DNA from: Corticibacter populi
Lineage (GTDB): Bacteria > Pseudomonadota > Gammaproteobacteria > Burkholderiales > Burkholderiaceae_C
Assembly (NCBI RefSeq): GCF_004217315.1
Contig: NZ_SGWR01000001.1
Location: 248,001 to 312,000, forward strand
Direction of reading: 5' to 3'
DNA: 64,000 nucleotides
In this document: in pieces, positions 1-64,000 of the stretch
How positions within the stretch are numbered: position 1 is the stretch's first letter
Layout of the letters: each line of letters starts with the position of its first letter
Made by a program: the position numbers and the translations under genes
Notes under the pieces: model-generated
Databases searched by the model: none
Told to the model about the DNA's origin: nothing
The model's input: the letters and a program-made list of their open reading frames with translations, nothing else

Positions 1-594
1 CAGAACGTGGATTCGTGGCTGGGTGCGTCGCTGATCGGCAGCCGCATGTGGCTCGGCGGCAGGCCCTACAGCAGCGGTGCGGGCCTGAGCCTGGACGCGG
101 GCCGCTGGCTGACGGGCACGGCGCAGGCCAGCGGCAGCCTGACCTGGCTGAGCCGCCGCTACGACAGCGAGCGCTATGCCAGCTACGAGGGCCATTTGCG
201 CGCAGTGTCGGCCAACCTGACCAAGGTGTTCTCGCGCAGCCTGATCGCCTTTGCCGGCGTGGCGCTGCAGGATGAAGACGCGCGCGGCGGCGAGGAATCG
301 TCATTGCGGCGCACCATCCAGCTCGGTGGCCTGTATGCATTCGACAGCGGCCTCACCGCCCGTGCCTCGGCCCGCTACACCCGCCGCCGGTTCGACGCGC
401 CGTATTCGCTGTTCCTTTGGCAGGAGCGCCGTGACCGCGAATACGCGTTCGATGCCAGCTTCTGGAACGATCATTGGCAAATCGCCGGCTTCACCCCCAA
501 GATCACGCTGAACTATCTGCGTGTCAAAAGCACGCTTTATGCCTATCCACGCACCGAGAGAGAAGTTTCGCTGATGCTGGAGAAAACGTTTTGA
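1..594 (+). CDS. Slam-like (DUF560) outer-membrane barrel protein, C-terminal part
   Basis: The reading frame is open at the left edge, so only about the last 197 residues are present. It consists of alternating hydrophobic/polar strands rich in Tyr, Arg and Gly (for example GLYAFDSGLTARASARY) and ends in EVSLMLEKTF, the terminal aromatic residue expected of a BAM-inserted barrel. The penultimate stretch FTPKITLNYLRV resembles the closing strands of the surface lipoprotein assembly modifier (Slam/DUF560) family, which moves lipoproteins to the cell surface. The family call rests on pattern memory only. The usual N-terminal TPR part, if present, lies outside the window. Another porin-like barrel is possible. 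Confidence 0.6.
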   Translation, partial: QNVDSWLGASLIGSRMWLGGRPYSSGAGLSLDAGRWLTGTAQASGSLTWLSRRYDSERYASYEGHLRAVSANLTKVFSRSLIAFAGVALQDEDARGGEESSLRRTIQLGGLYAFDSGLTARASARYTRRRFDAPYSLFLWQERRDREYAFDASFWNDHWQIAGFTPKITLNYLRVKSTLYAYPRTEREVSLMLEKTF

Positions 595-663
595 GCTGTA
601 TGGCTTGGCGGTACGCCTCTGTCCATGCAATGAGAAATCGTGGCCCCTGATGCTGAGCGCGGA

Positions 664-1191
664 TCATGCGCCGCGCACTGGCACGAGACTGGCCCCGTCA
701 TTTTTCCGCGCGATATGGATAGGCGCTGTCTCCGACTGCCCATGGGCGAATTGCGCCACCTCTGGCGCAGTGCTTGTGCGCTGCAGGAGTCGCAGCGTGC
801 GGGCCTGTGGATCGAGTTCGACGATGGACCCATGTGGCACGGCCTCGGTGATGTCGCAATCGAAGCCTGCCAGCATGGCGATGCCGGCCAGTGCTGCGCC
901 CTGAACCAGAATAGGGTTGACCGTATTGAACACAATCGCGGCAGGAGCCATGTTGCGTGATTGCATTTCATGAAGCATCCAAGCACTGGCGACGCCGCCC
1001 TTGGCAGTATCGAGTACCAGAATCCGTCCCACGTAGGATTGGCCGACCAGTTTGTGGGTGGGGCGTGAGAACACGCCTTCCAGCCGATTCAGATCATAGC
1101 GGGCGGACAGCCCATCCTTGGCGACCAGGGCTTGCGCAGATACTTTGGTGCCAAGGCCATGGCGTGCCGTCCAAACATATTCGTCGCTCAT
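664..1191 (-). CDS. Aconitase X small (swivel) subunit, DUF126
   Basis: A 175-residue protein matching the DUF126 swivel-domain family that pairs with the aconitase-X catalytic subunit. The visible core includes LVGQSYVGRILVLDTAKGGV and a PAAIVFNTVNPILVQGAALAGI stretch in two parts, typical of the phospho-barrel swivel. The start was chosen at the ATG whose first bases overlap the stop of the catalytic-subunit gene (ATGA at 1188-1191), giving translational coupling and equal expression of the two subunits. In other bacteria such two-chain AcnX enzymes dehydrate cis-3-hydroxy-L-proline; related archaeal enzymes act on phosphomevalonate. The substrate here is not shown by the sequence. Last gene of the tctC-gntR-acnX operon. 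Confidence 0.85.
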   Translation of the reverse strand: MSDEYVWTARHGLGTKVSAQALVAKDGLSARYDLNRLEGVFSRPTHKLVGQSYVGRILVLDTAKGGVASAWMLHEMQSRNMAPAAIVFNTVNPILVQGAALAGIAMLAGFDCDITEAVPHGSIVELDPQARTLRLLQRTSTAPEVAQFAHGQSETAPIHIARKNDGASLVPVRGA

Positions 1192-2423
1192 GCCAGTTCT
1201 CCTGTGGTGGCGGCGTTGACACATTCTTCCATCGAGGCAAGCATTGGCGTGTAGCCATAGCCACCCAGAATATTCACCAATTTTGCGCTGTTGGTCGCCA
1301 GGGTCTTCCATCCCTTGGCTTCGGCCATTTCACGGGCGTATGACTGATAAAAGCACATGCCGGCGAGTACGCTTCCTCCTGCTTGCTCAATGCGCCGCGT
1401 ATAGCCAAACCGCTCCGAGTCGGGCGCGACCTGTGGACTGGTGACGGCCAGCAAGGGCACCTTGAAGCGGCGGCCATCGCAAATCTCCGCGAGCGCGCGC
1501 AGTTCGAACAGGCTCAGCTGTGGTGCAGAGAAAACGACGACATCCACTTTCCTGGTTACCGCGTAGCTTGCCGCGAGCGCCTCGATGTGGCTGCGGCCGA
1601 TGCGGTGGTGCACTGGCAGTGCATCGCCTCCGACATCTGCCAGGCGCGGCGCCTCTGGGGTGATGCCAATCATGTGGAAAAGGGCGATCGATCCAAAGCT
1701 GGCCATTGCTGCGCCGAAGTGCTTGAGCTGGTCGGATGTTGGTGCAGCTTCGATGCCTTCGATGACGGGCACCTGCCAGTAGTTGCCAGCCAGGCGGCCG
1801 ATGACGCCACCGAGCGCTCCCCACTCATTGAGTGTCTGGGGCGTGTCGTCGACACGGAATCGCATGGTTGCCTGTCGGTTCTCATCGAGGTGATAGCCAT
1901 AGCGTGGCGTTCGTCCCGTCAGGCCTGCCGAGAGCGCCGAAGGCCCCCCTTCGAAGTTCGAACGTGCGCCGTTCACCGAATTCGAATAGATGACCACTCC
2001 GGTATCGCCGAAAGCAACATGTTCCCCGCGCGTTGCCGCAAGCACCGTCTGATAGTTGATGCAGGTGTCCGTCATGCTGACGCCCAGGCGTACGAAGGCA
2101 TTGATTGCGCGGCGTTCCAGTTCCAGCATCCAATCGCGTTGGCCCAGGTCGTTGGCCTTGCTGAAATCCGTGCCGCGTGGGTCGGTGATGGTGGGGATGC
2201 AGACGGTGTGGCGACCGTCGCAGGCCTCGGACAGGCTCTCGAGCCAGAGCACGCCGGCTTGACCAAGGCTTTCGGTGTCGGCCATCACGTGCGCTTGCGT
2301 GACAGGAACAAAGTCGCGTGCACCGAAAAAATCACCAACTGCCGCCTGGTGCTGCATTGCCTGCTGCAGCACTCTTCCGCACTCGCCATTGAGCATTGCG
2401 GTTTCTTCATCGTTGAGCAACAT
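1188..2423 (-). CDS. Aconitase X catalytic subunit (DUF521)
   Basis: A 411-residue AcnX catalytic subunit, an Fe-S dehydratase related to aconitase. Recognisable family motifs are VMADTESLG near residue 46, DPRGTDFSKAND at 81-92, MTDTCINYQ with Cys121 as a likely cluster ligand, VIYSNSVNGARSNFEGGP, and a late GMCFYQSY cysteine. Bacterial members with a separate swivel subunit are known as cis-3-hydroxy-L-proline dehydratases, so hydroxyproline or a related hydroxy acid is the first guess. The upstream GntR regulator and Bug-type binding protein fit uptake and inducible catabolism of a small acid. No proline racemase, delta-1-pyrroline-2-carboxylate reductase or other hydroxyproline gene is nearby, which leaves the substrate open. 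Confidence 0.85.
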   Translation of the reverse strand: MLLNDEETAMLNGECGRVLQQAMQHQAAVGDFFGARDFVPVTQAHVMADTESLGQAGVLWLESLSEACDGRHTVCIPTITDPRGTDFSKANDLGQRDWMLELERRAINAFVRLGVSMTDTCINYQTVLAATRGEHVAFGDTGVVIYSNSVNGARSNFEGGPSALSAGLTGRTPRYGYHLDENRQATMRFRVDDTPQTLNEWGALGGVIGRLAGNYWQVPVIEGIEAAPTSDQLKHFGAAMASFGSIALFHMIGITPEAPRLADVGGDALPVHHRIGRSHIEALAASYAVTRKVDVVVFSAPQLSLFELRALAEICDGRRFKVPLLAVTSPQVAPDSERFGYTRRIEQAGGSVLAGMCFYQSYAREMAEAKGWKTLATNSAKLVNILGGYGYTPMLASMEECVNAATTGELA

Positions 2424-2511
2424 TCGCCATCTCCAATTGTTTTTCGTCAGTGGGGCTGTTCACGTCAAGAGTGGCTGGTGTCGCCAGTCACATCACCTCG
2501 TCAGGCAAAAC

Positions 2512-3255
2512 TCAGGCGTGCCGTATGCGCATGTTGGTACCCGGAGCCCGGCCCTCGCTTCGCAGCACAAATTCATAGCGCTCAGGCCGCACCAGAAACA
2601 GTGCGCGCTCACACAGCGCACCAAGGGCATCATGCGATCTTCGGGAAAGCGTCAGCACGAATCCGCCGTTGCCCTCCAGGCCGAGGTGGCCTGCGGAAGT
2701 GAGGTCGGGAACCTTGGCACCAATGCTGCTCTCGGCGCTGACGATGCGCCGCTTCAGTCCCTCCTCGACAAGGCCGTAGATCGTCATTTGCTCCGCTGAT
2801 TCACGCCCGAGCAGAAGGGCTTCGTCTGGCAGCCAGGCCTGCACCAGTGCGATGGGGGCGCCGTCCAGCCGGTACAGCCGTTCGAGCCGCGTGCCAAGGC
2901 CTTCCTCGTGAGCCTCGGAAGATGGCCCCCAAAAAAGCAGTTCTGTCTGTGGCGTCACACCCTGGCATACCAACTCGTCATAGAAGCCGCGGGCTTTTCC
3001 CAGGGCGTGGCGGACGTGGTCACTCGAGACATAGGTTCCCTTTCCTTGCCGCTTCTGGACTAGGCCGTCATCCGCCAGGAGCTGGAGGGCCTGGCGGGTC
3101 GTGACCCGGCTGATGCCGAAGCGCCGCTGCAAATGTGCTTCCGAGGGAAGGGCGCCGCCGTCGCCGTAGTGGTGGGCGAGGATTTCCCGGCGCAGCAATG
3201 CTGCCACCTGTACATAGAGGGGCGTGGCCTGATCGCGATCCAGCGCTTCAGTCAA
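2512..3255 (-). CDS. GntR-family regulator, HutC-like
   Basis: A 247-residue regulator. An N-terminal winged helix-turn-helix (PLYVQVAALLRREI, LPSEAHLQRRFGISRVTTRQAL, KRQGKGTYV) is followed by a UTRA-type ligand-binding domain of about 160 residues ending ERYEFVLRSEG. The reading frame continues upstream into tctC, but family members start a few residues before PLY. The TTG at 3255, overlapping the tctC stop, is the best start; no in-frame ATG lies in the right place. It sits between tctC and the AcnX genes and probably represses this operon until a pathway metabolite binds. The palindrome near 4340 is a possible site. The start codon is uncertain, the family is not. Confidence 0.85.
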   Translation of the reverse strand: MTEALDRDQATPLYVQVAALLRREILAHHYGDGGALPSEAHLQRRFGISRVTTRQALQLLADDGLVQKRQGKGTYVSSDHVRHALGKARGFYDELVCQGVTPQTELLFWGPSSEAHEEGLGTRLERLYRLDGAPIALVQAWLPDEALLLGRESAEQMTIYGLVEEGLKRRIVSAESSIGAKVPDLTSAGHLGLEGNGGFVLTLSRRSHDALGALCERALFLVRPERYEFVLRSEGRAPGTNMRIRHA

Positions 3256-4225
3256 CCGATGCTCCGGATGTCTGGACTGCACGCTGCCACTTCGGCACCT
3301 CACTGTCGATGAAGCGCTTGAGCGCTGGTCCATCGCTGCCGATGGCTTCCAGTCCCAGCACGCTCAGATGCGCGCGCATATCGGTTGTCTGCATGACGCT
3401 GGCGGTGGCCGCTTCGAGTTTCTGCTGAATCTCGTCTGGCAGTCCGGCAGGAGCGAACAAAGCCCACCAGGCGCTGGTCTGATAGCCTGGAACGCCCGCT
3501 TCGGCGATCGTGGGCACGTCGGGCAGTACCGGACTGCGCTGGGAGCCCGAAATGCCAAGGGGACGCAAGGTGCCCGCGCGCAGGTGCGGCAGTGGTGATT
3601 GGACCGGATCGAACATGGCGGCAATCTGCCCTCCCTGCAGATCGACGATGGCGGGTGCGCTGCCTTTGTAAGGCACGTGCATTAACTGAATGCCGGCCAT
3701 GTCCGCGAAGATCGCTCCTGACAAATGGCCGGGAGAGCCTGGCCCCGCCGAACCATACGTGAGACGACCGGGCTCCTTGCGTGCCAGCGCGATGAATTCC
3801 TCCACCGTGGTGGCTGGCACCGCAGGATTGACGAAAAGAGCCACCGGCGCGGCGGCCAGCAACGAGATGGACGTGAAGTCGTCAACAGGATCGAATGGCA
3901 GTTTGCTGTAGAGGCTTTGGTTGATGGCATGTGTTCCGACTGTGCCAATCAGCAGTGTGTACCCATCGGATGGGGCCTTGGCGACGATGGCCGCACCGAT
4001 GTTGCCGCCAGCTCCTCCTCTGTTGTCAACCACCACCTGTTGATTCAGGACGTCGGACAAAGCCTTCGCGAGGGGGCGTGCGACGATGTCGGTCGGTCCT
4101 CCGGCAGGAAATGGCACGACCAACCGGATGGGCTGTGAAGGGTAGGGGGTGGATGCGTGAGCTCCCTGATGGAAAAAGAAAGGCAGCAGCGTCAGCATTA
4201 CTGCTGACAGTGTTCTGGAACGCAT
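3248..4225 (-). CDS. Bug/TctC-type periplasmic solute-binding protein
   Basis: A 325-residue protein of the tripartite tricarboxylate transporter substrate-binding family. The chosen ATG gives a clean signal peptide (MRSRTLSAVMLTLLPFFF ending HA-S), followed by the mature start YPSQPIRLVVPFPAGGPTDIV, split here by its family hallmarks RLVVPFPAGG and DNRGGAGG. It would capture a carboxylate in the periplasm. No TctA/TctB membrane subunits are in the window, so it may serve a distant transporter or act as a sensor, as many betaproteobacterial Bug proteins are thought to do. It heads the operon with gntR and the AcnX subunits, which suggests that its ligand is the AcnX substrate or its precursor. 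Confidence 0.92.
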   Translation of the reverse strand: MRSRTLSAVMLTLLPFFFHQGAHASTPYPSQPIRLVVPFPAGGPTDIVARPLAKALSDVLNQQVVVDNRGGAGGNIGAAIVAKAPSDGYTLLIGTVGTHAINQSLYSKLPFDPVDDFTSISLLAAAPVALFVNPAVPATTVEEFIALARKEPGRLTYGSAGPGSPGHLSGAIFADMAGIQLMHVPYKGSAPAIVDLQGGQIAAMFDPVQSPLPHLRAGTLRPLGISGSQRSPVLPDVPTIAEAGVPGYQTSAWWALFAPAGLPDEIQQKLEAATASVMQTTDMRAHLSVLGLEAIGSDGPALKRFIDSEVPKWQRAVQTSGASVD

Positions 4226-4297
4226 GGTTCGATTCCTCAACTCAAGAATGAAAGGGTTCGACTTGCATCGCTGGCGAGATTGCGATGCACATGCTTG

Positions 4298-4326
4298 TAT
4301 TAAGACGTATTGGATCAAATTGACAA
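4298..4326 (-). promoter_or_regulatory. Putative promoter of the tctC-gntR-acnX operon
   Basis: Read on the minus strand, TTGTCA (4321-4326) and TTAATA (4298-4303) are separated by exactly 17 bases and lie about 75 bases before the tctC ATG, in a locally AT-rich stretch. This resembles a sigma-70 promoter; it is an inference from spacing and base match only. Confidence 0.45.
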
Positions 4327-4339
4327 AATACGAAGAAAT

Positions 4340-4351
4340 AATTAGCTAATT
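4340..4351. promoter_or_regulatory. Perfect 12-bp palindrome, possible GntR operator
   Basis: AATTAGCTAATT is a perfect palindrome directly upstream of the predicted -35 element of the tctC operon. Its position and the GntR gene in the operon make it an operator candidate. The remaining bases from 4226 to 4500 show no gene; the region is the leader of tctC and the 3' flank of dnaE2. Confidence 0.35.
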
Positions 4352-4500
4352 CGATCGGTGCTGTTGAGGATTGTTGATGCAGCCGATGACACTGTCCGGA
4401 TTGCTGGGCCTTGCCCATGATGGCGCGGTCTGGAGCCTGTCGTGTGGGTCTACCTGAAACCATTCGCGTGCAAGGCCTCCGTCCGAGCGCCAGCTGCGGA

Positions 4501-7500
4501 CTACCTGAAATCCCGCGACCGGGTGCTCAGTGCCCCCAGCAGCGCGGTTCTGTCGTGCAGCCGGCTGGCGATCAGGTGCTGGACGCCATCGACGCATTCC
4601 CAGCGCCCGTCGATGAGCAGCAGCCGGGCGCTGACCAGCACGCGGCGCTGGGCGATCGCCAGGTCCGGCCAGACCACGGCATTGGTGATGCCGTCCTCAT
4701 CCTCGAGCGTGACGAACACCGTGCCCTTGGCGGTGCCCGGACGCTGGCGCATGATGACCAGCCCGGCCGCGCGCACCCGGCTGCCGTGGGGGTGGTGCGT
4801 CAATTCGGTCGAGGATGCGCAGCGCTCCTTGCGCAGCAGCTTGCGCAGCAGCGCCACCGGGTGTGCTCCCAGCGTCAGGCCCAGGGTACGGTAGTCGGTG
4901 ATGGCCTCCTCGCCGACATCCGGCACCGGCAGTTGCACGGCCGATTCCGGGGGGCTGCCATCGAGCAGCGGGCGCTGCGGTTCGATGCCGGCCACCGCCC
5001 AGCGTGCCGCGTGCCGGTGGCCGCACAGGCCTTGCAGCGCGCCGGCCTCGGCCAGCAGGGCGGCATCGCGCGCATCGAGTGCGGCGCGGGCGCCGAGATC
5101 GCCCGCATCGGCAAAGGCGCGTTGCGTGCGTGCGGCGCAGATGCGTGCGGCTGCGTCTTGGCTCAGGCCGCGAATCTGCCGCAGGCCCAGCCGGATGGCC
5201 GGCTGCGCGCCGCCGATGGTGCCGCCCTCGAGCGTGTTGTCCCAATCGCTGCAACGCACATCCACCGGCTGCACCTGCACGCCATGGCGCTGCGCATCCT
5301 GCAGCAGCGTGCTGGCCGAGTAGAAGCCCATCGGCTGGGCGTTGAGCAGGGCGCAGGTGAAGGCAGCCGGCTCGTGGCACTTGAGCCAGCAGCTCACATA
5401 GGTGATGAGGGCGAAGGAGCAGGCATGGCTTTCCGGGAAGCCATAGCTGGCAAAGCCCTTGAGCTGCTCGAAGATCTGCGCGGCGAATTCGGCGCTGTAG
5501 CCCCTTTGCTGCATGCCGCCGATGAGGCGCTGGCGGTGCATTTCCATGTCGCCGTGGCGGCGCCAGGCGGCCATGGAGCGGCGCAGCTGGTCGGCCTCGC
5601 CCGGCGTGTAGCCGGCGGCCACGACGGCCAGGCGCATCACCTGTTCCTGGAACAGCGGCACGCCCAGCGTGCGCTCGAACACCTCGCGCAGGTCGTCGGA
5701 CGGGTAGCTCACGGGCTCCTTGCGCTGGCGGCGGCGCAGGTAGGGGTGCACCATCTTGCCCTGGATCGGCCCGGGCCGCACGATGGCGACCTGGATCACC
5801 AGGTCGTAGAAGCAGTTGGGCTTCATGCGTGGCAGCATCGACATCTGCGCGCGCGATTCGATCTGAAAGGTGCCGATGGTGTCGGCCCGCTGGATCATCG
5901 CGTAGGTCGGCGCATCATCGGGAGGGATGGTGGCTGGCGTCAGGTCGCGGCCGCGGTGGCGGCGCAGCAGGTCCAGTGCCCGGCGCACGCAGCTGAGCAT
6001 GCCCAGCGCCAGGCAGTCCACCTTCAGAAGACCCAGCGCATCGAGGTCGTCCTTGTTCCACTGGATGATGGTGCGCGCGGGCATGGCGGTGTTCTCGATC
6101 GGCACCAGCTGCGAGAGCGGTCCGTCCGAGATCACGAAGCCGCCCACATGCTGCGAGAGGTGGCGTGGGTGGTCCTGCAGTTCGGCGGCCAGGTAGAGCA
6201 ACCGGCGCATCAGCGGCGTCTCGGGGTCGAAGCCGGCTTCGCGCAGGCGCTGCTCGACCGGCGCCTCGATGCTCCAGCGGTCGAAGCAGGCGCTGATGGC
6301 ATTGACCTGGTCCATCGCGAAGCCCAGTGCCCGCGCCACGTCGCGTGCGGCACTGCGATCGCGCCAGCAGATCACGTTGGCGGTGAGGGCGGCACGGGCA
6401 CGGCCGTACTTGGCATAGAGGTACTGGATGACTTCCTCGCGCCGCTGGTGTTCGAAATCGATGTCGATGTCCGGCGGTTCGTTGCGCTCGCGGCTGATGA
6501 AGCGCTCCATCACCAATTGCGTGTGGGCGGGGTCGACCTCGGTCACGCCCAGCGCATAGCACACGGAGGAGTTGGCCGCCGAGCCGCGTCCCTGGCAGAG
6601 AATGCCCTGGCTACGCGCAAAGCGCACGATGTCGTGCACGGTGAGAAAGTAGGCCTCGTACTGCAGCTCGGCAATCAGCGCCAGTTCGTCGTCGATCTGC
6701 TGGCGGACCTTGGGCGGGGCGCCCTGCGGCCAGCGCCAGCGCATGCCTTGCTCGGTGAGGCAGCGCAGCCAGGAGCCGGGTGTTTCGCCATCGGGTACCA
6801 GCTCGCGCGGATAGCGGTACTGCAGCTGGTCGAGCCGGAAGCGGCAGCGCCCGGCGATCGCCAGGGTCTCGGCCAGCAACGGTGGAGGATAGATATCGGC
6901 CAGGGCCTCGCGCCGGCGCAGATGCCGCTCGCCATTGCGGAACAGCCAGGCCCCGGCCCCGGCCACCGGCACGTAGTGGCGCAGGGCCGTGAGCGTGTCC
7001 TGCAGGGCGCGGCGGCGTTTGATGTCCATGTGCACGTCGCCGGTGGCCACCGGGCGCAGGCCGGTGGCCCCGGCCAGCGCCAGCAGTTCGCGCAGCGCTT
7101 GGGCGTCGTCGCGGTCACGGTGCAGTTCCACGGCCAGCCAGGCCTGCGCGAAGGTCCGGGCCAGCCATTGGCCCTGCGCGGCATCGGGCCGGGGGCCCGG
7201 CAGCCAGAGGGCCAGCAGCCCGGCCAGGCCCGGCGGATCTGGCTGATCCGATGGCTTGGGCCGATCCGGCTGATCTGCAGTCGGGCCAGAGAGCGCTTCG
7301 ACATCGGCGCGCGTGAGCAGGTAGTCGCCCTTGTCGGCGGAGCGGCGGCCGGTGGTGATCAGGCTGCACAGCATTTCATAGCCTGCCTGGTTCTCCACCA
7401 GCAGCACGAAGCGGGAGCCGTCCTCGAGCCTGAACTCGCTGCCGACGATCAAGGGAACACCAGTCTCGCGCGATGCCTCGAAGGCCCGCACGATGCCGGC

Positions 7501-7650
7501 CAGCGAGCACTCGTCGGTGATGGCCAGCGCCTGGTAGCCGCAGGCCTTGGCGCGCTGGAACAATTGTGCGGCGCTGGCGGCGCCGCGCAGAAAGCTGAAG
7601 TCCGAGACGCAATGCAGTTCGGCATAGTCCGGCAGGGTGCCCGGCGTCAT
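4501..7650 (-). CDS. dnaE2: Error-prone DNA polymerase DnaE2/ImuC
   Basis: A 1049-residue C-family polymerase alpha subunit. It has an N-terminal PHP domain ([25 protein letters not shown]), the palm with its [15 protein letters not shown] acidic cluster, the [15 protein letters not shown] motif and a C-terminal OB fold ([16 protein letters not shown]). It is shorter than replicative DnaE and of usual DnaE2 length. The ATG at 7650 was chosen because it overlaps the imuB stop (ATGA, 7647-7650); an ATG at 7659 is also in frame. In this cassette DnaE2 performs SOS-induced translesion synthesis, recruited through ImuB. Last gene of lexA-imuA-imuB-dnaE2. Confidence 0.96.
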
Positions 7651-9077
7651 GCAAACCACCCGTGCAGCATCCAGGGCCCGCGCCGGCCCACCGGAGTGAA
7701 GGCCCAGGCACGCTGGCCGCCCGAGGTCTCCAGCACGTAGTAGTCGCGGCGGGCATCATCGCCATCCCACCAGCCCGATTCCAGCCGTTCCGGCCCTGCG
7801 AGGATGCGCAACGCCGGGTCGTGCAGCGGTTGGGGTTCGGGCAGCAGCCAGTTCGGGCGCAGAGGCCAGTCGATGGCGCTTGCTCCTGAGCCCGCGCCCG
7901 TGGCAGCCATGCAGCGGTGCCAGGCATGCTCGGGGCGCGGGTCGGCCACGGGTTCGATCTGGTAGAGCGCCTCCTCGCCCAGGCGTGCGCGCAGGCGCTC
8001 GCGCAACTGCTCCCAGGGCATGGTGCCGGCCGGGCGTTCGTCGAAGAGGTCGCGCCCGGCTGGCACGAAGGGCGGCAACTGGGTTGCCAGCAGCCGCAGC
8101 GCCACCACCGGCATCGGCAGTTCCACCTGTTCGAGCCGGGTGCGCGCCAGCTCGAACAACAGGGCGGCGTCGCGCTCGGCCGTGAGCATGCCGATCTCCA
8201 CGCGGGTGGCCGGGTGCTCGTCGTCATGTTCGAGCAGCAGCGCAAAGCGCTGCACGCCCGCGCCACGGCTGGCGGCAAATGTGGCCAGATCGGCTATCAG
8301 GCGGCGGACCGGAAACAGCAGCGGCATGTGGTTCTCCACATGAAAGGCCAGTTCGATGCGCAGGTCGAAGCGGGCCGGCGGCTCGAAGTGCTCCAGTGGT
8401 TCCGGCGCCAGGCCCAGCAGGCGGTCCAGGTGTTCGAGCAGTTCCAGGCCAAAGCGCCGGCGCAGGCCGTCGCGCGGCATCGCGAAGAGTTGCTGCAGGT
8501 GGCGCACACCGAGCCGGTGCAGGCGCTCGCCGGCATCGCCGGGGAGTGCGGCGCGGCGCACCGGCACCTGCTCTAGCACCTGCCGCATGGCCTGGCTGTC
8601 GAAGAGGCGGATGCCATCGCGCAGCCGGGCCAACACATGGGCGGCGCGCGGGGTGGGAGCGAGCGCGATGCGGTGCTGGAACTGCAGCGCGCGCAGGTCT
8701 TGCCGCAGGCGCTGCTCGAAGGACTCCCAGCCGCCCATCAGCTTGAGGCTGCTGCCGGCCTCGAGCACCAGCGCATCGGCCCAGCCGGCATGCACCTGGC
8801 CACTGTAGCGGCAGGCCCAGGTGGCCAGCAGCTGTTGCCAGCGCAGGCTCTCGCTGGGGTCGTGCGCGATTGTGCCGAAGGCCGGCGTGATGGCCTGGGC
8901 CAGGGTCAGTCGCTGGCCGGCCCGCAGGCCCAACCGCTGGGCTGCCGCATTGACGGCCAGCAGTTCGCGGCGCTGCGGATGGCCGCCAACGAGTGCCAGC
9001 GGCTGTTCGGGCGCCTCGTGCCGCCGCAGCACGCCATCGAGTGCCAGTTGCGGCAATGCTATGCACGCCCAGAGCAT
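7647..9077 (-). CDS. imuB: ImuB, catalytically inactive Y-family polymerase
   Basis: A 476-residue DinB/UmuC-like protein of the ImuB subfamily. It starts [15 protein letters not shown]. The acidic residues that hold metal in active Y-family polymerases are missing: the palm region reads [14 protein letters not shown] instead of the DinB-type acidic motif. The family acts as a hub linking DnaE2 to the beta clamp and to ImuA during damage-induced mutagenesis. The reading frame is open for about 109 codons further upstream, but that extension overlaps imuA in another frame. The ATG at 9077 gives the normal length and overlaps the imuA end by 19 bases. Confidence 0.93.
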
Positions 9078-9763
9078 GGCATCACCTCGGGAGCGGTTGT
9101 CTGAACGGGGTTGGAGTTCACCGGCCGGCGTGCCAGGTCCGCATTGGCCGCCGGCATGGTCGCAAGCCGCAGCATTTGCGCAGGCGGCGGGCCGCCACGG
9201 CACTTGAGCACCTGAAGTTGGCCACCAGGCTGCAGTCGCAGCCGCAGGGCCACTGGCGAGGCCTGGCCGGCATGCCGCTGGTGACGCAGTGCGAAGCCGA
9301 GCGCCTGGCCGTGGTCGGCGGCGACCTGCAGGCGGCGCATGGCATGGTGGTCGGCCTGTTCGGGCCAGCCGATCACGGCGGCGCAACTGCCCGAGCGCAG
9401 GCATTGCTCGAAGGCCCAGAGGGCATCCTGCGCAGCGGTATCGATGATGTCCAGGCGGGCCAGGTCGATGCCGGCCCTGTGCCAGGCGATGGCGTAGGGG
9501 ATGAAGGGCGGTGCCACCAGTACGACGCGGGCCTGTGCCGCAGTGAGGCGGGCGAGGGTGGGCATCAGCAGGCCGAGCTCGCCCACGCCCCAGGCCGGCA
9601 GCAGCAGCTCGCTCAGTGCTGCGCGTGGCCAGCCGCCCAGCGGCAGGGCGGCATCGAGTGCCGCAAAGCCCGTGGGAATGCCCAGCTGCGGCGTTGATGC
9701 GGCATGGCCCTGCCAGACCTGCCGGGTTGCCATCAGTTCATGAAGCGCCAATCCCCGTGCCAT
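9059..9763 (-). CDS. imuA: ImuA, RecA-like SOS mutagenesis protein
   Basis: A 234-residue ImuA of the translesion cassette. The segment IPTGFAALDAALPLGGWPRAALSELL is typical of this RecA/SulA-related family, and VVLVAPPFIPYAIAW corresponds to its core strand. The protein is thought to bridge ImuB and RecA filaments during DNA-damage tolerance. It starts 26 bases after the lexA stop and overlaps imuB, so the four genes are almost certainly one transcript. Confidence 0.9.
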   Translation of the reverse strand: MARGLALHELMATRQVWQGHAASTPQLGIPTGFAALDAALPLGGWPRAALSELLLPAWGVGELGLLMPTLARLTAAQARVVLVAPPFIPYAIAWHRAGIDLARLDIIDTAAQDALWAFEQCLRSGSCAAVIGWPEQADHHAMRRLQVAADHGQALGFALRHQRHAGQASPVALRLRLQPGGQLQVLKCRGGPPPAQMLRLATMPAANADLARRPVNSNPVQTTAPEVMPCSGRA

Positions 9764-9789
9764 CTGCCTCTCCTGCGCGTGGTGCCTCT

Positions 9790-10410
9790 TCAGGCGCGCC
9801 GCAGCAGGCCGCAGTAAATGCCCTCGATGGCGAAATCCTCATGCACGGCGGGATCGATGGGGGCATAGGCGGCATTGCGCGGCAGCAGCCGGATCTGGCC
9901 GTCCTGATGGTGCAGCCGCTTGATGGTGATGCCTTCGCCGACCCGTGCGATCACGGTCTGTCCGTGTTGGGCGTCGGGCGTGGCTTTGCCGGCCACCAGA
10001 TCGCCATCGAGGATGCCGTCCTCGATCATCGAATCGCCCTGGACGCGCAGCAGGAAATCGGGCCGGGGCTGGAACAGCCAGCGGTCGACGATCAGCCGGC
10101 GCTCGATGGCATGCATCGAGAGGACCGGCTCGCCAGCTGCCACACGGCCAACCAGTGGCAAGGCCAGCGTGTCCGCCGTGGTGGTACGACTCGTTTCCAG
10201 CGGCTCCAGCAGGCGAATGCCACGTGCCTTGTGCGGTGTCAGCGCGATGACGCCCTTGGCGGCCAGCGCCTGCAGGTGCTTGGCCGCGCCATTGGGGCTG
10301 GACCAGCCGAAGGCTGCCATCAGCTCGGCCATGCTGGGGGGCAGGCCCGTGGTCTGGATCTGCTGACGCAGGAAGTCGAGCACCTGCTGCTGGCGTGGGG
10401 TGAGGTTCAT
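9790..10410 (-). CDS. lexA: LexA-type SOS repressor (cassette copy)
   Basis: A 206-residue LexA-like repressor. An N-terminal winged helix (LTPRQQQVLDFLRQQI, PPSMAELMAAFGWSSPNGAAKHL) is followed by an S24 self-cleavage domain with scissile Ala92-Gly93 (VAAGEP), catalytic Ser127 in GDSM and Lys164 in ITIKR. It heads the imuA-imuB-dnaE2 operon and probably controls it. The start was set at the ATG at 10410. A second in-frame ATG at 10434 would add eight residues encoded by the palindrome at 10410-10429; a palindrome of this kind is more likely an operator than coding. Neither start has a clear Shine-Dalgarno, so a leaderless message is possible. Confidence 0.93.
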   Translation of the reverse strand: MNLTPRQQQVLDFLRQQIQTTGLPPSMAELMAAFGWSSPNGAAKHLQALAAKGVIALTPHKARGIRLLEPLETSRTTTADTLALPLVGRVAAGEPVLSMHAIERRLIVDRWLFQPRPDFLLRVQGDSMIEDGILDGDLVAGKATPDAQHGQTVIARVGEGITIKRLHHQDGQIRLLPRNAAYAPIDPAVHEDFAIEGIYCGLLRRA

Positions 10411-10429
10411 GGTGTAAATTATTACACCA
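10410..10429. promoter_or_regulatory. Perfect inverted repeat at lexA start, likely LexA operator
   Basis: TGGTGTAA-ATTA-TTACACCA is a perfect 8-bp inverted repeat with a 4-base centre, ending on the first base of the lexA ATG. It differs from the Escherichia coli CTGT-N8-ACAG SOS box, so the cassette LexA may read its own sequence, as LexA2 proteins of pseudomonads and xanthomonads do. Confidence 0.6.
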
Positions 10430-10542
10430 TTCATGAGTGGGCCGCAATGGCATCAGCGGCGGCGATCTTTGCGAGCGCCGGAGCAGCAGCGCACCCGCAC
10501 TTGTGCCTACAATGCCGCCCTTTGCATGGGAATCGGCACGTG

Positions 10543-11466
10543 ATGGACATCGTGGTCAAGGAAGAGCTCAAGGCCTATATCGACCCCTTGAGCGAGGATG
10601 AATACGCTGCGCTCGAGCGCAGCATTCTGGCCGAGGGCTGCCGCGATGCGCTGGTGCTATGGGGCAATGTGCTGGTCGATGGCCACAACCGCTACAGCAT
10701 CTGCGAGAAGCACGGCCTGCCGTTCCAGACCGTGCAGAACACCCGCTTCCAGTCCATGGAGGACGTCTACCTGTGGATGATCGACCAGCACCTGGGACGT
10801 CGCAGCGTGTCCGACTTCCAGCGCGGTGTACTGGCCCTGCGCAAGCGCGAAATCCTGCAGGAGCGGCGCCACCAATACCACCAGCGGGGGCAGGGCCAGC
10901 CCGCCGATGCACATTCGCCGGATGCCAGCGATGCGGCCGGGACACCGCCGCAGGCGGATGCGGCCGTGCCGCCCTGGGAATCCGATGGTGCGCCGACACA
11001 GCCAGGCCCTGTGCCCGCAACTGCAGTTGCGCTTGCGGTCGAGCAGCAAGATGCCGAGACCCTGGGCAGCCGCGAGGCGCTGGCCAGGGCCGCGCGCCTG
11101 AGCAGCAGCCAGGTGCAGATGATCGAGAAAATCCAGCGGCAGGCCGCCCCCGAACTGGTGGCCGCCGTCAAGGCCGGCGAGATATCTCTCAGCGCTGCCG
11201 CCACCGTGGCCACGCTGCCCGAGGAAGAGCAGAAAGCCGCCGCCATCGCCGGCAGGGAAGAGCTCAAGCAGGCCGCCAAGCGGGTGCGCGAGGCCAAACG
11301 CAAGCCGCGTGTGGAGAGCCACGCGGACACCGAGGGTGCCACTGATGCAGCGCATGTCGAACTGCAGCTGCTGCGCCAGCGGGTGGCCGAGTTGAGCGAG
11401 GAAAATGCAGATCTGAAACGGCAGCTGCTTGTGCTGCGCGGGCAGATGCCATTGGCCGAGGGCTGA
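10543..11466 (+). CDS. ParB-like nuclease-fold protein, orphan
   Basis: A 307-residue protein. The N-terminal ParB-like segment (IDPLSEDEYAALERSIL, NVLVDGHNRYSICEKHGL) is followed by a Pro/Ala/Gln-rich linker around residues 115-165, a helical section with a KAGEISLSAAATVA helix-turn-helix-like element, and a C-terminal leucine/glutamate coiled coil (VELQLLRQRVAELSEEN). No parA is adjacent, so chromosome or plasmid partition cannot be claimed; it could be a nucleoid-associated or transcription factor. It is divergent from lexA with 132 bases between the starts. TACAAT at 10508-10513 resembles a -10 element. An ATG preceded by only weak purines was accepted because the family alignment begins there. 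Confidence 0.75.
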   Translation: MDIVVKEELKAYIDPLSEDEYAALERSILAEGCRDALVLWGNVLVDGHNRYSICEKHGLPFQTVQNTRFQSMEDVYLWMIDQHLGRRSVSDFQRGVLALRKREILQERRHQYHQRGQGQPADAHSPDASDAAGTPPQADAAVPPWESDGAPTQPGPVPATAVALAVEQQDAETLGSREALARAARLSSSQVQMIEKIQRQAAPELVAAVKAGEISLSAAATVATLPEEEQKAAAIAGREELKQAAKRVREAKRKPRVESHADTEGATDAAHVELQLLRQRVAELSEENADLKRQLLVLRGQMPLAEG

Positions 11467-11740
11467 TCAACCGGGCAGCCTTTGGGCCGGTTCCGTGGTT
11501 GGACCGGTCCTCATCGCGCGTCCCTGCCGTTCAGCGCCTGGAGCGTCAGTTTGGCACTCTTGGGCAAGTCCCACATGAATCGCCCCGGGTTCTTAAGGAG
11601 GACAAGCCTTGAGGGCTTCATGCAGATTGTGGAGAAAGAGGAAGAACAAAAGAGCTTCCGCAAGTACCTGAACCCGCTTCCTTGAATCACTCAATCAAGT
11701 GCAGACCATACCGGGTTGACTTTGCTTGGCATGGAGAAAA

Positions 11741-11774
11741 ATAAAAAAGCCAAGTGAAATCAATCACTTGGCTT
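11741..11774 (-). terminator. Rho-independent terminator of tRNA-Ser
   Basis: An exact 11-bp stem (AAGCCAAGTGA / TCACTTGGCTT, 11747-11757 and 11764-11774) with a 6-base loop is followed on the minus strand by a T-rich tract. It starts 6 bases past the tRNA 3' end. From 11467 to 11740 no gene or other structure is visible. Confidence 0.9.
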
Positions 11775-11778
11775 GTAT

Positions 11779-11870
<92 letters not shown>

Positions 11871-11980
11871 GGAACTCAGTATTCTATCTGCAAAAAATGC
11901 GACTTCCAGCTTGGTGGCAGCGGTTGGGCGAAATATTTGTTTTGGGTGGGGGTCCGCCCGTGGCGAGAGGAGGCGCGCCA

Positions 11981-13204
11981 TCAAACCCAGCCCATGAAAC
12001 GTGCCAGTGCCTGCTGCTTGGCCATCGCATCGGCATGGCCAAGCGCAATCAGGGCATCGATGAAACCAGGCTCGAACAGCAGGTAGCTGGCCAGTGCGGT
12101 GTGACCGAGCTGGCGGGCATCCTGGCCGGTGCCCAGCGCGCCGAGCAGGGCTTGGATGCTCGGCGGCAATTGCGCCAGGTGCTTGGCGGCGATGTGGTCG
12201 ATGTTCTGCGTCGGTGTGAGGACCAGCAGGTCGATGGGGCGCAGGCCGCTGTGCTGTTGGCGCAGCGCGGGGTCGATCAGCGACAGGGTGTGATTGATGC
12301 GTTCAAGCCGCTCGATGTCGGTGGAGAGGGTGTCGAGGAAGATGCTGGTCAGCGCATGGCCGGCGATGTGCGCCAGCGATGGCGCCTGGGCATCCTCGCC
12401 ATACGGCAGGGCCGGGTGGATCTGCTGACTGCGCCCGACGCCGATGACCAGGATGCGCTCGGCACCCAGGTGGATGGCCGGCGCCATCGGGGCGGTCTGG
12501 CGCATGGCGCCATCGCCGAAGTATTCGGTGTGGCCGCCCGGCATGCACACGGCCTGGGCCGGAAAGATGAAGGGCAGCGAGGCCGAGGCGAGTAGATGCG
12601 CATGGGTCAGCCGGGCGTGCAGGGCCTGGCGTTGCGAGCGCACCCAGGGCTGCAGCGGTGTGGCCGATTCGTAGAAGGTGGTGTGGCGTCCGCTGGTGTA
12701 GCTGGAGGCGGAGATGGCCACCGAGCGCAGGTGTCCGCGTGCGATCAGGCGCGGGATCCGCTTCATCGAAATATGGGTTTGCAGCAGTGCATGCAGCGGT
12801 GTGTTGTCGAGCAGGGCGCGGGGCTGGCCGCGGCTCCAGCGTGCCAGCGCCCAGCCGGTCGAGAGCAGCCGCAACCAGCGCGCACCGGTGCGGATGACAC
12901 TCCAGGAGTCGGCCCGGTAGACCTGCTCGACGTGCAGCTGGCGCCAGGTTTGTTCCAGCCGCGCCACGGCTTGCTCGAAATGGTCCGCCCGGCTGGCGAG
13001 TGCGGCGATGTTCAGGGCGCCGGCCGAAGTGCCGCTGAGGATGCCGAAGGGACTGGGCCTGCTGTGGCGCAGATATTGGCGGCGCAGGGCGCACAAGGCC
13101 TTGAGCACGCCAACCTGGTAGGCCGCCCTGGCACCGCCGCCGGCACAGACCAGCGCGGTATGCGCGGCATGCTCGGCGGGGTGGGGCGGACGCGCGGGCG
13201 GCAT
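11981..13204 (-). CDS. Patatin-like phospholipase
   Basis: A 407-residue patatin-family lipid acyl hydrolase. The oxyanion loop CAGGGARAAYQVG (residues 20-32), the nucleophile motif GTSAG with Ser60 and the DGA motif with Asp231 are all intact, giving the Ser-Asp dyad. There is no signal peptide, so it is probably a cytoplasmic or peripheral enzyme. A helical C-terminal third of about 150 residues is common in the DUF3336-free bacterial members. The adjacent gene 13226-13810 on the same strand may be cotranscribed (21 bases between). Confidence 0.9.
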   Translation of the reverse strand: MPPARPPHPAEHAAHTALVCAGGGARAAYQVGVLKALCALRRQYLRHSRPSPFGILSGTSAGALNIAALASRADHFEQAVARLEQTWRQLHVEQVYRADSWSVIRTGARWLRLLSTGWALARWSRGQPRALLDNTPLHALLQTHISMKRIPRLIARGHLRSVAISASSYTSGRHTTFYESATPLQPWVRSQRQALHARLTHAHLLASASLPFIFPAQAVCMPGGHTEYFGDGAMRQTAPMAPAIHLGAERILVIGVGRSQQIHPALPYGEDAQAPSLAHIAGHALTSIFLDTLSTDIERLERINHTLSLIDPALRQQHSGLRPIDLLVLTPTQNIDHIAAKHLAQLPPSIQALLGALGTGQDARQLGHTALASYLLFEPGFIDALIALGHADAMAKQQALARFMGWV

Positions 13205-13225
13205 GGTGTCGTGGTGTGCGCTGGC

Positions 13226-13810
13226 TCAGCCCAGTGGTTTCTTGCCGAGCAGGAACAGTGCGAGCGCATCACCCTGCCAGATCTGGATGTTGTGCTCCCT
13301 GGCAAAGCGCTGTGCGGGGGGACTGATCTCGCCGCCGGTTGCGATGTAGAGACCGTGGCCGGTTTCGCTCGCCTGCATGGCCTGGGCGAGCTGGCGCATC
13401 GGCTCCAGCCCGTGCACGGCGGCCTTCCAGCGCCGCGCGCTCACCAGGGTGATGCGGCCTTCATCGACAATGCGCCAGTCCGCCCCGGCATGTTCCGGCG
13501 CGGTGGCCGGGATGCCGAGCATGCGCCAGCGCTCCTGCAGCTGGCGCGAGAAATCGGGCCAGCTCATGCGTTCGGCCTCGGCCAGGATGGCGGCGCGGCG
13601 CTCTTCACTGGGGGTGCGCAACTGGCGCCATGCGGCGATCAGGCCGACGAGGACGATGGGAAAGGTGCCGACGATGGCGAAGAAGGCGTATTCCCGCGGT
13701 ATCAATGCGGCCATCAGGCCGGCCAGCGCGGCTGCCAGCATAATGCTGACCCACCACGGGGAACGAAGCAGGAAACCGAAGAGCGAATGGCGGGGAATGC
13801 TGAATTTCAC
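13226..13810 (-). CDS. Membrane-anchored restriction-endonuclease-like (Mrr-type) protein
   Basis: A 194-residue protein. Two hydrophobic segments near residues 17-36 and 42-60 anchor a C-terminal domain resembling Mrr/type IV nuclease folds: GADWRIVDEGRITLVSARRWKA, then a helix and GLYIATGGEISPPAQRFA. In related proteins the second strand usually reads like LVQCKRWK, giving the (D/E)XK half of the active site. Here it is LVSARRWK, so the acidic/polar residue and the catalytic Lys are replaced and activity is doubtful. Function unknown. It starts 110 bases before the divergent mrp gene. Confidence 0.7.
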   Translation of the reverse strand: MKFSIPRHSLFGFLLRSPWWVSIMLAAALAGLMAALIPREYAFFAIVGTFPIVLVGLIAAWRQLRTPSEERRAAILAEAERMSWPDFSRQLQERWRMLGIPATAPEHAGADWRIVDEGRITLVSARRWKAAVHGLEPMRQLAQAMQASETGHGLYIATGGEISPPAQRFAREHNIQIWQGDALALFLLGKKPLG

Positions 13811-13920
13811 GGCAGAAAACAGATCGTTCGGATCGTTGGCGAGCCCGGCCTGGCACAGGCCGGTCGGGATGGCGCGGCGTGTGGCGATCCCTCATCGATG
13901 AATCAAAGACAAAGGCAGCA

Positions 13921-15012
13921 ATGGCATTGACGGAGCAAAGCCTGCTCGCAGCATTGGCGAGTGTAAGAGATATTTATACCGGGGAAGAACTGGTCGCGGC
14001 CAGGCGCATCGTCGATGTGCACATCGGTGCGGACGGTGCGGCGGCCTTTACGGTGCTGATGCCGTATCCGGCCGCCTCGCGGCAGGCGGCCCTGCGCGAG
14101 CAGTTGGTTCAGGCGACCAGCCAGGCCGGCGCGACCAGCGTGGACATCGCATTCCGCCTGCAGGTGCAGGCCCATGCGGTGCAAAAGGGCGTGCAATTGT
14201 TGCCGCAGGTACGCAACATCATCGCCGTTGCCTCCGGCAAGGGGGGGGTGGGCAAGAGTACCACGGCGGTGAACCTGGCCCTGGCGCTGGCGGCCGAGGG
14301 GGCCTCGGTGGGCATTCTCGATGCCGACATCTACGGCCCCAGCCTGCCGATGATGCTGGGCATCGACCAGCGCCCCGACAGCAGCGACGGCAAGACCATG
14401 CAGCCATTGGAGCGCCACGGCGTGCAGGCCATGTCGATCGGCTTTCTGGTCAAGCGCGACGATGCGATGGTGTGGCGTGGTCCGATGGCGGTGCAGGCGC
14501 TCGAGCAGATGCTGCGCCAGACCAACTGGCGCGACCTGGACTATCTGATCGTCGACATGCCGCCGGGCACGGGCGACATCCAGCTCTCGCTGAGCCAGCG
14601 CGTGCCCTTGACGGGCGCGGTGATCGTCAGCACGCCGCAGGACATCGCGCTGCTCGATGCGCGCAAGGGCATTCGCATGTTCGAGAAGGTGGGGGTGCCG
14701 ATCCTGGGCCTGGTGGAGAACATGGCGGTGCACGTGTGCAGTCAGTGCGGCCACCAGGAGCATATCTTCGGTGCCGATGGCGGCAAGCGCCTGGCCGAGG
14801 AGATCGGCATCGATTATCTGGGGGCCTTGCCGCTGGACATGCAGATCCGTCTGCAGGCCGATGGCGGAACCCCCAGCGTGGTGGCCGAACCGCAAGGCGC
14901 GGTGGCCGAGGCTTATTTGGAGATCGCCCGCACCGTGTCGGCCAAGGTGGCGCGTCAGGCCAAGGACTATACGCACAAGTTTCCGACCATCACCATCAGC
15001 CAGAAGACCTGA
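13921..15012 (+). CDS. apbC: Mrp/ApbC iron-sulfur cluster carrier ATPase
   Basis: A 363-residue P-loop protein. The N-terminal MIP18-like domain (residues 1-90) precedes a deviant Walker A, ASGKGGVGKST (104-114), and the MPPGTGD motif; Cys273 and Cys276 (CSQC) are the bridging cluster ligands. The family transfers Fe-S clusters to apo-proteins. The ATG at 13921 follows an AAAGG-like ribosome site; an earlier in-frame ATG at 13879 would add 14 atypical residues. Confidence 0.95.
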   Translation: MALTEQSLLAALASVRDIYTGEELVAARRIVDVHIGADGAAAFTVLMPYPAASRQAALREQLVQATSQAGATSVDIAFRLQVQAHAVQKGVQLLPQVRNIIAVASGKGGVGKSTTAVNLALALAAEGASVGILDADIYGPSLPMMLGIDQRPDSSDGKTMQPLERHGVQAMSIGFLVKRDDAMVWRGPMAVQALEQMLRQTNWRDLDYLIVDMPPGTGDIQLSLSQRVPLTGAVIVSTPQDIALLDARKGIRMFEKVGVPILGLVENMAVHVCSQCGHQEHIFGADGGKRLAEEIGIDYLGALPLDMQIRLQADGGTPSVVAEPQGAVAEAYLEIARTVSAKVARQAKDYTHKFPTITISQKT

Positions 15013-15047
15013 CGGCGCGGGCGCGCCGACTTCGTGCGCCTCTCTCA

Positions 15048-15215
15048 CAACCAGCTCCCGATCTTTTCGGGGGCAACTCCGAAGGGCAGAGGTCAAAAAC
15101 GCACCGGGCGGCGTTGCTCGCGTTGCCCAGACGGCCAGTCTGGGCTGCGACAGGCGTCTGCCCACTGCATTTTTGAACGCTTGCGTGACCCACGAAAAGA
15201 TCGTGAGCAGGTTCT
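15048..15215 (-). repeat. Dispersed intergenic repeat, copy 1
   Basis: On the minus strand it starts AGAACCTGCTCACGATCTTT inside the last base of the cytochrome b561 stop codon and runs to a degenerate inverted end at about 15048. Its interior (for example AGTGGGCAGACGCC and CCAGACTGGCCGTCTGGGCAA) matches copy 2 at 44806-45074 closely. It contains no gene and carries strong internal palindromes. Confidence 0.85.
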
Positions 15216-15814
15216 CAGTAGAGGCGCGCGCCGATCATCCTGTAGGCGGTGTCGTCCTTCCAGATGCGGTGATGCACCACCACCATGGCGATGTGGCCGG
15301 CGATCAGGGCCAGCAGCGTCCAGGCCAGCAGGCCATGGGTCGAGAGGCCGAGCAGTTCGCGCGTGGCATTGGCCGGCACCGTCAGCCAGTCGATCTTGTC
15401 GCCGGCCGGGATGATCGGGATACTGCCGAACAGTTGCAGTCCGCGGCCCGAGCCATACTGGCGCATCAGGGCCAGGGTCGGCACCGCCAGCATCAGCAGA
15501 TACAGCAGCACATGGCCGGCCCGTGCGGCCTGGGCCACCAGGCCGCTGCCATAGGAGGGGCGGTTGCGCAGGTTGATCAGCGCCCAGGTGCCGCGCACCA
15601 GCAGCAGCAGCCAGGCGATGAAACCGAAGCTGCTGTGGCTGCCGACGATCCACGAATCCCGCGGGCTCAGGCCCAGCGCGATCTTGAGCCCCATACCGAC
15701 GAAGAGCCAGAGCAGCACCAGCGCCATGCTCCAGTGCAGCAGCCGGCTGATGCGGCCATAGCGCTGCGGGGTGTCGAGCCAGCGGCTGGGAGCGGAGGGG
15801 GTGGGTGTAACCAT
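15215..15814 (-). CDS. Cytochrome b561
   Basis: A 199-residue membrane cytochrome of the bacterial b561 (YodB/CybB) family. Four hydrophobic segments carry histidines placed for bis-His haem ligation: RLLHWSMALVL in the first, GSHSSFGFIAW in the second, LGLSTHGLLAW in the third and AGHIAMVVVHHRIWKDD in the fourth. It probably moves electrons between quinol and a periplasmic or oxygen acceptor. The ATG at 15814 gives the standard N-terminus before PQRYGRISRLLHW; the frame stays open upstream but is not protein-like. Confidence 0.92.
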   Translation of the reverse strand: MVTPTPSAPSRWLDTPQRYGRISRLLHWSMALVLLWLFVGMGLKIALGLSPRDSWIVGSHSSFGFIAWLLLLVRGTWALINLRNRPSYGSGLVAQAARAGHVLLYLLMLAVPTLALMRQYGSGRGLQLFGSIPIIPAGDKIDWLTVPANATRELLGLSTHGLLAWTLLALIAGHIAMVVVHHRIWKDDTAYRMIGARLY

Positions 15815-15975
15815 GGACTGCTGCTTGTCGCGAGTTTCAATACATGCCTTGATGACACAAGGCCCGGCTTTTCGCTTGTTGCGCCCGCATATTACCGGGT
15901 CTTTGGCCAAGGACAGTGGCAAGGCACAGCGGGATGCTCTGAAATCGCCCGGTTTCTGTTGCCCGGCGCGGGCAG

Positions 15976-16863
15976 TCAGCGCAGCGCCAGTGCCACCGCA
16001 ATGCCTGCAAACAGCGTGAAGCCGATCCAGTGGTTCTGCGTGAAGGCGCGAAAGCAGCGGTTGCGCTCGCGCGTGCGGATCAGCCACCCGTGCCAGCCGA
16101 TCTGCAAGACCGCCAGCGCCAGCGCCAGGTGGAAGGGCCAGCCGAGCTGGTAGCTGCGCAGGCCCCAGGCCCAGCACAGCAACAGCAGCGCGTAGCAGGC
16201 CATGATGCCCGCGACGTCCCAGCGGCCCAGCGTGATTGCCGAAGTCTTGATGCCGATTTTCAGGTCGTCGTCGCGGTCAACCATGGCGTATTCGGTGTCG
16301 TAGGCGATCACCCAGAACAGGTTGCCGGCCAGCAGCCACCAGACTTCGGCCGGCACCTGCTGGCGCACGGCGGTGAAGGCCATCGGGATGCCGATGCTGA
16401 AGGCCAGGCCCAGCACGGCCTGCGGCATGGAGAAGAAGCGCTTGGTGTAAGGGTAGAGCACGGTGATGGCCACCGCGAAGAACGACCAGTACACCGTCTT
16501 GGCATTGGTCGTGAGCACCAGCGCGAAGGCCACCAGCGTGAGCACCAGTGCCACCATCAGGGCTTCCTTGACGGAGGTGCGGCCGCTGGTGATGGGGCGC
16601 TCGCTGGTGCGCTGGACGTGGCGGTCGAACTCGCGGTCGGCCACGTCGTTGACGCAGCACCCCGCACTGCGCATGAGCACCGTGCCGGCCGTGAACACCA
16701 GCAGCAGGTGCCAGCCCGGAAAGCCATTCGCCGCCAGCCACAGCGCGCTGAGCGTGGGCCACAGCAGCAGCAGCCAGCCGGCCGGGCGGCTCCAGCGGAT
16801 CAGGTCCAGGTAGTTGTGCAGGCGCATGGCCAGCGAAGAGGGGGCGAGGCTGCTTGTCGGCAT
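15976..16863 (-). CDS. ubiA: 4-hydroxybenzoate octaprenyltransferase
   Basis: A 295-residue integral membrane prenyltransferase of ubiquinone biosynthesis. The first aspartate-rich motif is NDVADREFD (Asp73, Asp76, Asp80), the second DRDDDLKIG near residue 197, with [10 protein letters not shown] between them and about eight hydrophobic segments. It joins an all-trans polyprenyl chain to 4-hydroxybenzoate at the inner membrane. Length and motifs match UbiA rather than haem O synthase. Confidence 0.95.
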
Positions 16864-16934
16864 GCGCCGAGCATATCAAATGCGAAGGACCATGGCGGGT
16901 TCGGAACAGCGGCGGTTCGGCGCCGTTGCCCGCA

Positions 16935-18101
16935 TCAGGCTTCCAGCATGGCCGTGTTGAGGGCGCGCAGCAGGTCGGTTTGGGTGATGATGCCGATCAG
17001 ATGCTGCCCGTCATCGAGCACCGGCACGTGATAAAGCCCGCCCTGGCACAGCAGGGGCAGGATATCGAGGATCGGCTGGCCGGCCCTGGCAATGGCGGGT
17101 GTGGGCACCATGGCGTCGCGCACCCATTGCGGCTGGGCCTCGCCGGAGGGTTTGCGGCGTACCAGGATGCGGCGGATTCTCTGCGGCAGGCTCGGTTGCG
17201 GCGCGGCCTGCTTTTGTTCGAGGGCGTCGAGCCACTGTTCCAGCCCGATCATGCCGACGAGGCGATGCTCCGCATCCACCACCGGCAGCAGGCGGCTGCT
17301 GGAGGCGCGCAGGATTGGCCAGACCCCGGCGAGCGGCAGGTCCGAGGCCACGCTGTAGACCTGGGGGGTCATGATGTCGGCGCAGCGCAGCTCGCCCAGA
17401 TGGCGCTGGAAGGCCTCGCCGCTGGCTTGGCTGGCTTGTTGCAGCAGGTCGGCCAGGTCGGCCTGACTGATGGCCAGCACCTCGTTGTAGCGCGCCAGCG
17501 CGCGGTCCAGATCACCCTGGCTCAGGTGGTCGGCGGCAGTCTGGCTCGCCGTGCTGGCGATCTGGCGGTGCGGGTAGCGCCGTCCGGTGAGCCGATGGTA
17601 GGCCACGCCGACCAGCACGATCAGTCCCAGGCTGAAGAGAAAGGGAAACATCAGCAGGCGCGGATCGTGCAGATGCTGCAGCACCATGTACAAGGCCAGG
17701 CCGGCACCGGGCGGGTGCACGGCGCGCAGTTGCATCATCACCAGAATGGCCAGTGGTACCGCCACCGTCGCAGCCAGCAGGGGCGGGTCGATCAGCATGC
17801 CGCACAGCATGCCGACCATGGCGGCGGAGAGATTGCCCACCACCACGGCCCAGGGCTGCGCAAAAGGGCTGGAGGGCAGCGCGAAGATCAGCAGTGCCGT
17901 GGCCCCGAGCGAGGAAGAGTGCCAGAAGTGATCGACCGTGTCACCGGCCAGCCATTGGCTGCAGAACGCCGTGAAGAAAATGCCCAGCGCCGCACCCAGC
18001 GCCACGCGCAGGCGTTCGGCCGGTGCGACCCCGGTGGGAGCGGGTTGCAGATCACGCAGCGTTTGCTGCAGGCGTTGGCGAAAGGAAGAGGGCGCTGACA
18101 T
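16935..18101 (-). CDS. HPP-family membrane protein with tandem CBS domains
   Basis: A 388-residue protein. The N-terminal HPP region of about 170 residues has several membrane segments and the naming motif in MQLRAVHPPGAGLAL; a linker is followed by paired CBS domains (ADIMTPQVYSVASDLPL near residue 250 and VRDAMVPTPAIARAGQPILD near 320, ending IIGIITQTDLLRALN). HPP proteins have been linked to nitrite/anion handling in phototrophs, and CBS pairs usually sense adenine nucleotides. The ATG at 18101 was preferred over an in-frame TTG at 18113. Confidence 0.88.
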   Translation of the reverse strand: MSAPSSFRQRLQQTLRDLQPAPTGVAPAERLRVALGAALGIFFTAFCSQWLAGDTVDHFWHSSSLGATALLIFALPSSPFAQPWAVVVGNLSAAMVGMLCGMLIDPPLLAATVAVPLAILVMMQLRAVHPPGAGLALYMVLQHLHDPRLLMFPFLFSLGLIVLVGVAYHRLTGRRYPHRQIASTASQTAADHLSQGDLDRALARYNEVLAISQADLADLLQQASQASGEAFQRHLGELRCADIMTPQVYSVASDLPLAGVWPILRASSSRLLPVVDAEHRLVGMIGLEQWLDALEQKQAAPQPSLPQRIRRILVRRKPSGEAQPQWVRDAMVPTPAIARAGQPILDILPLLCQGGLYHVPVLDDGQHLIGIITQTDLLRALNTAMLEA

Positions 18102-18189
18102 GGTGGGCGCCAATCATAGCGGCCTCGACCGGCACCTGCAGGCAGGCGCATGGGTCTGGCAGACCTTGCATGGCCGTCAAGGAGCGGGT

Positions 18190-18822
18190 TCAGACGCCGA
18201 GATAGCGCCCCGGCCGGTGATTGAGAGTGAGGATGGCGCCGATGGCCACCGCCCCCACCACCGACTGCATGACCTTGATGGGCGGCACCACGAAGAAGGC
18301 GGCCAGTACCACCAGCACGTCCACGCCCATTTGCACCTTGCCGGCGCTCATGCCGCGGGTCTCCTGCAGCCAGTGCGCCAGGATGTTGACGCCTCCGACG
18401 CTGGAGCGGTGGCGCAGCAGCGCCAGCAGGCCAAAGCCGATCAGAAAGCCGCCGAGCACCGAGGCCACCCACGGGTTGATGAACTCGAAGCGCACCACCT
18501 TGGGCGAGAGCGAGGTGAAGATGGAGACCAGCGCCACCGCCACGAAGCTCTTGAGCGTGAATTGGGGGCCCAGCCGGGCCCAGGAGAGCCAGAAGAACGG
18601 CAGGCTCAGCAGAAAGAACAGCAGTCCCAGGTTGATGCCGGTGGCGTAGCTGAGCAGGAAGGCCACGCCGGCGACGCCGCCCGTGAGCAGCCCGTCATGG
18701 GCAAACATGCACATGCCCAGGGCCACGAACAGTGCGCCTGCCACCAGGGCGTGCACGTCGTCCAGCCAGGAATGCATGATGGATTTCGGTTTTTTCGCTT
18801 CCACGGGAATCTCGGTAAGCAA
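18190..18822 (-). CDS. YitT-family membrane protein (DUF161)
   Basis: A 210-residue integral membrane protein with five to six hydrophobic helices. LVAGALFVALGMCMFAHDGL and GGVAGVAFLLSYATGINLGL (with the TGG-AG signature) are typical of the YitT/DUF161 family; it lacks the larger C-terminal DUF2179 domain. Function unknown. The start is uncertain: the longest frame begins with TTG (18822), a GTG at 18804 follows a GAG-containing site, and an ATG at 18777 lies just before the conserved part. Nearby genes are not functionally linked. Confidence 0.85.
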   Translation of the reverse strand: MLTEIPVEAKKPKSIMHSWLDDVHALVAGALFVALGMCMFAHDGLLTGGVAGVAFLLSYATGINLGLLFFLLSLPFFWLSWARLGPQFTLKSFVAVALVSIFTSLSPKVVRFEFINPWVASVLGGFLIGFGLLALLRHRSSVGGVNILAHWLQETRGMSAGKVQMGVDVLVVLAAFFVVPPIKVMQSVVGAVAIGAILTLNHRPGRYLGV

Positions 18823-18952
18823 AGTCTGTGCCTTGCGCCGTGCTGGAGTTCGTCGGATGGCTGCCTGAGCGCTTTCGCGCCCGCCATTGTGCGCCTGTCA
18901 TGGCAGTCCTCACCCTTTGGTTGGGGCTTTTTTCTGCGAGCTCATCCTGCTC

Positions 18953-20548
18953 TCATTCATGGAAAAGCGCCCGCGCCTCGCCCAGGGTCTCGGCAATGCG
19001 GGTGATGTGCTTGGCCAGCCGCTCCAGCCAGCGCTGCGCAGTCAGTTGCTCCAGCGCCGCCGCCGGGGTGATGCGGTAGCTGGCGGCATCCTCGACCACC
19101 GTGCGGCGCGCGGCGGTCTGCTGCTCGTGCACCCATTCGCTGACCTGGCGCAATTCCTCCGTGACATCCTCGCGCAGCGGCAGGCTGTCATCGGCCAGCC
19201 ACGCCGCGCTGCGCTCGAGCGGCGGCGCCAGCCGGGTCGCCAGATCCCACAGCGAAGACTGGGCGCGCAGCGCCTCGGCGTGGCCGATGGACTGCAGGTC
19301 GTCGCGCAGCACGCGGGTCTGGTCGAGCAGCAGCAACAGGTGTTTGAGACGCTGCTGGTCGCTGGCCGATTGCGGGACCGGCAGCCGGCTCAGGTAGTCA
19401 TCCACCGCGGCCAGCAGCTTTTCCAGGCTCAGGCCACTCTTGCTGCTCGCCAGTGGCTGGCCCTGCAGGCGCTGCGCCAGCAGGTGGCAGGTGTCCGAGA
19501 GGCCCAGGCAGACGGTTTTCTCGGCAGCAGCGATGGCCAGTGCCGGCACCGATTGCAACGAGGCATCCAGGTAGCGCAGGCCGGGCGGGGCCGATTCGGG
19601 CACGAGCCGGCTGGCCAGGCGCGCCAGCAACTGGGCCTGCGGCAGAAAGACCAGGGCGCCCGTCACACTGAAGGCGGTGTGGAAGGCCGCCAGTGCCAGG
19701 GCCATGTCGATGCTGCCATGCCGCAGGCTCCACAGCCTGACCAGCTGGACCGCCAGTGGCAGCAGGATGAAGAATGCCAGCACCGCCGAGCCCAGGTTGA
19801 AGAGCAGATGGACCAGGGCGGTGCGTTTGGCGCTGGCGCTGCCGCCGGCGGCGGCCAGCAGCGCGGTGGCGGTGGTGCCGATGTTCTGGCCGATCACCAG
19901 TGCGGCGGCTTGGGCGAAATCGATCGTGCCGCTCGAGAGCGCCGCCAGCGTGGCTGCCAGCGCGGCGCTGGAAGCCTGCAGCAGCACCGTCATCACGATG
20001 CCGATGATCACCAGCACCAGCCGCGTGCTCCAGCCGGGACTGGAAAAGCGCGTCAGATCGACGTGCCCGGCCATGCCTGCCATGGCCTGCTGCAGGTATT
20101 CGATGCCGACGAAGATCAATCCGAAGCCCGCCAGCGCCAGGCCCGCCAGCGCCAGTTTGTCCCGGCCCAGCAGCTTCATGAGGGCGCCCAGGCCGATGAT
20201 CGGCATGGCGACGCTGGCGATGGAGAACTTCATGCCCAGCAGCGCGACGATCCAGCCCGTGCTGGTGCTGCCGATGTTGGCGCCGATGATGACGCCGATG
20301 GAGTTCTGGAAGGTGAGCAACCCGGCGCTGACGAAGCCGATGGTGGCCATGGTGGTGGCCGTCGATGACTGAACGGCCGCGGTGGCACCCATGCCCACCA
20401 GCATGGCCTGGAAGGGTTGGCCGGTAAAACGCGCCAGCGCCGTGCGCAGCGACTCGCCAGCCATGGCCTTGAGGCTGTCGGACATCAGCACCATGCCCAG
20501 CAGGAAAAGGCCGATACCGCCGGCCAGCGTGCTCAGGGTCGCGAGCAT
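18953..20548 (-). CDS. Na+/phosphate cotransporter family protein (NptA/YjbB type)
   Basis: A 531-residue protein. Two inverted Na-Pi-cotransport repeats, with MVGMGATAAVQSSTATTMAT near residue 52 and VLLQASSAALAATLAALSSG in the second half (the QSS/QAS signatures), are followed by a soluble PhoU-like helical domain from about residue 340. The organisation matches YjbB-type phosphate exporters or sodium-dependent importers of bacteria. The start at 20548 gives a first helix LAGGIGLFLLGMVLMSDSL at the expected place. Confidence 0.93.
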   Translation of the reverse strand: MLATLSTLAGGIGLFLLGMVLMSDSLKAMAGESLRTALARFTGQPFQAMLVGMGATAAVQSSTATTMATIGFVSAGLLTFQNSIGVIIGANIGSTSTGWIVALLGMKFSIASVAMPIIGLGALMKLLGRDKLALAGLALAGFGLIFVGIEYLQQAMAGMAGHVDLTRFSSPGWSTRLVLVIIGIVMTVLLQASSAALAATLAALSSGTIDFAQAAALVIGQNIGTTATALLAAAGGSASAKRTALVHLLFNLGSAVLAFFILLPLAVQLVRLWSLRHGSIDMALALAAFHTAFSVTGALVFLPQAQLLARLASRLVPESAPPGLRYLDASLQSVPALAIAAAEKTVCLGLSDTCHLLAQRLQGQPLASSKSGLSLEKLLAAVDDYLSRLPVPQSASDQQRLKHLLLLLDQTRVLRDDLQSIGHAEALRAQSSLWDLATRLAPPLERSAAWLADDSLPLREDVTEELRQVSEWVHEQQTAARRTVVEDAASYRITPAAALEQLTAQRWLERLAKHITRIAETLGEARALFHE

Positions 20549-20567
20549 GGCCCCTCCGCGCAGCCGC

Positions 20568-22013
20568 TCAGGCGCCCGCCGTTGCCTTCAAGGCCTGGAC
20601 GATCAGGTCCTTGACCTGTTGCACGTCGGCAGGCAGCACCTGCACGCGCTTGGGCAGGCTCTCGATGCCCTCGAACTGCGGCGGTCGTTGCGGCTCGTGG
20701 CCCAGCGCCTCGGTGATGGTGGCGCTGAACTTCACCGCCAGGGCGGTCTCCAGCACGATCATTGGCACGGCATCGCCCCGCTGGTGGTACTGGCGCGCCA
20801 CCTTCACGCCATCGGCGGTGTGGGTGTCGACCTCCTGGCCGAACTGCTGCCAGACGGCGCGGATGGTCGCCAGGCGGTCGGCGTGATGGCTGGTGCCGCT
20901 GACGAAGCCGAAGGTCTCGCGTTGGCGCAGGAAGCGCGGATCGGCGCTGAGGTCGAAGAAGCCCTGGCGGGGCAGGGTCTCGGCGAACAAGGTCCTGAGC
21001 TCGGCGGCATCGCGGCCGAGCAGGTCGAACACGAAGCGCTCGAAGTTGCTGGCCTTGGAGATGTCCATCGAAGGGCTGGAGGTCTCCAGCGTGTCGGCTG
21101 CCGGGCGCGGGCGGTAGATGCCGGTGCGGAAGAACTCGTCGAGCACGTCGTTTTCGTTGGTGGCCACCACCAGCTGCGCGATCGGCAGGCCCATCTGCCG
21201 CGCCACATGGCCGGCGCAGATGTTGCCGAAATTGCCGCTGGGCACGGTGAAGGAGACGGTCTGGTCGTCCTGCCCGGTGACCTGGAAGTAGCCGGCGAAG
21301 TAGTACACCACCTGGGCCAGCAGGCGCGCCCAGTTGATCGAGTTGACGGTACCAATGTGGTAGTGCTGCTTGAATGCCAGATCATTGCTGACGGCCTTGA
21401 CGATGTCCTGGCAGTCGTCGAACACGCCATCGATGGCGATGTTGTGGATGTTCTCGTCCTGCAGGCTGAACATCTGCGCCTGCTGGAACGGGCTCATGCG
21501 GCCGTGCGGGCTGAGCATGAAGACGCGCACGCCCCGTTTGCCGCGCATGGCGTACTCGGCGGCGCTGCCGGTGTCGCCCGAGGTGGCGCCAAGGATGTTC
21601 AGCTCGGCCTGGCGGCGATCCAGTTCGTACTCGAACAGGTTGCCCAACAGTTGCATGGCCATGTCCTTGAAGGCCAGCGTCGGGCCGTTCGAGAGGCCTT
21701 CGAGCCACAGGCCATCCTCCAGCTCGCGCACAGGCGTGATGGCTTCGGTGCCGAACACGGCCTTGGTGTATGTCTTGTGCGCAATGGCGCGCAGTGCATC
21801 GGCCGGGATGTCGTCGATGTAGAGCGAGAGAATCGCAAAGGCCAGTTCGGCATAGCCTTGCTCGCGGTAGATGCGGCGCAGCTCGGGCAGACGGTCTGTG
21901 ATCTGCGGATAGTGCTCGGGCAGGTACAGGCCGCCATCGGGCGCGAGGCCTTCGAGCAGGATGTCACAGAAGCGCTTGCGGGCGGGCTCGCCGCGGGTGG
22001 AGAGGTAGTGCAT
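20568..22013 (-). CDS. thrC: Threonine synthase
   Basis: A 481-residue PLP enzyme converting O-phospho-L-homoserine to threonine. MHYLSTRGEPARKRF and GLAPDGGLYLPEHYP are the N-terminal hallmarks; Lys116 in GPTLAFKDMAM is the PLP lysine; GATSGDTGSAAEYAM and SGNFGNICAGH bind phosphate and cofactor. Length fits the long gamma/betaproteobacterial type. It lies downstream of hom on the same strand, with a membrane-protein gene between them. Confidence 0.97.
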   Translation of the reverse strand: MHYLSTRGEPARKRFCDILLEGLAPDGGLYLPEHYPQITDRLPELRRIYREQGYAELAFAILSLYIDDIPADALRAIAHKTYTKAVFGTEAITPVRELEDGLWLEGLSNGPTLAFKDMAMQLLGNLFEYELDRRQAELNILGATSGDTGSAAEYAMRGKRGVRVFMLSPHGRMSPFQQAQMFSLQDENIHNIAIDGVFDDCQDIVKAVSNDLAFKQHYHIGTVNSINWARLLAQVVYYFAGYFQVTGQDDQTVSFTVPSGNFGNICAGHVARQMGLPIAQLVVATNENDVLDEFFRTGIYRPRPAADTLETSSPSMDISKASNFERFVFDLLGRDAAELRTLFAETLPRQGFFDLSADPRFLRQRETFGFVSGTSHHADRLATIRAVWQQFGQEVDTHTADGVKVARQYHQRGDAVPMIVLETALAVKFSATITEALGHEPQRPPQFEGIESLPKRVQVLPADVQQVKDLIVQALKATAGA

Positions 22014-22145
22014 GACCGATGGTTCGGAAGAATGGTGCAGAAGTGGTGACGGGGCCGGGCGGGGTGGTGAATGCGGGGCGGTCGATATGGCAATGATGCA
22101 ATGATAGTCAACGCCTCGGGCTACCGGCTCGATCGCTGGATGGGT

Positions 22146-22892
22146 TCACGGGCTTTCGCCGCCGTGAAAGACATGCAGGTAGACCAGCGCCGTCACGAAC
22201 AGTACGACGGCAATGGCTGCCAGATAGACCTGGAGTATCTTCTTGCGCTGCGGCAGATAGCTGTGTTCGTCGATGAAGAAGGCGCTGAATACCTGGCTGC
22301 TGACACGCAGGTCGGGGCGAAAGGTCTGGATGCCGCGGATGAAATGCCCGAGAAGCTCGAGGCGATTGGTCGTGATCTGAAAGTCCAGGCCGAATTCCAC
22401 CACACGGAATTCGGGCCGACCCCCGTCCTTCGACGGCAGGCAGACGGTCAACAGCGTCGGGCCGCGGTGAATCGTCTGGGTCCGCACATCGTGAAAGCCC
22501 TCGTATGTGCGCACCAGATCCTGGTACAGCAGCGCTTCGGTATCCCCATTGGAATACTGGTAGTGGATGCCGCTGGCATCGACCACGATGCCGCAGCACC
22601 TGCGGGCCAGTGCCTGCCTCATTGGCTGGACGATGGTCACTGCGGCCCACATCACGAACATGGTGGCCCCGATCAGCACCAGTTGCTCCCAAGCCGCCCC
22701 TCCTTGGCGCTCGAAAAGGAACGCAACGCCTGCGGCGAGTCCGGCCACCAGCGCGAGCGCCGCCAGCGCCCAAAATACGGCCTGCAGCCGCCGCGCCAGC
22801 CGCGGACAGGCGCTGGTTGCCGCCATGCTCGGAAAACCAGCGGACGCCAAGGCGGGCCTGTTGCCAGCCTGTCGTTGCTGGACCGGGCGCAT
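22146..22892 (-). CDS. Membrane protein of unknown function between hom and thrC
   Basis: A 248-residue protein not recognised. It has two hydrophobic helices near residues 38-58 and 70-90, a soluble centre of about 125 residues with a PH-like strand pattern (GIVVDASGIHYQYSNGDTE, LLYQDLVRTYEG), and a C-terminal helix (VYLAAIAVVLFVTALVYLHV). The layout suggests a membrane-tethered PH-like domain (as in DUF/YcxB-type proteins), which is an inference. It starts 11 bases after the hom stop with a GAGCAG site, so it is probably in the hom-thrC transcript. Confidence 0.65.
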   Translation of the reverse strand: MRPVQQRQAGNRPALASAGFPSMAATSACPRLARRLQAVFWALAALALVAGLAAGVAFLFERQGGAAWEQLVLIGATMFVMWAAVTIVQPMRQALARRCCGIVVDASGIHYQYSNGDTEALLYQDLVRTYEGFHDVRTQTIHRGPTLLTVCLPSKDGGRPEFRVVEFGLDFQITTNRLELLGHFIRGIQTFRPDLRVSSQVFSAFFIDEHSYLPQRKKILQVYLAAIAVVLFVTALVYLHVFHGGESP

Positions 22893-22903
22893 GCGTTTGC
22901 TGC

Positions 22904-24262
22904 TCAGTTCAGCTCTTCCTTGCGGATGCGCACGATGGGCGCCAGCACCGATGGCAGTTGCTGGATCTGCTCCAGCGCGGCATTGAGCGTGCCCTCGCGG
23001 CTGTCGTGCGTGAGGATGATCAGGTCGGTCTGCGGCAGGGCGGCATTGGCCTCGGATTCCTGGTTGAACTCGCTGACTTCGTCGGCCTCGCGCTGCAGCA
23101 GCGCATCGACGCTGATGCCGGCATCGGCCAGGATGCTGGTGATGCGGGCGAGCACACCGGCCTCGTCGAGCACGCGCGCGCGCAGGTAGTAGCTGGTGGT
23201 GATCTCGCTCATCGGCAGCACTGGCAGGTCGGTGCTGGCGGCGCTGAGGGTGCTGCTCTGGAAGGCCAGCGCCGGCACCTGGTGCGTGACGTCGGCGCCT
23301 TGCAGGCGGGCGATGTCTACCAGGTCGGCAATCACCGCACTGGCAGTCGGCTCGGCGCCGGCACCCTGGCCATAGTAGAGCGTGGTGCCCACGGCATCGC
23401 CATGCACCACCACGGCATTCATGGCGCCCTCGACACTGGCGATCAGCCGCTTGGTGGGCACCAGGCTCGGGTGCACGCGCAACTCGATGCCGCGCTCGGT
23501 GCGCTTGGCGATGCCCAGCAGCTTGATGCGGTAGCCGAGTTGCTCGGCATAGCGGATGTCGGGGCGGTGCAATTGGGTGATGCCTTCGATGTAGGCCTTG
23601 TCGAACTGCACCGGAATGCCGAAGGCGATTGCGCTCATCAGCGTGATCTTGTGCGCGGCGTCCACGCCCTCGATGTCGAAGGTCGGATCGGCCTCGGCAT
23701 AGCCGAGCTGCTGGGCCTCCTTGAGCACGGTGGCGAAGTCCAGCCCCTTGTCGCGCATCTCGGAGAGGATGAAGTTGGTGGTGCCGTTGATGATGCCGGC
23801 AACCCAGTTGATGCGGTTGGCCGCAAGCCCCTCCCGCAGTGCCTTGATGATGGGGATGCCACCAGCGACGGCGGCCTCGTAAGCCACGATCACGCCCTTG
23901 CGTGCGGCGGCGGCGAAGATTTCGGTCCCATGCACGGCCAGCAGCGCCTTGTTGGCGGTGACGACATGCTTGCCCGCCTCGATGGCGCCGAGCACCAGTG
24001 TTTTGGCAATGCCATAGCCGCCGATCAGCTCGATCACCACATCCACGTCCGGGCGTGCAATGACCTGCCGGGCATCGCTGACGACTTCGACGTCTTCGCC
24101 GACGATGGCGCGCGCGCGCTCGGTGTCGAGATCGGCCACCACGGTGATGCGGATGTCACGGCCGGCGCGGCGGCCGATCTCGGCCTGGTTGCGCTTGAGT
24201 ACGTTGAAGGTGCCGGCACCAACGGTGCCAATGCCCAGAAGTCCCACTCGGATGCTTGTCAT
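22904..24262 (-). CDS. hom: Homoserine dehydrogenase
   Basis: A 452-residue NAD(P)-dependent enzyme making homoserine from aspartate semialdehyde. The Rossmann motif VGLLGIGTVGAGT lies at residues 6-18; VVTANKALLAVHG and GIINGTTNFILSEM mark the catalytic domain with its DPTFDIEGVDAAHK loop; a C-terminal ACT domain (residues 350-435, VLDEAGVLARITSILADAGI) is the threonine feedback site. It is monofunctional, without a fused aspartokinase. Upstream lies alaA, downstream an unknown membrane gene and thrC. Confidence 0.97.
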   Translation of the reverse strand: MTSIRVGLLGIGTVGAGTFNVLKRNQAEIGRRAGRDIRITVVADLDTERARAIVGEDVEVVSDARQVIARPDVDVVIELIGGYGIAKTLVLGAIEAGKHVVTANKALLAVHGTEIFAAAARKGVIVAYEAAVAGGIPIIKALREGLAANRINWVAGIINGTTNFILSEMRDKGLDFATVLKEAQQLGYAEADPTFDIEGVDAAHKITLMSAIAFGIPVQFDKAYIEGITQLHRPDIRYAEQLGYRIKLLGIAKRTERGIELRVHPSLVPTKRLIASVEGAMNAVVVHGDAVGTTLYYGQGAGAEPTASAVIADLVDIARLQGADVTHQVPALAFQSSTLSAASTDLPVLPMSEITTSYYLRARVLDEAGVLARITSILADAGISVDALLQREADEVSEFNQESEANAALPQTDLIILTHDSREGTLNAALEQIQQLPSVLAPIVRIRKEELN

Positions 24263-24339
24263 GTTTGTCGTCGGTTCGGGTTGGGAAATTGCGAAGGCCT
24301 GTGCGGCCGTGTACGGTTTGCAGCGCTGATGCGGGGCTT

Positions 24340-25596
24340 TCAGGCTGCCGAGGATGCCGAGACCACCAGTGTCGGGCGGGTGCGTTCGCGCACGGTCTTG
24401 AGAAAGCGCGCAATGCGCTCGATGGCTTCGCGCAGGTCCGGCTCATGCGGCAGGAACACGATGCGGAAGTGGTCGGGCCTGGGCCAGTTGAAGCCCGTGC
24501 CCTGTACCAGCATCACGCGGGTTTCCTTGAGCAGCTCGAGGAAGAATTCGCGGTCGTCGTGGATCGGGTAGACGTCCAGGTCGAGTTTGGGGAACATGTA
24601 GAGCGTTGCCTGGGGCTTCACGCAGGAGACGCCCGGAATGGCCGTGATCAGCTCATAGGCCAGGTCGCGCTGGCGGCGCAGCCGGCCGCCCTCGCAGGTC
24701 AGTTCGTTGATGCTCTGGTAGCCGCCCAGCGCGGTCTGGATGGCCCACTGGCCCGGCACGTTCGAGCACAGTTTCATGTTGGCCAGCATGTCCAGGCCCT
24801 CGATGTAGTCGCGTGCCGACTTCTTGTCGCCCGAGACGACCATCCAGCCGGCGCGGTAGCCGCAGGATCGGTAGCTCTTGGAGAGCGAGTTGAAGGTCAG
24901 CGTCAGCACGTCGGTCGAGAGGCTGGCCAGGGCGGTGTGCGTGTTGCCGTCGTAGAGCACCTTGTCGTAGACCTCGTCGGCGAGGATCACCAGGCCGTGC
25001 TGACGCGCGATCTCGACGATGCCCAGCAAGATCTCGAGCGGATAGATGACGCCGGTGGGGTTGTTCGGGTTGATGACCACGATGCCCTTGGTCCGCGGCG
25101 TGATCTTGCGGCGGATGTCATCGAGGTCGGGCGCCCAGTTGTTGCTCTCGTCGCACAGGTAGTGCACCGGCGTGCCGCCCGATAGATTGGTCACCGCCGT
25201 CCACAGCGGGTAGTCGGGCGCGGGAAGCAGCAGCTCGTCGCCATCGTCGAGCAGCGCGTTGGTGGCCATGGCAATCAGTTCGCTCGCGCCATTGCCGAGA
25301 TAGATGTCGTCGAGCGTGACGCCGACGATGCCCTGTTTCTGCGTCTCGTGCATCACCGCCTTGCGCGCGGCGAAGATGCCCTTGCTGTCGGAATAGCCGG
25401 CCGAGGTCGGCAGGTTGCGGATCATGTCCTGCTGGATTTCCTCGGGGGCGTCGAATCCGAAGGGAGCCAGATTGCCGATGTTGAGCTTGATGATCTTCTG
25501 GCCGTCTTCTTCCATGCGGCGCGCCTCATCCACGATCGGTCCACGTATGTCGTAGAGGACGTGTGCCAGCTTGGCGGATTTCTGGATGGGCTTCAT
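24340..25596 (-). CDS. alaA: AlaA-type pyruvate/alanine aminotransferase
   Basis: A 418-residue class I aminotransferase. Features include GNGASELIAMATNALL, VVINPNNPTGVIYP, the PLP lysine Lys240 in SLSKSYRSCG and the C-terminal substrate arginine in PDHFRIVFLPHE. It corresponds to AlaA, the glutamate-pyruvate transaminase usually next to hom and thrC in Burkholderiales. The ATG at 25596 gives the family N-terminus (IQKSAKLAHVLYDIRGP); the reading frame upstream is open but not protein-like. Its promoter region is shared with the divergent gene at 25775. Confidence 0.94.
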   Translation of the reverse strand: MKPIQKSAKLAHVLYDIRGPIVDEARRMEEDGQKIIKLNIGNLAPFGFDAPEEIQQDMIRNLPTSAGYSDSKGIFAARKAVMHETQKQGIVGVTLDDIYLGNGASELIAMATNALLDDGDELLLPAPDYPLWTAVTNLSGGTPVHYLCDESNNWAPDLDDIRRKITPRTKGIVVINPNNPTGVIYPLEILLGIVEIARQHGLVILADEVYDKVLYDGNTHTALASLSTDVLTLTFNSLSKSYRSCGYRAGWMVVSGDKKSARDYIEGLDMLANMKLCSNVPGQWAIQTALGGYQSINELTCEGGRLRRQRDLAYELITAIPGVSCVKPQATLYMFPKLDLDVYPIHDDREFFLELLKETRVMLVQGTGFNWPRPDHFRIVFLPHEPDLREAIERIARFLKTVRERTRPTLVVSASSAA

Positions 25597-25774
25597 GGTG
25601 AAAACTGAAGGAAACGGAAAACCTATAATTTGACCACAGTTGCCGCGATGGTGGCGGGAAACCGCCGCCGCGTGCATCATGGGCCATGGCCGCGCTGGCT
25701 GGCCCGTCCGGGAACAGGCGGTGGCGGCCATTCCGCCATCGCCCCGCCCATCATGCCGCCATGCGGCCCGCCTT

Positions 25775-26152
25775 ATGAAACTCTACGCCGATCAGCCCGA
25801 AACCACCTCCATCATCGCCTATGGCGAGGGCTGGCTGCAGCTGCCCCAGCAGCGCTTCGAGCAAAGCCTGATCCTGGGGGCCGACGGTCGCCAGGAGCCG
25901 TGGCCGTGTGATTCCTTCGAGACGTTGACGGCCGAACTGCTTGCGGACCTGGCTGCCAGCTGTGCCGATGCACAAGTCGTGCTGCTGGGCAGCGGGCGCC
26001 GCAACCGCTTTCCGCCGCCGGCCTGGCTGCGGCCCTTTGCGCAGCGCCAGCTTGGCCTGGAGACGATGGATACCGCGGCGGCCTGCCGCACCTTCAACGT
26101 GCTGGCCGGGGAGGGGCGCAAAGTGGTGGCGGCCCTGATTCTGGAGCGCTGA
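25775..26152 (+). CDS. Mth938-like domain protein (DUF498/DUF598)
   Basis: A 125-residue small protein of the Mth938/NDUFAF3-like fold. IIAYGEGWLQLPQQRFEQSLIL and VVLLGSGRRNRFPPPAW are family hallmarks, with a final DTAAACRTFNVLAGEGRKVVAALI split over the last two elements. The human relative NDUFAF3 helps assemble respiratory complex I; the bacterial role is not settled. It is divergent from alaA. TATAAT at 25624-25629 could be its -10 element. Confidence 0.85.
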   Translation: MKLYADQPETTSIIAYGEGWLQLPQQRFEQSLILGADGRQEPWPCDSFETLTAELLADLAASCADAQVVLLGSGRRNRFPPPAWLRPFAQRQLGLETMDTAAACRTFNVLAGEGRKVVAALILER

Positions 26153-26224
26153 CGCGGGGCTGGATCGAGCCGGCCGCGGCCGCCGGAAGCTGGCATGGAC
26201 GCATGGTACGGACGCGCAGCAAAA

Positions 26225-26248
26225 AGGGCTGATGCAGGGATCAGCCCT
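26225..26248. terminator. Stem-loop with A/T flank, possible terminator
   Basis: AGGGCTGAT and ATCAGCCCT form a 9-bp stem with a 6-base loop. The run of A on its left would be the U tract of a minus-strand transcript, yet no minus-strand gene ends here; on the plus strand it follows the gene ending at 26152 without a U tract. Apart from this and a TACAAT at 26268-26273, nothing is seen from 26153 to 26440. Confidence 0.4.
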
Positions 26249-26440
26249 CTACATGAGGCATATCAGGTACAATCGGTGGTTGCGCCGGACCTGTATTTGA
26301 TTCGTCAAGGAAGTGTAGCGCGTGTTGCCAGCAGCGCGTATCTTTATTTCCAGTCTCTTCGCTGTCAAGCGGAATTTTGACAAATTGCGCCGGGTTCGAC
26401 ATTTTTCCAACGACACATTTGATTGAGAGATAGCATTAAC

Positions 26441-26932
26441 ATGGCGATCGTTGTTAACAAGCCCCTTCCCGAATTTGAAGCCAGCGCAACCGGCGGCGTG
26501 AACGTCACCAACACTTCCCACGCCGGGCAGATCCTGATTCTGTACTTCTACCCCAAGGACAACACCCCCGGCTGCACCACCGAGGCCCTGCAGTTCCGCG
26601 ACAAGTACAAGCAGTTCGCCAAGCTCGGCGCGGTGATCTTCGGTGTCTCGCGCGACAACATGAAGTCGCACGACGGGTTCAAGGAAAAGCTGGATCTGCC
26701 GTTCGAGCTGATCGCCGACACCGAGGAAAAGATGTGCCACATGTTCGGTGTGGTCAAGAACAAGATCATGTACGGCAAGAAGGTCAAGGGCATCGAGCGC
26801 AGCACTTTCCTGATCGCGCCGGATGGCACGTTGGCGCAGGAGTGGCGCGGCCTCAAGGTGCCGGGCCATGTCGATGACGTGCTCAAGGCCGTCAAGGCAC
26901 TCAAGGCCGAGACCGAGAAGCAGGTCGCCTGA
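26441..26932 (+). CDS. bcp: Thioredoxin-dependent peroxiredoxin (BCP/PrxQ type)
   Basis: A 163-residue peroxiredoxin reducing hydroperoxides with thioredoxin. The peroxidatic Cys45 lies in FYPKDNTPGCTTEALQFRD, and the partner positions follow BCP/PrxQ. KGIERSTFLIAPDGTL is the usual late strand. The ATG at 26441 is chosen; an upstream in-frame ATG at 26423 lacks a ribosome site. The leader is long (about 290 bases from the previous gene). Confidence 0.95.
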   Translation: MAIVVNKPLPEFEASATGGVNVTNTSHAGQILILYFYPKDNTPGCTTEALQFRDKYKQFAKLGAVIFGVSRDNMKSHDGFKEKLDLPFELIADTEEKMCHMFGVVKNKIMYGKKVKGIERSTFLIAPDGTLAQEWRGLKVPGHVDDVLKAVKALKAETEKQVA

Positions 26933-27094
26933 GCACGGCACAGGCGGCCTGCGCCTGGCGCAGACAAGGGCAGCGGCACGAAGCAGTCGTGCCGCTGCCC
27001 TTGCGTACAATGCGCGCCATGTGCCAGCCTGCGGCGGCGCGTTGTGGTGCCACTGCCGCAGCCCATCTTCCATTCACTACAGCAACAGAAAACC

Positions 27095-27622
27095 ATGTCT
27101 CTAGACAAAGTCTCTCCTGGCAGCAAGGTGCCGGAAACCTTCAACGTCGTCATCGAAATCCCGCAGAACGCCGATCCCATCAAATACGAGGTGGACAAGG
27201 AGAGCGGCGCGCTGTTCGTCGACCGTTTCATCAGCACACCGATGTTCTATCCGGCCAACTACGGCTACGTGCCGCAGACGCTGTCGGGCGACGGCGATCC
27301 GGTGGATGTGCTGGTACTGACACCGTATCCGCTGCTGCCGGGCGTGGTGGTGCCTTGCCGTGCGCTGGGCATCCTGCGCATGGAAGACGAGTCGGGCGTG
27401 GACGGCAAGGTGCTGGCCGTGCCGACCGCCAAGATCCTGCCCGCCTATGCGCACCTGCAAAGCCTCGACGACGTGTCCGAAAGCACGCGCAATGCCATCG
27501 TGCACTTCTTCGAGCACTACAAGGACCTGGAAAAGGGCAAGTGGGTCAAGGTGCTGGGTTGGGGCGGTCTGGATGAGGCCCACAAGGAAATCACCGACGG
27601 CATTGCCAACGTCAAGAAGTAA
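27095..27622 (+). CDS. ppa: Inorganic pyrophosphatase
   Basis: A 175-residue family I pyrophosphatase. The metal-binding signature [15 protein letters not shown] and the preceding [12 protein letters not shown] are intact, as is the [11 protein letters not shown] segment. It hydrolyses PPi from biosynthetic reactions in the cytoplasm. The ATG at 27095 gives the standard start; an upstream ATG at 27044 is not family-like. A strong terminator follows at 27681. Confidence 0.97.
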
Positions 27623-27680
27623 GGTCGGGGCTCGGCGACTCTGCCGGCCCGCCCGTATTCACGCCGCCATCGCGGCAGCG

Positions 27681-27711
27681 CAAAAAACCACCGGATTCCG
27701 GTGGTTTTTTG
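27681..27711 (+). terminator. Rho-independent terminator after ppa
   Basis: AAAAAACCACCGG and its complement CCGGTGGTTTTTT make a long GC-cored stem ending in a T run, 58 bases after the ppa stop. The A run on the left lets it work for minus-strand transcripts too, such as rraA. Confidence 0.88.
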
Positions 27712-27771
27712 TTGGTAGCCATGGGTGCTGGGTGTCGGGCAGTGGGCGACAGATGGCTTGGGCTGTTCCAC

Positions 27772-28290
27772 TCAGCCGGCCGCATGCAGCGGCTGCCGGC
27801 TGATGACGATGCCGTCCTCATCGGCATACAGCCAGTCGCCGGGCACCACCGGCACGCCCTGGATCAGTACCGGTACATCGGTCTGACCGGGGGTGGTGCG
27901 GTTGGTGGGCAGGGGGATCAGCCCCAGCGCGCGGATGCCGACACTGGCGGCCTGCAGTTCCGCCAGGTCGCGCACGCAGCCATCCACCACCAGACCGGCC
28001 CAGCCGTTGCGTTCGGCGGCGGCGGCCAGGTTGCCGCCGACCAGTGCGCGGCGCAGCGAAGCGCCGCCATCGACCACCAGCACGGCGCCATGGCCGGGAG
28101 ACTCGACGGCGGCCTTGACGGGTGAATTGTCCTCATGGCACTTGACGGTGCGCACCGGCCCGTAAAAGCGCGACCGGCCACCATAGCTGTGGAACACCGG
28201 CGGCAGCACGCGAAACTCCTGTTGCGGAGGCGCGCTCTTGTGCTCGTCGCAGAAGTCGCAGGTGCTGAAGGCGATGGGGGAAGGGTTCAC
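27772..28290 (-). CDS. rraA: RraA-family protein
   Basis: A 172-residue RraA-like protein. FSTCDFCDEHK, LPPVFHSYGGRSRFYGPVRT, GAVLVVDGGASLRRALVGGN and GLVVDGCVRDLAEL are clear family motifs; RraA members inhibit RNase E or act as class II aldolases/demethylmenaquinone-like proteins. The Gly-X3-Arg-Asp substrate motif (GCVRD) that aldolases need is present, so a small-molecule activity is possible. The start is a GTG at 28290 with an AGGAG site ten bases upstream; the longer upstream frame is non-coding in character. Confidence 0.92.
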   Translation of the reverse strand: MNPSPIAFSTCDFCDEHKSAPPQQEFRVLPPVFHSYGGRSRFYGPVRTVKCHEDNSPVKAAVESPGHGAVLVVDGGASLRRALVGGNLAAAAERNGWAGLVVDGCVRDLAELQAASVGIRALGLIPLPTNRTTPGQTDVPVLIQGVPVVPGDWLYADEDGIVISRQPLHAAG

Positions 28291-28464
28291 GGCATTCTCC
28301 TTTCTGACATGGGGTGGACACGGGTGGCGCGAACACGAGAATATGCGGACGGGGATGCGCCGATGCCTCCAATGATAGGCGGAGAAGGCGGTGGCCGTTG
28401 GGGAAGGGATTGCGCAAGGGAGGAGAGGGCTGCGCGGCCCGAGAGGCATGAAGGCCTGAGGAAT

Positions 28465-28643
28465 AAGGTGTCTGCTTCGATCCGCCGAACCGTCAGCCTG
28501 AACCGGAGGGTCAGGTGGGTAAGGTCAGCCCGGCATTGGGTTCATCTGACGCGAGACGATCACGCTTGCCTGGCAATGTTCCAAACCCGGGCTCAATGAG
28601 CATTGGTTCAAGGAAATATAAAGTCCGGCGGGGAAGCAGACGG
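28465..28643 (-). ncRNA. ssrS: 6S RNA
   Basis: Directly downstream of zapA on the same strand. The ends form a long closing stem: GTCTGCTTC (28633-28641) pairs with GAAGCAGAC (28470-28478), continued by CCGCCGGAC with GTTCGGCGG. Inside are an ACCTGACCCTCCGGTTCAGG hairpin, equivalent to the late CCTTGAACC hairpin of E. coli 6S RNA, and paired segments around TTGCCAGGC and TGCCGGGC framing an internal bubble. A TACAAT -10 (28648-28653) places the 5' end near 28641-28643. The length of about 175 bases and the zapA neighbourhood are those of 6S RNA, the RNA polymerase-binding regulator. Exact ends are estimated. Bases 28291-28464 hold nothing else visible. Confidence 0.85.
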
Positions 28644-28683
28644 CCCCATTGTAAAACGACTACCGCCGCTTGGGCGGCGCATG

Positions 28684-29070
28684 TCATGGATTCGTCGCAT
28701 CAGGCTGCAGCGCGTGATCGATTTTGGCGATCAGGCCCTCCAGCGTCTGCTGCAGTTCGGGGGAAGGCGCCTGCGGGTTGGCACTGGTACCGGTGCCGGT
28801 GGGGTCGCCGGCAAAGGCAATGCCGGTCGCGGGGTTTTGCACCTGCGCCTGCAGGTCCGCCAGCTCGTCGCGCAGGTCGTCGAGTTCGAACGCCAGATTC
28901 AGCGCGGCCAGCACCGCAATGCGCTCGCGCGCGCGCACCTTGCCCGCGTCATGGATGCGGGTCATGGCCTCGTCGACACGGCGCACCGCCTGCAGCAGGC
29001 GCTGTTCCTGACCGTCCTTGCAGGCCAGCAGGTAGCTTTGCTGCAGGATCTTGACTTCGACCTGGTTCAT
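28684..29070 (-). CDS. zapA: Cell division protein ZapA
   Basis: A 128-residue protein. The N-terminal globular part (QVEVKILQQSYLLACKDGQE, LLQAVRRVDEAMTRI) is followed by a coiled coil (IAVLAALNLAFELDDLRDELADL, shown here as two adjacent heptad runs), as in ZapA, which crosslinks FtsZ filaments. A Pro/Gly/Thr-rich insertion near residues 85-105 and an added C-terminal helix make it somewhat longer than E. coli ZapA. The ATG overlaps the stop of the upstream coiled-coil gene. Confidence 0.9.
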   Translation of the reverse strand: MNQVEVKILQQSYLLACKDGQEQRLLQAVRRVDEAMTRIHDAGKVRARERIAVLAALNLAFELDDLRDELADLQAQVQNPATGIAFAGDPTGTGTSANPQAPSPELQQTLEGLIAKIDHALQPDATNP

Positions 29071-29321
29071 GACGGGTTGGCCTCCGTGGGGGTCGCATCG
29101 CCCGCCTGGGGCGAACTGGGGGGCAGGTGTTCGAGCAGGGCATCCACGCGTGCCCGCGCCGAGCGCAGCCGCTGCACCAGCGCATCGCGTTCGGCGGCCA
29201 GTGCCTCGGCCTGCTGCTGCAACTGGCGCTGGCTGTCCTCGGCCTGGGCAAGGCGTTCGAGCAGCCGGTCGATCTGCTGAGCCAGACGCTCGGTGGTGGA
29301 GGTGGCGTGTTCCTGTTCCAT
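29067..29321 (-). CDS. Short coiled-coil protein, ZapB-like
   Basis: An 84-residue protein that is nearly all one coiled coil (heptads from LAQQIDRLLERLAQAE through LVQRLRSARARVDALLEHL) with a short Pro/Ser/Thr tail. Its position just before zapA, with a 4-base ATGA overlap, makes it the ZapB-like or DUF904 partner often found there. Sequence alone cannot prove that it acts on the Z ring. Confidence 0.75.
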   Translation of the reverse strand: MEQEHATSTTERLAQQIDRLLERLAQAEDSQRQLQQQAEALAAERDALVQRLRSARARVDALLEHLPPSSPQAGDATPTEANPS

Positions 29322-29456
29322 AAGCGAGCGATTGTAGTCCTTGGCCACCTCCGGGCATGTGAAGGCAGGTCTTTTGTGTTGCGACATTTTGCGCGCTGCC
29401 CGTGCGTGGTCCAGGCCCCTACAATCCCAGAGCTTCTGATGCATCAACCACACCCC

Positions 29457-30902
29457 ATGCACACTTTCCTCTGGCACGACTACGAGACTTTCGGCGCCGA
29501 CCCGCGCCGTGACCGGCCCGCGCAGTTCGCGGCTGTTCGCACCGATGCCGAACTGCGCGAAGTGGGCGAGCCGCTGGAGTGGTTCTGCAAGCCCCCGCTG
29601 GACTACCTGCCCGACCCGCAGTCGTGCCTGATCACCGGCATCACGCCGCAGCAGGCCTTCGAGCGGGGTCTGCCAGAGCATGCCTTTGCCGATGCCATTG
29701 CAGCCGAATTCTCGCAGCCGGGCACGGTGGGCGTGGGCTACAACACGATTCGCTTCGATGACGAGTTCACCCGGTTCCTGTTCTGGCGCAACCTGATCGA
29801 CCCCTACGCGCGCGAGTGGCAAGGCGGCAATGGCCGCTGGGACATCCTGGACGTGGTGCGCATGACCTACGCGCTGCGCCCGGAGGGCATCGAATGGCCT
29901 GTCAACGGCGAAGGCCGGGTGAGCTTTCGCCTCGAACACCTCAGCGCCGCTAACGGCCTGGCACATGAGGCGGCGCACGATGCCGTCTCGGACGTGCGTG
30001 CCACCATCGCGCTGGCGCGCCTGCTGCGCGAGAAGCAGCCGCGCCTGTTCGACTTTGCACTGCAACTGCGCGACAAACGCACTGTGGCGCGCGAGCTGGG
30101 CCTGCCGGTGCAGCCCGGCCAGGCCCGCCCCTTCGTGCACGTCTCGGGTATGTTCCCGGTGGAGCAGGGCTGTCTGGCGGTGATGTGGCCACTCGCCAGC
30201 CACCCTGGCAACCGCAACGAAATCATTGCCTGGAACCTGGCCTTCGACCCGGCCGAACTGCTCGACCTGGACGCGGCGACGCTGCGCCAGCGCCTCTTCA
30301 CCCGCCAGGCCGAGCTGCCGCCGGGCGTGCAGCGCCTCCCGGTCAAAAGCATTCACCTCAACAAGTCGCCCATGGTGGCGGGCAATCTGAAGGTGCTCAC
30401 GCCGGCGGTGGTGGCGCGCTGGAACATCGACATGGAGCAACTGGCGCGGCATGCAGAGATTGCGCGTGCGCTGCCTGACATGAGCGGCATCTGGGCGGCC
30501 GTGTACGAGCGGCCGGGCCGAGCCGATGCCGACCCGGCCGACCCCGAGCAGGACCTGTACGGCGGTTTCGTCGGCGATGAGGACCGCCGCCGGTTGTACC
30601 GTCTCAAAGCGCTGAGCCCCGAGGAGTTGGCGCTGAACCAGCCCGGCTTCGACGACCCGCGCCTCGATACGCTGCTGTTCCGCTACCGCGCCCGCAATTA
30701 CCCGGATACCCTCTCGCCCGACGAGCAGCAGCGCTGGGAGGCGCATCGGCGGGCCGTGCTCATCGACGGCGAGGGCGGCGCCCGCACTGCCTCGCAGCTG
30801 ATGGCCGAGGTGGATGCGCTTTCCGACGATGCGAACGAGGCCGAGCAGGAGATTCTCGGCACCATCTACGACTGGGCCGAAGCCATCGCGCCCGAGGCCT
30901 GA
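29457..30902 (+). CDS. sbcB: Exodeoxyribonuclease I
   Basis: A 481-residue DEDD-family 3'-5' single-strand exonuclease. The first acidic motif is FLWHDYETFGADPRRDRP (Asp and Glu of DYET), the second GYNTIRFDDEF, the third HDAVSDVRATI; an SH3-like and a C-terminal domain (LDTLLFRYRARNYPDTLSPDE) complete the ExoI layout. It degrades ssDNA in mismatch repair and recombination. The ATG at 29457 begins with the motif at the expected distance; an in-frame ATG at 29439 is also possible. Confidence 0.95.
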   Translation: MHTFLWHDYETFGADPRRDRPAQFAAVRTDAELREVGEPLEWFCKPPLDYLPDPQSCLITGITPQQAFERGLPEHAFADAIAAEFSQPGTVGVGYNTIRFDDEFTRFLFWRNLIDPYAREWQGGNGRWDILDVVRMTYALRPEGIEWPVNGEGRVSFRLEHLSAANGLAHEAAHDAVSDVRATIALARLLREKQPRLFDFALQLRDKRTVARELGLPVQPGQARPFVHVSGMFPVEQGCLAVMWPLASHPGNRNEIIAWNLAFDPAELLDLDAATLRQRLFTRQAELPPGVQRLPVKSIHLNKSPMVAGNLKVLTPAVVARWNIDMEQLARHAEIARALPDMSGIWAAVYERPGRADADPADPEQDLYGGFVGDEDRRRLYRLKALSPEELALNQPGFDDPRLDTLLFRYRARNYPDTLSPDEQQRWEAHRRAVLIDGEGGARTASQLMAEVDALSDDANEAEQEILGTIYDWAEAIAPEA

Positions 30903-30974
30903 CGGCCCGGTTGCGCAAGCCTTGGCGTGGCGATGGCTTTCTTGCAGGCTCGCGATTCGTGGAACAATCCATCC

Positions 30975-31880
30975 ATGCAAATCGACTTCACCAAGATGCA
31001 GGGCGCCGGCAACGATTTTGTCGTGCTCGATGAAACCCGCCAGGGCCTGGGCCTGACCGAGGCGCACTACCGGATGCTGGCTGATCGCCACTTCGGCGTG
31101 GGGGCCGACCAGATCCTCACCGTGCGCAGCGTGCCGGTGGCGCAACAGGGGCAGGCGGATTTCGAATACATCATCCACAACGCCGACGGCGGCGAGGTCG
31201 AGCAGTGCGGCAACGGTGCGCGCTGCTTTGCCCGCTATGTGTTCGACAAGGGGCTGAGTACGCAGCCGTGCATCCGCGTGCTGACCAAAGCGGGCATCAT
31301 CGAGCCGGCGCTGCAGCCCGATGGGCGCGTGACGGTCAAGATGGGGCGGCCGCGCTGGCAACCCGAACAGATCCCGTTCGATCCCGCAGGTTTGGCCAGC
31401 GAGCAGGTCGGTGGCCTGACGCGCTGGTTGCTGCCGCCGGGCGGAGAGGAGGGGGACGGAAGGGGAGCGGCCTTCGAGCCGGTGTGGATCGGCGTGGTAT
31501 CGATGGGCAACCCGCATGCGGTGCAGCTCGTTGCCTCGGCCGAGGCAGCGCCCGTGGCGCAGACGGGGCCGCTGATCGAGCGCAACCACCACTTCCCGCA
31601 GCGCGTCAATGCCGGCTACATGGAGGTGGTGGATCGCCACACCATCCGCCTGCGCGTCTACGAGCGCGGTGCTGGCGAGACGCTGGCCTGCGGCACCGGC
31701 GCCTGCGCGGCGGTGGTGTGCGGCATTCGCCAGGGCCTGCTCGATGCGCGCGTCGACGTGCACACGCATGGCGGGCTGCTGACCATAGAATGGGCCGGCG
31801 GCGACATGGATGAGGTGCTGATGACCGGCCCCGCCGTGACCGTATTCGAAGGACGCATCAATCTACCGGACTTGCCATGA
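30975..31880 (+). CDS. dapF: Diaminopimelate epimerase
   Basis: A 301-residue PLP-independent epimerase converting LL- to meso-diaminopimelate for lysine and peptidoglycan. The two catalytic cysteines lie in [15 protein letters not shown] and [14 protein letters not shown]; the start [12 protein letters not shown] is standard. A short acidic insertion ([10 protein letters not shown]) near residue 160 is mildly unusual. Its end overlaps the DUF484 gene by 4 bases, the common dapF-DUF484-xerC order. Confidence 0.97.
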
Positions 31881-32734
31881 CGACCAAACCCCAACAGGCT
31901 GGCCTGACGAGCGAAGAGGACATCGCCAGCTACCTCATCAGCACCCCCGAATTCTTCGATCGTTTTGCCGAAGTGCTGAGCAGCATCCAGCTGCCCAGCC
32001 CGCACGGCGGGCGCGCCGTCAGCCTGCAGGAACGCCAGGTGGCCATACTGCGGGAGAAGATCAAGGGCCTGGAGGCGACCATCGTCGAGATGATGGGCTA
32101 TGGCACCGAGAATGCCCAGATCATCCAGAAGGCGCACGACTGGACAGCCGCAATGCTCAAGGAGCGCAACGCGGCCGCCTTGCCCGGCGTGCTGGCCATG
32201 CAACTGCAAAAGCTCTTCGACGTGCCGCAGGTCTATCTGCGGCTGTGGGAGCTCGAGGCGAGCTATGCCGGTCTGCCGGAAGTGCAGCTGGCCCACCCCG
32301 ACAACCAGCCCCACATCGCCACGCTGGAAAAACCCTACTGCGGCCCGCGCGGCAGCGTCGAGGGCCTGCAAAAGCTCGCCGGAGCCGAAGCCGATCTGTC
32401 CGCAGTGCAATCCATCGCCATCCTACCGTTGCGCGCCGGCCGCCATCCGGCGGCCCGGCTGACCTTCGGCTATTTGCTGCTGACCTCGCCCGACATGCAC
32501 CGCTTTTCGCCCGCCATGGGCGTAGAACTGCTGGTGCGCCTGGCCGATCTGGCCAGTGCCGCCATGCAGCGCCTGCTGCCGCTGGCCACGCTCGAACGGC
32601 TGGAGCAGCAGGCCCAGGCCGCCGAGAAGGCTGAACAGGCCGAACAGGCAGAGCAGAACGCACGGGCAGAGCCGGCTGACCCTGCCGGCAAGACCGTGCC
32701 TGCTGCCGCCCAGGCCCCGGAAAGTCGCGACTGA
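31877..32734 (+). CDS. DUF484 (GAF-like) protein
   Basis: A 285-residue protein of the DUF484 family, always found between dapF and xerC. The N-terminal segment [20 protein letters not shown] and [18 protein letters not shown] are family hallmarks; the middle has a GAF-like fold and the last 55 residues are an Ala/Glu-rich low-complexity tail with repeated AEQAEQ units. Function unknown; a regulatory role in the recombination operon is only inferred. Confidence 0.92.
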
Positions 32735-32757
32735 GGCAGACCGAAGGAGCCCGCCCG

Positions 32758-33906
32758 ATGGCTCGCAGTGCCACGTCCCATGCCCCGGCAGACGCCGGGG
32801 CGGTGCCGCGCGAGGTCGTGCTGGCCCCGGTGCTGCAACAGTATCTGGAGCATGTGCGGGTGGAGCGCCGTCTGGCGGCGCGCACCGTCGCCTTGTACAC
32901 CGAGGACCTGCGCAAGCTTCAGGACGCTGCCGATGCGGAGCACACCGAGGTGCTGGCGCTGCAGCCCTTTCACATCCGCCGGCAGGTCGCGGCGATGCAC
33001 AGCAAGGGTCGCAGCGGGCGCGGCATTGCGCTGATCCTCAGTGGCTGGCGCGGCTTCTTCCGCTGGGCCGTGCGCCAGGGACTGCTGGCGGCCAACCCGG
33101 TGCAGGACGTGCGCGCGCCGAAGGTCGGACGTCCACTGCCCAAGGCCTTGAGTGCCGACGACGCTGTGCAACTGGCGGCATTCCGGCAAAGCGCGGAGAC
33201 CCTTGCGGCAACGCCGGTGCATGGCAGCGATGATGCCGCCGAGGCACGTTGGTTGGAACTGCGCGATGCAGCCATCACGGAACTGCTCTACAGCAGCGGC
33301 CTGCGTGTGGCCGAACTGGTGGGGCTGGATGTCATTGGCAGCGATGCGGCGGCGCAGGGTGGGCGCGGCTGGATCGACTGGCAAGACCATGAGGCGCAGG
33401 TGATCGGCAAGGGCGGCAAGCGCCGCAGCGTGCCGATCGGCGGCCCGGCGCTCGATGCGTTATTGGCCTGGCGCGCGGTGCGCGAGACACACCTCCCGCA
33501 CCTTCCGATCCAGCCGCAGGGTGGTGCCATGGAGCCGGCGCTGTTCATCAACCGGCGCGGCCAGCGCCTGACGGCGCAAAGCGTGTGGCTGCGGCTGCGC
33601 CGGCGCAGCCAGCAGGCTGGCCTCGCAAGCACCGTGCATCCGCACATGCTGCGCCATTCCTTTGCCAGCCACGTGCTGCAGTCGAGTGGCGACCTGCGCG
33701 CGGTGCAGGAACTGCTTGGCCATGCCAACATCGCCACCACGCAGGTCTATACGCGGCTGGACTTCCAACACCTGGCCAAGATCTATGATGCGGCCCACCC
33801 GCGCGCGCACCTGGAGCGTGCGCGGAAGCCCGGTGACGAAAACCCGGTGGATAAGAAGAATGAGAAAAAAGGCGGGTCTGGCGACGAGCCGCGCGGCTCG
33901 GACTGA
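32758..33906 (+). CDS. xerC: Tyrosine recombinase XerC
   Basis: A 382-residue tyrosine recombinase resolving chromosome dimers at dif with XerD and FtsK. The catalytic residues are visible: Arg183 (SGLRVAEL), Lys in GKGGKRRSVPIG, His296 and Arg299 (HPHMLRHSFASH), His322 (LGHANIATTQ) and Tyr331. The length is above the usual 300-340 because of an N-terminal extension and a charged tail rich in Lys and Glu. It lies in the dapF-DUF484-xerC operon, so it is the housekeeping enzyme rather than a phage integrase. Confidence 0.95.
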   Translation: MARSATSHAPADAGAVPREVVLAPVLQQYLEHVRVERRLAARTVALYTEDLRKLQDAADAEHTEVLALQPFHIRRQVAAMHSKGRSGRGIALILSGWRGFFRWAVRQGLLAANPVQDVRAPKVGRPLPKALSADDAVQLAAFRQSAETLAATPVHGSDDAAEARWLELRDAAITELLYSSGLRVAELVGLDVIGSDAAAQGGRGWIDWQDHEAQVIGKGGKRRSVPIGGPALDALLAWRAVRETHLPHLPIQPQGGAMEPALFINRRGQRLTAQSVWLRLRRRSQQAGLASTVHPHMLRHSFASHVLQSSGDLRAVQELLGHANIATTQVYTRLDFQHLAKIYDAAHPRAHLERARKPGDENPVDKKNEKKGGSGDEPRGSD

Positions 33907-33970
33907 GCCCATCCAGCGCATGGGTTGGGCCCGGGCCTCTGGTAAGAGGCATTTGTATCAGTCCGGACCT

Positions 33971-34444
33971 CTATGCCTCTTCCGGCGAGGCGTCCGGCTG
34001 GCCCTGGCTGGCTTGCGGGGTCGAGGGAAAGCGCGCCGAGGCATAGCGCACCACCAGCACCGCCACTGCCAGCAGCAGGATGGCCGCCGAGATGTAGATG
34101 GCGCCCATGTCCGGGCGGTGGTGGTGCGAGACGTCCGAGATCAGAAAGCGTGTCAGCGCCGTGATGCCCACGTAGATCAGGAAGCGCACCGGCATGTGGT
34201 TGGTCTTGAAGTAGATGCCCACCATCGCGCCCAGCTCCAGGTAGATGAACAGCAGCAGAATGTCATCGACCGTGATGTCGCCCTTGTGCAGCATGTCCCA
34301 GCAGGTCAGCGCGCCGGCCCAGGCGGTGATGGCGCCGATGGCGAAGAGGCCGATGTAGTGGAAGGCTTCGACGAACAGATTGCCGAGCACATTGGCGTTC
34401 TCATGCAGCCGCTCGCGCAGCTTTTCCAGCGATTGCGTGTTCAT
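33971..34444 (-). CDS. psiE: PsiE-like phosphate-starvation-inducible protein
   Basis: A 157-residue membrane protein with four hydrophobic helices. FHYIGLFAIGAITAW, DITVDDILLLFIYLELGAMVG and the charged loop FKTNHMPVRFLIYVGITALTR (in two adjacent runs) are PsiE hallmarks. The E. coli homologue responds to phosphate starvation and cAMP-CRP; its function is unknown. The ATG at 34444 gives the standard length. Bases 34445-34695 between this gene and the divergent phosphatase hold only promoter space. Confidence 0.9.
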   Translation of the reverse strand: MNTQSLEKLRERLHENANVLGNLFVEAFHYIGLFAIGAITAWAGALTCWDMLHKGDITVDDILLLFIYLELGAMVGIYFKTNHMPVRFLIYVGITALTRFLISDVSHHHRPDMGAIYISAAILLLAVAVLVVRYASARFPSTPQASQGQPDASPEEA

Positions 34445-34695
34445 AGGTTTGCAGGCCCTCACTTTGCTTTGTGATGCGCGCAATGGCAGCCGGAGGCGAT
34501 GCCGGGATCGGGGTTTCGCATCGACTGCCGCGCGAAGGTCGTTATGGTAGGGCATCCTCGGCGCCTGTTGCCGTTTTGCGGGGCTGCGAGCACCATTGAT
34601 CGCGCTGGCAACGCGGATCCGTGGCCGGGTTATGCTGCGCGCCAGCGCCTTGGGGCGGCGTGCAAAGTACAAATGGAAGGGATGGGTTGAGCGCA

Positions 34696-35865
34696 ATGCT
34701 GGATTTTTTGCCGCTGCGGCGGCGCGCAGCCTTGATGGCTGCGGGGCTCGGTCTTTGGTCATGGCGCGGCGCGGACGCCTCGCCCCTCAAGCGCGACGAG
34801 CATGTGCTGCCGATTCCCGGACTCCTGTGCATGGACGCGAGCGGCGCCGCGCAGGCGGACATTGCCGTCTGGGTCTACGAGGACGAACGCCGGCCGGGTG
34901 CACGGTCGCTGTTTGCGCGCTACCTGGGTATTGATCTGGATGGCTTGAACGGGCCGCAGCGGGCGCTGTTCGAGACCCGCGCCCGCCTGTTCCTGAAGGA
35001 TTCGGAGCGTGGCAAGCGTTTGACGGTGGTGATCGACGGTGCGGGTTCCGTGGCGCTGAACCCGACCGATCCGGCCGGCCGCAGCACCACCCGGGTGACG
35101 CTGCCCGGCACGGTCTGGCAGGGCGGTGCCGAACCGCTGCGCTACGCCGTCGTACGGCCCACGGCGCCATCGCCGGCCGATGCGGCGACGCACCGGCATG
35201 GGCAAGGCCAACTGTGGCCGGTGGCCGAAACGGGCCTGAGCATCGTCAGCGACATCGACGACACCATCAAGGTCTCGGAAGTCGGCAATACCCGGCAGTT
35301 GCTGCGCAACACCTTTCTGGAGGCGTTTCAGGCGGTGCCGGGAATGGCCGCATGGTATCGGCAGATGTGCAGTGCCGCACAGCAGGCTGTCGAACCAGTT
35401 GGAGCCTCCGCGGCCAGCGTGTGCTGCCACTACCTGTCCTCCAGTCCGCTGCAGTTGCTGCCAGTGCTCCAGCGCTTCATCGAGGAGGCGGGATTCCCGC
35501 CCGGGCCGCTACATTTGCGCGAGGCCACCGCATGGCGCAGCCTGCTGCCTGGCAGTGCCGATTCGGAGAGCCTCAAGCTGGGCCGGTTGCGGCAGTGGCT
35601 CGATGACTTTCCGGCGCGCCGCTTTGTGCTGATCGGCGACTCGGGAGAGGCCGACCCGGAAATCTATGCCTGCATCGCCAGGCAGTATCCAGGGCAGGTT
35701 GCCGCCATTTTCATCCGCGACGTCACTGGCGAGGATGCTGCCGCACCGCGCTACGCGCAGGTGTTCGAGGGTGTGCCCAGAAGCCGTTGGCACATCATCC
35801 GCGACGGGCATGACGGGCTTGCCATCACCGAGGCAGGCGGGCTGGTCACGGGGCTTGCACCGTGA
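34696..35865 (+). CDS. App1-type (DUF2183) phosphatase, exported
   Basis: A 389-residue protein. An N-terminal twin-arginine-like signal (LRRRAALMAAGLGLW ending GADA) is followed by a beta domain and a C-terminal App1 catalytic domain. The HAD-like motif SDIDDTIK contains Asp186 and Asp188, and IGDSGEADPEIY near residue 313 supplies the later acidic motif. Yeast App1 is a phosphatidate phosphatase; bacterial members are little studied, so the lipid substrate is inferred. The start was chosen by the signal peptide. The divergent gene is psiE. Confidence 0.85.
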   Translation: MLDFLPLRRRAALMAAGLGLWSWRGADASPLKRDEHVLPIPGLLCMDASGAAQADIAVWVYEDERRPGARSLFARYLGIDLDGLNGPQRALFETRARLFLKDSERGKRLTVVIDGAGSVALNPTDPAGRSTTRVTLPGTVWQGGAEPLRYAVVRPTAPSPADAATHRHGQGQLWPVAETGLSIVSDIDDTIKVSEVGNTRQLLRNTFLEAFQAVPGMAAWYRQMCSAAQQAVEPVGASAASVCCHYLSSSPLQLLPVLQRFIEEAGFPPGPLHLREATAWRSLLPGSADSESLKLGRLRQWLDDFPARRFVLIGDSGEADPEIYACIARQYPGQVAAIFIRDVTGEDAAAPRYAQVFEGVPRSRWHIIRDGHDGLAITEAGGLVTGLAP

Positions 35866-35898
35866 AGCTGATGCGCTGCCGCTGCCAGTTGTCTGGTT

Positions 35899-37629
35899 TC
35901 AATGCGCGGCGGCCTCGGTGGTCCCGGAGGCATCAGCATCGGCCACACGTTGCTTGAGCAGGCGCAGCGACTCGGCTGTCCAGTCCGGAGGCGAAGACGT
36001 GCCTGAAATACCTGAGGCCGAGGACAAGGCGGCTGACGTAGCCAGTGGCGTGGTCAGACTGGCCCAGGCATCCGCATAGTGTTCGAAGGCATAGACATGG
36101 CCGTAGCCCTTGGGCGGCTCCACGGCCACCATCAGGTCGAAGGCCAGTTGGAGGAAACTGACCACCGGGATCCAGCGCATGTCGGGGGAGACGTCCGGGC
36201 CCAGTGGCGTCTGCATCCAGGCCGGGCGGCGCCACAGCGACTGCGGATCGAAGAAGGTCACCGCATCGCTGGCGTACTGCAGGAACACCACGCGGTACGC
36301 GCCCCAGGGTGTGGGCGCTTCGTCCAGCGTGTTCTTTTGCGCGGTGAAGCGCACCACCGAGCCATCGCCGAAGGTTGGCAGCCAGGCCGGCGAGCCGGGG
36401 TTGCGCGCCGCGGTGACCGAGCGCCAGGTCGGCGTGTTGAAGGGCGGGCCGGACCACAGCGCACCCTGGTACGGATCGCTGATGACCTGGTAGAGGTCGT
36501 GACTCTGGTCCGAGTTGAAGGCCCCCAGGCTGAGGCCGTGCAGGTACAGGCGCGGGCGCTGCGTGCGCGGCAGGCTGCGCCAATGGTCGTAGATCGTCGT
36601 GAAGACGGCCTGCGCGGTCTCGACCCCGTATTCCGGCACGCTGAGCATGGCCAGCCAGCTCAGCAGGTACGAGTACTGCACCGAGACGCTGGCCACATCG
36701 CCGTGCAACACGTATTCGAGGGCCTTCTGGCTCTCGGGGTCGACCCAGCCCGAGCCGGTCGGTGTGACGATCACCAGGTTGGCGCGCTCGAAGGCGCCGA
36801 TGCGCTGCAACTCCCGCAGCGCCAGCTCGGCACGGGCTTGTGGCGTCTCGGCCGAATTCAGGCCCACGTAGACGCGCAGCGGCTCCAGCGCGACCAGGCC
36901 GGTGGCCTCACCGATCTGTGCGGCCGTCGGGGGGGCGGCAATGGCCCGCCGGCCCTCGCGCCCCAGCGTCTGCCAGCCGATCAGCGACTGGGGGCTGCCG
37001 GTTTTGTTCCAGGCCTGGGGGGCGGGTACATCGTCCTCGATCACTTCATCGAGCGCAGCGTAGATCTCGTCGGCCGACTGCAGCAGCTTCTGTGCCAGAA
37101 AGCCGTTGCCCACCAACCAGAACAGCGTGGCGGTGAGCAGCAGGGCCAGCAGTGCGGCGCTGGGGCTGGCCATCACCCGTCCGAGCGGCCGCGCCAACTG
37201 CCGGCGAATCCAGCCGAACAGGCGTGCCAGTGCCAGCAGCACCGCAAAGGTCGCCAGCGTCAGCGCGGCGATGGTCCAGGGGCCGGCGCTGTCGATGACG
37301 GGCATCTCCATCAGCGCGCGCAGCCGGTTCTGCCAGGCCGTGGCCCAGCGCAGCATGAGTACCACGGCTGCCGCGCAGGCCACCAGGCCCAGAAGCAGTG
37401 CAAGGCGATGGGCGCGTGGCGGCAGCGCGGGCAGCTCCAGGGCACGCCAGGCCCGCATCAGCAGCACGCCGAGCCCATAGCCGCAGGCGAGGCAGAAGCC
37501 GCCGAGCAAACCCTGAATCCAGGGCGCGCGTGGCACCAGCGAGGGCGTCAGCGAGGCGGCGAACAGCAGCGTGCCGAGCACCAGCCCGGTGCCGCACAAC
37601 GAGAATATCGAAACAGGACGGGCTGGCAT
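35899..37629 (-). CDS. Membrane alpha/beta-hydrolase (DUF2319 type)
   Basis: A 576-residue protein. About five hydrophobic helices in the first 200 residues precede a soluble alpha/beta-hydrolase domain with the nucleophile elbow LYLHGLSLGAFNS (GLSLG Ser) and a preceding LRVYVGLNSAET, typical of the actinobacterial and proteobacterial Abhydrolase_9 family. Substrate unknown; lipid or cell-envelope esters are plausible because the active site faces the membrane. The ATG at 37629 was preferred over an in-frame TTG at 37647. Confidence 0.88.
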   Translation of the reverse strand: MPARPVSIFSLCGTGLVLGTLLFAASLTPSLVPRAPWIQGLLGGFCLACGYGLGVLLMRAWRALELPALPPRAHRLALLLGLVACAAAVVLMLRWATAWQNRLRALMEMPVIDSAGPWTIAALTLATFAVLLALARLFGWIRRQLARPLGRVMASPSAALLALLLTATLFWLVGNGFLAQKLLQSADEIYAALDEVIEDDVPAPQAWNKTGSPQSLIGWQTLGREGRRAIAAPPTAAQIGEATGLVALEPLRVYVGLNSAETPQARAELALRELQRIGAFERANLVIVTPTGSGWVDPESQKALEYVLHGDVASVSVQYSYLLSWLAMLSVPEYGVETAQAVFTTIYDHWRSLPRTQRPRLYLHGLSLGAFNSDQSHDLYQVISDPYQGALWSGPPFNTPTWRSVTAARNPGSPAWLPTFGDGSVVRFTAQKNTLDEAPTPWGAYRVVFLQYASDAVTFFDPQSLWRRPAWMQTPLGPDVSPDMRWIPVVSFLQLAFDLMVAVEPPKGYGHVYAFEHYADAWASLTTPLATSAALSSASGISGTSSPPDWTAESLRLLKQRVADADASGTTEAAAH

Positions 37630-37680
37630 GGCGGCGTGGCGTTGCAAAGGTGGCGGGTGTCCGCAGCCGGGCGGCCGGGT

Positions 37681-38940
37681 TCAGTGAAAGCGCGTGGCGC
37701 GGTAGGGAGCAAGGTCGATGGGGGCCTGCCGGGCCAGCACCTGGCTGGTGATGATCTGCGCCGTCATCGGTGCCTGTGTGAGGCCCAGATGCCCATGGCC
37801 GAACGCATACAGCACCCGTGGCGAGCGGCTGGAGCGGCCAATCACCGGCAGGGAGTCGGGCAGGCAAGGGCGGTTGCCCATCCAATCGCTGTGCTGCGTG
37901 AGGGCCGAGGCGCGCAGGCCCGGGAAGATCTGCTGGCTGTGACGCACCAGCGCGTCAATGCGGCGCTGCGTGGGCGGTGCATCCAGGCTGGCAAACTCCA
38001 CCGTGCCGGCCACGCGCAGGCCCATCTCCATCGGCACCGCGAAGCATTTGGCTTCTGCCGCCACCACCGGACGCTGCAGCGTCACGCCCGAATCTGGAAA
38101 CACCACGTGGTAGCCGCGCTGCGTTTGCAGCGGGATGTGGTCACCCATCTGCTGCGCCAGGCGGTGCGACCAGGCGCCGGCGGCAATGACCACCTGCTGC
38201 GCCGACCAAGGGCCCTGCGTGGTCTCCAGCAGCAGGCCGGCCCCGGGCTGCTCCGACAGCTGTGTCACCGCGGCTTGCAGCAGCGTGCCGCCGGCGGCCA
38301 CGAAGCGCTGGCGCACGGTGTGCAGCAGCCGCTGCGGGTTGACGACCATGCCTTCGCCCGGCACGAAGACCGCACGGGTGAATTGGGCCCCGACGGCGGG
38401 CTCCAGGTCGTGCAAGGCCGCACCGTCCAGTTCATGGATCTCGATGCCGCGTGCCCGGCGCAATGCCCAGCCGGCGGCGTCCCCGTCCCGCGCGGCCTGG
38501 CTGGTGTAGACCTGCAGCTGGCCGGTGAAGCGCAGCAGATCGTCAGCCTGCAGCTGCTGCGCCAGCGCACGGTAGAGATCGGTGGCCTGCTGGTTGATTG
38601 CGGCCAGCGCCAGCGAGGCCTGTTCCACCTGGCGGACATTGGAGGCCGCCAGAAACCGCAGCAGCCAGGGCGCTGCCCGCAGCGCATACGCGGGCTGGAT
38701 GCTCAGCGGGCCATCGCGGTCGAGCAGCATGCCGGGCACCTTCTTCCACATGCCGGGCATGCCCAGCGGCGCGACCGACGCCGAGCTGATGCTGCCGGCG
38801 TTGCCGGTGGAGCAGCACAGCGCGTCCGGATCGCGCTCGATCAGGGTGACTTCCAGCCCCTGCTGGCGCAGTTGCAGGGCGCACAGGGAGCCGATGATGC
38901 CTGCACCGATGACGATGCAGTGGGAATGCTGGGTTGGCAT
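37681..38940 (-). CDS. FAD-dependent D-amino-acid dehydrogenase (DadA family)
   Basis: A 419-residue membrane-associated flavoprotein of the DAO fold. The dinucleotide motif CIVIGAGIIGSLCALQL opens the protein, and LYAFGHGHLGLTQAPMTAQ closes it. It oxidises D-amino acids to 2-oxo acids, passing electrons to the quinone pool. It is divergent from a ThDP enzyme and next to HglS, which uses 2-oxoadipate, so D-2-aminoadipate or D-lysine-derived substrates are attractive but unproven. The ATTCC-N5-GGAAT site at 39048 lies in its promoter region. The alternative family member, a glycine or sarcosine oxidase, is less likely. Confidence 0.85.
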   Translation of the reverse strand: MPTQHSHCIVIGAGIIGSLCALQLRQQGLEVTLIERDPDALCCSTGNAGSISSASVAPLGMPGMWKKVPGMLLDRDGPLSIQPAYALRAAPWLLRFLAASNVRQVEQASLALAAINQQATDLYRALAQQLQADDLLRFTGQLQVYTSQAARDGDAAGWALRRARGIEIHELDGAALHDLEPAVGAQFTRAVFVPGEGMVVNPQRLLHTVRQRFVAAGGTLLQAAVTQLSEQPGAGLLLETTQGPWSAQQVVIAAGAWSHRLAQQMGDHIPLQTQRGYHVVFPDSGVTLQRPVVAAEAKCFAVPMEMGLRVAGTVEFASLDAPPTQRRIDALVRHSQQIFPGLRASALTQHSDWMGNRPCLPDSLPVIGRSSRSPRVLYAFGHGHLGLTQAPMTAQIITSQVLARQAPIDLAPYRATRFH

Positions 38941-39047
38941 GTTCGTGTTCGATTTCAAGGAGTGTGGAGCGGCAGCCCCGATGATAGAGCCGCCGGAGCG
39001 CCATTCGGCCGGTTCGGCTGGCAGCCAAGCTGTGCTGCTGCATACCC

Positions 39048-39062
39048 ATTCCGAAACGGAAT
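39048..39062. promoter_or_regulatory. Putative LysR-type binding site (ATTCC-N5-GGAAT)
   Basis: ATTCC-GAAAC-GGAAT is a perfect interrupted palindrome containing the T-N11-A core of LysR boxes. It lies in the 300-base divergent region between the D-amino-acid dehydrogenase and the ThDP enzyme, and its arms recur at 42128. Nothing else is seen from 38941 to 39240. Confidence 0.5.
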
Positions 39063-39240
39063 GATCTGCCACGCAACTATCGTTTGCCATGCGCAGGGGC
39101 CGCTTCTAGCATCGGCGTATTTTGTTCGGGATGCGCTGAAATCCATCGCATTCCCTCCAGGACACTCTTCCAGGGTGTCCTCCCTCCCCCCAGGGGCGTG
39201 GCATCGGCTGCCATTCCTGCGGGTTTCCAGTGAGCCCATC

Positions 39241-40920
39241 ATGACTTCATCCCCTCAGTCCCCATCCCCCCAAAGTGCCGGTCGCGTGCTGGTCCAGGCG
39301 CTTGCGTTGCATGGCGTCGACCGCGTTTTCTGCGTGCCCGGCGAGAGCTACCTGGAGGTGCTCGATGCCTTGTACGACGAGAAGGGCATCGACGTCGTCG
39401 TCACCAAGCATGAAGGCGCGGCGGCCAACATGGCCGAAGCGGACGGCAAGCTCACCGGCAGGCCCGGCATCTGCATGGTGACGCGCGGCCCGGGCGCCAC
39501 CCACGCCAGCATCGGCGTGCATGTGGCCCAGCAGGATTCGACGCCGATGCTGCTCTTCATCGGCCAGATCGCCCGCGACATGAAGGGGCGCGACGTGTTC
39601 CAGGAGATGGATTATCAGCAGGTCTTCGGCTCCATCGCCAAGCTGGTGATCGAGGTCGACGATGCCGATCGCATGGCCGAGTTGGTCGCGCGCGCCTTCC
39701 ATGTGGCGGTGTCGGGGCGGCCTGGTCCGGTCGTCATCGCGCTGCCCGAGGACATGCTGGAAGACCCCACCGGCACACCGGCCTGCCAGGCCACGGCCGT
39801 GGCGCCTGTGCAGGTGGGCACCGCTACGGCGCAGCGCATCGCCGCGCTGCTGCAGCAGGCTCGCAGGCCCCTGGTGGTGGCCGGTGGCGGCGGCTGGGAT
39901 GCCGTCTCGTGCCAGGCGCTGCAGGTGTTCGTGGAGTCATGGGGGCTGCCGGTGGCGTGTGCGTTCCGCCGCCAGGACGTGTTCGACAACGAACACACCC
40001 ATTACGTGGGGCACCTGAGCCTGGGCATGAGCGGCTCGGTGCGGGAGATGGTGCAGCAGGCGGATGTGATTCTCGCCATCGGCACGCGCCTGGGGGACAT
40101 CACCACCGGCGAGTATGCCTTGCTGCAGGTACCCCGGCCGGCCCAGACGCTGGTGCATTGCCACCCTTCGGCGGAGGAACTCGGGCGCGTGTACCAGGCA
40201 GACCTGGCGGTGGCGGCCCCGCCCCGTGCGCTGCTGGCCGCATTGAATGCGCTGGCCGCGCCAGACGCTCCGCGATGGAGCGACTGGCGCGCGCAGGGCC
40301 GCGCGGGTTTCGAGGCGTTCACGGGTCTGTCTTCGGCGCCTTTGGAGGCCGCCGGCGTGGACTTGCGTGAGGCCGTGCTGCACCTTTCCCGCGTTCTGCC
40401 AGAGGATGCGATCCTGACCAACGGCGCAGGCAATTACGCGGTCTGGCTGCACCGCTTCTACCGCTACCGCAGGCCGCGCACGGAGCTGGCGCCGACCTGC
40501 GGCGCGATGGGCTACGGATTGCCCGCTGCGGTGGCTGCGGCCTTGCGCCACAAGGGGCGGCCGGTCGTCTGCGTGGCCGGTGATGGCTGTTTCATGATGT
40601 ACCCGCAGGAGCTGGCCACTGCCGCCGAGTTCGGGGCCTCATTCATCGTGCTGCTGGTCAACAACGGGATGTACGGCACCATCCGCATGCACCAGTCCAA
40701 ACGCTATCCGGGGCGCGTCAGCGCCACCCGGCTGCAAGGCCCCGATTACTGCGCACTGGCGCGCTCGTTCGGCGCCCATGCCGAGCGCGTGACCGCCACC
40801 GCGGAGTTTGCGCCGGCGTTTGCCAGGGCCCAGGCCGCGGGCGGGCTGGCATTGCTGGAACTCGTCACCGATCCGCTGCAGATCACCCCGGATCTGCGCC
40901 TGCCGCAGGCCGACGCGTGA
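39241..40920 (+). CDS. ThDP-dependent 2-oxo-acid enzyme (acetolactate synthase-like)
   Basis: A 559-residue enzyme with the three-domain architecture of acetolactate synthase/benzoylformate decarboxylase. Glu58 in KHEGAAANMAEADG is the cofactor-activating glutamate; the ThDP motif runs from GDG at 447-449 to Asn474-Asn475 (LLVNNGMYG). Members with this local sequence are annotated broadly, and oxalyl-CoA, sulfoacetaldehyde and 2-oxo-acid decarboxylases all belong to the superfamily. Here, beside a D-amino-acid dehydrogenase and HglS, decarboxylation of a 2-oxo acid is the best inference. No small regulatory subunit is present. It converges on lysR with only 3 bases between the stops. Confidence 0.85.
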   Translation: MTSSPQSPSPQSAGRVLVQALALHGVDRVFCVPGESYLEVLDALYDEKGIDVVVTKHEGAAANMAEADGKLTGRPGICMVTRGPGATHASIGVHVAQQDSTPMLLFIGQIARDMKGRDVFQEMDYQQVFGSIAKLVIEVDDADRMAELVARAFHVAVSGRPGPVVIALPEDMLEDPTGTPACQATAVAPVQVGTATAQRIAALLQQARRPLVVAGGGGWDAVSCQALQVFVESWGLPVACAFRRQDVFDNEHTHYVGHLSLGMSGSVREMVQQADVILAIGTRLGDITTGEYALLQVPRPAQTLVHCHPSAEELGRVYQADLAVAAPPRALLAALNALAAPDAPRWSDWRAQGRAGFEAFTGLSSAPLEAAGVDLREAVLHLSRVLPEDAILTNGAGNYAVWLHRFYRYRRPRTELAPTCGAMGYGLPAAVAAALRHKGRPVVCVAGDGCFMMYPQELATAAEFGASFIVLLVNNGMYGTIRMHQSKRYPGRVSATRLQGPDYCALARSFGAHAERVTATAEFAPAFARAQAAGGLALLELVTDPLQITPDLRLPQADA

Positions 40921-40923
40921 GCG

Positions 40924-41856
40924 TCAGGGCGGTGCCGCGCCGGTGACTGCTTCGCCGCGCGTGAACGCGGCGGCCTTGTCCTGCAGCCAGGAACGAAAGG
41001 CCGCCAGCGGCGGATAGTTGGCGCGGCGCGTGGGCCACACCAGGTAGTAGGCGCCGATGCTTTGCACCGGCGGGAGTCCGGGCACGGCGCTGACCAGTTC
41101 GCCTTGCTGCAGCTCGCGCGCGATCAGAAAGCTCGGCAGCAGGGCCACGCCGATGCCGGCCACGGCGGCCTGGGCGGCGGTGGCGAACTGGTCGAAATGC
41201 ATGCCGGGCGCCTCCGGCGGCTCCATGCCCTGGGTACGAAACCAGGCTGGCCAGGCGCCGGATCTCGACGCCAGATGGATCAGCGACTGCCGGCTGAGAC
41301 CCGGCACGCCGTCAATGGGGTTTTGTGCCAGAAACTCGGGGCTGCAGGCAGGCACCACCGTTTCGTTCATCAGGAACGTGCTCTCGCTGCCCGGCCAGTG
41401 CGACTCACCGAAATGGATGGCCGCGTCCTGCGGGTCGAGCTGGAAGTCGAATGCGGCCAGCCGGGTCGAGATGTTCAGCGTCGTGCCCGGATGGCGCTGG
41501 AAGAAATCCGGCAGGCGCGGCGCTAGCCAGCGCGTGCCGAAGGTCGGGAGGATGGCCAGGTTCAGCACACCTCCTTGCGGATTGGCCTTGCAGGCGAGGG
41601 TGGCGCTGGTGATGCGGGTGAGCGCCTCGCGCACTTCCTGCGCGTAGGTTTGCCCCACGCCGCTGAGGCGGACGGTCTGGCGTTCGCGGATGAAAAGCGC
41701 GATCCCCAGGAATTCCTCGAGCGCACGTATCTGCCGGCTGACGGCACTCTGGGTGAGGTGCAATTCCGAGGCCGCCGCCGTGAAGCTCAGCAGGCGGGCG
41801 ACCGACTCGAAAGCGATCAGCAGCGATGTGGGGGGAAGATCTCTTCGCGCAAACAT
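40924..41856 (-). CDS. LysR-family regulator, GcvA-like
   Basis: A 310-residue LysR protein. The helix-turn-helix (LLIAFESVARLLSFTAAASELHLTQSAVSRQI, spread over residues 12-43) is followed by an inducer domain with TFGTRWLAPRLPDFFQRHPG. The GcvA/AmpR subgroup fits. It lies between the ThDP gene and hglS, divergent from hglS, and the two ATTCC-N5-GGAAT sites nearby are its likely targets. The ATG at 41856 gives the normal start; the upstream frame is open but atypical. Confidence 0.92.
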   Translation of the reverse strand: MFARRDLPPTSLLIAFESVARLLSFTAAASELHLTQSAVSRQIRALEEFLGIALFIRERQTVRLSGVGQTYAQEVREALTRITSATLACKANPQGGVLNLAILPTFGTRWLAPRLPDFFQRHPGTTLNISTRLAAFDFQLDPQDAAIHFGESHWPGSESTFLMNETVVPACSPEFLAQNPIDGVPGLSRQSLIHLASRSGAWPAWFRTQGMEPPEAPGMHFDQFATAAQAAVAGIGVALLPSFLIARELQQGELVSAVPGLPPVQSIGAYYLVWPTRRANYPPLAAFRSWLQDKAAAFTRGEAVTGAAPP

Positions 41857-42127
41857 GGTCTCGGGTACTTGGGCCAACCAACGGGCCTGTCGACGGATGG
41901 AGGGCGGGCGTGGATGTCGACGAGTATGCGCCATGCCAGGACCGGCCAAGCCCGGACCCAGGCATGGTCAAGCCCTCAGCAACATGCGCGCCACCATCGT
42001 AGCGTGGACATCATGCGATTCTGCCGGCAACTCGGCCTGCACGCCGCGGGGAATACCCATGCCGTGTCGCCGGCGGGATACCGCCTGCCAGTCTCGCCGT
42101 TCACCAGGGAAGGGTTAACGCGGATGT

Positions 42128-42142
42128 ATTCCATCCCGGAAT
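42128..42142. promoter_or_regulatory. Second ATTCC-N5-GGAAT site, upstream of hglS
   Basis: ATTCC-ATCCC-GGAAT repeats both arms of the site at 39048 with a different spacer. It lies 143 bases before the hglS start, in the region divergent from lysR. From 41857 to 42285 no gene or other structure stands out. Confidence 0.5.
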
Positions 42143-42285
42143 GAATGCGCACGGATTTATCGTTTGTGGCCCGGGGAGGTGTCCCCCTACCATCTGCGCA
42201 TCCCGTCACAGGCCGGCGTTTTCCACGGCGCGAGCCTGCATCCGGGCATTGAACGCCCGTCACCACTTCCATCACCACGACAGCC

Positions 42286-43740
42286 ATGGCAGACACCGTT
42301 GCCCCCGCCCAGACCGTGCCGTTTGTTTCCACCGATGAAATCCGTACACGCTTCTCGCGCGCCATGTCGGACATGTACCGCAACGAAGTTCCCCAGTACG
42401 GCACGTTGCTTGAGTTGGTTGCTCAGGTGAATGAGGCCTGCCTGCAGGCCCGGCCCGAACTGCGGCAAGCGATGCAGGGCAGCGGCGAGCTCGAACGCCT
42501 CAATCTCGAACGCCATGGTGCCATCCGCGTGGGCACCGCACAGGAGCTGGCGACCCTGCGCCGGCTGTTCGCGGTCATGGGCATGGAACCCGTCGGCTAT
42601 TACGACCTGTCGGTGGCCGGCGTGCCGGTGCATGCGACTGCCTTCAGGCCGGTCTCCGACGAGGCCCTGCACAGCAATCCGTTCCGCGTGTTCACCTCCT
42701 TGCTGCGGCTGGAGCTGATTGCGGATGCCCAGTTGCGCGAGCGGGCGCAGCAGATTCTCTCGCGGCGCAACATCTTCACCGCCCGGGCGCTGGAGCTGAT
42801 CGCTGGTTTCGAGGCCGCGGGTGGTCTCAGCGAGCGCCAGGCCGACGAGTTCGTGCGGGAGGCACTTGAGACCTTCCGCTGGCACAGCGAAGCCACCGTG
42901 GATTTCGAGACCTACACCAGCCTGCAGAATGCCCACCGCCTGATCGCCGATGTGGTGTGCTTCAAGGGGCCGCACATCAACCACCTGACGCCGCGCACCC
43001 TGGACATCGACGCCATCCAGGCGGCCATGCCGCAGCGCGGCATCAACGCCAAGGATGTGGTGGAGGGGCCGCCGCGCCGCGAATGCCCGATTCTGCTGCG
43101 CCAGACCAGCTTCAAGGCCTTGCAGGAGCCGGTCCACTTCAGCGACCACGTCGGCTCGCACACCGCGCGCTTTGGCGAGATCGAGCAGCGCGGCGTGGCC
43201 TTGACCCGCAAGGGCCGCCAGTTGTACGACGAGCTCTTGTCGCGGGTGCGCAGCATGCAGGGCGCGGGCAGCTCCGCCCCGGACTACGGCCAGCGTCTGG
43301 CACAGACCTTTGGCGAATTCCCCGATAGCCACGAACGCATGCGTGAGGAGGGGCTGGCGTTCTATCGCTACCGCCTGACCGACGCTGGCCGAGCGCATGC
43401 GCGCGAGGCCTTGCAGGCGCTGGATGGAGATCCTGCCCATGGTCTCCACGCCCTGGTGAACCGCGGCTGGGCCACGGCCCAGCCCATCACTTATGAGGAC
43501 TTCCTGCCTGTCAGCGCGGCCGGCATCTTCCAGTCGAACCTCGGCGGCCAGGAGCAGCGCCACTACCAGGCCCATGCGGCCAGGCAGACGTTCGAGCGCG
43601 ACCTCGGGGCCGCCACGCACGACGAACTGGCACTCTACGAACAGGCGCAACAACGCTCTGTGGAGGGCATGGTCCAGGCGCTGCAAGCCCAAGTGAAGGC
43701 TCAAGTGAAGGCTCAAGAGAAGAAGCCCCAGACGACATAG
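42286..43740 (+). CDS. hglS: 2-oxoadipate dioxygenase/decarboxylase (HglS, DUF1338)
   Basis: A 484-residue VOC-fold protein closely resembling HglS of Pseudomonas putida, which converts 2-oxoadipate and O2 to D-2-hydroxyglutarate and CO2 during D-lysine breakdown. Matching stretches include EVPQYGTLLELV, LERHGAIRVGTAQELATL, PFRVFTSLLRLELI, GPHINHLTPRTLDIDAIQ and YEDFLPVSAAGIFQSNLGG. His77, His233 and the glutamates of FGEIEQRG (298-300) fall where the iron ligands are reported. Identification rests on memory of the family. The next genes, a Bug protein and a D-2-hydroxyglutarate dehydrogenase, fit the product. The Lys/Gln-rich tail has repeated QVKA units. Confidence 0.93.
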   Translation: MADTVAPAQTVPFVSTDEIRTRFSRAMSDMYRNEVPQYGTLLELVAQVNEACLQARPELRQAMQGSGELERLNLERHGAIRVGTAQELATLRRLFAVMGMEPVGYYDLSVAGVPVHATAFRPVSDEALHSNPFRVFTSLLRLELIADAQLRERAQQILSRRNIFTARALELIAGFEAAGGLSERQADEFVREALETFRWHSEATVDFETYTSLQNAHRLIADVVCFKGPHINHLTPRTLDIDAIQAAMPQRGINAKDVVEGPPRRECPILLRQTSFKALQEPVHFSDHVGSHTARFGEIEQRGVALTRKGRQLYDELLSRVRSMQGAGSSAPDYGQRLAQTFGEFPDSHERMREEGLAFYRYRLTDAGRAHAREALQALDGDPAHGLHALVNRGWATAQPITYEDFLPVSAAGIFQSNLGGQEQRHYQAHAARQTFERDLGAATHDELALYEQAQQRSVEGMVQALQAQVKAQVKAQEKKPQTT

Positions 43741-43804
43741 GCAAGAACCGAGTCAAAGGCCTGACAGCAAGAACTTTCATCTCACAACGACACAGGAGAC
43801 ATCC

Positions 43805-44806
43805 ATGCCAGACCGCAAGATCACCCGACAAGCCTTTCTGAAATCCATCGCCGCGCTGGGCCTGACCGCTGCCTTGCAGCCCTTGTCCGCGCAGATCTCG
43901 AATGGCTACCCGAGCCGCGCCATCCGCCTGGTCGTGCCCTTTGCGCCCGGAGGCAACACCGACCTGATTGCGCGGATCCTGGGCCAGGCGCTGGCAGAGG
44001 AGCTGGGCCAGCCCGTGGTGGTGGAGAACATCTCCGGCGCCAATGGCTCGATCGGCACGAGCCGGGTGGCGGCGGCCGCCGCGGATGGCTACACCCTGCT
44101 TTTCGGAACGGCCGGTACGCAGGCCATCAACCAGAGTCTTTACAAGAACCTGAGCGAAAAGAACCTGGACGATTTCGAGTACCTGGGCCTGGTGACGTCG
44201 ATCCCCAACATGCTGGTCATCAACGAGGCCAGAACCCCGGTGGGTTCGGTGGCCGAGCTGCTGGCGCTGGCCCAATCCAGCCAGGCGGGCCTGAACTACG
44301 GATCGCCCGGCGCGGGCTCCACCATCCATCTCTCCGCGGAAATGTTTGGCACGGCCGCAGGGGTCAAGCTGCTGCATGTGCCTTACCGCGGCAGCGCGCC
44401 AGCCCTGGCCGACCTGATGGGTGGGCAGCTGGACTTCATCTTCGAGAACATCACGCCGGCCCTGCCATTCGTGACTTCGGGCAAGCTCAAGGCACTGGCC
44501 GTCGCTTCAGAGGAGCGTGTGCCGCTGCTGCCGGATGTGCCGACGATGAAGGAAAGCGGCTTCGACAACTTCGTCACCGGCACCTGGAACGGGGTGCTCG
44601 CGCCCAAGGGCACGCCGCAGGCCATCGTCGATCGTTTGAGCACAGCCATCCTCCAATGCGCGGCCAAGCCGGACTTCAAGGCCAAGGTGCAGGAAATGGG
44701 CGGGCAACCGCTGGAGATGGGGCCGGAGGAATTCAAGCGCTTCACGCGCGAGGAGTACCAGCGCTGGAATGCGGTGGTGGCCGCTGCCGGTGTGGAAAAG
44801 CTGTAA
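43805..44806 (+). CDS. Bug/TctC-type solute-binding protein
   Basis: A 333-residue periplasmic binding protein of the tripartite tricarboxylate family. The N-terminal signal (ITRQAFLKSIAALGLTAALQ, ending LSA) leads to YPSRAIRLVVPFAPGGNTD and QPVVVENISGANG. A GGAG ribosome site precedes the ATG. It sits between hglS and the D-2-hydroxyglutarate dehydrogenase, so it may capture a dicarboxylate feeding this pathway. A repeat element begins inside its stop codon. Confidence 0.92.
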   Translation: MPDRKITRQAFLKSIAALGLTAALQPLSAQISNGYPSRAIRLVVPFAPGGNTDLIARILGQALAEELGQPVVVENISGANGSIGTSRVAAAAADGYTLLFGTAGTQAINQSLYKNLSEKNLDDFEYLGLVTSIPNMLVINEARTPVGSVAELLALAQSSQAGLNYGSPGAGSTIHLSAEMFGTAAGVKLLHVPYRGSAPALADLMGGQLDFIFENITPALPFVTSGKLKALAVASEERVPLLPDVPTMKESGFDNFVTGTWNGVLAPKGTPQAIVDRLSTAILQCAAKPDFKAKVQEMGGQPLEMGPEEFKRFTREEYQRWNAVVAAAGVEKL

Positions 44807-45074
44807 GAACCTGTTCACGATCTTTTCATGGGCCACGTTGTTCCGACAGGCGATGCGATGCAAGGCGCAAACCGCAGTCGGGCCGGTGGCCCGGCGAGGA
44901 TTTGTAACATCGCAGCGCGCGCCTGCCGGGACAACCCGAAGGGCAGGAGGCCAAAAATGCATCGGGCGGCGTTGCCCGCCTTGCCCAGACGCCCAGTCTG
45001 GCCTGCGACGGGCGTCTTGCCCACTGCATTTTTGGCCTCCTGCGTGACCCATGAAAAGATCGTAAACAGGTTCT
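44806..45074. repeat. Dispersed intergenic repeat, copy 2 (MITE-like)
   Basis: A 269-base element with inverted ends: AGAACCTGTTCACGATCTTT at the left and AGAACCTGTTTACGATCTTT at the right (complement), 25 of 26 bases matching. The first A is the last base of the TAA stop codon of the Bug gene. A nested palindrome (AGGCCAAAAATGCA / TGCATTTTTGGCCT) fills the right half. It has no reading frame, in keeping with a non-autonomous mobile repeat. Confidence 0.88.
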
Positions 45075-45097
45075 AAGAACCTCTTGCCGGATTTGCC

Positions 45098-46528
45098 ATG
45101 CACGCTGATCTCATTGCAGCCTTGACCGCCATCGTGGGCGAAGGCCACGTCCTCACCGGCCATGCCACGGCCGAATATGCCACCGACTGGCGCCAGCGCC
45201 TGCAAGGCCAGGCCTTGTGCGTGGTACGCCCCGGCAGCACCGACGAGGTTGCGCAGGTGGTGCGCGCCTGTGCGGCGGCGGGCGTCTCCATCGTCCCACA
45301 AGGCGGCAATACCGGCCTGGTCGAAGGCTCGGTGCCGGACGGCTCAGGCCGGCAGGTGGTGCTGAGCCTGCGGCGCATGCATGCGGTGCGCGCCATCGAT
45401 CCAGACAACCTCACCATCACCGTCGAGGCGGGCTGCGTGCTGCAGAACGTGCAGGCGCTGGTGCAGGAGGCGGGCTTTCTGTTCCCGCTCAGCCTGGGGG
45501 CCGAAGGCAGTTGCACCCTGGGCGGCAACCTGGCGACGAACGCCGGCGGCACGCAGGTGGTGCGCTACGGCAATACGCGCGACCTTTGCCTCGGGCTGGA
45601 GGTGGTGACCGCCGACGGCCAGGTCTGGGATGGCCTGCTGGGCCTGCGCAAGGACAACACCGGCTACGACCTGCGCCACCTCTTCATCGGCAGCGAAGGC
45701 ACGCTGGGCGTGATCACGGCGGCGAGCATGCGCATGGTTCCGCAGCCTGCCGCGCAGCTGACGGCCTGGACCGCCGTGCCCTCGCTGGATGCGGCCAACG
45801 CCTTGCTGGCGCTGGCGCACCAGCACCTGGCCTCGGCGCTGACCGGCTTCGAACTGATGAACCAGCAGGCCCTGGCGCTGGTGGACCTGCACTACCCGCA
45901 CTTGCGGGTGCCGCTGTGGCAGCAGGGGCCATTCTGCGTGCTGCTCGAAGCCTCCGACAGCGAGTCGGAAGCCCATGCCCGCACGCTGTTCGAGCGCCTG
46001 CTGGAGCTGGCGATGGAGAAAGAACTGGTGCTGGATGCCGTCATTGCCGAGAGCGTCCAGCAGGCACATGACTTGTGGCACATCCGCGAGAGCATCACCC
46101 TGGCCCAGGCCGCGGAAGGCGTGAACGTCAAGCACGACATCTCGCTGCCCATCTCCCGCATCCCGGCCTTCGTGGCCGAGACCGATGCCGCGCTCCATGC
46201 GCTGCTGCCGGGCATCCGGCTGGTCAACTTCGGCCACCTGGGCGATGGCAATCTGCACTACAACGCCCAGGCGCCCGAAGACATGGAGGCGCGCGCGTTC
46301 GTCGCCGACCACGAGGAGTGCATCGGCGAGGTGGTCTACCGGAACGTGCACCGCTTTGGCGGCTCCATCTCCGCCGAGCACGGCATCGGCTCGCTCAAGC
46401 GCGAGAAGCTGCCCCACTACAAGTCACCGGTCGCCATGCAGCTGATGCAAAGAATCAAGTCCGCGCTCGACCCCCAGAACCTGCTCAACCCCGGGCGTGT
46501 GCTGGTAGGCCCGCGCACGGACCCCTGA
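45098..46528 (+). CDS. FAD-linked D-2-hydroxyglutarate dehydrogenase-like oxidoreductase
   Basis: A 476-residue flavoprotein of the FAD_binding_4/FAD-oxidase-C (D-lactate/D-2-hydroxyglutarate dehydrogenase) family. The FAD fold shows IVPQGGNTGLVEGS and GGNLATNAGGTQVVRYGN; the substrate domain has FGHLGDGNLHYN with its metal His and SAEHGIGSLKR. The family oxidises D-2-hydroxy acids, and D-2HGDH types give 2-oxoglutarate. Coming after hglS, oxidation of D-2-hydroxyglutarate is the natural role. D-lactate dehydrogenase is the alternative. It starts 24 bases after the repeat. Confidence 0.9.
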   Translation: MHADLIAALTAIVGEGHVLTGHATAEYATDWRQRLQGQALCVVRPGSTDEVAQVVRACAAAGVSIVPQGGNTGLVEGSVPDGSGRQVVLSLRRMHAVRAIDPDNLTITVEAGCVLQNVQALVQEAGFLFPLSLGAEGSCTLGGNLATNAGGTQVVRYGNTRDLCLGLEVVTADGQVWDGLLGLRKDNTGYDLRHLFIGSEGTLGVITAASMRMVPQPAAQLTAWTAVPSLDAANALLALAHQHLASALTGFELMNQQALALVDLHYPHLRVPLWQQGPFCVLLEASDSESEAHARTLFERLLELAMEKELVLDAVIAESVQQAHDLWHIRESITLAQAAEGVNVKHDISLPISRIPAFVAETDAALHALLPGIRLVNFGHLGDGNLHYNAQAPEDMEARAFVADHEECIGEVVYRNVHRFGGSISAEHGIGSLKREKLPHYKSPVAMQLMQRIKSALDPQNLLNPGRVLVGPRTDP

Positions 46529-46615
46529 GCGCTGCCGGCGGGACGCGATAGCGGTGCATGGAATGGCCCATCCCGCCCTCTTGAACGGAATATCCCTCAA
46601 CCCCTGGAATCGAAT

Positions 46616-48199
46616 ATGACCCATAGAACAGGCGCGGAGCAGCTGGTTCACACGCTGCTGGACAACAAGGTGGACGTGTGTTTTGCCAATCCCGGCACGT
46701 CGGAAATGCACTTCGTCGCGGCGCTGGACAAGGTGGGCGCCATGCGCTGCGTGCTGGGCCTGCACGAGACCGTCGTGACGGGCGCAGCCGATGGCTACTA
46801 CCGGATGGCCGACAAGCCGGCCGCCACGCTGCTGCATCTCGGTCCGGGCCTGGCCAACGGCCTCTCCAATCTCCACAATGCCAAGAAGGCCCGCTCCGGG
46901 ATCGTCAACATCGTCGGCGACCATTCCGCCGAGCACCTGAAGCTGGATGCGCCGCTCACATCGGACATCAAGGCCCTGGCCGGCGTGGTCTCCCAATGGG
47001 TGCACACCAGCCAGTCTGCCAGCGACATTGCCACCGATGGGGCGCAGGCGGTGCGGCAGGCCTGCGGCCGGCCGGGGGCCATCGCCACGCTGATCCTTCC
47101 GGCCGATGTGGCCTGGTCCGAACTGGCGGCGGAGGGCTCCGCCGCCGTCGCGCCACAGGCGCCGAAGGCGGCAGCCGAGCCGGCAGGGGCGGCCGGTGCC
47201 CATGACATGGCCCGCATTGTCCAGGCCTTGCGGGAAGATCCCGAACACACCCTGATCCTTTGCGGAGACCGCGCGACGCGTGCAGATTGCACCAGCCTCG
47301 TCGGCCGCATCGTCGCCGCCACCGGCTGCGCCGCCCGCGCCGAGTTCTATGGCGCGCGGCTGGAGCGCGGCGCCGGCAGGGTGGCGCTGCTGCGCCTGCC
47401 ATACGCGGTGGCGCCTTCGCTGGCCATCCTCGCCAAGTTCAGCACGGTGGTGCTGGTGGGGGCCAAGGAGCCGGTGGCCTTCTTCGCCTATCCCGACAAG
47501 CCCGGCCGCCTGACGGCCCCGGGGTGCCGGTTCCTGACGCTCTCGACACCCGAGGACTGCCCGCGCGACGCCTTGCGCGAGCTGTGCGGTGCCTTGGGTG
47601 CGCAGTCATTGCCGGCCGCACTGCTGGCGCGCCACGCCACCGACGCGCCCGCGCAGGGCCCGCTCGATTCCGAATCCATCGGGCGGGTGCTTGGCGCCAC
47701 CTTGCCGGACAACGCCATCGTGGTCGATGAAGCCATTTCGACCGGCAGAGGCTTCGATGCGCTGACCCTGCATGCCGCGCCGCATGACTGGCTGACCGGC
47801 TGTGGCGGCTCCATCGGCTTTGCCCTGCCGGCGGCGGTGGGGGCGGCCATCGCCGCACCGGGGCGCAGAGTCGTTGCGCTGGAGGGCGACGGCAGCGGCA
47901 TGTACACCTTGCAGTCGCTGTGGTCGATGGCGCGGGAGCAACTGGACGTGACCGTGCTGATCTTCGCCAACCGGACCTACGGCATCCTGCATGGTGAACT
48001 GGCGGCCGTGGGCGCCGGCGCACCCGGCGCGCGCGCCCAGGACATGTTGAACCTCGACAGGCCGCAGATCGACTGGTCGGGGCTTGCCGAGTCGATGGGG
48101 GTGCCCGCGATCAAGGTGGCCGACATCGAATCCCTGAGCAAGGCCCTGCAGGCGTCGTACCGCCGCCATGGACCCATGTTGCTCGAGGTGCTCCTTTAG
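46616..48199 (+). CDS. ThDP-dependent acetolactate synthase-like enzyme
   Basis: A 527-residue ThDP enzyme of the MdlC/IlvB-like subgroup often labelled acetolactate synthase large subunit. Glu51 in LGLHETVVTGAADG is the activating glutamate; the ThDP motif starts GDG at 424-426 and runs through FANRTYGI. It is shorter than IlvB and lacks a small-subunit partner. The target is probably a 2-oxo acid decarboxylation, as in benzoylformate decarboxylase. With the aldehyde dehydrogenase downstream it could make an acid from a 2-oxo acid. An element copy begins in its stop codon. Confidence 0.85.
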   Translation: MTHRTGAEQLVHTLLDNKVDVCFANPGTSEMHFVAALDKVGAMRCVLGLHETVVTGAADGYYRMADKPAATLLHLGPGLANGLSNLHNAKKARSGIVNIVGDHSAEHLKLDAPLTSDIKALAGVVSQWVHTSQSASDIATDGAQAVRQACGRPGAIATLILPADVAWSELAAEGSAAVAPQAPKAAAEPAGAAGAHDMARIVQALREDPEHTLILCGDRATRADCTSLVGRIVAATGCAARAEFYGARLERGAGRVALLRLPYAVAPSLAILAKFSTVVLVGAKEPVAFFAYPDKPGRLTAPGCRFLTLSTPEDCPRDALRELCGALGAQSLPAALLARHATDAPAQGPLDSESIGRVLGATLPDNAIVVDEAISTGRGFDALTLHAAPHDWLTGCGGSIGFALPAAVGAAIAAPGRRVVALEGDGSGMYTLQSLWSMAREQLDVTVLIFANRTYGILHGELAAVGAGAPGARAQDMLNLDRPQIDWSGLAESMGVPAIKVADIESLSKALQASYRRHGPMLLEVLL

Positions 48200-48383
48200 A
48201 ACCTGTTCAAAGTCTTGGCATGAGAGCCGTTGTGGTTGAAAGGTTGTGGCTGCAAGGCGCAAAACGCAGCCGGGTTGGTGGCCGGGCGAGGCGTTTGCAA
48301 CGCCGCAGACGCAGCATTTCAGCCGCAACCCACAGGGCATGGCGTTGCCATGCGGATCCATGCAGAGACTTTGAACAGGTTCT
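48198..48383. repeat. Dispersed intergenic repeat, copy 3
   Basis: A 186-base element with inverted ends (AGAACCTGTTCAAAGTCT at both, allowing complement). The first AG is the end of the TAG stop codon of the ThDP gene. Its centre, GCAAGGCGCAAAACGCAGCC and following, matches the left half of copy 2. Immediately after it, AGAGCCTGCTTGCGATCTTT (48385-48404) resembles a lone end of copy 2. Bases 48384-48472 hold only this fragment. Confidence 0.82.
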
Positions 48384-48472
48384 GAGAGCCTGCTTGCGAT
48401 CTTTTCGCGGGCCCGAACGCAGATTTTCCCCACCACACCAGAAGAACCATCGCATCAAGGAGACAAGCCATC

Positions 48473-49453
48473 ATGCAACGTGAAACGAATCGTCCTGCCA
48501 GGCTGGCCAAAGCCAGCATCCTGTCCGCCGCCGCGGCACTGGCCATGCCGCTGTGGGCGGCCAACGCCTTCCCGCAATCGCCCATCGTGCTGGTGGTGGG
48601 ATTCGGCGCCGGCGGCAGCACCGACGTGTGCAACCGCGCGCTGGCGGTGGATGTCTCGCGGCAACTGGGGCAGCCGCTGGTGGTGGAGAACCGGCCCGGT
48701 GCCGGCTCCTCGCTGTCCGTGACCTACACCGCGCGCCAGAAGCCCGATGGATACACGATAGCCGCGCTCTCCACCGGCAGCCTGCTCAATCAGGTGCTGA
48801 CACCGAGCGTCAAATACGACGTCACCCGGGATCTCACCCAGATCGCGATGGTCGCGCAGTACCAGGTGGGGGTGTTGGTAAAGGCCGATTCCCCCTACCA
48901 GTCCATGGCCGAACTCATCGAGGCCAGCAAGACCGCCAAGCAGCCATTGGCCTATGGCACGGCGGGGCTTGGCACGCCGATGCACCTGGCTTCCGAGCGG
49001 CTGACGCAACTGGCCGGCACGGAGTGGGTGCATGTGCCGTACAAGAGCGGCCCGGAGAACATCACCGCGCTGCTGCGAGGTGATGTGGACTTCATGGTGC
49101 AAACAGCGGAGTGGGTACCCTATGTCCGCAACGGCAGCATGCGCTTGCTGGCCGCCTACACGCAGGAGCGGATCAAGGGGTTCGAGTCCGCCCCCACCGT
49201 CCGGGAACTGGGCTACGACGTGGTGGCACCGAGCTTCATGGGGATTTCCGGCCCGGCTGGAATGGATACTGCGGTTGTGCAAACATTGCAGGAAGCATTC
49301 CGCAACGCCGTCAACGCCAAGGAATTCGTCAGTTGCAGCGACCAGTTTGGCCTGCGGCCGGATTTCAAGGATGCCGCAGCCTTCAGCGCGCATGTCCAGG
49401 ATACCTTGACGACCTGGACGCCGCTGATCAAGCAGCTGGCGCCGCAGAACTGA
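48473..49453 (+). CDS. Bug/TctC-type solute-binding protein
   Basis: A 326-residue binding protein of the tripartite tricarboxylate family, with a signal peptide ([19 protein letters not shown]) and the mature start [16 protein letters not shown] and [19 protein letters not shown] site precedes the ATG. It is the third such protein in the window and the second in the 2-oxo-acid cluster. Its ligand cannot be read from the sequence. No TctA or TctB lies nearby. Confidence 0.92.
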
Positions 49454-49611
49454 GCCTGGTGGAGCCGGGACGGCGGCCACCGGCGCGCGGGGTGCCCGCC
49501 GCCTGCACCGGGCCGCCGGTGCGGGTGTCTCCATCTCCAGGCCATTCCCTTCGTGACAACGGTGCGCGGTCCATTGGCCCGCATCCGATCCTTTTTCAGA
49601 CCAGGAAACCC

Positions 49612-51057
49612 ATGAGCTCTTTTTCATACCCCAGCACCCAGCTTCTGATCGGCAACCAGTGGGTGGACAGCCAGGACGGCCGGCGCATCGATGTGCGCAA
49701 TCCCGCGACGGGGCAGGTCATCGGCCAGGTTGCCCATGCCGGCATTGCCGACCTCGACAAGGCCCTGGCAGCGGCGCGGCAGGGCTTTGAGGTCTGGCGG
49801 CACACCTCGGCGCATGAGCGTGCGGCCCTGATGCGCCGCGCGGCGGGCTTGCTGCGCGAGCGCGCCGACGCGATCGCCCGCAGCCTGACGCTGGAGCAGG
49901 GCAAGCCGCTGCGGGAGGCGCAGGCGGAAGTGGCCGCTGCCTCCGGCATCATCGAATGGTTTGCGGATGAAGGCCTGCGCGTCTATGGCCGCATCGTGCC
50001 GGCGCGCAATGTCGCAGCGCTGCAGCTGGTCATCAAGGAGCCGGTGGGGCCGGTGGCGGCGTTCACGCCATGGAACTTCCCGGTGAACCAGGTGGTGCGC
50101 AAGCTCGGCGCGGCGCTGGCCACGGGCTGCTCGTTCCTGTTGAAGGCGCCGGAGGAAACGCCCGCTTCACCGGCTGCATTGCTGCGCGTCTTCGTCGATG
50201 CCGGGCTGCCGCCTGGCGTGCTGGGGCTGGTGTATGGCGATCCGGCGGAAATATCCTCCTACCTGATCGCGCACCCCGTTATCCGCAAGGTCACGTTCAC
50301 CGGATCGACGGTCGTGGGCAAGCAGCTGGCCGCGCTGGCCGGCGCCCACATGAAGAGGGTGACCATGGAGCTGGGCGGCCATGCCCCGGTCATCGTCGCG
50401 GAAGACGCCGACCTGGAACTGGCGGTGCGCACGGCCGGCGCCGCCAAGTTCCGCAACGCGGGCCAGGTGTGCATCTCGCCCACGCGCTTTCTGGTGCACA
50501 ACAGCCTCAAGCAGGCATTCGCGCAGGCGCTGGCAAGGCACGCCGAGGGCCTGCAGCTGGGCGATGGCCTGGTCGATGGCACCACGCTGGGGCCGCTGGC
50601 CAACCCGCGCCGTGTCGTGGCGATGGAGTCCATCGTCGCGGACGCGAAAGCCAAGGGCGCGCAGATCGTGACCGGGGGCGAACGTGCCGGTGGCACGGGC
50701 AATTTCTTTGCGCCCACCGTCATCTCCGATGCGCCGCTGGACAGCATGCTCTTCAATGACGAGCCGTTCGGCCCGGTGGCCGGCATTCGCGGCTTCGATT
50801 CGCTCGAAGAGGCGATCGCCGAGGCCAACCGTCTGCCCTACGGGCTGGCGGCGTACGCGTTCACGAAATCCTTCAGGAACGTGCAACTCCTCAGCGACCG
50901 GCTGGAAGTCGGCATGGTCTGGATCAACCAGGCCGCGACGCCCTCGGCGGAACTGCCTTTCGGCGGCGTCAAGGATTCGGGCTACGGCACCGAGGGTGGC
51001 CCTGAAGCCCTGGAGGCCTACCTCAATACCAAGGCGGTGTCTGCCGTGGGGGGTTGA
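49612..51057 (+). CDS. NAD(P)-dependent aldehyde dehydrogenase (succinate-semialdehyde type)
   Basis: A 481-residue aldehyde dehydrogenase. Glu253 (MELGGHAPV) and the catalytic Cys287 ([13 protein letters not shown]) are intact, as is [11 protein letters not shown] for the cofactor. The closest subgroup by eye is succinate/glutarate-semialdehyde dehydrogenase (GabD-like). With the ThDP enzyme upstream, oxidation of a 4- or 5-carbon semialdehyde to succinate or glutarate is a reasonable inference. It starts 158 bases after the Bug gene with a GGAAA site. Confidence 0.93.
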
Positions 51058-51099
51058 GATCGGGAGGAGTCGTGGCATCGGTCGGCAAAGCCGAATGCA

Positions 51100-52554
51100 C
51101 TACTGGCCGGCCCGGCCAGTAGTGGGCGCGGCAGGCTCAGCGGACAGCGGCGGGGGAAGGAGAGGCGCTGGCACGGACGCCAGGGCCCTGGCCAGCACCT
51201 CGAACAAGCGCCCGTCCAGTGATTGCGAGACATTGAAGCGCAGGTACCCGCTGGCACTGAGCGATTGGCTGAAGGCATTGCCGGGCGCGAGCACCACCCC
51301 CTCCTGCAGGCAGGTGCGTGCCAGTGCCGCGGCATCCACGCCATCGGGCAGGCGGCACCAGAGGAACATGCCGGCACCGGGCCTCAGCCACGGCACGATG
51401 CCCAGTGCGCCCAGGTGCTGGATGGTTTGTTCCATCGCGGTGGCCAGGCGTGCGCGCACGCCCTCCATGTGACGGCGGTAGCCGCTGCCGGTCAGCGCCG
51501 CCAGCAGAATGGCCGCGGGCAGTTGGCCGCCTCCGAAGTGGGTGGCGATCTTCAGGTCGACCAGGGCGTCGATCCAGTCCGCGCGGGCGGCGATATGGCC
51601 GCAGCGGAGCGAGGCCGAAAGGCTCTTGGAGAAGCTGCCGATATGAATCACCCGCGAGAGACCGTCGAAGGCGGCCAGGCGCGGCGCCGGGCTGGTTTCG
51701 TAGTCGGCATAGAGATCGTCTTCGACGATCACCAGTTCGGAGGCGTCGGCCAGCTTGAGCAGCCGGTGCGCCGTCACCGATGACAGCGTGGCGCCGGTCG
51801 GGTTGTGGATGCCCGCATTGGTGATGTACAGGCGTGGTGAATGCGTGCGCACCGCCGCCTCGAAGGCCGCGAGGTCCGGCCCGCCGGGCGTGAACGGCAC
51901 GCCCACGACCTGCACGCGATGGGCGCGCAGCAGGGCGTGAAAATTGAAGTAGCAGGGATCGTCCACCAGCACGGTGTCTCCCGGCTGCAGCAGAAAGCGG
52001 CAGATCAGGTCGATCGCATGCGTGCTGGACTCCGTCAGCATGATCTGCTCGGGCTGCGCCTCCACATCCATCGCCGCCAGGCGGCGGGCCAGCCATTGCC
52101 GAAGCGCAGGCAAGCCCCGCGCCGTCGCGTAATCGGCCAGCAGCGCCTCGCCGGCCCGCGCGGTGCCACGCAGCGCACGCCGCATGCCCTCTGCATACGT
52201 CCACGATGCGGGCAGCCAGCCGCAACCGGGCTTGAGCAAATCCTTGCCGGTCTCCAGTGCCTGGCGCGATACCCAGAGCGGATCGACTTCGCGGTCGAGT
52301 CGCGGGCCGATTTCCGCCAGGGCCAGCGGCGCCGCCGGGCCGGCAACATAGAACCCCGCACCACGCCGGGCGTGGATAACCTCCTCGGCCACCAGCCGCT
52401 CGTAGGCCTCCACCACGGTGGAGACAGACAGCCCCATCGTCCTGGCCTGCGCGCGCACCGACGGCAGGCGGGCGCCGGGCAGGTAGCTGCGCGAGGCGAT
52501 CTTCGCGCGTACCGCGGCCATGACGGCCTCGATACGGGTGTGGCTTGTTGGCAT
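51100..52554 (-). CDS. MocR-type GntR/aminotransferase regulator
   Basis: A 484-residue fusion. The GntR winged helix (RSYLPGARLPSVRAQARTMG, VSTVVEAYERLVAEEVI) is followed by a fold-type I aminotransferase domain with ITNAGIHNPTGATLS and the PLP lysine in SFSKSLSASLRCG. MocR proteins use PLP-amino-acid adducts as effectors. It is divergent from an EamA transporter, the classic MocR-EamA arrangement, so that gene is its probable target. The ATG at 52554 fits the family start; an upstream frame is not supported. Confidence 0.93.
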   Translation of the reverse strand: MPTSHTRIEAVMAAVRAKIASRSYLPGARLPSVRAQARTMGLSVSTVVEAYERLVAEEVIHARRGAGFYVAGPAAPLALAEIGPRLDREVDPLWVSRQALETGKDLLKPGCGWLPASWTYAEGMRRALRGTARAGEALLADYATARGLPALRQWLARRLAAMDVEAQPEQIMLTESSTHAIDLICRFLLQPGDTVLVDDPCYFNFHALLRAHRVQVVGVPFTPGGPDLAAFEAAVRTHSPRLYITNAGIHNPTGATLSSVTAHRLLKLADASELVIVEDDLYADYETSPAPRLAAFDGLSRVIHIGSFSKSLSASLRCGHIAARADWIDALVDLKIATHFGGGQLPAAILLAALTGSGYRRHMEGVRARLATAMEQTIQHLGALGIVPWLRPGAGMFLWCRLPDGVDAAALARTCLQEGVVLAPGNAFSQSLSASGYLRFNVSQSLDGRLFEVLARALASVPAPLLPPPLSAEPAAPTTGRAGQ

Positions 52555-52712
52555 GGGCTGGTCCTTCCATCCGAAGCAGGGAGAGCAACTGTGGCGTGAT
52601 CGACTGTGTGGTGATCGATACCAATACAGTTCATGAAAATTGTATGGCATTGTCCATGGCCGGGCGGGCGCCTCCGTGGTGAAGTGTGGGGCCACCTCCA
52701 ACGGAACGAAAA

Positions 52713-53576
52713 ATGGACCAGAAAACCAGCGGCTGGATCAGCGGCTTCATCGGCGTATTGATATTCGCGGGCTCGTTGCCCGCCACGCGAGCGGCGGTGA
52801 TGGATTTCGAGCCGGTATTCCTCACCTGCGCCCGCGCCAGCATCGCCGGCCTGCTGGCGCTGGCCTTGCTGCTGGCGTTGCGCCAGCGTCGTCCCGCCCC
52901 GGCCGACGTGGTGCCGCTGGCGGTGGTTGCCCTGGGTGTGGTGCTGGGCTTTCCGCTGCTGACCGCGCTGGCGCTGCGGCACGTCTCGTCCGCGCATTCC
53001 ATCGTCTTTCTCGGGCTGCTGCCCGTCTGCACGGCCTTGTTCGGCGTGCTGCGCGGCGGCGAGCGGCCCCACGCGGCCTTCTGGCTGTTTTCGGTGCTGG
53101 GCAGCGCCTGCGTGGTCGGCTATGCCGCAAAGGACGGCATCGATGCCTCGCCGGTTGGCGACCTGCTGATGCTGGCGGCCATTCTTGTTTGCGGCCTGGG
53201 CTATGCCGAAGGCGCCCGCCTGTCGCGCCGGCTGGGCGGCTGGCAGGTCATCAGCTGGGCGCTGGTGCTGACCCTGCCCATCATGCTGCCGGCCGCCGTG
53301 TTCACCATGCCGGCATCGTTTGCTGCAGTCGGCACGCCGGCATGGATTGGGCTGGCCTACGTCTCGCTGTTCAGCATGCTGATCGGCTTCATGTTCTGGT
53401 ACCGCGGGCTGGCGCTGGGCGGCATCGCCGCAGTGGGACAGCTGCAATTACTGCAGCCATTTTTTGCCCTGGCGCTGGCGGCATCACTGCTGCACGAAGC
53501 GGTGAGCGGAGCCATGCTGCTGGCGACTCTCGGCGCGGTACTTTGCGTGGCTGGCGCACGGCGGTTTGCTGTGTGA
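52713..53576 (+). CDS. EamA-family (DMT) exporter
   Basis: A 287-residue membrane protein with ten hydrophobic segments in two EamA repeats. LPATRAAVMDFEPVFLTCAR near the start and QLQLLQPFFALALAA near the end are repeat signatures. Such transporters export amino acids or related metabolites. It is divergent from the MocR gene with 158 bases between them. It ends the high-GC block; an AT-richer island follows. Confidence 0.9.
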   Translation: MDQKTSGWISGFIGVLIFAGSLPATRAAVMDFEPVFLTCARASIAGLLALALLLALRQRRPAPADVVPLAVVALGVVLGFPLLTALALRHVSSAHSIVFLGLLPVCTALFGVLRGGERPHAAFWLFSVLGSACVVGYAAKDGIDASPVGDLLMLAAILVCGLGYAEGARLSRRLGGWQVISWALVLTLPIMLPAAVFTMPASFAAVGTPAWIGLAYVSLFSMLIGFMFWYRGLALGGIAAVGQLQLLQPFFALALAASLLHEAVSGAMLLATLGAVLCVAGARRFAV

Positions 53577-53629
53577 GCGAAAGTTGACCAGAAGAGCAAT
53601 GGAGACGACCTCGCAGTGCGTTGATCGAG

Positions 53630-53672
53630 AGTTAACTCAAATGTATCTAAATGAGACAAACTTTCGTATACT
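53630..53672 (+). promoter_or_regulatory. Possible promoter of the HNH operon with a small palindrome
   Basis: GAGTTAACTC (53630-53639) is a perfect 10-bp palindrome; TATACT at 53667-53672 is a good -10, though the matching -35 (TATCTA, 17 bases upstream) is poor. The first HNH gene starts 125 bases further on. Bases 53577-53797 hold no other feature. Confidence 0.3.
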
Positions 53673-53797
53673 GCGCTTTCGAGGCCGTTGCCAGAGCACT
53701 GAAGTGACGGCTATCGGCTAGAAGCGGACTATCAGACCTACTGCCGCAAAGCAGTCGAACAGAGTGACTCTAATTAGGTTACACAGGATTATCACCA

Positions 53798-54469
53798 GTG
53801 GCGATTAGCGACAACACAGTGAAGCTCTTGTGGGGCCGCGCGGCAGGCACTTGCTCCAATCCAATTTGCCGCACCGACCTCACGGTCCTCTTGGAAGACG
53901 GTCGCGGCTTTAATGTTGGCGAGATGGCACATGTCATAGCCAGTAGTCCTAATGGCCCACGCGGAGTTGGCACTGGTGGAAGCGATGAGTATGAAAATTT
54001 GGTCTTGCTCTGCCCAACTTGCCATCGAACCGTGGACAAGGCACCTGCGGGAACTTACCCAGTCTCCATGCTCCACCAGTGGAAGCAAGATCACGAAAGT
54101 AGCATCCGCTCTAATGGGACCGCGCTGAAGTTTCAGAGCGTAGCGGAGCTGAAGATCTATGTCGCTCGCCTACTCTACGAAAATAAGGTCTTATGGTCTA
54201 GCTTTGGGCCGCAGTCCCTAGTCGCTCAGGCCGATCCAGGTTCTAACATGTACGAGGTGTGGGTGCTGCGGAAGCTAGACACAATCGTTCCCAACAACAC
54301 CAAGATCATTAACGCAGTCGAAGCAAATATCACTTTATTGAACTCAACTGAAACTGCATCGTTCTTCCATTTTAAGATTCACGCACAAGCCTTCGAGCGG
54401 CATCAATACACACGACTGGATACCTACCCAATGTTTCCCGCAGAATTTGAGAAGGCAATGTTGTCATGA
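53798..54469 (+). CDS. HNH endonuclease with unknown C-terminal domain
   Basis: A 223-residue protein. The N-terminal HNH zinc/ββα domain is complete: Cys19/Cys24 (CSNPIC), His45 in GEMAHVIASSPNGPRG, Asn67 (ENLVLLCPTCH) with Cys72, Cys75 and His76, and YPVSMLHQWKQDHE closing it. This subtype is common as the nuclease part of anti-phage systems such as HNH-SAVED. The last 115 residues (LLYENKVLWSSFGPQS, VPNNTKIINAVEANI, TYPMFPAEF) are not recognised and may sense a trigger. The start is GTG with AGGA nine bases before. It overlaps the next gene by 4 bases. Low-GC codon use sets it apart from flanking genes. Confidence 0.85.
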   Translation: MAISDNTVKLLWGRAAGTCSNPICRTDLTVLLEDGRGFNVGEMAHVIASSPNGPRGVGTGGSDEYENLVLLCPTCHRTVDKAPAGTYPVSMLHQWKQDHESSIRSNGTALKFQSVAELKIYVARLLYENKVLWSSFGPQSLVAQADPGSNMYEVWVLRKLDTIVPNNTKIINAVEANITLLNSTETASFFHFKIHAQAFERHQYTRLDTYPMFPAEFEKAMLS

Positions 54470-54885
54470 GCCAGAACGGACGTAACAATTGGAATGTAAG
54501 CTTTGCCCATATTTCTTGGCTTGATAAGCTATTAAGTACTCACGGAAACTGCGGAACGCTTACTCGACATGACGATCTTGTTTTCGAAATTAACCGAAAG
54601 CAGCAGACGGATAACCTCTCTGTTGTCTGTTTGAACGAATATACGATGGGCCTTACTGCTGTGCAACGCGTGATTCATGAGTTCGGGAAACCTTCAATCA
54701 TTTACATTGGAGGCGGATGGTGCGGCTACACAGAACAAGCAAAACAGTTCTGTCTTTCGGAGTGTATTGGTCTTTATGTCACCAATGAAATGTCAGGAGC
54801 GCTATGGGCCACTGAGTATTGGGCTTATCACCAGCGTGACAGGGATGGCAATTCAATCTATCACCTCAGCAGAGAGCAGGCTTAA
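54466..54885 (+). CDS. Unknown protein in HNH/nucleotidyltransferase cassette
   Basis: A 139-residue protein not recognised. It has no signal or membrane segment. A central alpha/beta pattern (DNLSVVCLNEYTMGLTAV, PSIIYIGGGWCGYTEQAK, IGLYVTNEMSGALWATEYW) alternates buried strands and helices, as in a small Rossmann- or nuclease-like domain; the conserved-looking residues are NEYT, GGGWCGYT and NEMSGAL. Its ATG overlaps the stop of the HNH gene (ATGA) and its end overlaps the nucleotidyltransferase start by 41 bases, so the three are translationally linked and probably function together. Confidence 0.7.
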   Translation: MSQNGRNNWNVSFAHISWLDKLLSTHGNCGTLTRHDDLVFEINRKQQTDNLSVVCLNEYTMGLTAVQRVIHEFGKPSIIYIGGGWCGYTEQAKQFCLSECIGLYVTNEMSGALWATEYWAYHQRDRDGNSIYHLSREQA

Positions 54886-55189
54886 GGCTGTATATGGTTT
54901 CGGGTCAGCCTTTCGCGGTGAGCCGTTCCGCGACATTGACATCCTTGCTGTAGTTAAGGCTGAACCGACAGTGGCGCTCGACGCATTCTACGATTTGCGG
55001 GCTGCGCTTGAAAACGCAACAAGAATCTACGGAGCTCCCGTTCACCTAATTATGCTTACAGAAGTCGAGTTGGCCTCAAGACCACTCAGGTGCATGAATG
55101 CACTGACGCCTCTCTGGGTTGTGCAACCCAACTCCGCACTTGACGTGACCTGCGCGAAAAGTTTGGCGGGCACCTCAACTCCACGTTGA
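54845..55189 (+). CDS. Minimal nucleotidyltransferase-fold protein
   Basis: A 114-residue protein with the polymerase-beta-like motif GFGSAFRGEPFRDIDILAVV, that is GS-x9-DID, the first two catalytic aspartates. The third acidic position on the next long strand (APVHLIMLTEVEL) reads His instead of Asp, so activity is uncertain. Similar minimal enzymes occur in MNT/HEPN toxin-antitoxin pairs and AMPylate their partners. The ATG at 54845 overlaps the unknown gene; the frame is open from 54677, but that extension would overlap further. Partners here are the HNH protein and the 139-residue protein. Confidence 0.75.
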   Translation: MAIQSITSAESRLKAVYGFGSAFRGEPFRDIDILAVVKAEPTVALDAFYDLRAALENATRIYGAPVHLIMLTEVELASRPLRCMNALTPLWVVQPNSALDVTCAKSLAGTSTPR

Positions 55190-55217
55190 GCGCTTTTGCT
55201 TTCTAAGAGTCTGACTG

Positions 55218-55232
55218 TCCGCAATGGGCCGG
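55218..55232 (+). repeat. 15-bp direct repeat, left of HNH-TPR gene
   Basis: TCCGCAATGGGCCGG recurs at 57318 with one change, so the two copies bracket the 603-residue HNH-like/TPR gene at a distance of 2.1 kb. The rest of 55190-55394 has no gene; AGCGGACTT at 55255-55263 resembles AGCGGACT at 53722-53729. Confidence 0.5.
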
Positions 55233-55394
55233 CAAGACCTCTTCATGAGCCGCAATAGCGGACTTCCAGCAGTCCCCGGGATCACACTGTTTGTCACCGC
55301 CGACTACTCACCTGAAGCCTGTCATTGAGCAGAAGCAGGCGAAGCTGGTCAGGAAATGGAACGCAGACTCTCTCACAAAAGGCACAATTGACAA

Positions 55395-57206
55395 ATGGCA
55401 CGGGACAATTTCAAGGAGTCAATCAAGGCTGCGCTTCGCGATCGCGTCGCACATCGCTGCTCCAATCCTGAGTGCCGAGTCCCCACTGCAGCCCCTGGAT
55501 CCGGAACTAGGGGTGTAGTCCGAGGAGGTGATGCCGCGCACATAGCCGCAGCCTCGCCCAAGGGCCCTCGCTACGAAGAGAGCATGTCTGCGAAGGAGCG
55601 CTCGTCTATCGAGAACGGAATCTGGTTGTGTGTTACTTGTGCTCGTAAAGTTGATCACAATCCAGAGGCATATCCAGTCGAACTTCTGCGCGAATGGAAA
55701 GCCTCAGCTGAAAATGCTGCTACGCTGGAATTTGGCAGGCCACTCCTCGCAGATGCTCATTTGCAAGCGCAGGCGCAAATACTCGTCGCCCGGCAAGATC
55801 AAGCACAACAAGAAATACTTGCTAAGCTGAACTCCATTCAAGCCGATCTTGCCAATGGACGCTCATCAAGCCAAATAGGCGTTGAGCCGCTTGACCATTT
55901 GTTGGAAGCTCTGAGGCGGCTTGCAGACAATGGCAAGGTTCGAGGGGCAACTGTCATAGAACTCAGCAGCGACGGCCGCTATAGGGATGCTGCGACAGAA
56001 GCTATCCGTCTTGCTGAAGACGAGGCCAATGCTGCAGTTTATCTTAGAAACGCAGCAAAGGAGATGCGCAGTCGCGCCGCAACCCGGTGGCTCGATGCCG
56101 GAGATATCGCCTTCGTTTCGGATCATTTTCAAGCTGCCAATGCCTACGAGCGTTGCACCGAAATTGATCCATCAAATCCTTACGGCTGGAGTCGACTAGG
56201 AGAGATTTCTTGGTGGGTCGGCCGCCTAGACAAGGCATTGCATGCCTTTACTCAAATGTGGTATTCAATGCCGGAAGGGATTGTAACGCTGTGCAGAGGA
56301 GGGGATCCACCTGAAGCACAACTCGCTCAATTCATGATTGATCATCCAAACGTCAGCCGCGAGTCATACATCTGGACTATCAGAGGTATCGTAATTGCCG
56401 GGCTCAACATTGTCGAGATTTTGCGACGTCAGCCTTCTTTGGTCTCGCAATGGGTCATGCGGCTTGTACCTATGGAAGGAATTGGCAGACAGAGATCACC
56501 AACAGAGGCTGAAGCGGCAGGTATGGCTGAATTCTTCAGGGAACAGGTTTATAGCTTAGGTCGTGTGATCAGCACCAGTGCTGCGTCAACTGAGCATCGT
56601 CGCATCTTAGAAGGTCTCGCGCGTGTCTCTAGACGTCGAGCTGAACTTAACGAGAGCGAAGAGTACTTGCAGCGTGCGCGTGCCATGTCTGTCGAGCAAA
56701 AAGATTTTGTGGCCGAGGCAGTCTACCTATGCAATCTAGGTGTTGTTGCCAGCATGCGAGCTCAGATAAATACTGCCCGAGAATACTTTGATCAAGCTCT
56801 CTCCTTGTGCAAGGGGAATCCCCGCAAGGGACGGCTATTCGTCGGAACCAAACTTATCAGTGTCGAGGAGGCGGCTTGCCTTCGAGAGGAGCATGAGCTG
56901 AATTTGGCGAATGGCACCGCCATCGCAGCTCCGAAAGCAGACGAAATCGAGGTTTGCAACTTGCTCGCTGACGCGTTCGACCATGACACAGAAGCCGCTA
57001 TGCGAAAAGCTCTAGTCCTGAAAGAGACGGAAGGCAATGCACACGGCAACCTAGGTAGGCTCGCAATGATGGAAGGCGATATTGATCTAGCTCGACGGGA
57101 ATTTGAGATATCACTGGCACTTCATGAGTCGATCTGTTATTCCAGAGGAGTCGAAATTACACGCAACGCGATATTGCTCTTGGATAAATCCAAAACAGGA
57201 AAATAG
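55395..57206 (+). CDS. HNH-like zinc domain plus TPR-rich protein
   Basis: A 603-residue protein. The first 110 residues are an HNH-derived zinc domain: Cys22/Cys27 (CSNPEC), GDAAHIAAASPKGPRYEE with His49, NGIWLCVTCARKVD with Cys79/Cys82, and YPVELLREWKASAE. The histidine that follows the second Cys pair in active HNH enzymes is Ala83 here, a change common in the GIWLCxxCA subfamily, so it may bind rather than cut. A short coiled coil (residues 115-150) leads to a helical TPR-like body (GDIAFVSDHFQAANAYERCTEI, GVVASMRAQINTAREYFDQAL, LAMMEGDIDLARREFEISLAL, each a repeat). The ATG has no clear ribosome site. Probable defence or sensor protein; function unknown. Confidence 0.8.
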   Translation: MARDNFKESIKAALRDRVAHRCSNPECRVPTAAPGSGTRGVVRGGDAAHIAAASPKGPRYEESMSAKERSSIENGIWLCVTCARKVDHNPEAYPVELLREWKASAENAATLEFGRPLLADAHLQAQAQILVARQDQAQQEILAKLNSIQADLANGRSSSQIGVEPLDHLLEALRRLADNGKVRGATVIELSSDGRYRDAATEAIRLAEDEANAAVYLRNAAKEMRSRAATRWLDAGDIAFVSDHFQAANAYERCTEIDPSNPYGWSRLGEISWWVGRLDKALHAFTQMWYSMPEGIVTLCRGGDPPEAQLAQFMIDHPNVSRESYIWTIRGIVIAGLNIVEILRRQPSLVSQWVMRLVPMEGIGRQRSPTEAEAAGMAEFFREQVYSLGRVISTSAASTEHRRILEGLARVSRRRAELNESEEYLQRARAMSVEQKDFVAEAVYLCNLGVVASMRAQINTAREYFDQALSLCKGNPRKGRLFVGTKLISVEEAACLREEHELNLANGTAIAAPKADEIEVCNLLADAFDHDTEAAMRKALVLKETEGNAHGNLGRLAMMEGDIDLARREFEISLALHESICYSRGVEITRNAILLLDKSKTGK

Positions 57207-57317
57207 GACTATGGATTGACGCGAGCGAAAGATGAGGGTAGCTGCTACCGTTCGCGTGCAGTGTACTGACTCGTAGTTCGCACTGCTGAGCAGCCATAGG
57301 TGTTGCTCGGTTGAACT

Positions 57318-57332
57318 TCCGCAATGGGTCGG
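57318..57332 (+). repeat. 15-bp direct repeat, right of HNH-TPR gene
   Basis: TCCGCAATGGGTCGG is the second copy of the repeat at 55218 (14 of 15 bases). The rest of 57207-57425 shows no gene or other structure. Confidence 0.5.
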
Positions 57333-57425
57333 AAACGGCCATCTATTTTGGGAGAAAGTCAGCAAGGAGCAGGCATCGGCATGATGGTATCTTGATTCAT
57401 AGGGGCACCTATGGATTCGTTTCGG

Positions 57426-57656
57426 CTAATTATTCTCCGGGCGTTTCTCAGCGATTGAGGGATGATGAGGGTTCTCGAAGATATCTTCGACAGACTGATT
57501 GAAAATCGCACTGATCCGAAACGCCAAGTCCAGGGAAGGGGCGTGCTTTTCAGTTTCGAGGGCGTTGACAGCTTGGCGGGAGACGCCCAGTCGCTCTGCC
57601 AAATCCGCTTGCGTCAAGGCGAACTCGGCGCGCAGTATTCGTAATCGATTCTTCAT
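57426..57656 (-). CDS. Small XRE-family regulator
   Basis: A 76-residue Cro/C1-type DNA-binding protein. The helix-turn-helix FALTQADLAERLGVSRQAVNAL and the following PSLDLAFRISAIFNQSVEDIF define the YozG-like short subfamily. The ATG at 57656 lies one base after the stop of the membrane-protein gene, so both are one operon; a longer frame upstream overlaps that gene and is rejected. It may repress its own operon through the palindromes at 58081-58151. Confidence 0.9.
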   Translation of the reverse strand: MKNRLRILRAEFALTQADLAERLGVSRQAVNALETEKHAPSLDLAFRISAIFNQSVEDIFENPHHPSIAEKRPENN

Positions 57657-57657
57657 C

Positions 57658-58068
57658 TCAGTTGCTCGTGCGAACAAAGGGGGATGCAAGAGCGTACATT
57701 GCCCAGAAAAATGGATAGACGAGCCAGCCGGGAAGATGGGGAGCGGTCGCGTAGGTTTCGCCAAATCCCCATGCAGTGCAAAGCACCAGTGTTGCGCCGG
57801 CAGCCAGGATGAAGCATTTGGCGACGATCACGCGCACGAATTCGTCGCTCTCCGCCATGAGCCGAAGGGTGGCCCAAATTTGTCCTGCAACAGGTAACGC
57901 CACTGCCACGGCAACTGCCCATCCCGCAGGTCGTCCCAGAAGGCTGTCGAAAAAGCCGAGGATTGCGGCAATGTTGATCAGTATGTAGATCCCCATGAGG
58001 GACATCATACGAATGATGTATGTGCGTTCAACTGAAGGAGGACGCGCACGGTCGATGTGAGTGTTCAT
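57658..58068 (-). CDS. Four-helix membrane protein paired with XRE regulator
   Basis: A 136-residue protein with four hydrophobic segments (MMSLMGIYILINIAAILGFF, WAVAVAVALPVAGQI, VIVAKCFILAAGATLVLC, WLVYPFFWAMYALASPF). No enzyme motif is seen. Pairs of a small XRE regulator and such a membrane protein are frequent in proteobacteria and Gram-positives; their role is unknown. The start is the ATG at 58068; an in-frame ATG at 58083 lies inside a palindrome. Confidence 0.8.
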   Translation of the reverse strand: MNTHIDRARPPSVERTYIIRMMSLMGIYILINIAAILGFFDSLLGRPAGWAVAVAVALPVAGQIWATLRLMAESDEFVRVIVAKCFILAAGATLVLCTAWGFGETYATAPHLPGWLVYPFFWAMYALASPFVRTSN

Positions 58069-58080
58069 TGCTATGGGCTC

Positions 58081-58097
58081 CATGTAAGGTTTACATG
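58081..58097. promoter_or_regulatory. Palindrome CATGTAA-GGT-TTACATG
   Basis: A perfect 7-bp inverted repeat with a 3-base centre lies just downstream of the predicted -10 element and 13 bases before the membrane-protein ATG. It is a candidate operator for the XRE regulator of this operon. Confidence 0.45.
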
Positions 58098-58126
58098 ACT
58101 TTAATTATGTCGTGACTACTTGTCAA
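58098..58126 (-). promoter_or_regulatory. Promoter of membrane-XRE operon
   Basis: On the minus strand a consensus TTGACA (58121-58126) and TAAAGT (58098-58103) are spaced by exactly 17 bases. The -35 overlaps the right-hand palindrome at 58124-58151, the usual geometry for repression. Confidence 0.6.
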
Positions 58127-58151
58127 TAAGTAATGTTGTCATTACTTATTG
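58124..58151. promoter_or_regulatory. Perfect 12-bp inverted repeat overlapping the -35
   Basis: CAATAAGTAATG-TTGT-CATTACTTATTG is a perfect 12-bp inverted repeat. It has no T tract and overlaps the -35 box of the membrane-XRE operon, so an operator is more likely than a terminator. Bases 58152-58243 show nothing else. Confidence 0.6.
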
Positions 58152-58243
58152 ATTGGATTTTGGTCGATGAAGCATGTTGACCCACTAAGAACCTGCACAC
58201 GCTAGTTGCATGAATTCAGACCAACTCGTGTGGCAGGGTGTGC

Positions 58244-58896
58244 TCAGTATGCCGAGACGCATCGCCGTTCAATCGCGTGTCTGGCATGCGTGATGAATGC
58301 TGCAACATCGGCCGGATGGCTGGCGAGATCGTCCTGCTCCAGCGCCAGGTCGCTGGCGGGGGTCTTGCGTAACACCGGACGGTAAGGCGGCGTTACTTTT
58401 TTCTCCAGCGCATGCCCCAAATCTGTCTTTGGCACGGCGTCGAGCAGGGTTGGTGCGCTGGGCGCCAAGATGGCGATGCGGTGTGTGCGGGCCTGGGTCA
58501 AGAGCAGGGCAGGTCGTGGTCCACCTCCGGCTCCTCGAAAACGCTTGCCAGTATGTCCTCGCACCGCCGCCATTCACCAAACCGGGCCTCGCGCCTGGCG
58601 GGATGGCGCCAGGGCATGACGTGCTTCAGTGCCAGCACTGTCACTTCAAGCGCACGCAAGGTGGGCGATGGCGCGGGGGGCAGAAGGGGCCAACAGTGCC
58701 GCCACCAATGCCTGCCGCTCGGCCTGGCCCGGCGGCTTGTCCACGATGACCAGCAGGTCAATGTCGCTGTAGGGCCGAAGTCCGCCATTGACGGCAGAGC
58801 CGAAGAGGTGAAGGTCACGATGCCATGGACCTGATGCCGTTCGACGATGCCGCGGGCCTGGGCGACCTGGGTCCGATGGAGGGGCCTGTCGCTCAT
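58244..58896 (-). pseudogene. Decayed aminoglycoside adenylyltransferase (aadA/ANT(3'')-like)
   Basis: Pieces of one AadA-like protein lie in order in three frames: an ATG at 58896 (SDRPLHRTQVAQARGIVE), then a frame change to HLFGSAVNGGLRPYSDIDLLVIV with the GS-DxD catalytic motif, then ALEVTVLALKHVMPWRHPARREARFGEWRR and a final ALLLTQARTHRIAILAPSAPTLLDAVPKTDL (parts of a conserved order in AadA). At least two frameshifts separate them and the C-terminal third is not recognisable. It should not make a working resistance enzyme. The exact 3' boundary is a guess. Confidence 0.75.
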
Positions 58897-58943
58897 GGCG
58901 ATGGAGGGTAGCGCGGCAAATGCCTTGATGACGCCTCCATCGA

Positions 58944-59726
58944 CTACCGTGCGCAATCTCCATTGACTGCCGCCGCCACGAGAAATGGCGCGCTGAGCAG
59001 GCCCATGCCACTGCCTTGGTACTCGCCCTTGGCGCAGTCGCCTTTGGCGGATTGCGCAATCGCTTGGCCAAGGCGCTGGTCGGTGCGGTTGACGGCCGGG
59101 CCCTGCAGGCGGGCGTTGGCCTGCTGGGCGAGGGTGGGGGCATGGCGCATGCCCTGCAGTGCTTGCTGGATGCCGTGTGCATCCGTCGGGATGCGGGGGG
59201 TGGCCGGCGTGGCGTCTGGTTTTTCTGGCTGCGGCGAAGGATTGTCCGGATGGGTGGCGCGCGTGGCTGGCTGCGCCGATGGTGCAGATGGATTGGCCGC
59301 CCTGTCCGGAAGCTGGGCCTTGGCCAGAGGTGGTGCGTCGTTGCGTCTTGGCTGTGCCGGGGTTTGTGGCGCGGCAGAGGCCGTGTTTGAGGGGCTGCGT
59401 TGTTTCTTTGCCGAGACTGGGATGTCCGGTTGCGACCGGGTAGATGGTGACGGCTCCGTCTTCGGGGCAGGCGCTATTGCCCGGGCAGGGAGTTTGTCGG
59501 CTTTCGGGGGTGACGCTGGATGCTCGGGCAACAGTTGCACCTGGATGGCGAGGGTGGTCGCGGGTGCCTTCGCCTTCGGGATGGGCGCCACATGTGTTGT
59601 GAAGATGCCCAGCAGTAACGCGCCATGCATCGCCAATGCAAGCAGCGTGGTCATCAGCAGCCTGCGGTGCGGGTCCGGTGCCGGCTTCAGCATGCTGTGT
59701 GTGTGAGACGTGCTGGCGGCCTGCAT
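58944..59726 (-). CDS. TonB-like, Pro/Ala-rich periplasmic protein
   Basis: A 260-residue protein. A single N-terminal membrane anchor (LLMTTLLALAMHGALLLGIF) precedes about 140 residues rich in Pro, Ala, Lys and Ser, as in energy transducers that span the periplasm. The C-terminus (GDCAKGEYQGSGMGLLSAPF, ending NGDCAR) has two cysteines and lacks the classic TonB box-binding fold, so it is not a typical TonB. Short conserved tails of this kind occur in uncharacterised betaproteobacterial proteins. Function unknown. Confidence 0.6.
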   Translation of the reverse strand: MQAASTSHTHSMLKPAPDPHRRLLMTTLLALAMHGALLLGIFTTHVAPIPKAKAPATTLAIQVQLLPEHPASPPKADKLPARAIAPAPKTEPSPSTRSQPDIPVSAKKQRSPSNTASAAPQTPAQPRRNDAPPLAKAQLPDRAANPSAPSAQPATRATHPDNPSPQPEKPDATPATPRIPTDAHGIQQALQGMRHAPTLAQQANARLQGPAVNRTDQRLGQAIAQSAKGDCAKGEYQGSGMGLLSAPFLVAAAVNGDCAR

Positions 59727-59755
59727 CGCGGTGGCTTCAGGAGGCGTTGGGCAGC

Positions 59756-59989
59756 TCAGCGCTCGGAACCGGTGTGGCCGCCTGGTTCCGGGCGGTAGCT
59801 CAGCAGCTCGCCGGGCTGGCAGTCCAGGTGCTGGCAGATGGCTTCGAGCGTGCCGAGTCGGATGCCTTTGACCTTGCCTTGCTTGAGCAGCGAGAGGTTT
59901 TGCTCGGTGATGCCGATGGCCGCAGCGAGGTCCTTGGATTTGACCTTGCGCCGCGCCAACATGACGTCGAGGGTGATTTCAATGGGCAT
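59756..59989 (-). CDS. Small XRE-family regulator
   Basis: A 77-residue YozG-like DNA-binding protein. The helix-turn-helix KSKDLAAAIGITEQNLSLLKQG and the LEAICQHLDCQPGELLSY end are standard for this short subfamily. It lies downstream of a DUF2975 membrane protein on the same strand, a known partner arrangement, with 76 bases between. Probably autoregulates the pair. Confidence 0.9.
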   Translation of the reverse strand: MPIEITLDVMLARRKVKSKDLAAAIGITEQNLSLLKQGKVKGIRLGTLEAICQHLDCQPGELLSYRPEPGGHTGSER

Positions 59990-60065
59990 GGGGGTGATGG
60001 GAGAGCGCTTGAGTAGCCTGGATACATGACGGCCTGTGAGAAGGCTGCAGGCGTCTTGTGTCTTG

Positions 60066-60629
60066 TCAAACGAATTGCTGGTTTTCGGCGTGAAGTTCGC
60101 TGGCGCGGCGCAGGATGCGGGCGATCACCACCACGCAGGCGGCGAGAAACAGCGCGACGATGCTGCCGGAATCGAAACCGAGCGAGATCAGGCGCTCGCC
60201 GGGCGGATTGGTGAAGGTGAGCCAGGCGCTCAGCAAGGGCTCGCAGAGGAAGGTGGCGAGCACCCAGAGGGCCACGGCCTGGCCCAGCCGGCCCATGTGC
60301 GTGGCCGATTGCGGCGAGAAATATTGGCCGCCAGCGTAGTTGCGCAGCAGTGCGCGCAGGTGCAGCAAGCCACCAGAGAGCACCAGCAGCGGAATGGCCG
60401 AGAGCACGGCCGCGCCCAGGCGCTGCCACCATGGCAGCGCGGCGGGCTCAAGGGCGAGTGCGGCGATCAGGCTGTCGGAGAGCGAGAAGGACAGTCCGTG
60501 TCGCGCATGCAGGTCCTGCCATGCGGGGACGAGCCAGACCGCCGCATTGAGCAGCAGCATGCCGATGACCAGCCAGAGCGTGAGGGTGGCCATGCGCTGG
60601 CTGAGAACGGGGAGGCGATCGGTGACCAT
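60066..60629 (-). CDS. DUF2975 membrane protein
   Basis: A 187-residue protein with four hydrophobic helices (MATLTLWLVIGMLLLNAAVW, AVLSAIPLLVLSGGLLHLRA, LGQAVALWVLATFL, SIVALFLAACVVVIARIL). FSPQSATHMGRLGQAVALW is the DUF2975 signature after the second helix. It is always next to a YozG-like XRE gene in such loci; function unknown. The AT-rich stretch upstream (60640-60710) is a likely promoter zone. Confidence 0.88.
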   Translation of the reverse strand: MVTDRLPVLSQRMATLTLWLVIGMLLLNAAVWLVPAWQDLHARHGLSFSLSDSLIAALALEPAALPWWQRLGAAVLSAIPLLVLSGGLLHLRALLRNYAGGQYFSPQSATHMGRLGQAVALWVLATFLCEPLLSAWLTFTNPPGERLISLGFDSGSIVALFLAACVVVIARILRRASELHAENQQFV

Positions 60630-60739
60630 GACGTTTTTCTGGAAGTTTTAATGATCGAATTGTATTGAAAAATTATCGTAAAACAATAATAAATAAAAAG
60701 AGCAGCGATGATCATGGCCTGCGCATTCGCAGTGCAGCT

Positions 60740-61453
60740 TCATGCGCGCCTGGCGTGGTAGAGGCTGACGCGCCGGAACTCGGGTGATTCGTCCAGGTCG
60801 GGCCAGGTGCATGCCTGCAGCGTGGCCACGCGCTGATAGGGCGGGTGGCGGAAGTTGCGCACCCGCGAGTCGGCCAGCAGCACCTGGGCGCCACGCGTCA
60901 GGAAGGCATCGAGCAGGGGCAGGTTGGCGCGGTCGTACAGCACGTCGGCGGCGAGGATGAGGTCGAAGCGGTCGGCCTCGGCAAAGAAGTCGGCGCTGCT
61001 GCCGAGGGTGACGCCATTGAGTGCGGCATTGGCATGGCAGGCCTGGCGGGCGAGCGGGTCGAGGTCGCAGGCCACCACCTCGGTCGCGCCGACTTTCGCG
61101 GCGGCAATGGCGGCCACGCCCGAGCCGCTGCCGAAATCCAGCACTTTCTTGCCCTGCACCCACTGCGGATGCTCGGCCAGCCAGCGCGCCAGCGCCAGGC
61201 CACTGGCCCAGCAGAAGCACCAGTAGGGCGGCTCGTTCATGATGCGGCGGGTTTCGTCTGGCGAGAAGGGCCGGTGCATGCCGGCCGCATCCAGCAGCCA
61301 CAAGCGCAAAGCGGTGCCGGGTAGCTCGGTGAGGGCGAGCCGGGCATCGTGCAGCAAATCGTGCAGGGCGTGCTGCAAGGCCGCCGTGGCAGGCGCAGGC
61401 GCTGCACCTTCTGCTCTCTTTGCTCTCTCTGTCGTGGATTCGGATGGATTCAT
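60740..61453 (-). CDS. Class I SAM methyltransferase (ETF-beta lysine/PrmA-like)
   Basis: A 237-residue methyltransferase. The SAM motif is KKVLDFGSGSGVAAIAAAK, followed by EVVACDLDPLA and LILAADVLYDRAN. EPPYWCFCWASGLALARWL before it resembles the ETFB lysine methyltransferase (METTL20) and nicotinamide N-methylase subgroup, which methylates a lysine on electron-transfer flavoprotein. The ATG at 61453 is chosen; further upstream the frame lacks conserved sequence. Target unproven. Confidence 0.85.
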   Translation of the reverse strand: MNPSESTTERAKRAEGAAPAPATAALQHALHDLLHDARLALTELPGTALRLWLLDAAGMHRPFSPDETRRIMNEPPYWCFCWASGLALARWLAEHPQWVQGKKVLDFGSGSGVAAIAAAKVGATEVVACDLDPLARQACHANAALNGVTLGSSADFFAEADRFDLILAADVLYDRANLPLLDAFLTRGAQVLLADSRVRNFRHPPYQRVATLQACTWPDLDESPEFRRVSLYHARRA

Positions 61454-61560
61454 CAGCGCTTTCTTGGGGCAATGGCGTGACGCGTACCATGCCACGTCGG
61501 GCACTGTTTGATAAGGTCGATGACGTCGCAGTGGATGAACCCATGACAGGAGTACATACG

Positions 61561-61884
61561 GTGAAACGCTTTTTCCTGGTGGTGTGTTGTGCGGGCCTGG
61601 CAGCCTGCGGCAGCGTGGGCGGCCAGGCGCCGCAGAGCCCGCAGGGCCATGCCGAGGTGGTCAAGCCCCTTGGCTCACGGCAATGCGAAGGAGGTGGCAG
61701 CACGCTGGAGCAGTTGCAGGTGCAACTGGCCGGCGCCGGGGTGCGGGTGCTTGCGGCGGCGCAGGGCTCGGATGGCCGGATGTACCCGGCCGTTTGCGGT
61801 GCGCCGGATGGCCGCGTCGGGGTCTTCACCATCCCCGCTGGTCAGGTGGACGCGGCGGCGAATGCGGGGTTTCAGGCCAGGTGA
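61561..61884 (+). CDS. Small lipoprotein
   Basis: A 107-residue predicted lipoprotein with a signal (KRFFLVVCCAGLAACGS) and the lipobox LAAC. The mature part has two further cysteines (RQCEGGGSTLEQLQVQLAGAG and MYPAVCGAPDG), which may form a disulfide, and ends in FTIPAGQVDAAANAGF. The start is a GTG with AGGAG nine bases before; an ATG at 61543 is less likely. No family is recognised; function unknown. Confidence 0.75.
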   Translation: MKRFFLVVCCAGLAACGSVGGQAPQSPQGHAEVVKPLGSRQCEGGGSTLEQLQVQLAGAGVRVLAAAQGSDGRMYPAVCGAPDGRVGVFTIPAGQVDAAANAGFQAR

Positions 61885-61939
61885 GGGGAGAGTTGCATCG
61901 GGCGCGAGGCGGTGGTGATGGCGCTCCCTGGCCCGGCGC

Positions 61940-62935
61940 TCAACGCTCCACACCGGCGAATCCGGCCTCCGGATAGCGCTCGCCGGCAATGGCTGCCGCA
62001 TCGAACAGGTGATCCAGCTCCGCAATCTCCCCGGCTGTCAGCGTGATGTCGGCGGCGGCCACATTGCTCTCCAGATAGGCGATGCGCCGCGTGCCGGGGA
62101 TCGGGATCACGTGCGGATGCTTGTTCAGCAGCCACGCCAGCGCAATCTGCGCATTGCTCCAGCCGCGCGCCTTGGCAAATTCGCCCAGCGCGGCGACCAG
62201 CCGGCGGTTGTGGGCTTCGGCCTCGCCGATGAAGCGCGGGTTGTGGCGGCGGAAGTCGTTCTCGGCCAATTGGTCGGCCGCCACGGTGGCCGTCAGAAAG
62301 GCCCGGCCCAGCGGGCTATAGGCCACGAAGGCAGTGCCCTGTTCGGCGCAGGCGGCCAGCATGCCTTGCTCGGGCTCGCGGCTCCACAGCGAGTATTCGC
62401 TCTGGACGGCGGCAATCGGGTGCACTGCGTGGGCGCGCCGCAAGGTCTGCTGCGAGACTTCCGAGAGCCCGATGGCCGCCACCTTGCCCTCGGCCACCAG
62501 CCGGGCCATTGCGCCCACCACGTCCTCGATGGGCACGGCCGGGTCGCGCCGGTGGCAGTAGTAGAGGTCGATCTGCTCGACGCCGAGGCGCCGCAGCGAG
62601 GCCTCGCAAGCGGCCTGGATGTAGGCGGGCGAGTTGTCGATGCGGCGCTCATAGCGGCCTGCCTCGCGCACGATGCCGAACTTGGTGGCCAGCACCATGC
62701 GCTGCCGCCGGACCGGGCCGCCTTCGGCAATGAACCGCCCGAGCAATTGCTCGTTGTGGCCCAGGCCATAGGTGTCGGCCGTGTCGAACAGGGTGACATC
62801 CAGTTCCAGCGCGCGGGCCAGCGTGCGCAGTGACTGGGCATCGTCGCTGGGGCCGTAGAACTCGCTCATGCCCATGCAGCCGAGGCCGAGGGCGGACACC
62901 ATGGGGCCTTGCGTCCCGAGTCGTCGTTGTTGCAT
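61940..62935 (-). CDS. Aldo/keto reductase
   Basis: A 331-residue NADPH-dependent reductase of the AKR fold. MVSALGLGCMGMSEFYG, the catalytic tetrad region with TLFDTADTYGLGHNEQ (Asp and Tyr), the Lys in LATKFGI and the His in DLYYCHRRDP are present; IPIPGTRR binds the 2'-phosphate. Members act on quinones and aromatic or sugar aldehydes. It follows an SDR gene by 43 bases and is probably cotranscribed. Confidence 0.93.
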   Translation of the reverse strand: MQQRRLGTQGPMVSALGLGCMGMSEFYGPSDDAQSLRTLARALELDVTLFDTADTYGLGHNEQLLGRFIAEGGPVRRQRMVLATKFGIVREAGRYERRIDNSPAYIQAACEASLRRLGVEQIDLYYCHRRDPAVPIEDVVGAMARLVAEGKVAAIGLSEVSQQTLRRAHAVHPIAAVQSEYSLWSREPEQGMLAACAEQGTAFVAYSPLGRAFLTATVAADQLAENDFRRHNPRFIGEAEAHNRRLVAALGEFAKARGWSNAQIALAWLLNKHPHVIPIPGTRRIAYLESNVAAADITLTAGEIAELDHLFDAAAIAGERYPEAGFAGVER

Positions 62936-62978
62936 CGTTTTCTCCAGAAGTTGGGTCAGGGCATTCGTCCCATGGGAG

Positions 62979-63746
62979 TCAGGGCAGCGTGTAGCCGCCA
63001 TCGACCGTGAGGGTCTGGCCATTGATGTAGCTGGCCGCGTTCGAGAGCAGGAACAGCACCGGTCCGGCCACCTCTTCGGGCGTGCCGGGACGGCCTGCCG
63101 GCGTGGTGGCCAGTGTCGCATGCAGATTCTCGATGCTGCCGAATCCGATGGCGGCCATGGGCGTCTCGATGGGGCCGGGACTGACGGCATTGACGCGGAT
63201 GCCATGCGGCCAGCCCTCCAGCGCGGCGGCGCGTGTCAGGCCCAGCACGGCCTGCTTGCTGGCGGTGTAGGGAGCGAGGTTGGCAAACGTGGCCTGCGTC
63301 ACCATCGACGCGGTGTTGACGATGGCGCCACCACCGCTCTGCCGCATGGCCGCCATCTCGTGCTTGAGCGCATGGAAGACGCCAGACGCATTGGTGCGCA
63401 TCACCGCCTCGAAATCGGCGCTGGTCAGGTCGGTCAGCGCGCAGGCCTGGCCGAGCAGCCCGGCATTGTTGAAGGCGCCGTCGAGGCGGCCGAAGCGCTC
63501 CACCGCAAAGGCCACGGCCCGCGCCACATCCGCCTCCACCGCCACATCGGTGGCGATGGCCAGAGCCTCGCCACCCTGGTCGCGGATGCTTTGCGCCAAT
63601 GCGTCGAGCGCATCCCGGCGCCGCGCCGCCAGCACGACGCGGGCGCCGGCCTGGCCCAGCGCCAGGGCCGTTGCCGCGCCGATGCCGGACGATGCGCCAA
63701 GCACCAGCACGCTTTTCCCGGCCAGGCCGGAGTCGATCGAGGTCAT
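62979..63746 (-). CDS. Short-chain dehydrogenase/reductase
   Basis: A 255-residue classical SDR. The cofactor motif VLVLGASSGIGAATALALG, NNAG (FNNAGLLGQ), catalytic Ser (IVNTASMVTQ) and YTASK are intact, and it ends NGQTLTVDGGYTL. Specificity cannot be predicted. The ATG at 63746 has an AGAAAGG site; a longer start at 63764 would add six residues. It lies upstream of the AKR gene and divergent from a LysR gene, which is its likely regulator. Confidence 0.93.
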   Translation of the reverse strand: MTSIDSGLAGKSVLVLGASSGIGAATALALGQAGARVVLAARRRDALDALAQSIRDQGGEALAIATDVAVEADVARAVAFAVERFGRLDGAFNNAGLLGQACALTDLTSADFEAVMRTNASGVFHALKHEMAAMRQSGGGAIVNTASMVTQATFANLAPYTASKQAVLGLTRAAALEGWPHGIRVNAVSPGPIETPMAAIGFGSIENLHATLATTPAGRPGTPEEVAGPVLFLLSNAASYINGQTLTVDGGYTLP

Positions 63747-63770
63747 GGGTGAAGCCTTTCTCATGAGACG

Positions 63771-63821
63771 AAGGGGTTGAAGGGGTTGAAGGGGTTGAAG
63801 GGGTTGAAGGGGTTGAAGGGG
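63771..63821. repeat. 9-bp tandem repeat upstream of the SDR gene
   Basis: AAGGGGTTG is repeated five times without change, followed by a partial unit. It lies in the SDR-LysR intergenic region, close to the SDR start, and probably varies in copy number by slippage. Confidence 0.9.
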
Positions 63822-63911
63822 GCGAATGAAATGACCCGATCGAGCATAGTCCCCATGCCATTGCGCAACAATACGCACATTGATTCATGACTTGTTGAGA
63901 AATTTTCATCA

Positions 63912-64000
63912 ATGACCACTGCCTCCGCCACCAGCCTGAACGACCTGCACGCCTTTGCCGCGGTGGCCAGGACGCGCAACTTCCGGCGGGCCGCCGTCGA
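63912..64000 (+). CDS. LysR-family regulator, N-terminal fragment
   Basis: The window ends after about 29 codons. SLNDLHAFAAVARTRNFRRAA is the opening of a LysR helix-turn-helix. It is divergent from the SDR-AKR pair and probably controls it. The rest is outside the window. Confidence 0.8.
   Translation, partial: MTTASATSLNDLHAFAAVARTRNFRRAAV

Follow-up and report, generated by a model that had tools for sequence, protein, structure and literature searches.

HglS, the 2-oxoadipate dioxygenase/decarboxylase, has been described as acting in lysine breakdown. In the Pseudomonas putida enzyme, roles are assigned to a metal triad, a substrate arginine (Arg74) and loop residues (Val402 and Ser403) in PMC7286885. 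D-2-hydroxyglutarate, the predicted product, is a substrate of single-domain, FAD-containing dehydrogenases, namely the human enzyme (6lpn) and the bacterial ones treated in PMC9504171. Among periplasmic receptors of the TctC family, AdpC binds C6-C9 diacids according to PMC5812351.

The window analysed here, that is, the whole stretch of 64,000 nucleotides from Corticibacter populi (contig NZ_SGWR01000001.1, positions 248,001 to 312,000), contains a cluster in which relatives of these proteins are encoded together. The initial annotation had placed HglS, a D-2-hydroxyglutarate dehydrogenase-like protein, two ThDP enzymes (here T199 and T586), a semialdehyde-type dehydrogenase and a D-amino-acid dehydrogenase at 37681-51057; all of these genes are indeed inside the interval, and profile matches show the names to be broadly right. 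Left unnamed in the same interval were a GcvA-like LysR regulator (40924-41949) and two TctC/Bug receptors (43805-44806 and 48473-49453). We consider, with a probability of roughly 0.62, that the cluster would serve as a regulon under LysR control that handles a 2-oxo diacid of six carbons. Starts were judged from the sequence (39241 for T199, 49612 for ALDH and probably 38940 for DadA), and the features are as follows.

37681..38940, minus strand: DadA-like FAD amino-acid dehydrogenase (PF01266, 219.7 bits; frame open to 39090, start at 38940 judged)
39048..39062, no strand: LysR-type palindrome, candidate operator, 178 bp upstream of the T199 start (rank 1 with the 43-nt matrix in 1.69 Mb)
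39084..39112, plus strand: sigma-70-like T199 promoter, spacer 17, 21 nt past the palindrome (promoter scan)
39241..40920, plus strand: T199, ThDP-dependent enzyme of the PRK08199 subfamily, catalytic Glu58 (NF006052, 802 bits, cut-off 539)
40924..41949, minus strand: GcvA-like LysR regulator (PF00126/PF03466; true start probably further in)
42128..42142, no strand: LysR-type palindrome in the lysR-hglS gap, candidate hglS operator (rank 2 with the 43-nt matrix)
42286..43740, plus strand: HglS, 2-oxoadipate dioxygenase/decarboxylase (NF049974, 731 bits, cut-off 550; PF07063)
43805..44806, plus strand: Bug1, TctC-type periplasmic receptor (PF03401)
44807..45073, no strand: dispersed palindromic (MITE-like) element with 31-bp terminal inverted repeats, incidental
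45098..46528, plus strand: D2HGDH, FAD D-2-hydroxyglutarate dehydrogenase-like protein (PF02913 and PF01565; 3pm9, 6lpn)
46616..48199, plus strand: T586, ThDP-dependent enzyme of the PRK07586 subfamily (NF005760, 695 bits, cut-off 363)
48199..48382, no strand: second dispersed palindromic element, 23-bp terminal inverted repeats, incidental
48473..49453, plus strand: Bug2, divergent TctC-type receptor (PF03401, 212.5 bits)
49612..51057, plus strand: ALDH, alpha-ketoglutarate/succinate-semialdehyde dehydrogenase type (PF00171; 5x5t, E 2e-239)
51100..52701, minus strand: MocR-like regulator (GntR and aminotransferase domains), flanking (PF00392 and PF00155)

T199 occupies the last part of an extended open frame (36079-40920), which only adds an open stretch in front of it, and a terminator scan of the region found 4 candidates, with 6.2 expected from shuffled sequence.

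HglS of the window is of the same sequence type as the Pseudomonas putida protein (6w1g, E 2e-166), and the metal triad and the equivalents of Arg74, Val402 and Ser403 are present in the window protein and in 26/26 aligned rows. The three residues that we take to be the metal ligands were located in the alignment by motif. Unlike in Pseudomonas putida, hglS here is accompanied on the same strand by genes for a Bug receptor and a single-domain D2HGDH, and the genome has no AmaA or AmaB match. D2HGDH matches 3pm9 (E 6e-133) and, over nearly its whole length, the human enzyme 6lpn (E 1e-95), in which the substrate and metal positions Arg, Thr, Lys, His, His, Glu and His are matched; these are the positions taken to be the important ones. 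The window copy differs from the ordinary single-domain enzymes in being an accessory, hglS-linked one: it falls in a clade with HglS-linked copies (support 93/87), and a second copy (59-63% identity) is found in 9/10 genomes of the genus, including that of the window. The YdiJ type of this dehydrogenase (about 1018 residues, with an Fe-S part) was ruled out for the window protein, which has 476 residues and scores 113 bits with NF049975 (cut-off 1350).

The clade of Bug1 (8 rows in a tree of 25) is made up of HglS-linked copies, with support of 100/100. It shares the TctC family with AdpC and other Bug receptors, and since BugD, 2dvz, the terephthalate receptors and AdpC are about equally close to it, we rejected reading a ligand from the nearest solved structures. 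In 7/26 other HglS loci, hglS has bug1 and d2hg genes (60% identity or more) nearby, arranged in one of two orders, and the clustering of the three is therefore above chance; two fragments in G004 and G009 (E near 1e-3) were not taken as HglS. The HglS tree, from which L137 (G547) was left out for its gene being split over two frames, leaves the relationship of the two bug1-d2hg groups unresolved. In terms of residues and synteny, the route from 2-oxoadipate through D-2-hydroxyglutarate to 2-oxoglutarate, proposed earlier for HglS and D2HGDH, is thus supported, and hglS-bug1-d2hg looks like a dedicated version of it with its own uptake receptor.

In 18 of the 26 other HglS loci there is a relative (54% identity or more) of the regulator next to hglS, and the palindrome in the lysR-hglS gap occurs as two exact matches in the 64 kb, where 0.06 would be expected. 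A 43-nt matrix was trained on 11 hglS or bug1 promoters of other genomes, with the window and T199 sites excluded and L122 omitted as a near-duplicate of L121. When 1,691,002 bases (about 40% of the Corticibacter populi genome) were scanned, the T199 site came first (34.9 bits) and the hglS site second (29.2 bits), the next one reaching 14.6 bits; when only the 17-nt palindrome is scored, a site in another part of the genome (L212) reaches 21.0 bits and is almost level with hglS (21.7 bits). The sigma-70-like site of T199 is the single promoter-like site in 37500-51400, 1.0 being expected by chance. The palindrome and promoter precede T199 at the same spacing in L102 and L148 as well, so that operator and promoter are common to hglS or bug1 promoters and T199 in all three genomes with a lysR-T199 pair; in one of them (G006), the hglS operon and lysR-T199 are on separate contigs, each with an operator site. 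Because a matrix from other genomes ranks the two sites first and second, T199 very probably belongs with HglS in the window genome and two related species, and the shared predicted operator-promoter argues for one LysR regulon of hglS and T199, with the GcvA-like protein as its probable activator. This tie is observed in a single genus (the window genome, G002 and G006), since a strict operator match is missing from 15 of the 17 other T199 loci; at one T199 locus, L140, there is a near match (23.1 bits) of the palindrome only, and the promoter part is absent. A 21-bp palindrome at 39160 was also considered as the operator and rejected, its motif being as frequent as chance with two mismatches allowed. 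The Corticibacter populi genome has three further strict operator matches, one of which is upstream of a Bug gene that has a LysR of its own.

T199 resembles the acetolactate synthase-like ThDP enzymes of PRK08199 in passing the subfamily model and in keeping the catalytic Glu58 (18/18 rows), but it differs from acetolactate synthases in scoring below their cut-offs (best TIGR00118, 341 against 538, among the best 25 of 54 models). A plain acetolactate synthase was accordingly rejected for T199, and likewise for T586, which is also below the cut-offs among the matches listed. We know of no function for the PRK08199 subfamily. A 2-hydroxyacid dehydrogenase gene lies within 6 kb in 9/17 T199 loci, 0/80 T586 loci and 1/9 ALDH loci, the first count being biased because 3/4 query proteins came from T199 loci; with d2hg as the sole query, the hits are 4/17 for T199 and 0/80 for T586. 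In G005 and G007, T199 adjoins genes for a threonine dehydratase and a RarA-type protein, a setting that would also suit an acetolactate-synthase-like role.

T586, in turn, has benzoylformate decarboxylases as its nearest solved relatives (4mpp, E 7e-44) and is like them also in its active-site His and Glu: Glu51 and His74 are kept in 81/81 rows, and His74 presumably corresponds by motif to His70 of benzoylformate decarboxylase. It is unlike them in scoring far below the cut-off of the model NF005485 (190 against 493 bits) and in an invariant Glu461, which, by motif, we take to occupy the place of a pocket residue. Bug2 is on a long branch outside the Bug1 clade. In the stretches examined around the best 80 of 337 T586 relatives, many of them short contigs, neither HglS nor D2HGDH was found, and T586 as a constant partner of HglS was rejected on these neighbours; ALDH matches of 27-50% identity occur in 9 of the same 80 loci. 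The T586 loci contain 4 strict operator matches in 1.44 Mb.

The T586-bug2-aldh run is attached to hglS only in the window genome. The three genes have no operator of their own upstream; near hglS, a T586 relative (46%) occurs in 1/26 other loci (L133, at 5.8 kb), ALDH of at least 60% identity in 0/26 and a DadA relative in 0/26. The relatives of T586 and ALDH have varied neighbours, and the same genome carries a similar Bug-ALDH end on a different cluster, one that includes an IlvD-type dehydratase. It is thus quite possible that T586-bug2-aldh is a separate unit. The wider proposal, in which two or three units stand side by side without being related (an operon of hglS, bug1 and d2hg, dadA paired with T199, and the T586 run for other compounds), is contradicted for T199 by the shared operator-promoter, and we regard it as somewhat unlikely. 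Of the two ThDP enzymes in the scheme of the initial annotation, T199 is supported as belonging with HglS by that shared control region, while T586, Bug2 and ALDH join HglS in this genome alone.

ALDH is like the alpha-ketoglutarate semialdehyde dehydrogenase of Azospirillum brasilense (5x5t) in 13/13 pocket, cofactor and catalytic residues and differs from it in gene neighbourhood; the type is reported to use succinic semialdehyde (PMC5385487). It nonetheless stays under the NCBIfam cut-offs for alpha-ketoglutarate semialdehyde (NF042993, 343 against 770; NF052305, 304 against 750) and succinate-semialdehyde dehydrogenase (TIGR01780, 478 against 646 bits). Because all 13 residues are kept, the aldehyde may derive from 2-oxoglutarate, making the scheme linear and not branched, and the protein would fit the conversion of 2-oxoglutarate through succinic semialdehyde to succinate at least as well as that of 2-oxoadipate to glutarate.

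Such an extension, where T199 or T586 would decarboxylate the 2-oxoglutarate formed by HglS and D2HGDH and ALDH would complete a bypass of 2-oxoglutarate dehydrogenase, gains from G031, in which T199 is accompanied by a D2HGDH of the HglS-linked clade and an FMN-dependent dehydrogenase away from HglS. ThDP-dependent 2-oxoglutarate decarboxylases are also known from cyanobacteria (PMC10418658), but a gain over the TCA cycle is not evident, and this proposal is unlikely in our estimation. Equally doubtful is a true branch at 2-oxoadipate, with T199 or T586 plus ALDH leading without O2 to glutarate semialdehyde and glutarate beside the O2-using HglS/D2HGDH steps. The operator-promoter common to T199 and hglS speaks for it, and a co-regulated decarboxylase would best fit the pathway-specific acid, as 2-oxoglutarate needs no dedicated exit; the residues of ALDH, however, are of the ketoglutarate/succinate-semialdehyde type, and neither T586 nor such an ALDH is present in the 20-kb stretches of G002 and G006 with T199 or the hglS operon.

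As for the origin of the oxo acid, its supply by the D-amino-acid dehydrogenase is possible in that the gene is on the opposite flank of the T199 operator, but that side has no top-ten promoter by the 43-nt matrix, and the absence of DadA relatives from the 26 other HglS loci also counts against the suggestion. We call the enzyme only DadA-like because its best NCBIfam match, DadA, reaches 192 bits against a cut-off of 383. Lysine catabolism as usually found in Pseudomonas putida shares HglS, a LysR regulator and 2-oxoadipate chemistry, but we consider it very improbable here: with queries from G002, the window genome (99.7% complete) gave no match to AmaB (E up to 1e-90) or AmaA (E up to 1e-30), and the AmaA-like, MocR/aminotransferase-like and AmaB genes beside HglS in L106 and L107 are lacking from the window arrangement. 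The same-genus G002 has both a classic LysR-HglS-AmaA-like-AmaB cluster (L107, AmaB 834 bits against 730) and a copy of the window cluster. Since AmaA and AmaB have no match, the pipecolate lysine route probably does not feed the window route.

In the six-carbon diacid regulon that we favor, Bug1 would bind, on the outer side of the membrane, this acid or one of its near precursors, HglS would convert 2-oxoadipate to D-2-hydroxyglutarate with Fe(II) and O2, and D2HGDH would oxidize the latter to 2-oxoglutarate with FAD, the two enzymatic steps being strongly suggested by sequence. The same type of LysR operator-promoter would drive T199, most likely acting on a 2-oxo acid of the pathway: either 2-oxoadipate (a parallel branch) or 2-oxoglutarate (a continuation) would be decarboxylated to a semialdehyde, which ALDH of the attached run could oxidize. 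More speculatively, a D-amino acid such as D-2-aminoadipate may be turned into the oxo acid by DadA. There may be two parallel routes that start at 2-oxoadipate; that a single LysR switch commands both the O2-using HglS route and an O2-free T199/ALDH route via glutarate semialdehyde is, as a specific proposal, quite unlikely. If it were true, the cell could exploit a C6 oxo diacid that it imports both when oxygen is abundant and when it is scarce, and T199 would be, to our knowledge, the first dedicated stand-alone 2-oxoadipate decarboxylase, a name that we did not find in the literature surveyed. HglS here seems to stand apart from the pipecolate route and to be linked instead with an uptake receptor, a D2HGDH dedicated to it and a putatively co-regulated thiamine enzyme; the cluster thus offers a way into the function of the large PRK08199 subfamily and predicts bacterial uptake of 2-oxoadipate or a precursor.

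The two palindromic elements were also considered as a sign that d2hg-T586 moves as a unit, which was rejected: copies of the element are spread across the genome (17 hit bins in 12/22 pieces, 439 kb), and one also lies between bug1 and d2hg in G002.

The cluster runs, from left to right, through a DadA-like FAD oxidoreductase (minus strand), T199 (plus), a LysR regulator (minus), HglS, Bug1, a D2HGDH-like enzyme, T586, Bug2 and ALDH (all plus) and a MocR-like regulator (minus). The two ThDP enzymes, T199 (39241-40920) and T586 (46616-48199), belong to separate subfamilies, namely PRK08199 and PRK07586, with each protein scoring over the cut-off of its own subfamily; among the models listed, both stay under the cut-offs for acetolactate synthase and benzoylformate decarboxylase. 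In the HglS of the window, as in 26 of the 26 rows compared, both the metal triad and the 2-oxoadipate-binding residues are present. According to PMC7286885, in which the roles of these residues are also described, the HglS of P. putida is active with 2-oxoadipate only among seven oxo acids assayed. The alignment of human D2HGDH with that of the window covers nearly the whole length. Also, the ALDH is closely related to the alpha-ketoglutarate semialdehyde dehydrogenase of A. brasilense, with all 13 of the 13 pocket, cofactor and catalytic residues kept; in PMC5385487, the substrates of the latter enzyme are said to be ketoglutarate and succinate semialdehydes.

The same LysR-type palindrome was found in the gap between lysR and hglS (42128-42142) and in that between dadA and T199 (39048-39062), which makes two exact matches in 64 kb where 0.06 would be expected. 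A strict match also lies upstream of hglS or of the bug1 operon in 12 of the 26 other HglS loci, and a -35-like hexamer follows the palindrome by 20-22 nt, mostly inside a "gtttg" or "gattg" stretch, with a -10-like hexamer, weak in some loci, another 17-18 nt on. Before T199, an identical layout (21 nt, then 17 nt) is seen in the window, in L102 (G002) and in L148 (G006); within the genus, it was in these three genomes that the hglS-bug1-d2hg operon was found. We then scanned 1,691,002 bases (about 40%) of the window's own genome on both strands with a 43-nt matrix trained on 11 hglS/bug1 promoters of other genomes, from which the sites of the window and of T199 were excluded. The T199 site came out on top with 34.9 bits, followed by the hglS site with 29.2 bits and a third site with 14.6 bits. 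Because these two sites share the operator-promoter and top the scan, T199 is, as judged from sequence, very probably a member of the HglS regulon in this genus, which is the strongest single result of this analysis. When only the 17-nt palindrome was scored, T199 again led (25.6 bits), and the hglS site (21.7 bits) was nearly matched by one at L212 (21.0 bits), a locus elsewhere in this genome. Beyond the window, strict matches numbered three in 1,627,002 bases. On the DadA side of the T199 palindrome, no promoter was among the top ten of the matrix scan, and a strict match was absent in 15 of the 17 other T199 loci. In G006, T199 and lysR are on one contig and hglS on another, with no lysR relative found within 20 kb around hglS. 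At L212 (13401-16618, contig C1), the site of one of the three strict matches beyond the window, the match is about 60 bp upstream of a Bug gene, which is preceded by a LysR gene of its own and followed by an AstE/AspA-type hydrolase; this match may be the site of a related regulator or a chance one.

T199 and HglS are both present or both absent in 9 of 10 genomes of the genus, the exception (G008) being 77% complete. A 2-hydroxyacid dehydrogenase of one of three unrelated families (FMN, Ldh_2, FAD) was found within 6 kb in 9 of the 17 other T199 loci, a count biased because three of the four query proteins were taken from T199 loci; among 80 T586 loci the same queries hit none, and among 9 ALDH loci they hit one. 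With d2hg as the sole query, the counts were 4 of 17 T199 loci versus 0 of 80 T586 loci. On annotated plasmids, furthermore, T199 relatives adjoin alpha-hydroxy acid oxidases (three records); an NADP aldehyde dehydrogenase is another neighbor there, as is an FAD-binding oxidoreductase accompanied by an FAD/Fe-S protein. Action of T199 on 2-oxo acids from such hydroxyacid enzymes fits best. A threonine dehydratase gene neighbors T199 in two genomes (G007 and G005); the product of this dehydratase is likewise a 2-oxo acid, but such a neighbor would equally suit an acetolactate-synthase-like role. Invariant columns of the T199 alignment include the catalytic Glu and several Arg/His positions, none of which is indicative of the substrate. 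In L141 (AP028202.1, 795000-832000), a single Paraburkholderia replicon, relatives of T199 and T586 are 17 kb apart, and an NADP-type aldehyde dehydrogenase gene directly follows T199.

HglS itself is uncommon, found in 22 of 399 family genomes and 8 of 399 order genomes sampled (E up to 1e-60). Among the 26 HglS loci other than the window, a LysR of at least 54% identity occurs in 18, and relatives of the window's bug1 and d2hg, each with at least 60% identity, are near hglS in seven (L102, L103 and L125-L129), in two gene orders; in two further loci (L123 and L135), a d2hg relative of 34-35% adjoins hglS. T199 of at least 60% is near hglS in two (L102 and L140), a T586 relative (46%) in one (L133, 5.8 kb off), and ALDH of at least 60% identity or a DadA relative in none. 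In trees, the HglS-linked bug1 genes form their own clade (support 100/100), and the HglS-linked d2hg genes form one clade with the d2hg of G031, apart from other copies, with support (93/87) slightly below the mark of 95. In that G031 locus (L149, 5614-11044), a D2HGDH of the HglS-linked clade, LysR, an FMN-dependent dehydrogenase and T199 adjoin in a stretch with no HglS, so that hydroxyacid dehydrogenases of D- and L-type stand next to T199. In L137 (G547, 9466-10843), HglS is broken across two frames by a frameshift or an assembly error.

The classic neighbors of HglS, named in L106 and L107, are an AmaA-like gene (444 and 433 bits, respectively, with a cut-off of 600), a MocR/aminotransferase-like gene, and AmaB, which passes its cut-off of 730 at 830 and 834 bits. 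G002 has this classic cluster (L107) plus the window-type copy (L102). Searches of the window's genome with the G002 proteins gave no match to AmaB at E 1e-90 or to AmaA at E 1e-30; nor did G006 give one to AmaB, and the AmaA relatives present there are 50 and 37% identical. The hglS cluster here is thus probably not part of the pipecolate route, and the oxo acid here probably has another source: Bug1 uptake, DadA or some other lysine route.

T586 starts 87 bp past d2hg on the same strand, and no operator of its own was found upstream. Its nearest relative found (L002, 71%) is neighbored by a BKACE gene as well as a porin and Bug receptors. The window's genome has another cluster (L161, contig C3, 10000-29500; genes at 4138-11970), which contains Bug, an HpcH/HpaI aldolase, a D2HGDH-like protein, an IlvD-type dehydratase, another Bug and an ALDH, and looks like one for sugar-acid breakdown. 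This ALDH is 76% identical to that of the window, and the cluster hints that the window's type acts on ketoglutarate semialdehyde from sugar acids. Given the lack of an operator before T586 and the other gene settings of the T586 and ALDH kin, we take T586-Bug2-ALDH to be an attachment with a possible link to HglS. The contigs of three T586 relatives (L069, L002 and L009) are labeled Bacillus subtilis SK6B4, Pantoea sp. 18069 and a Bordetella parapertussis MAG, respectively, and these labels look doubtful.

As judged by titles and abstract starts in the open-access PMC literature, we met no description of a cluster in which HglS is combined with a Bug receptor, D2HGDH or ThDP enzyme. The kind of pathway is already known; the gene combination and the control of T199 in common with hglS are, to our knowledge, new.

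MITE-like palindromic elements in the window, with terminal inverted repeats (23-31 bp in the set)
15070-15218, MITE-like palindromic element
44807-45073, MITE-like palindromic element, directly after the bug1 stop codon
48199-48382, MITE-like palindromic element, directly after the T586 stop codon

This family is dispersed in the window's own genome, with hits in 17 bins of the 439 kb beyond the window, and related stretches also occur in G002 and G006. At 52001-60000, furthermore, the G+C content is about 58%, versus about 67% on either side; the segment, in which a TPR protein is encoded at 55395-57206 along with a weak nucleotidyltransferase-like ORF, is possibly an acquired island.
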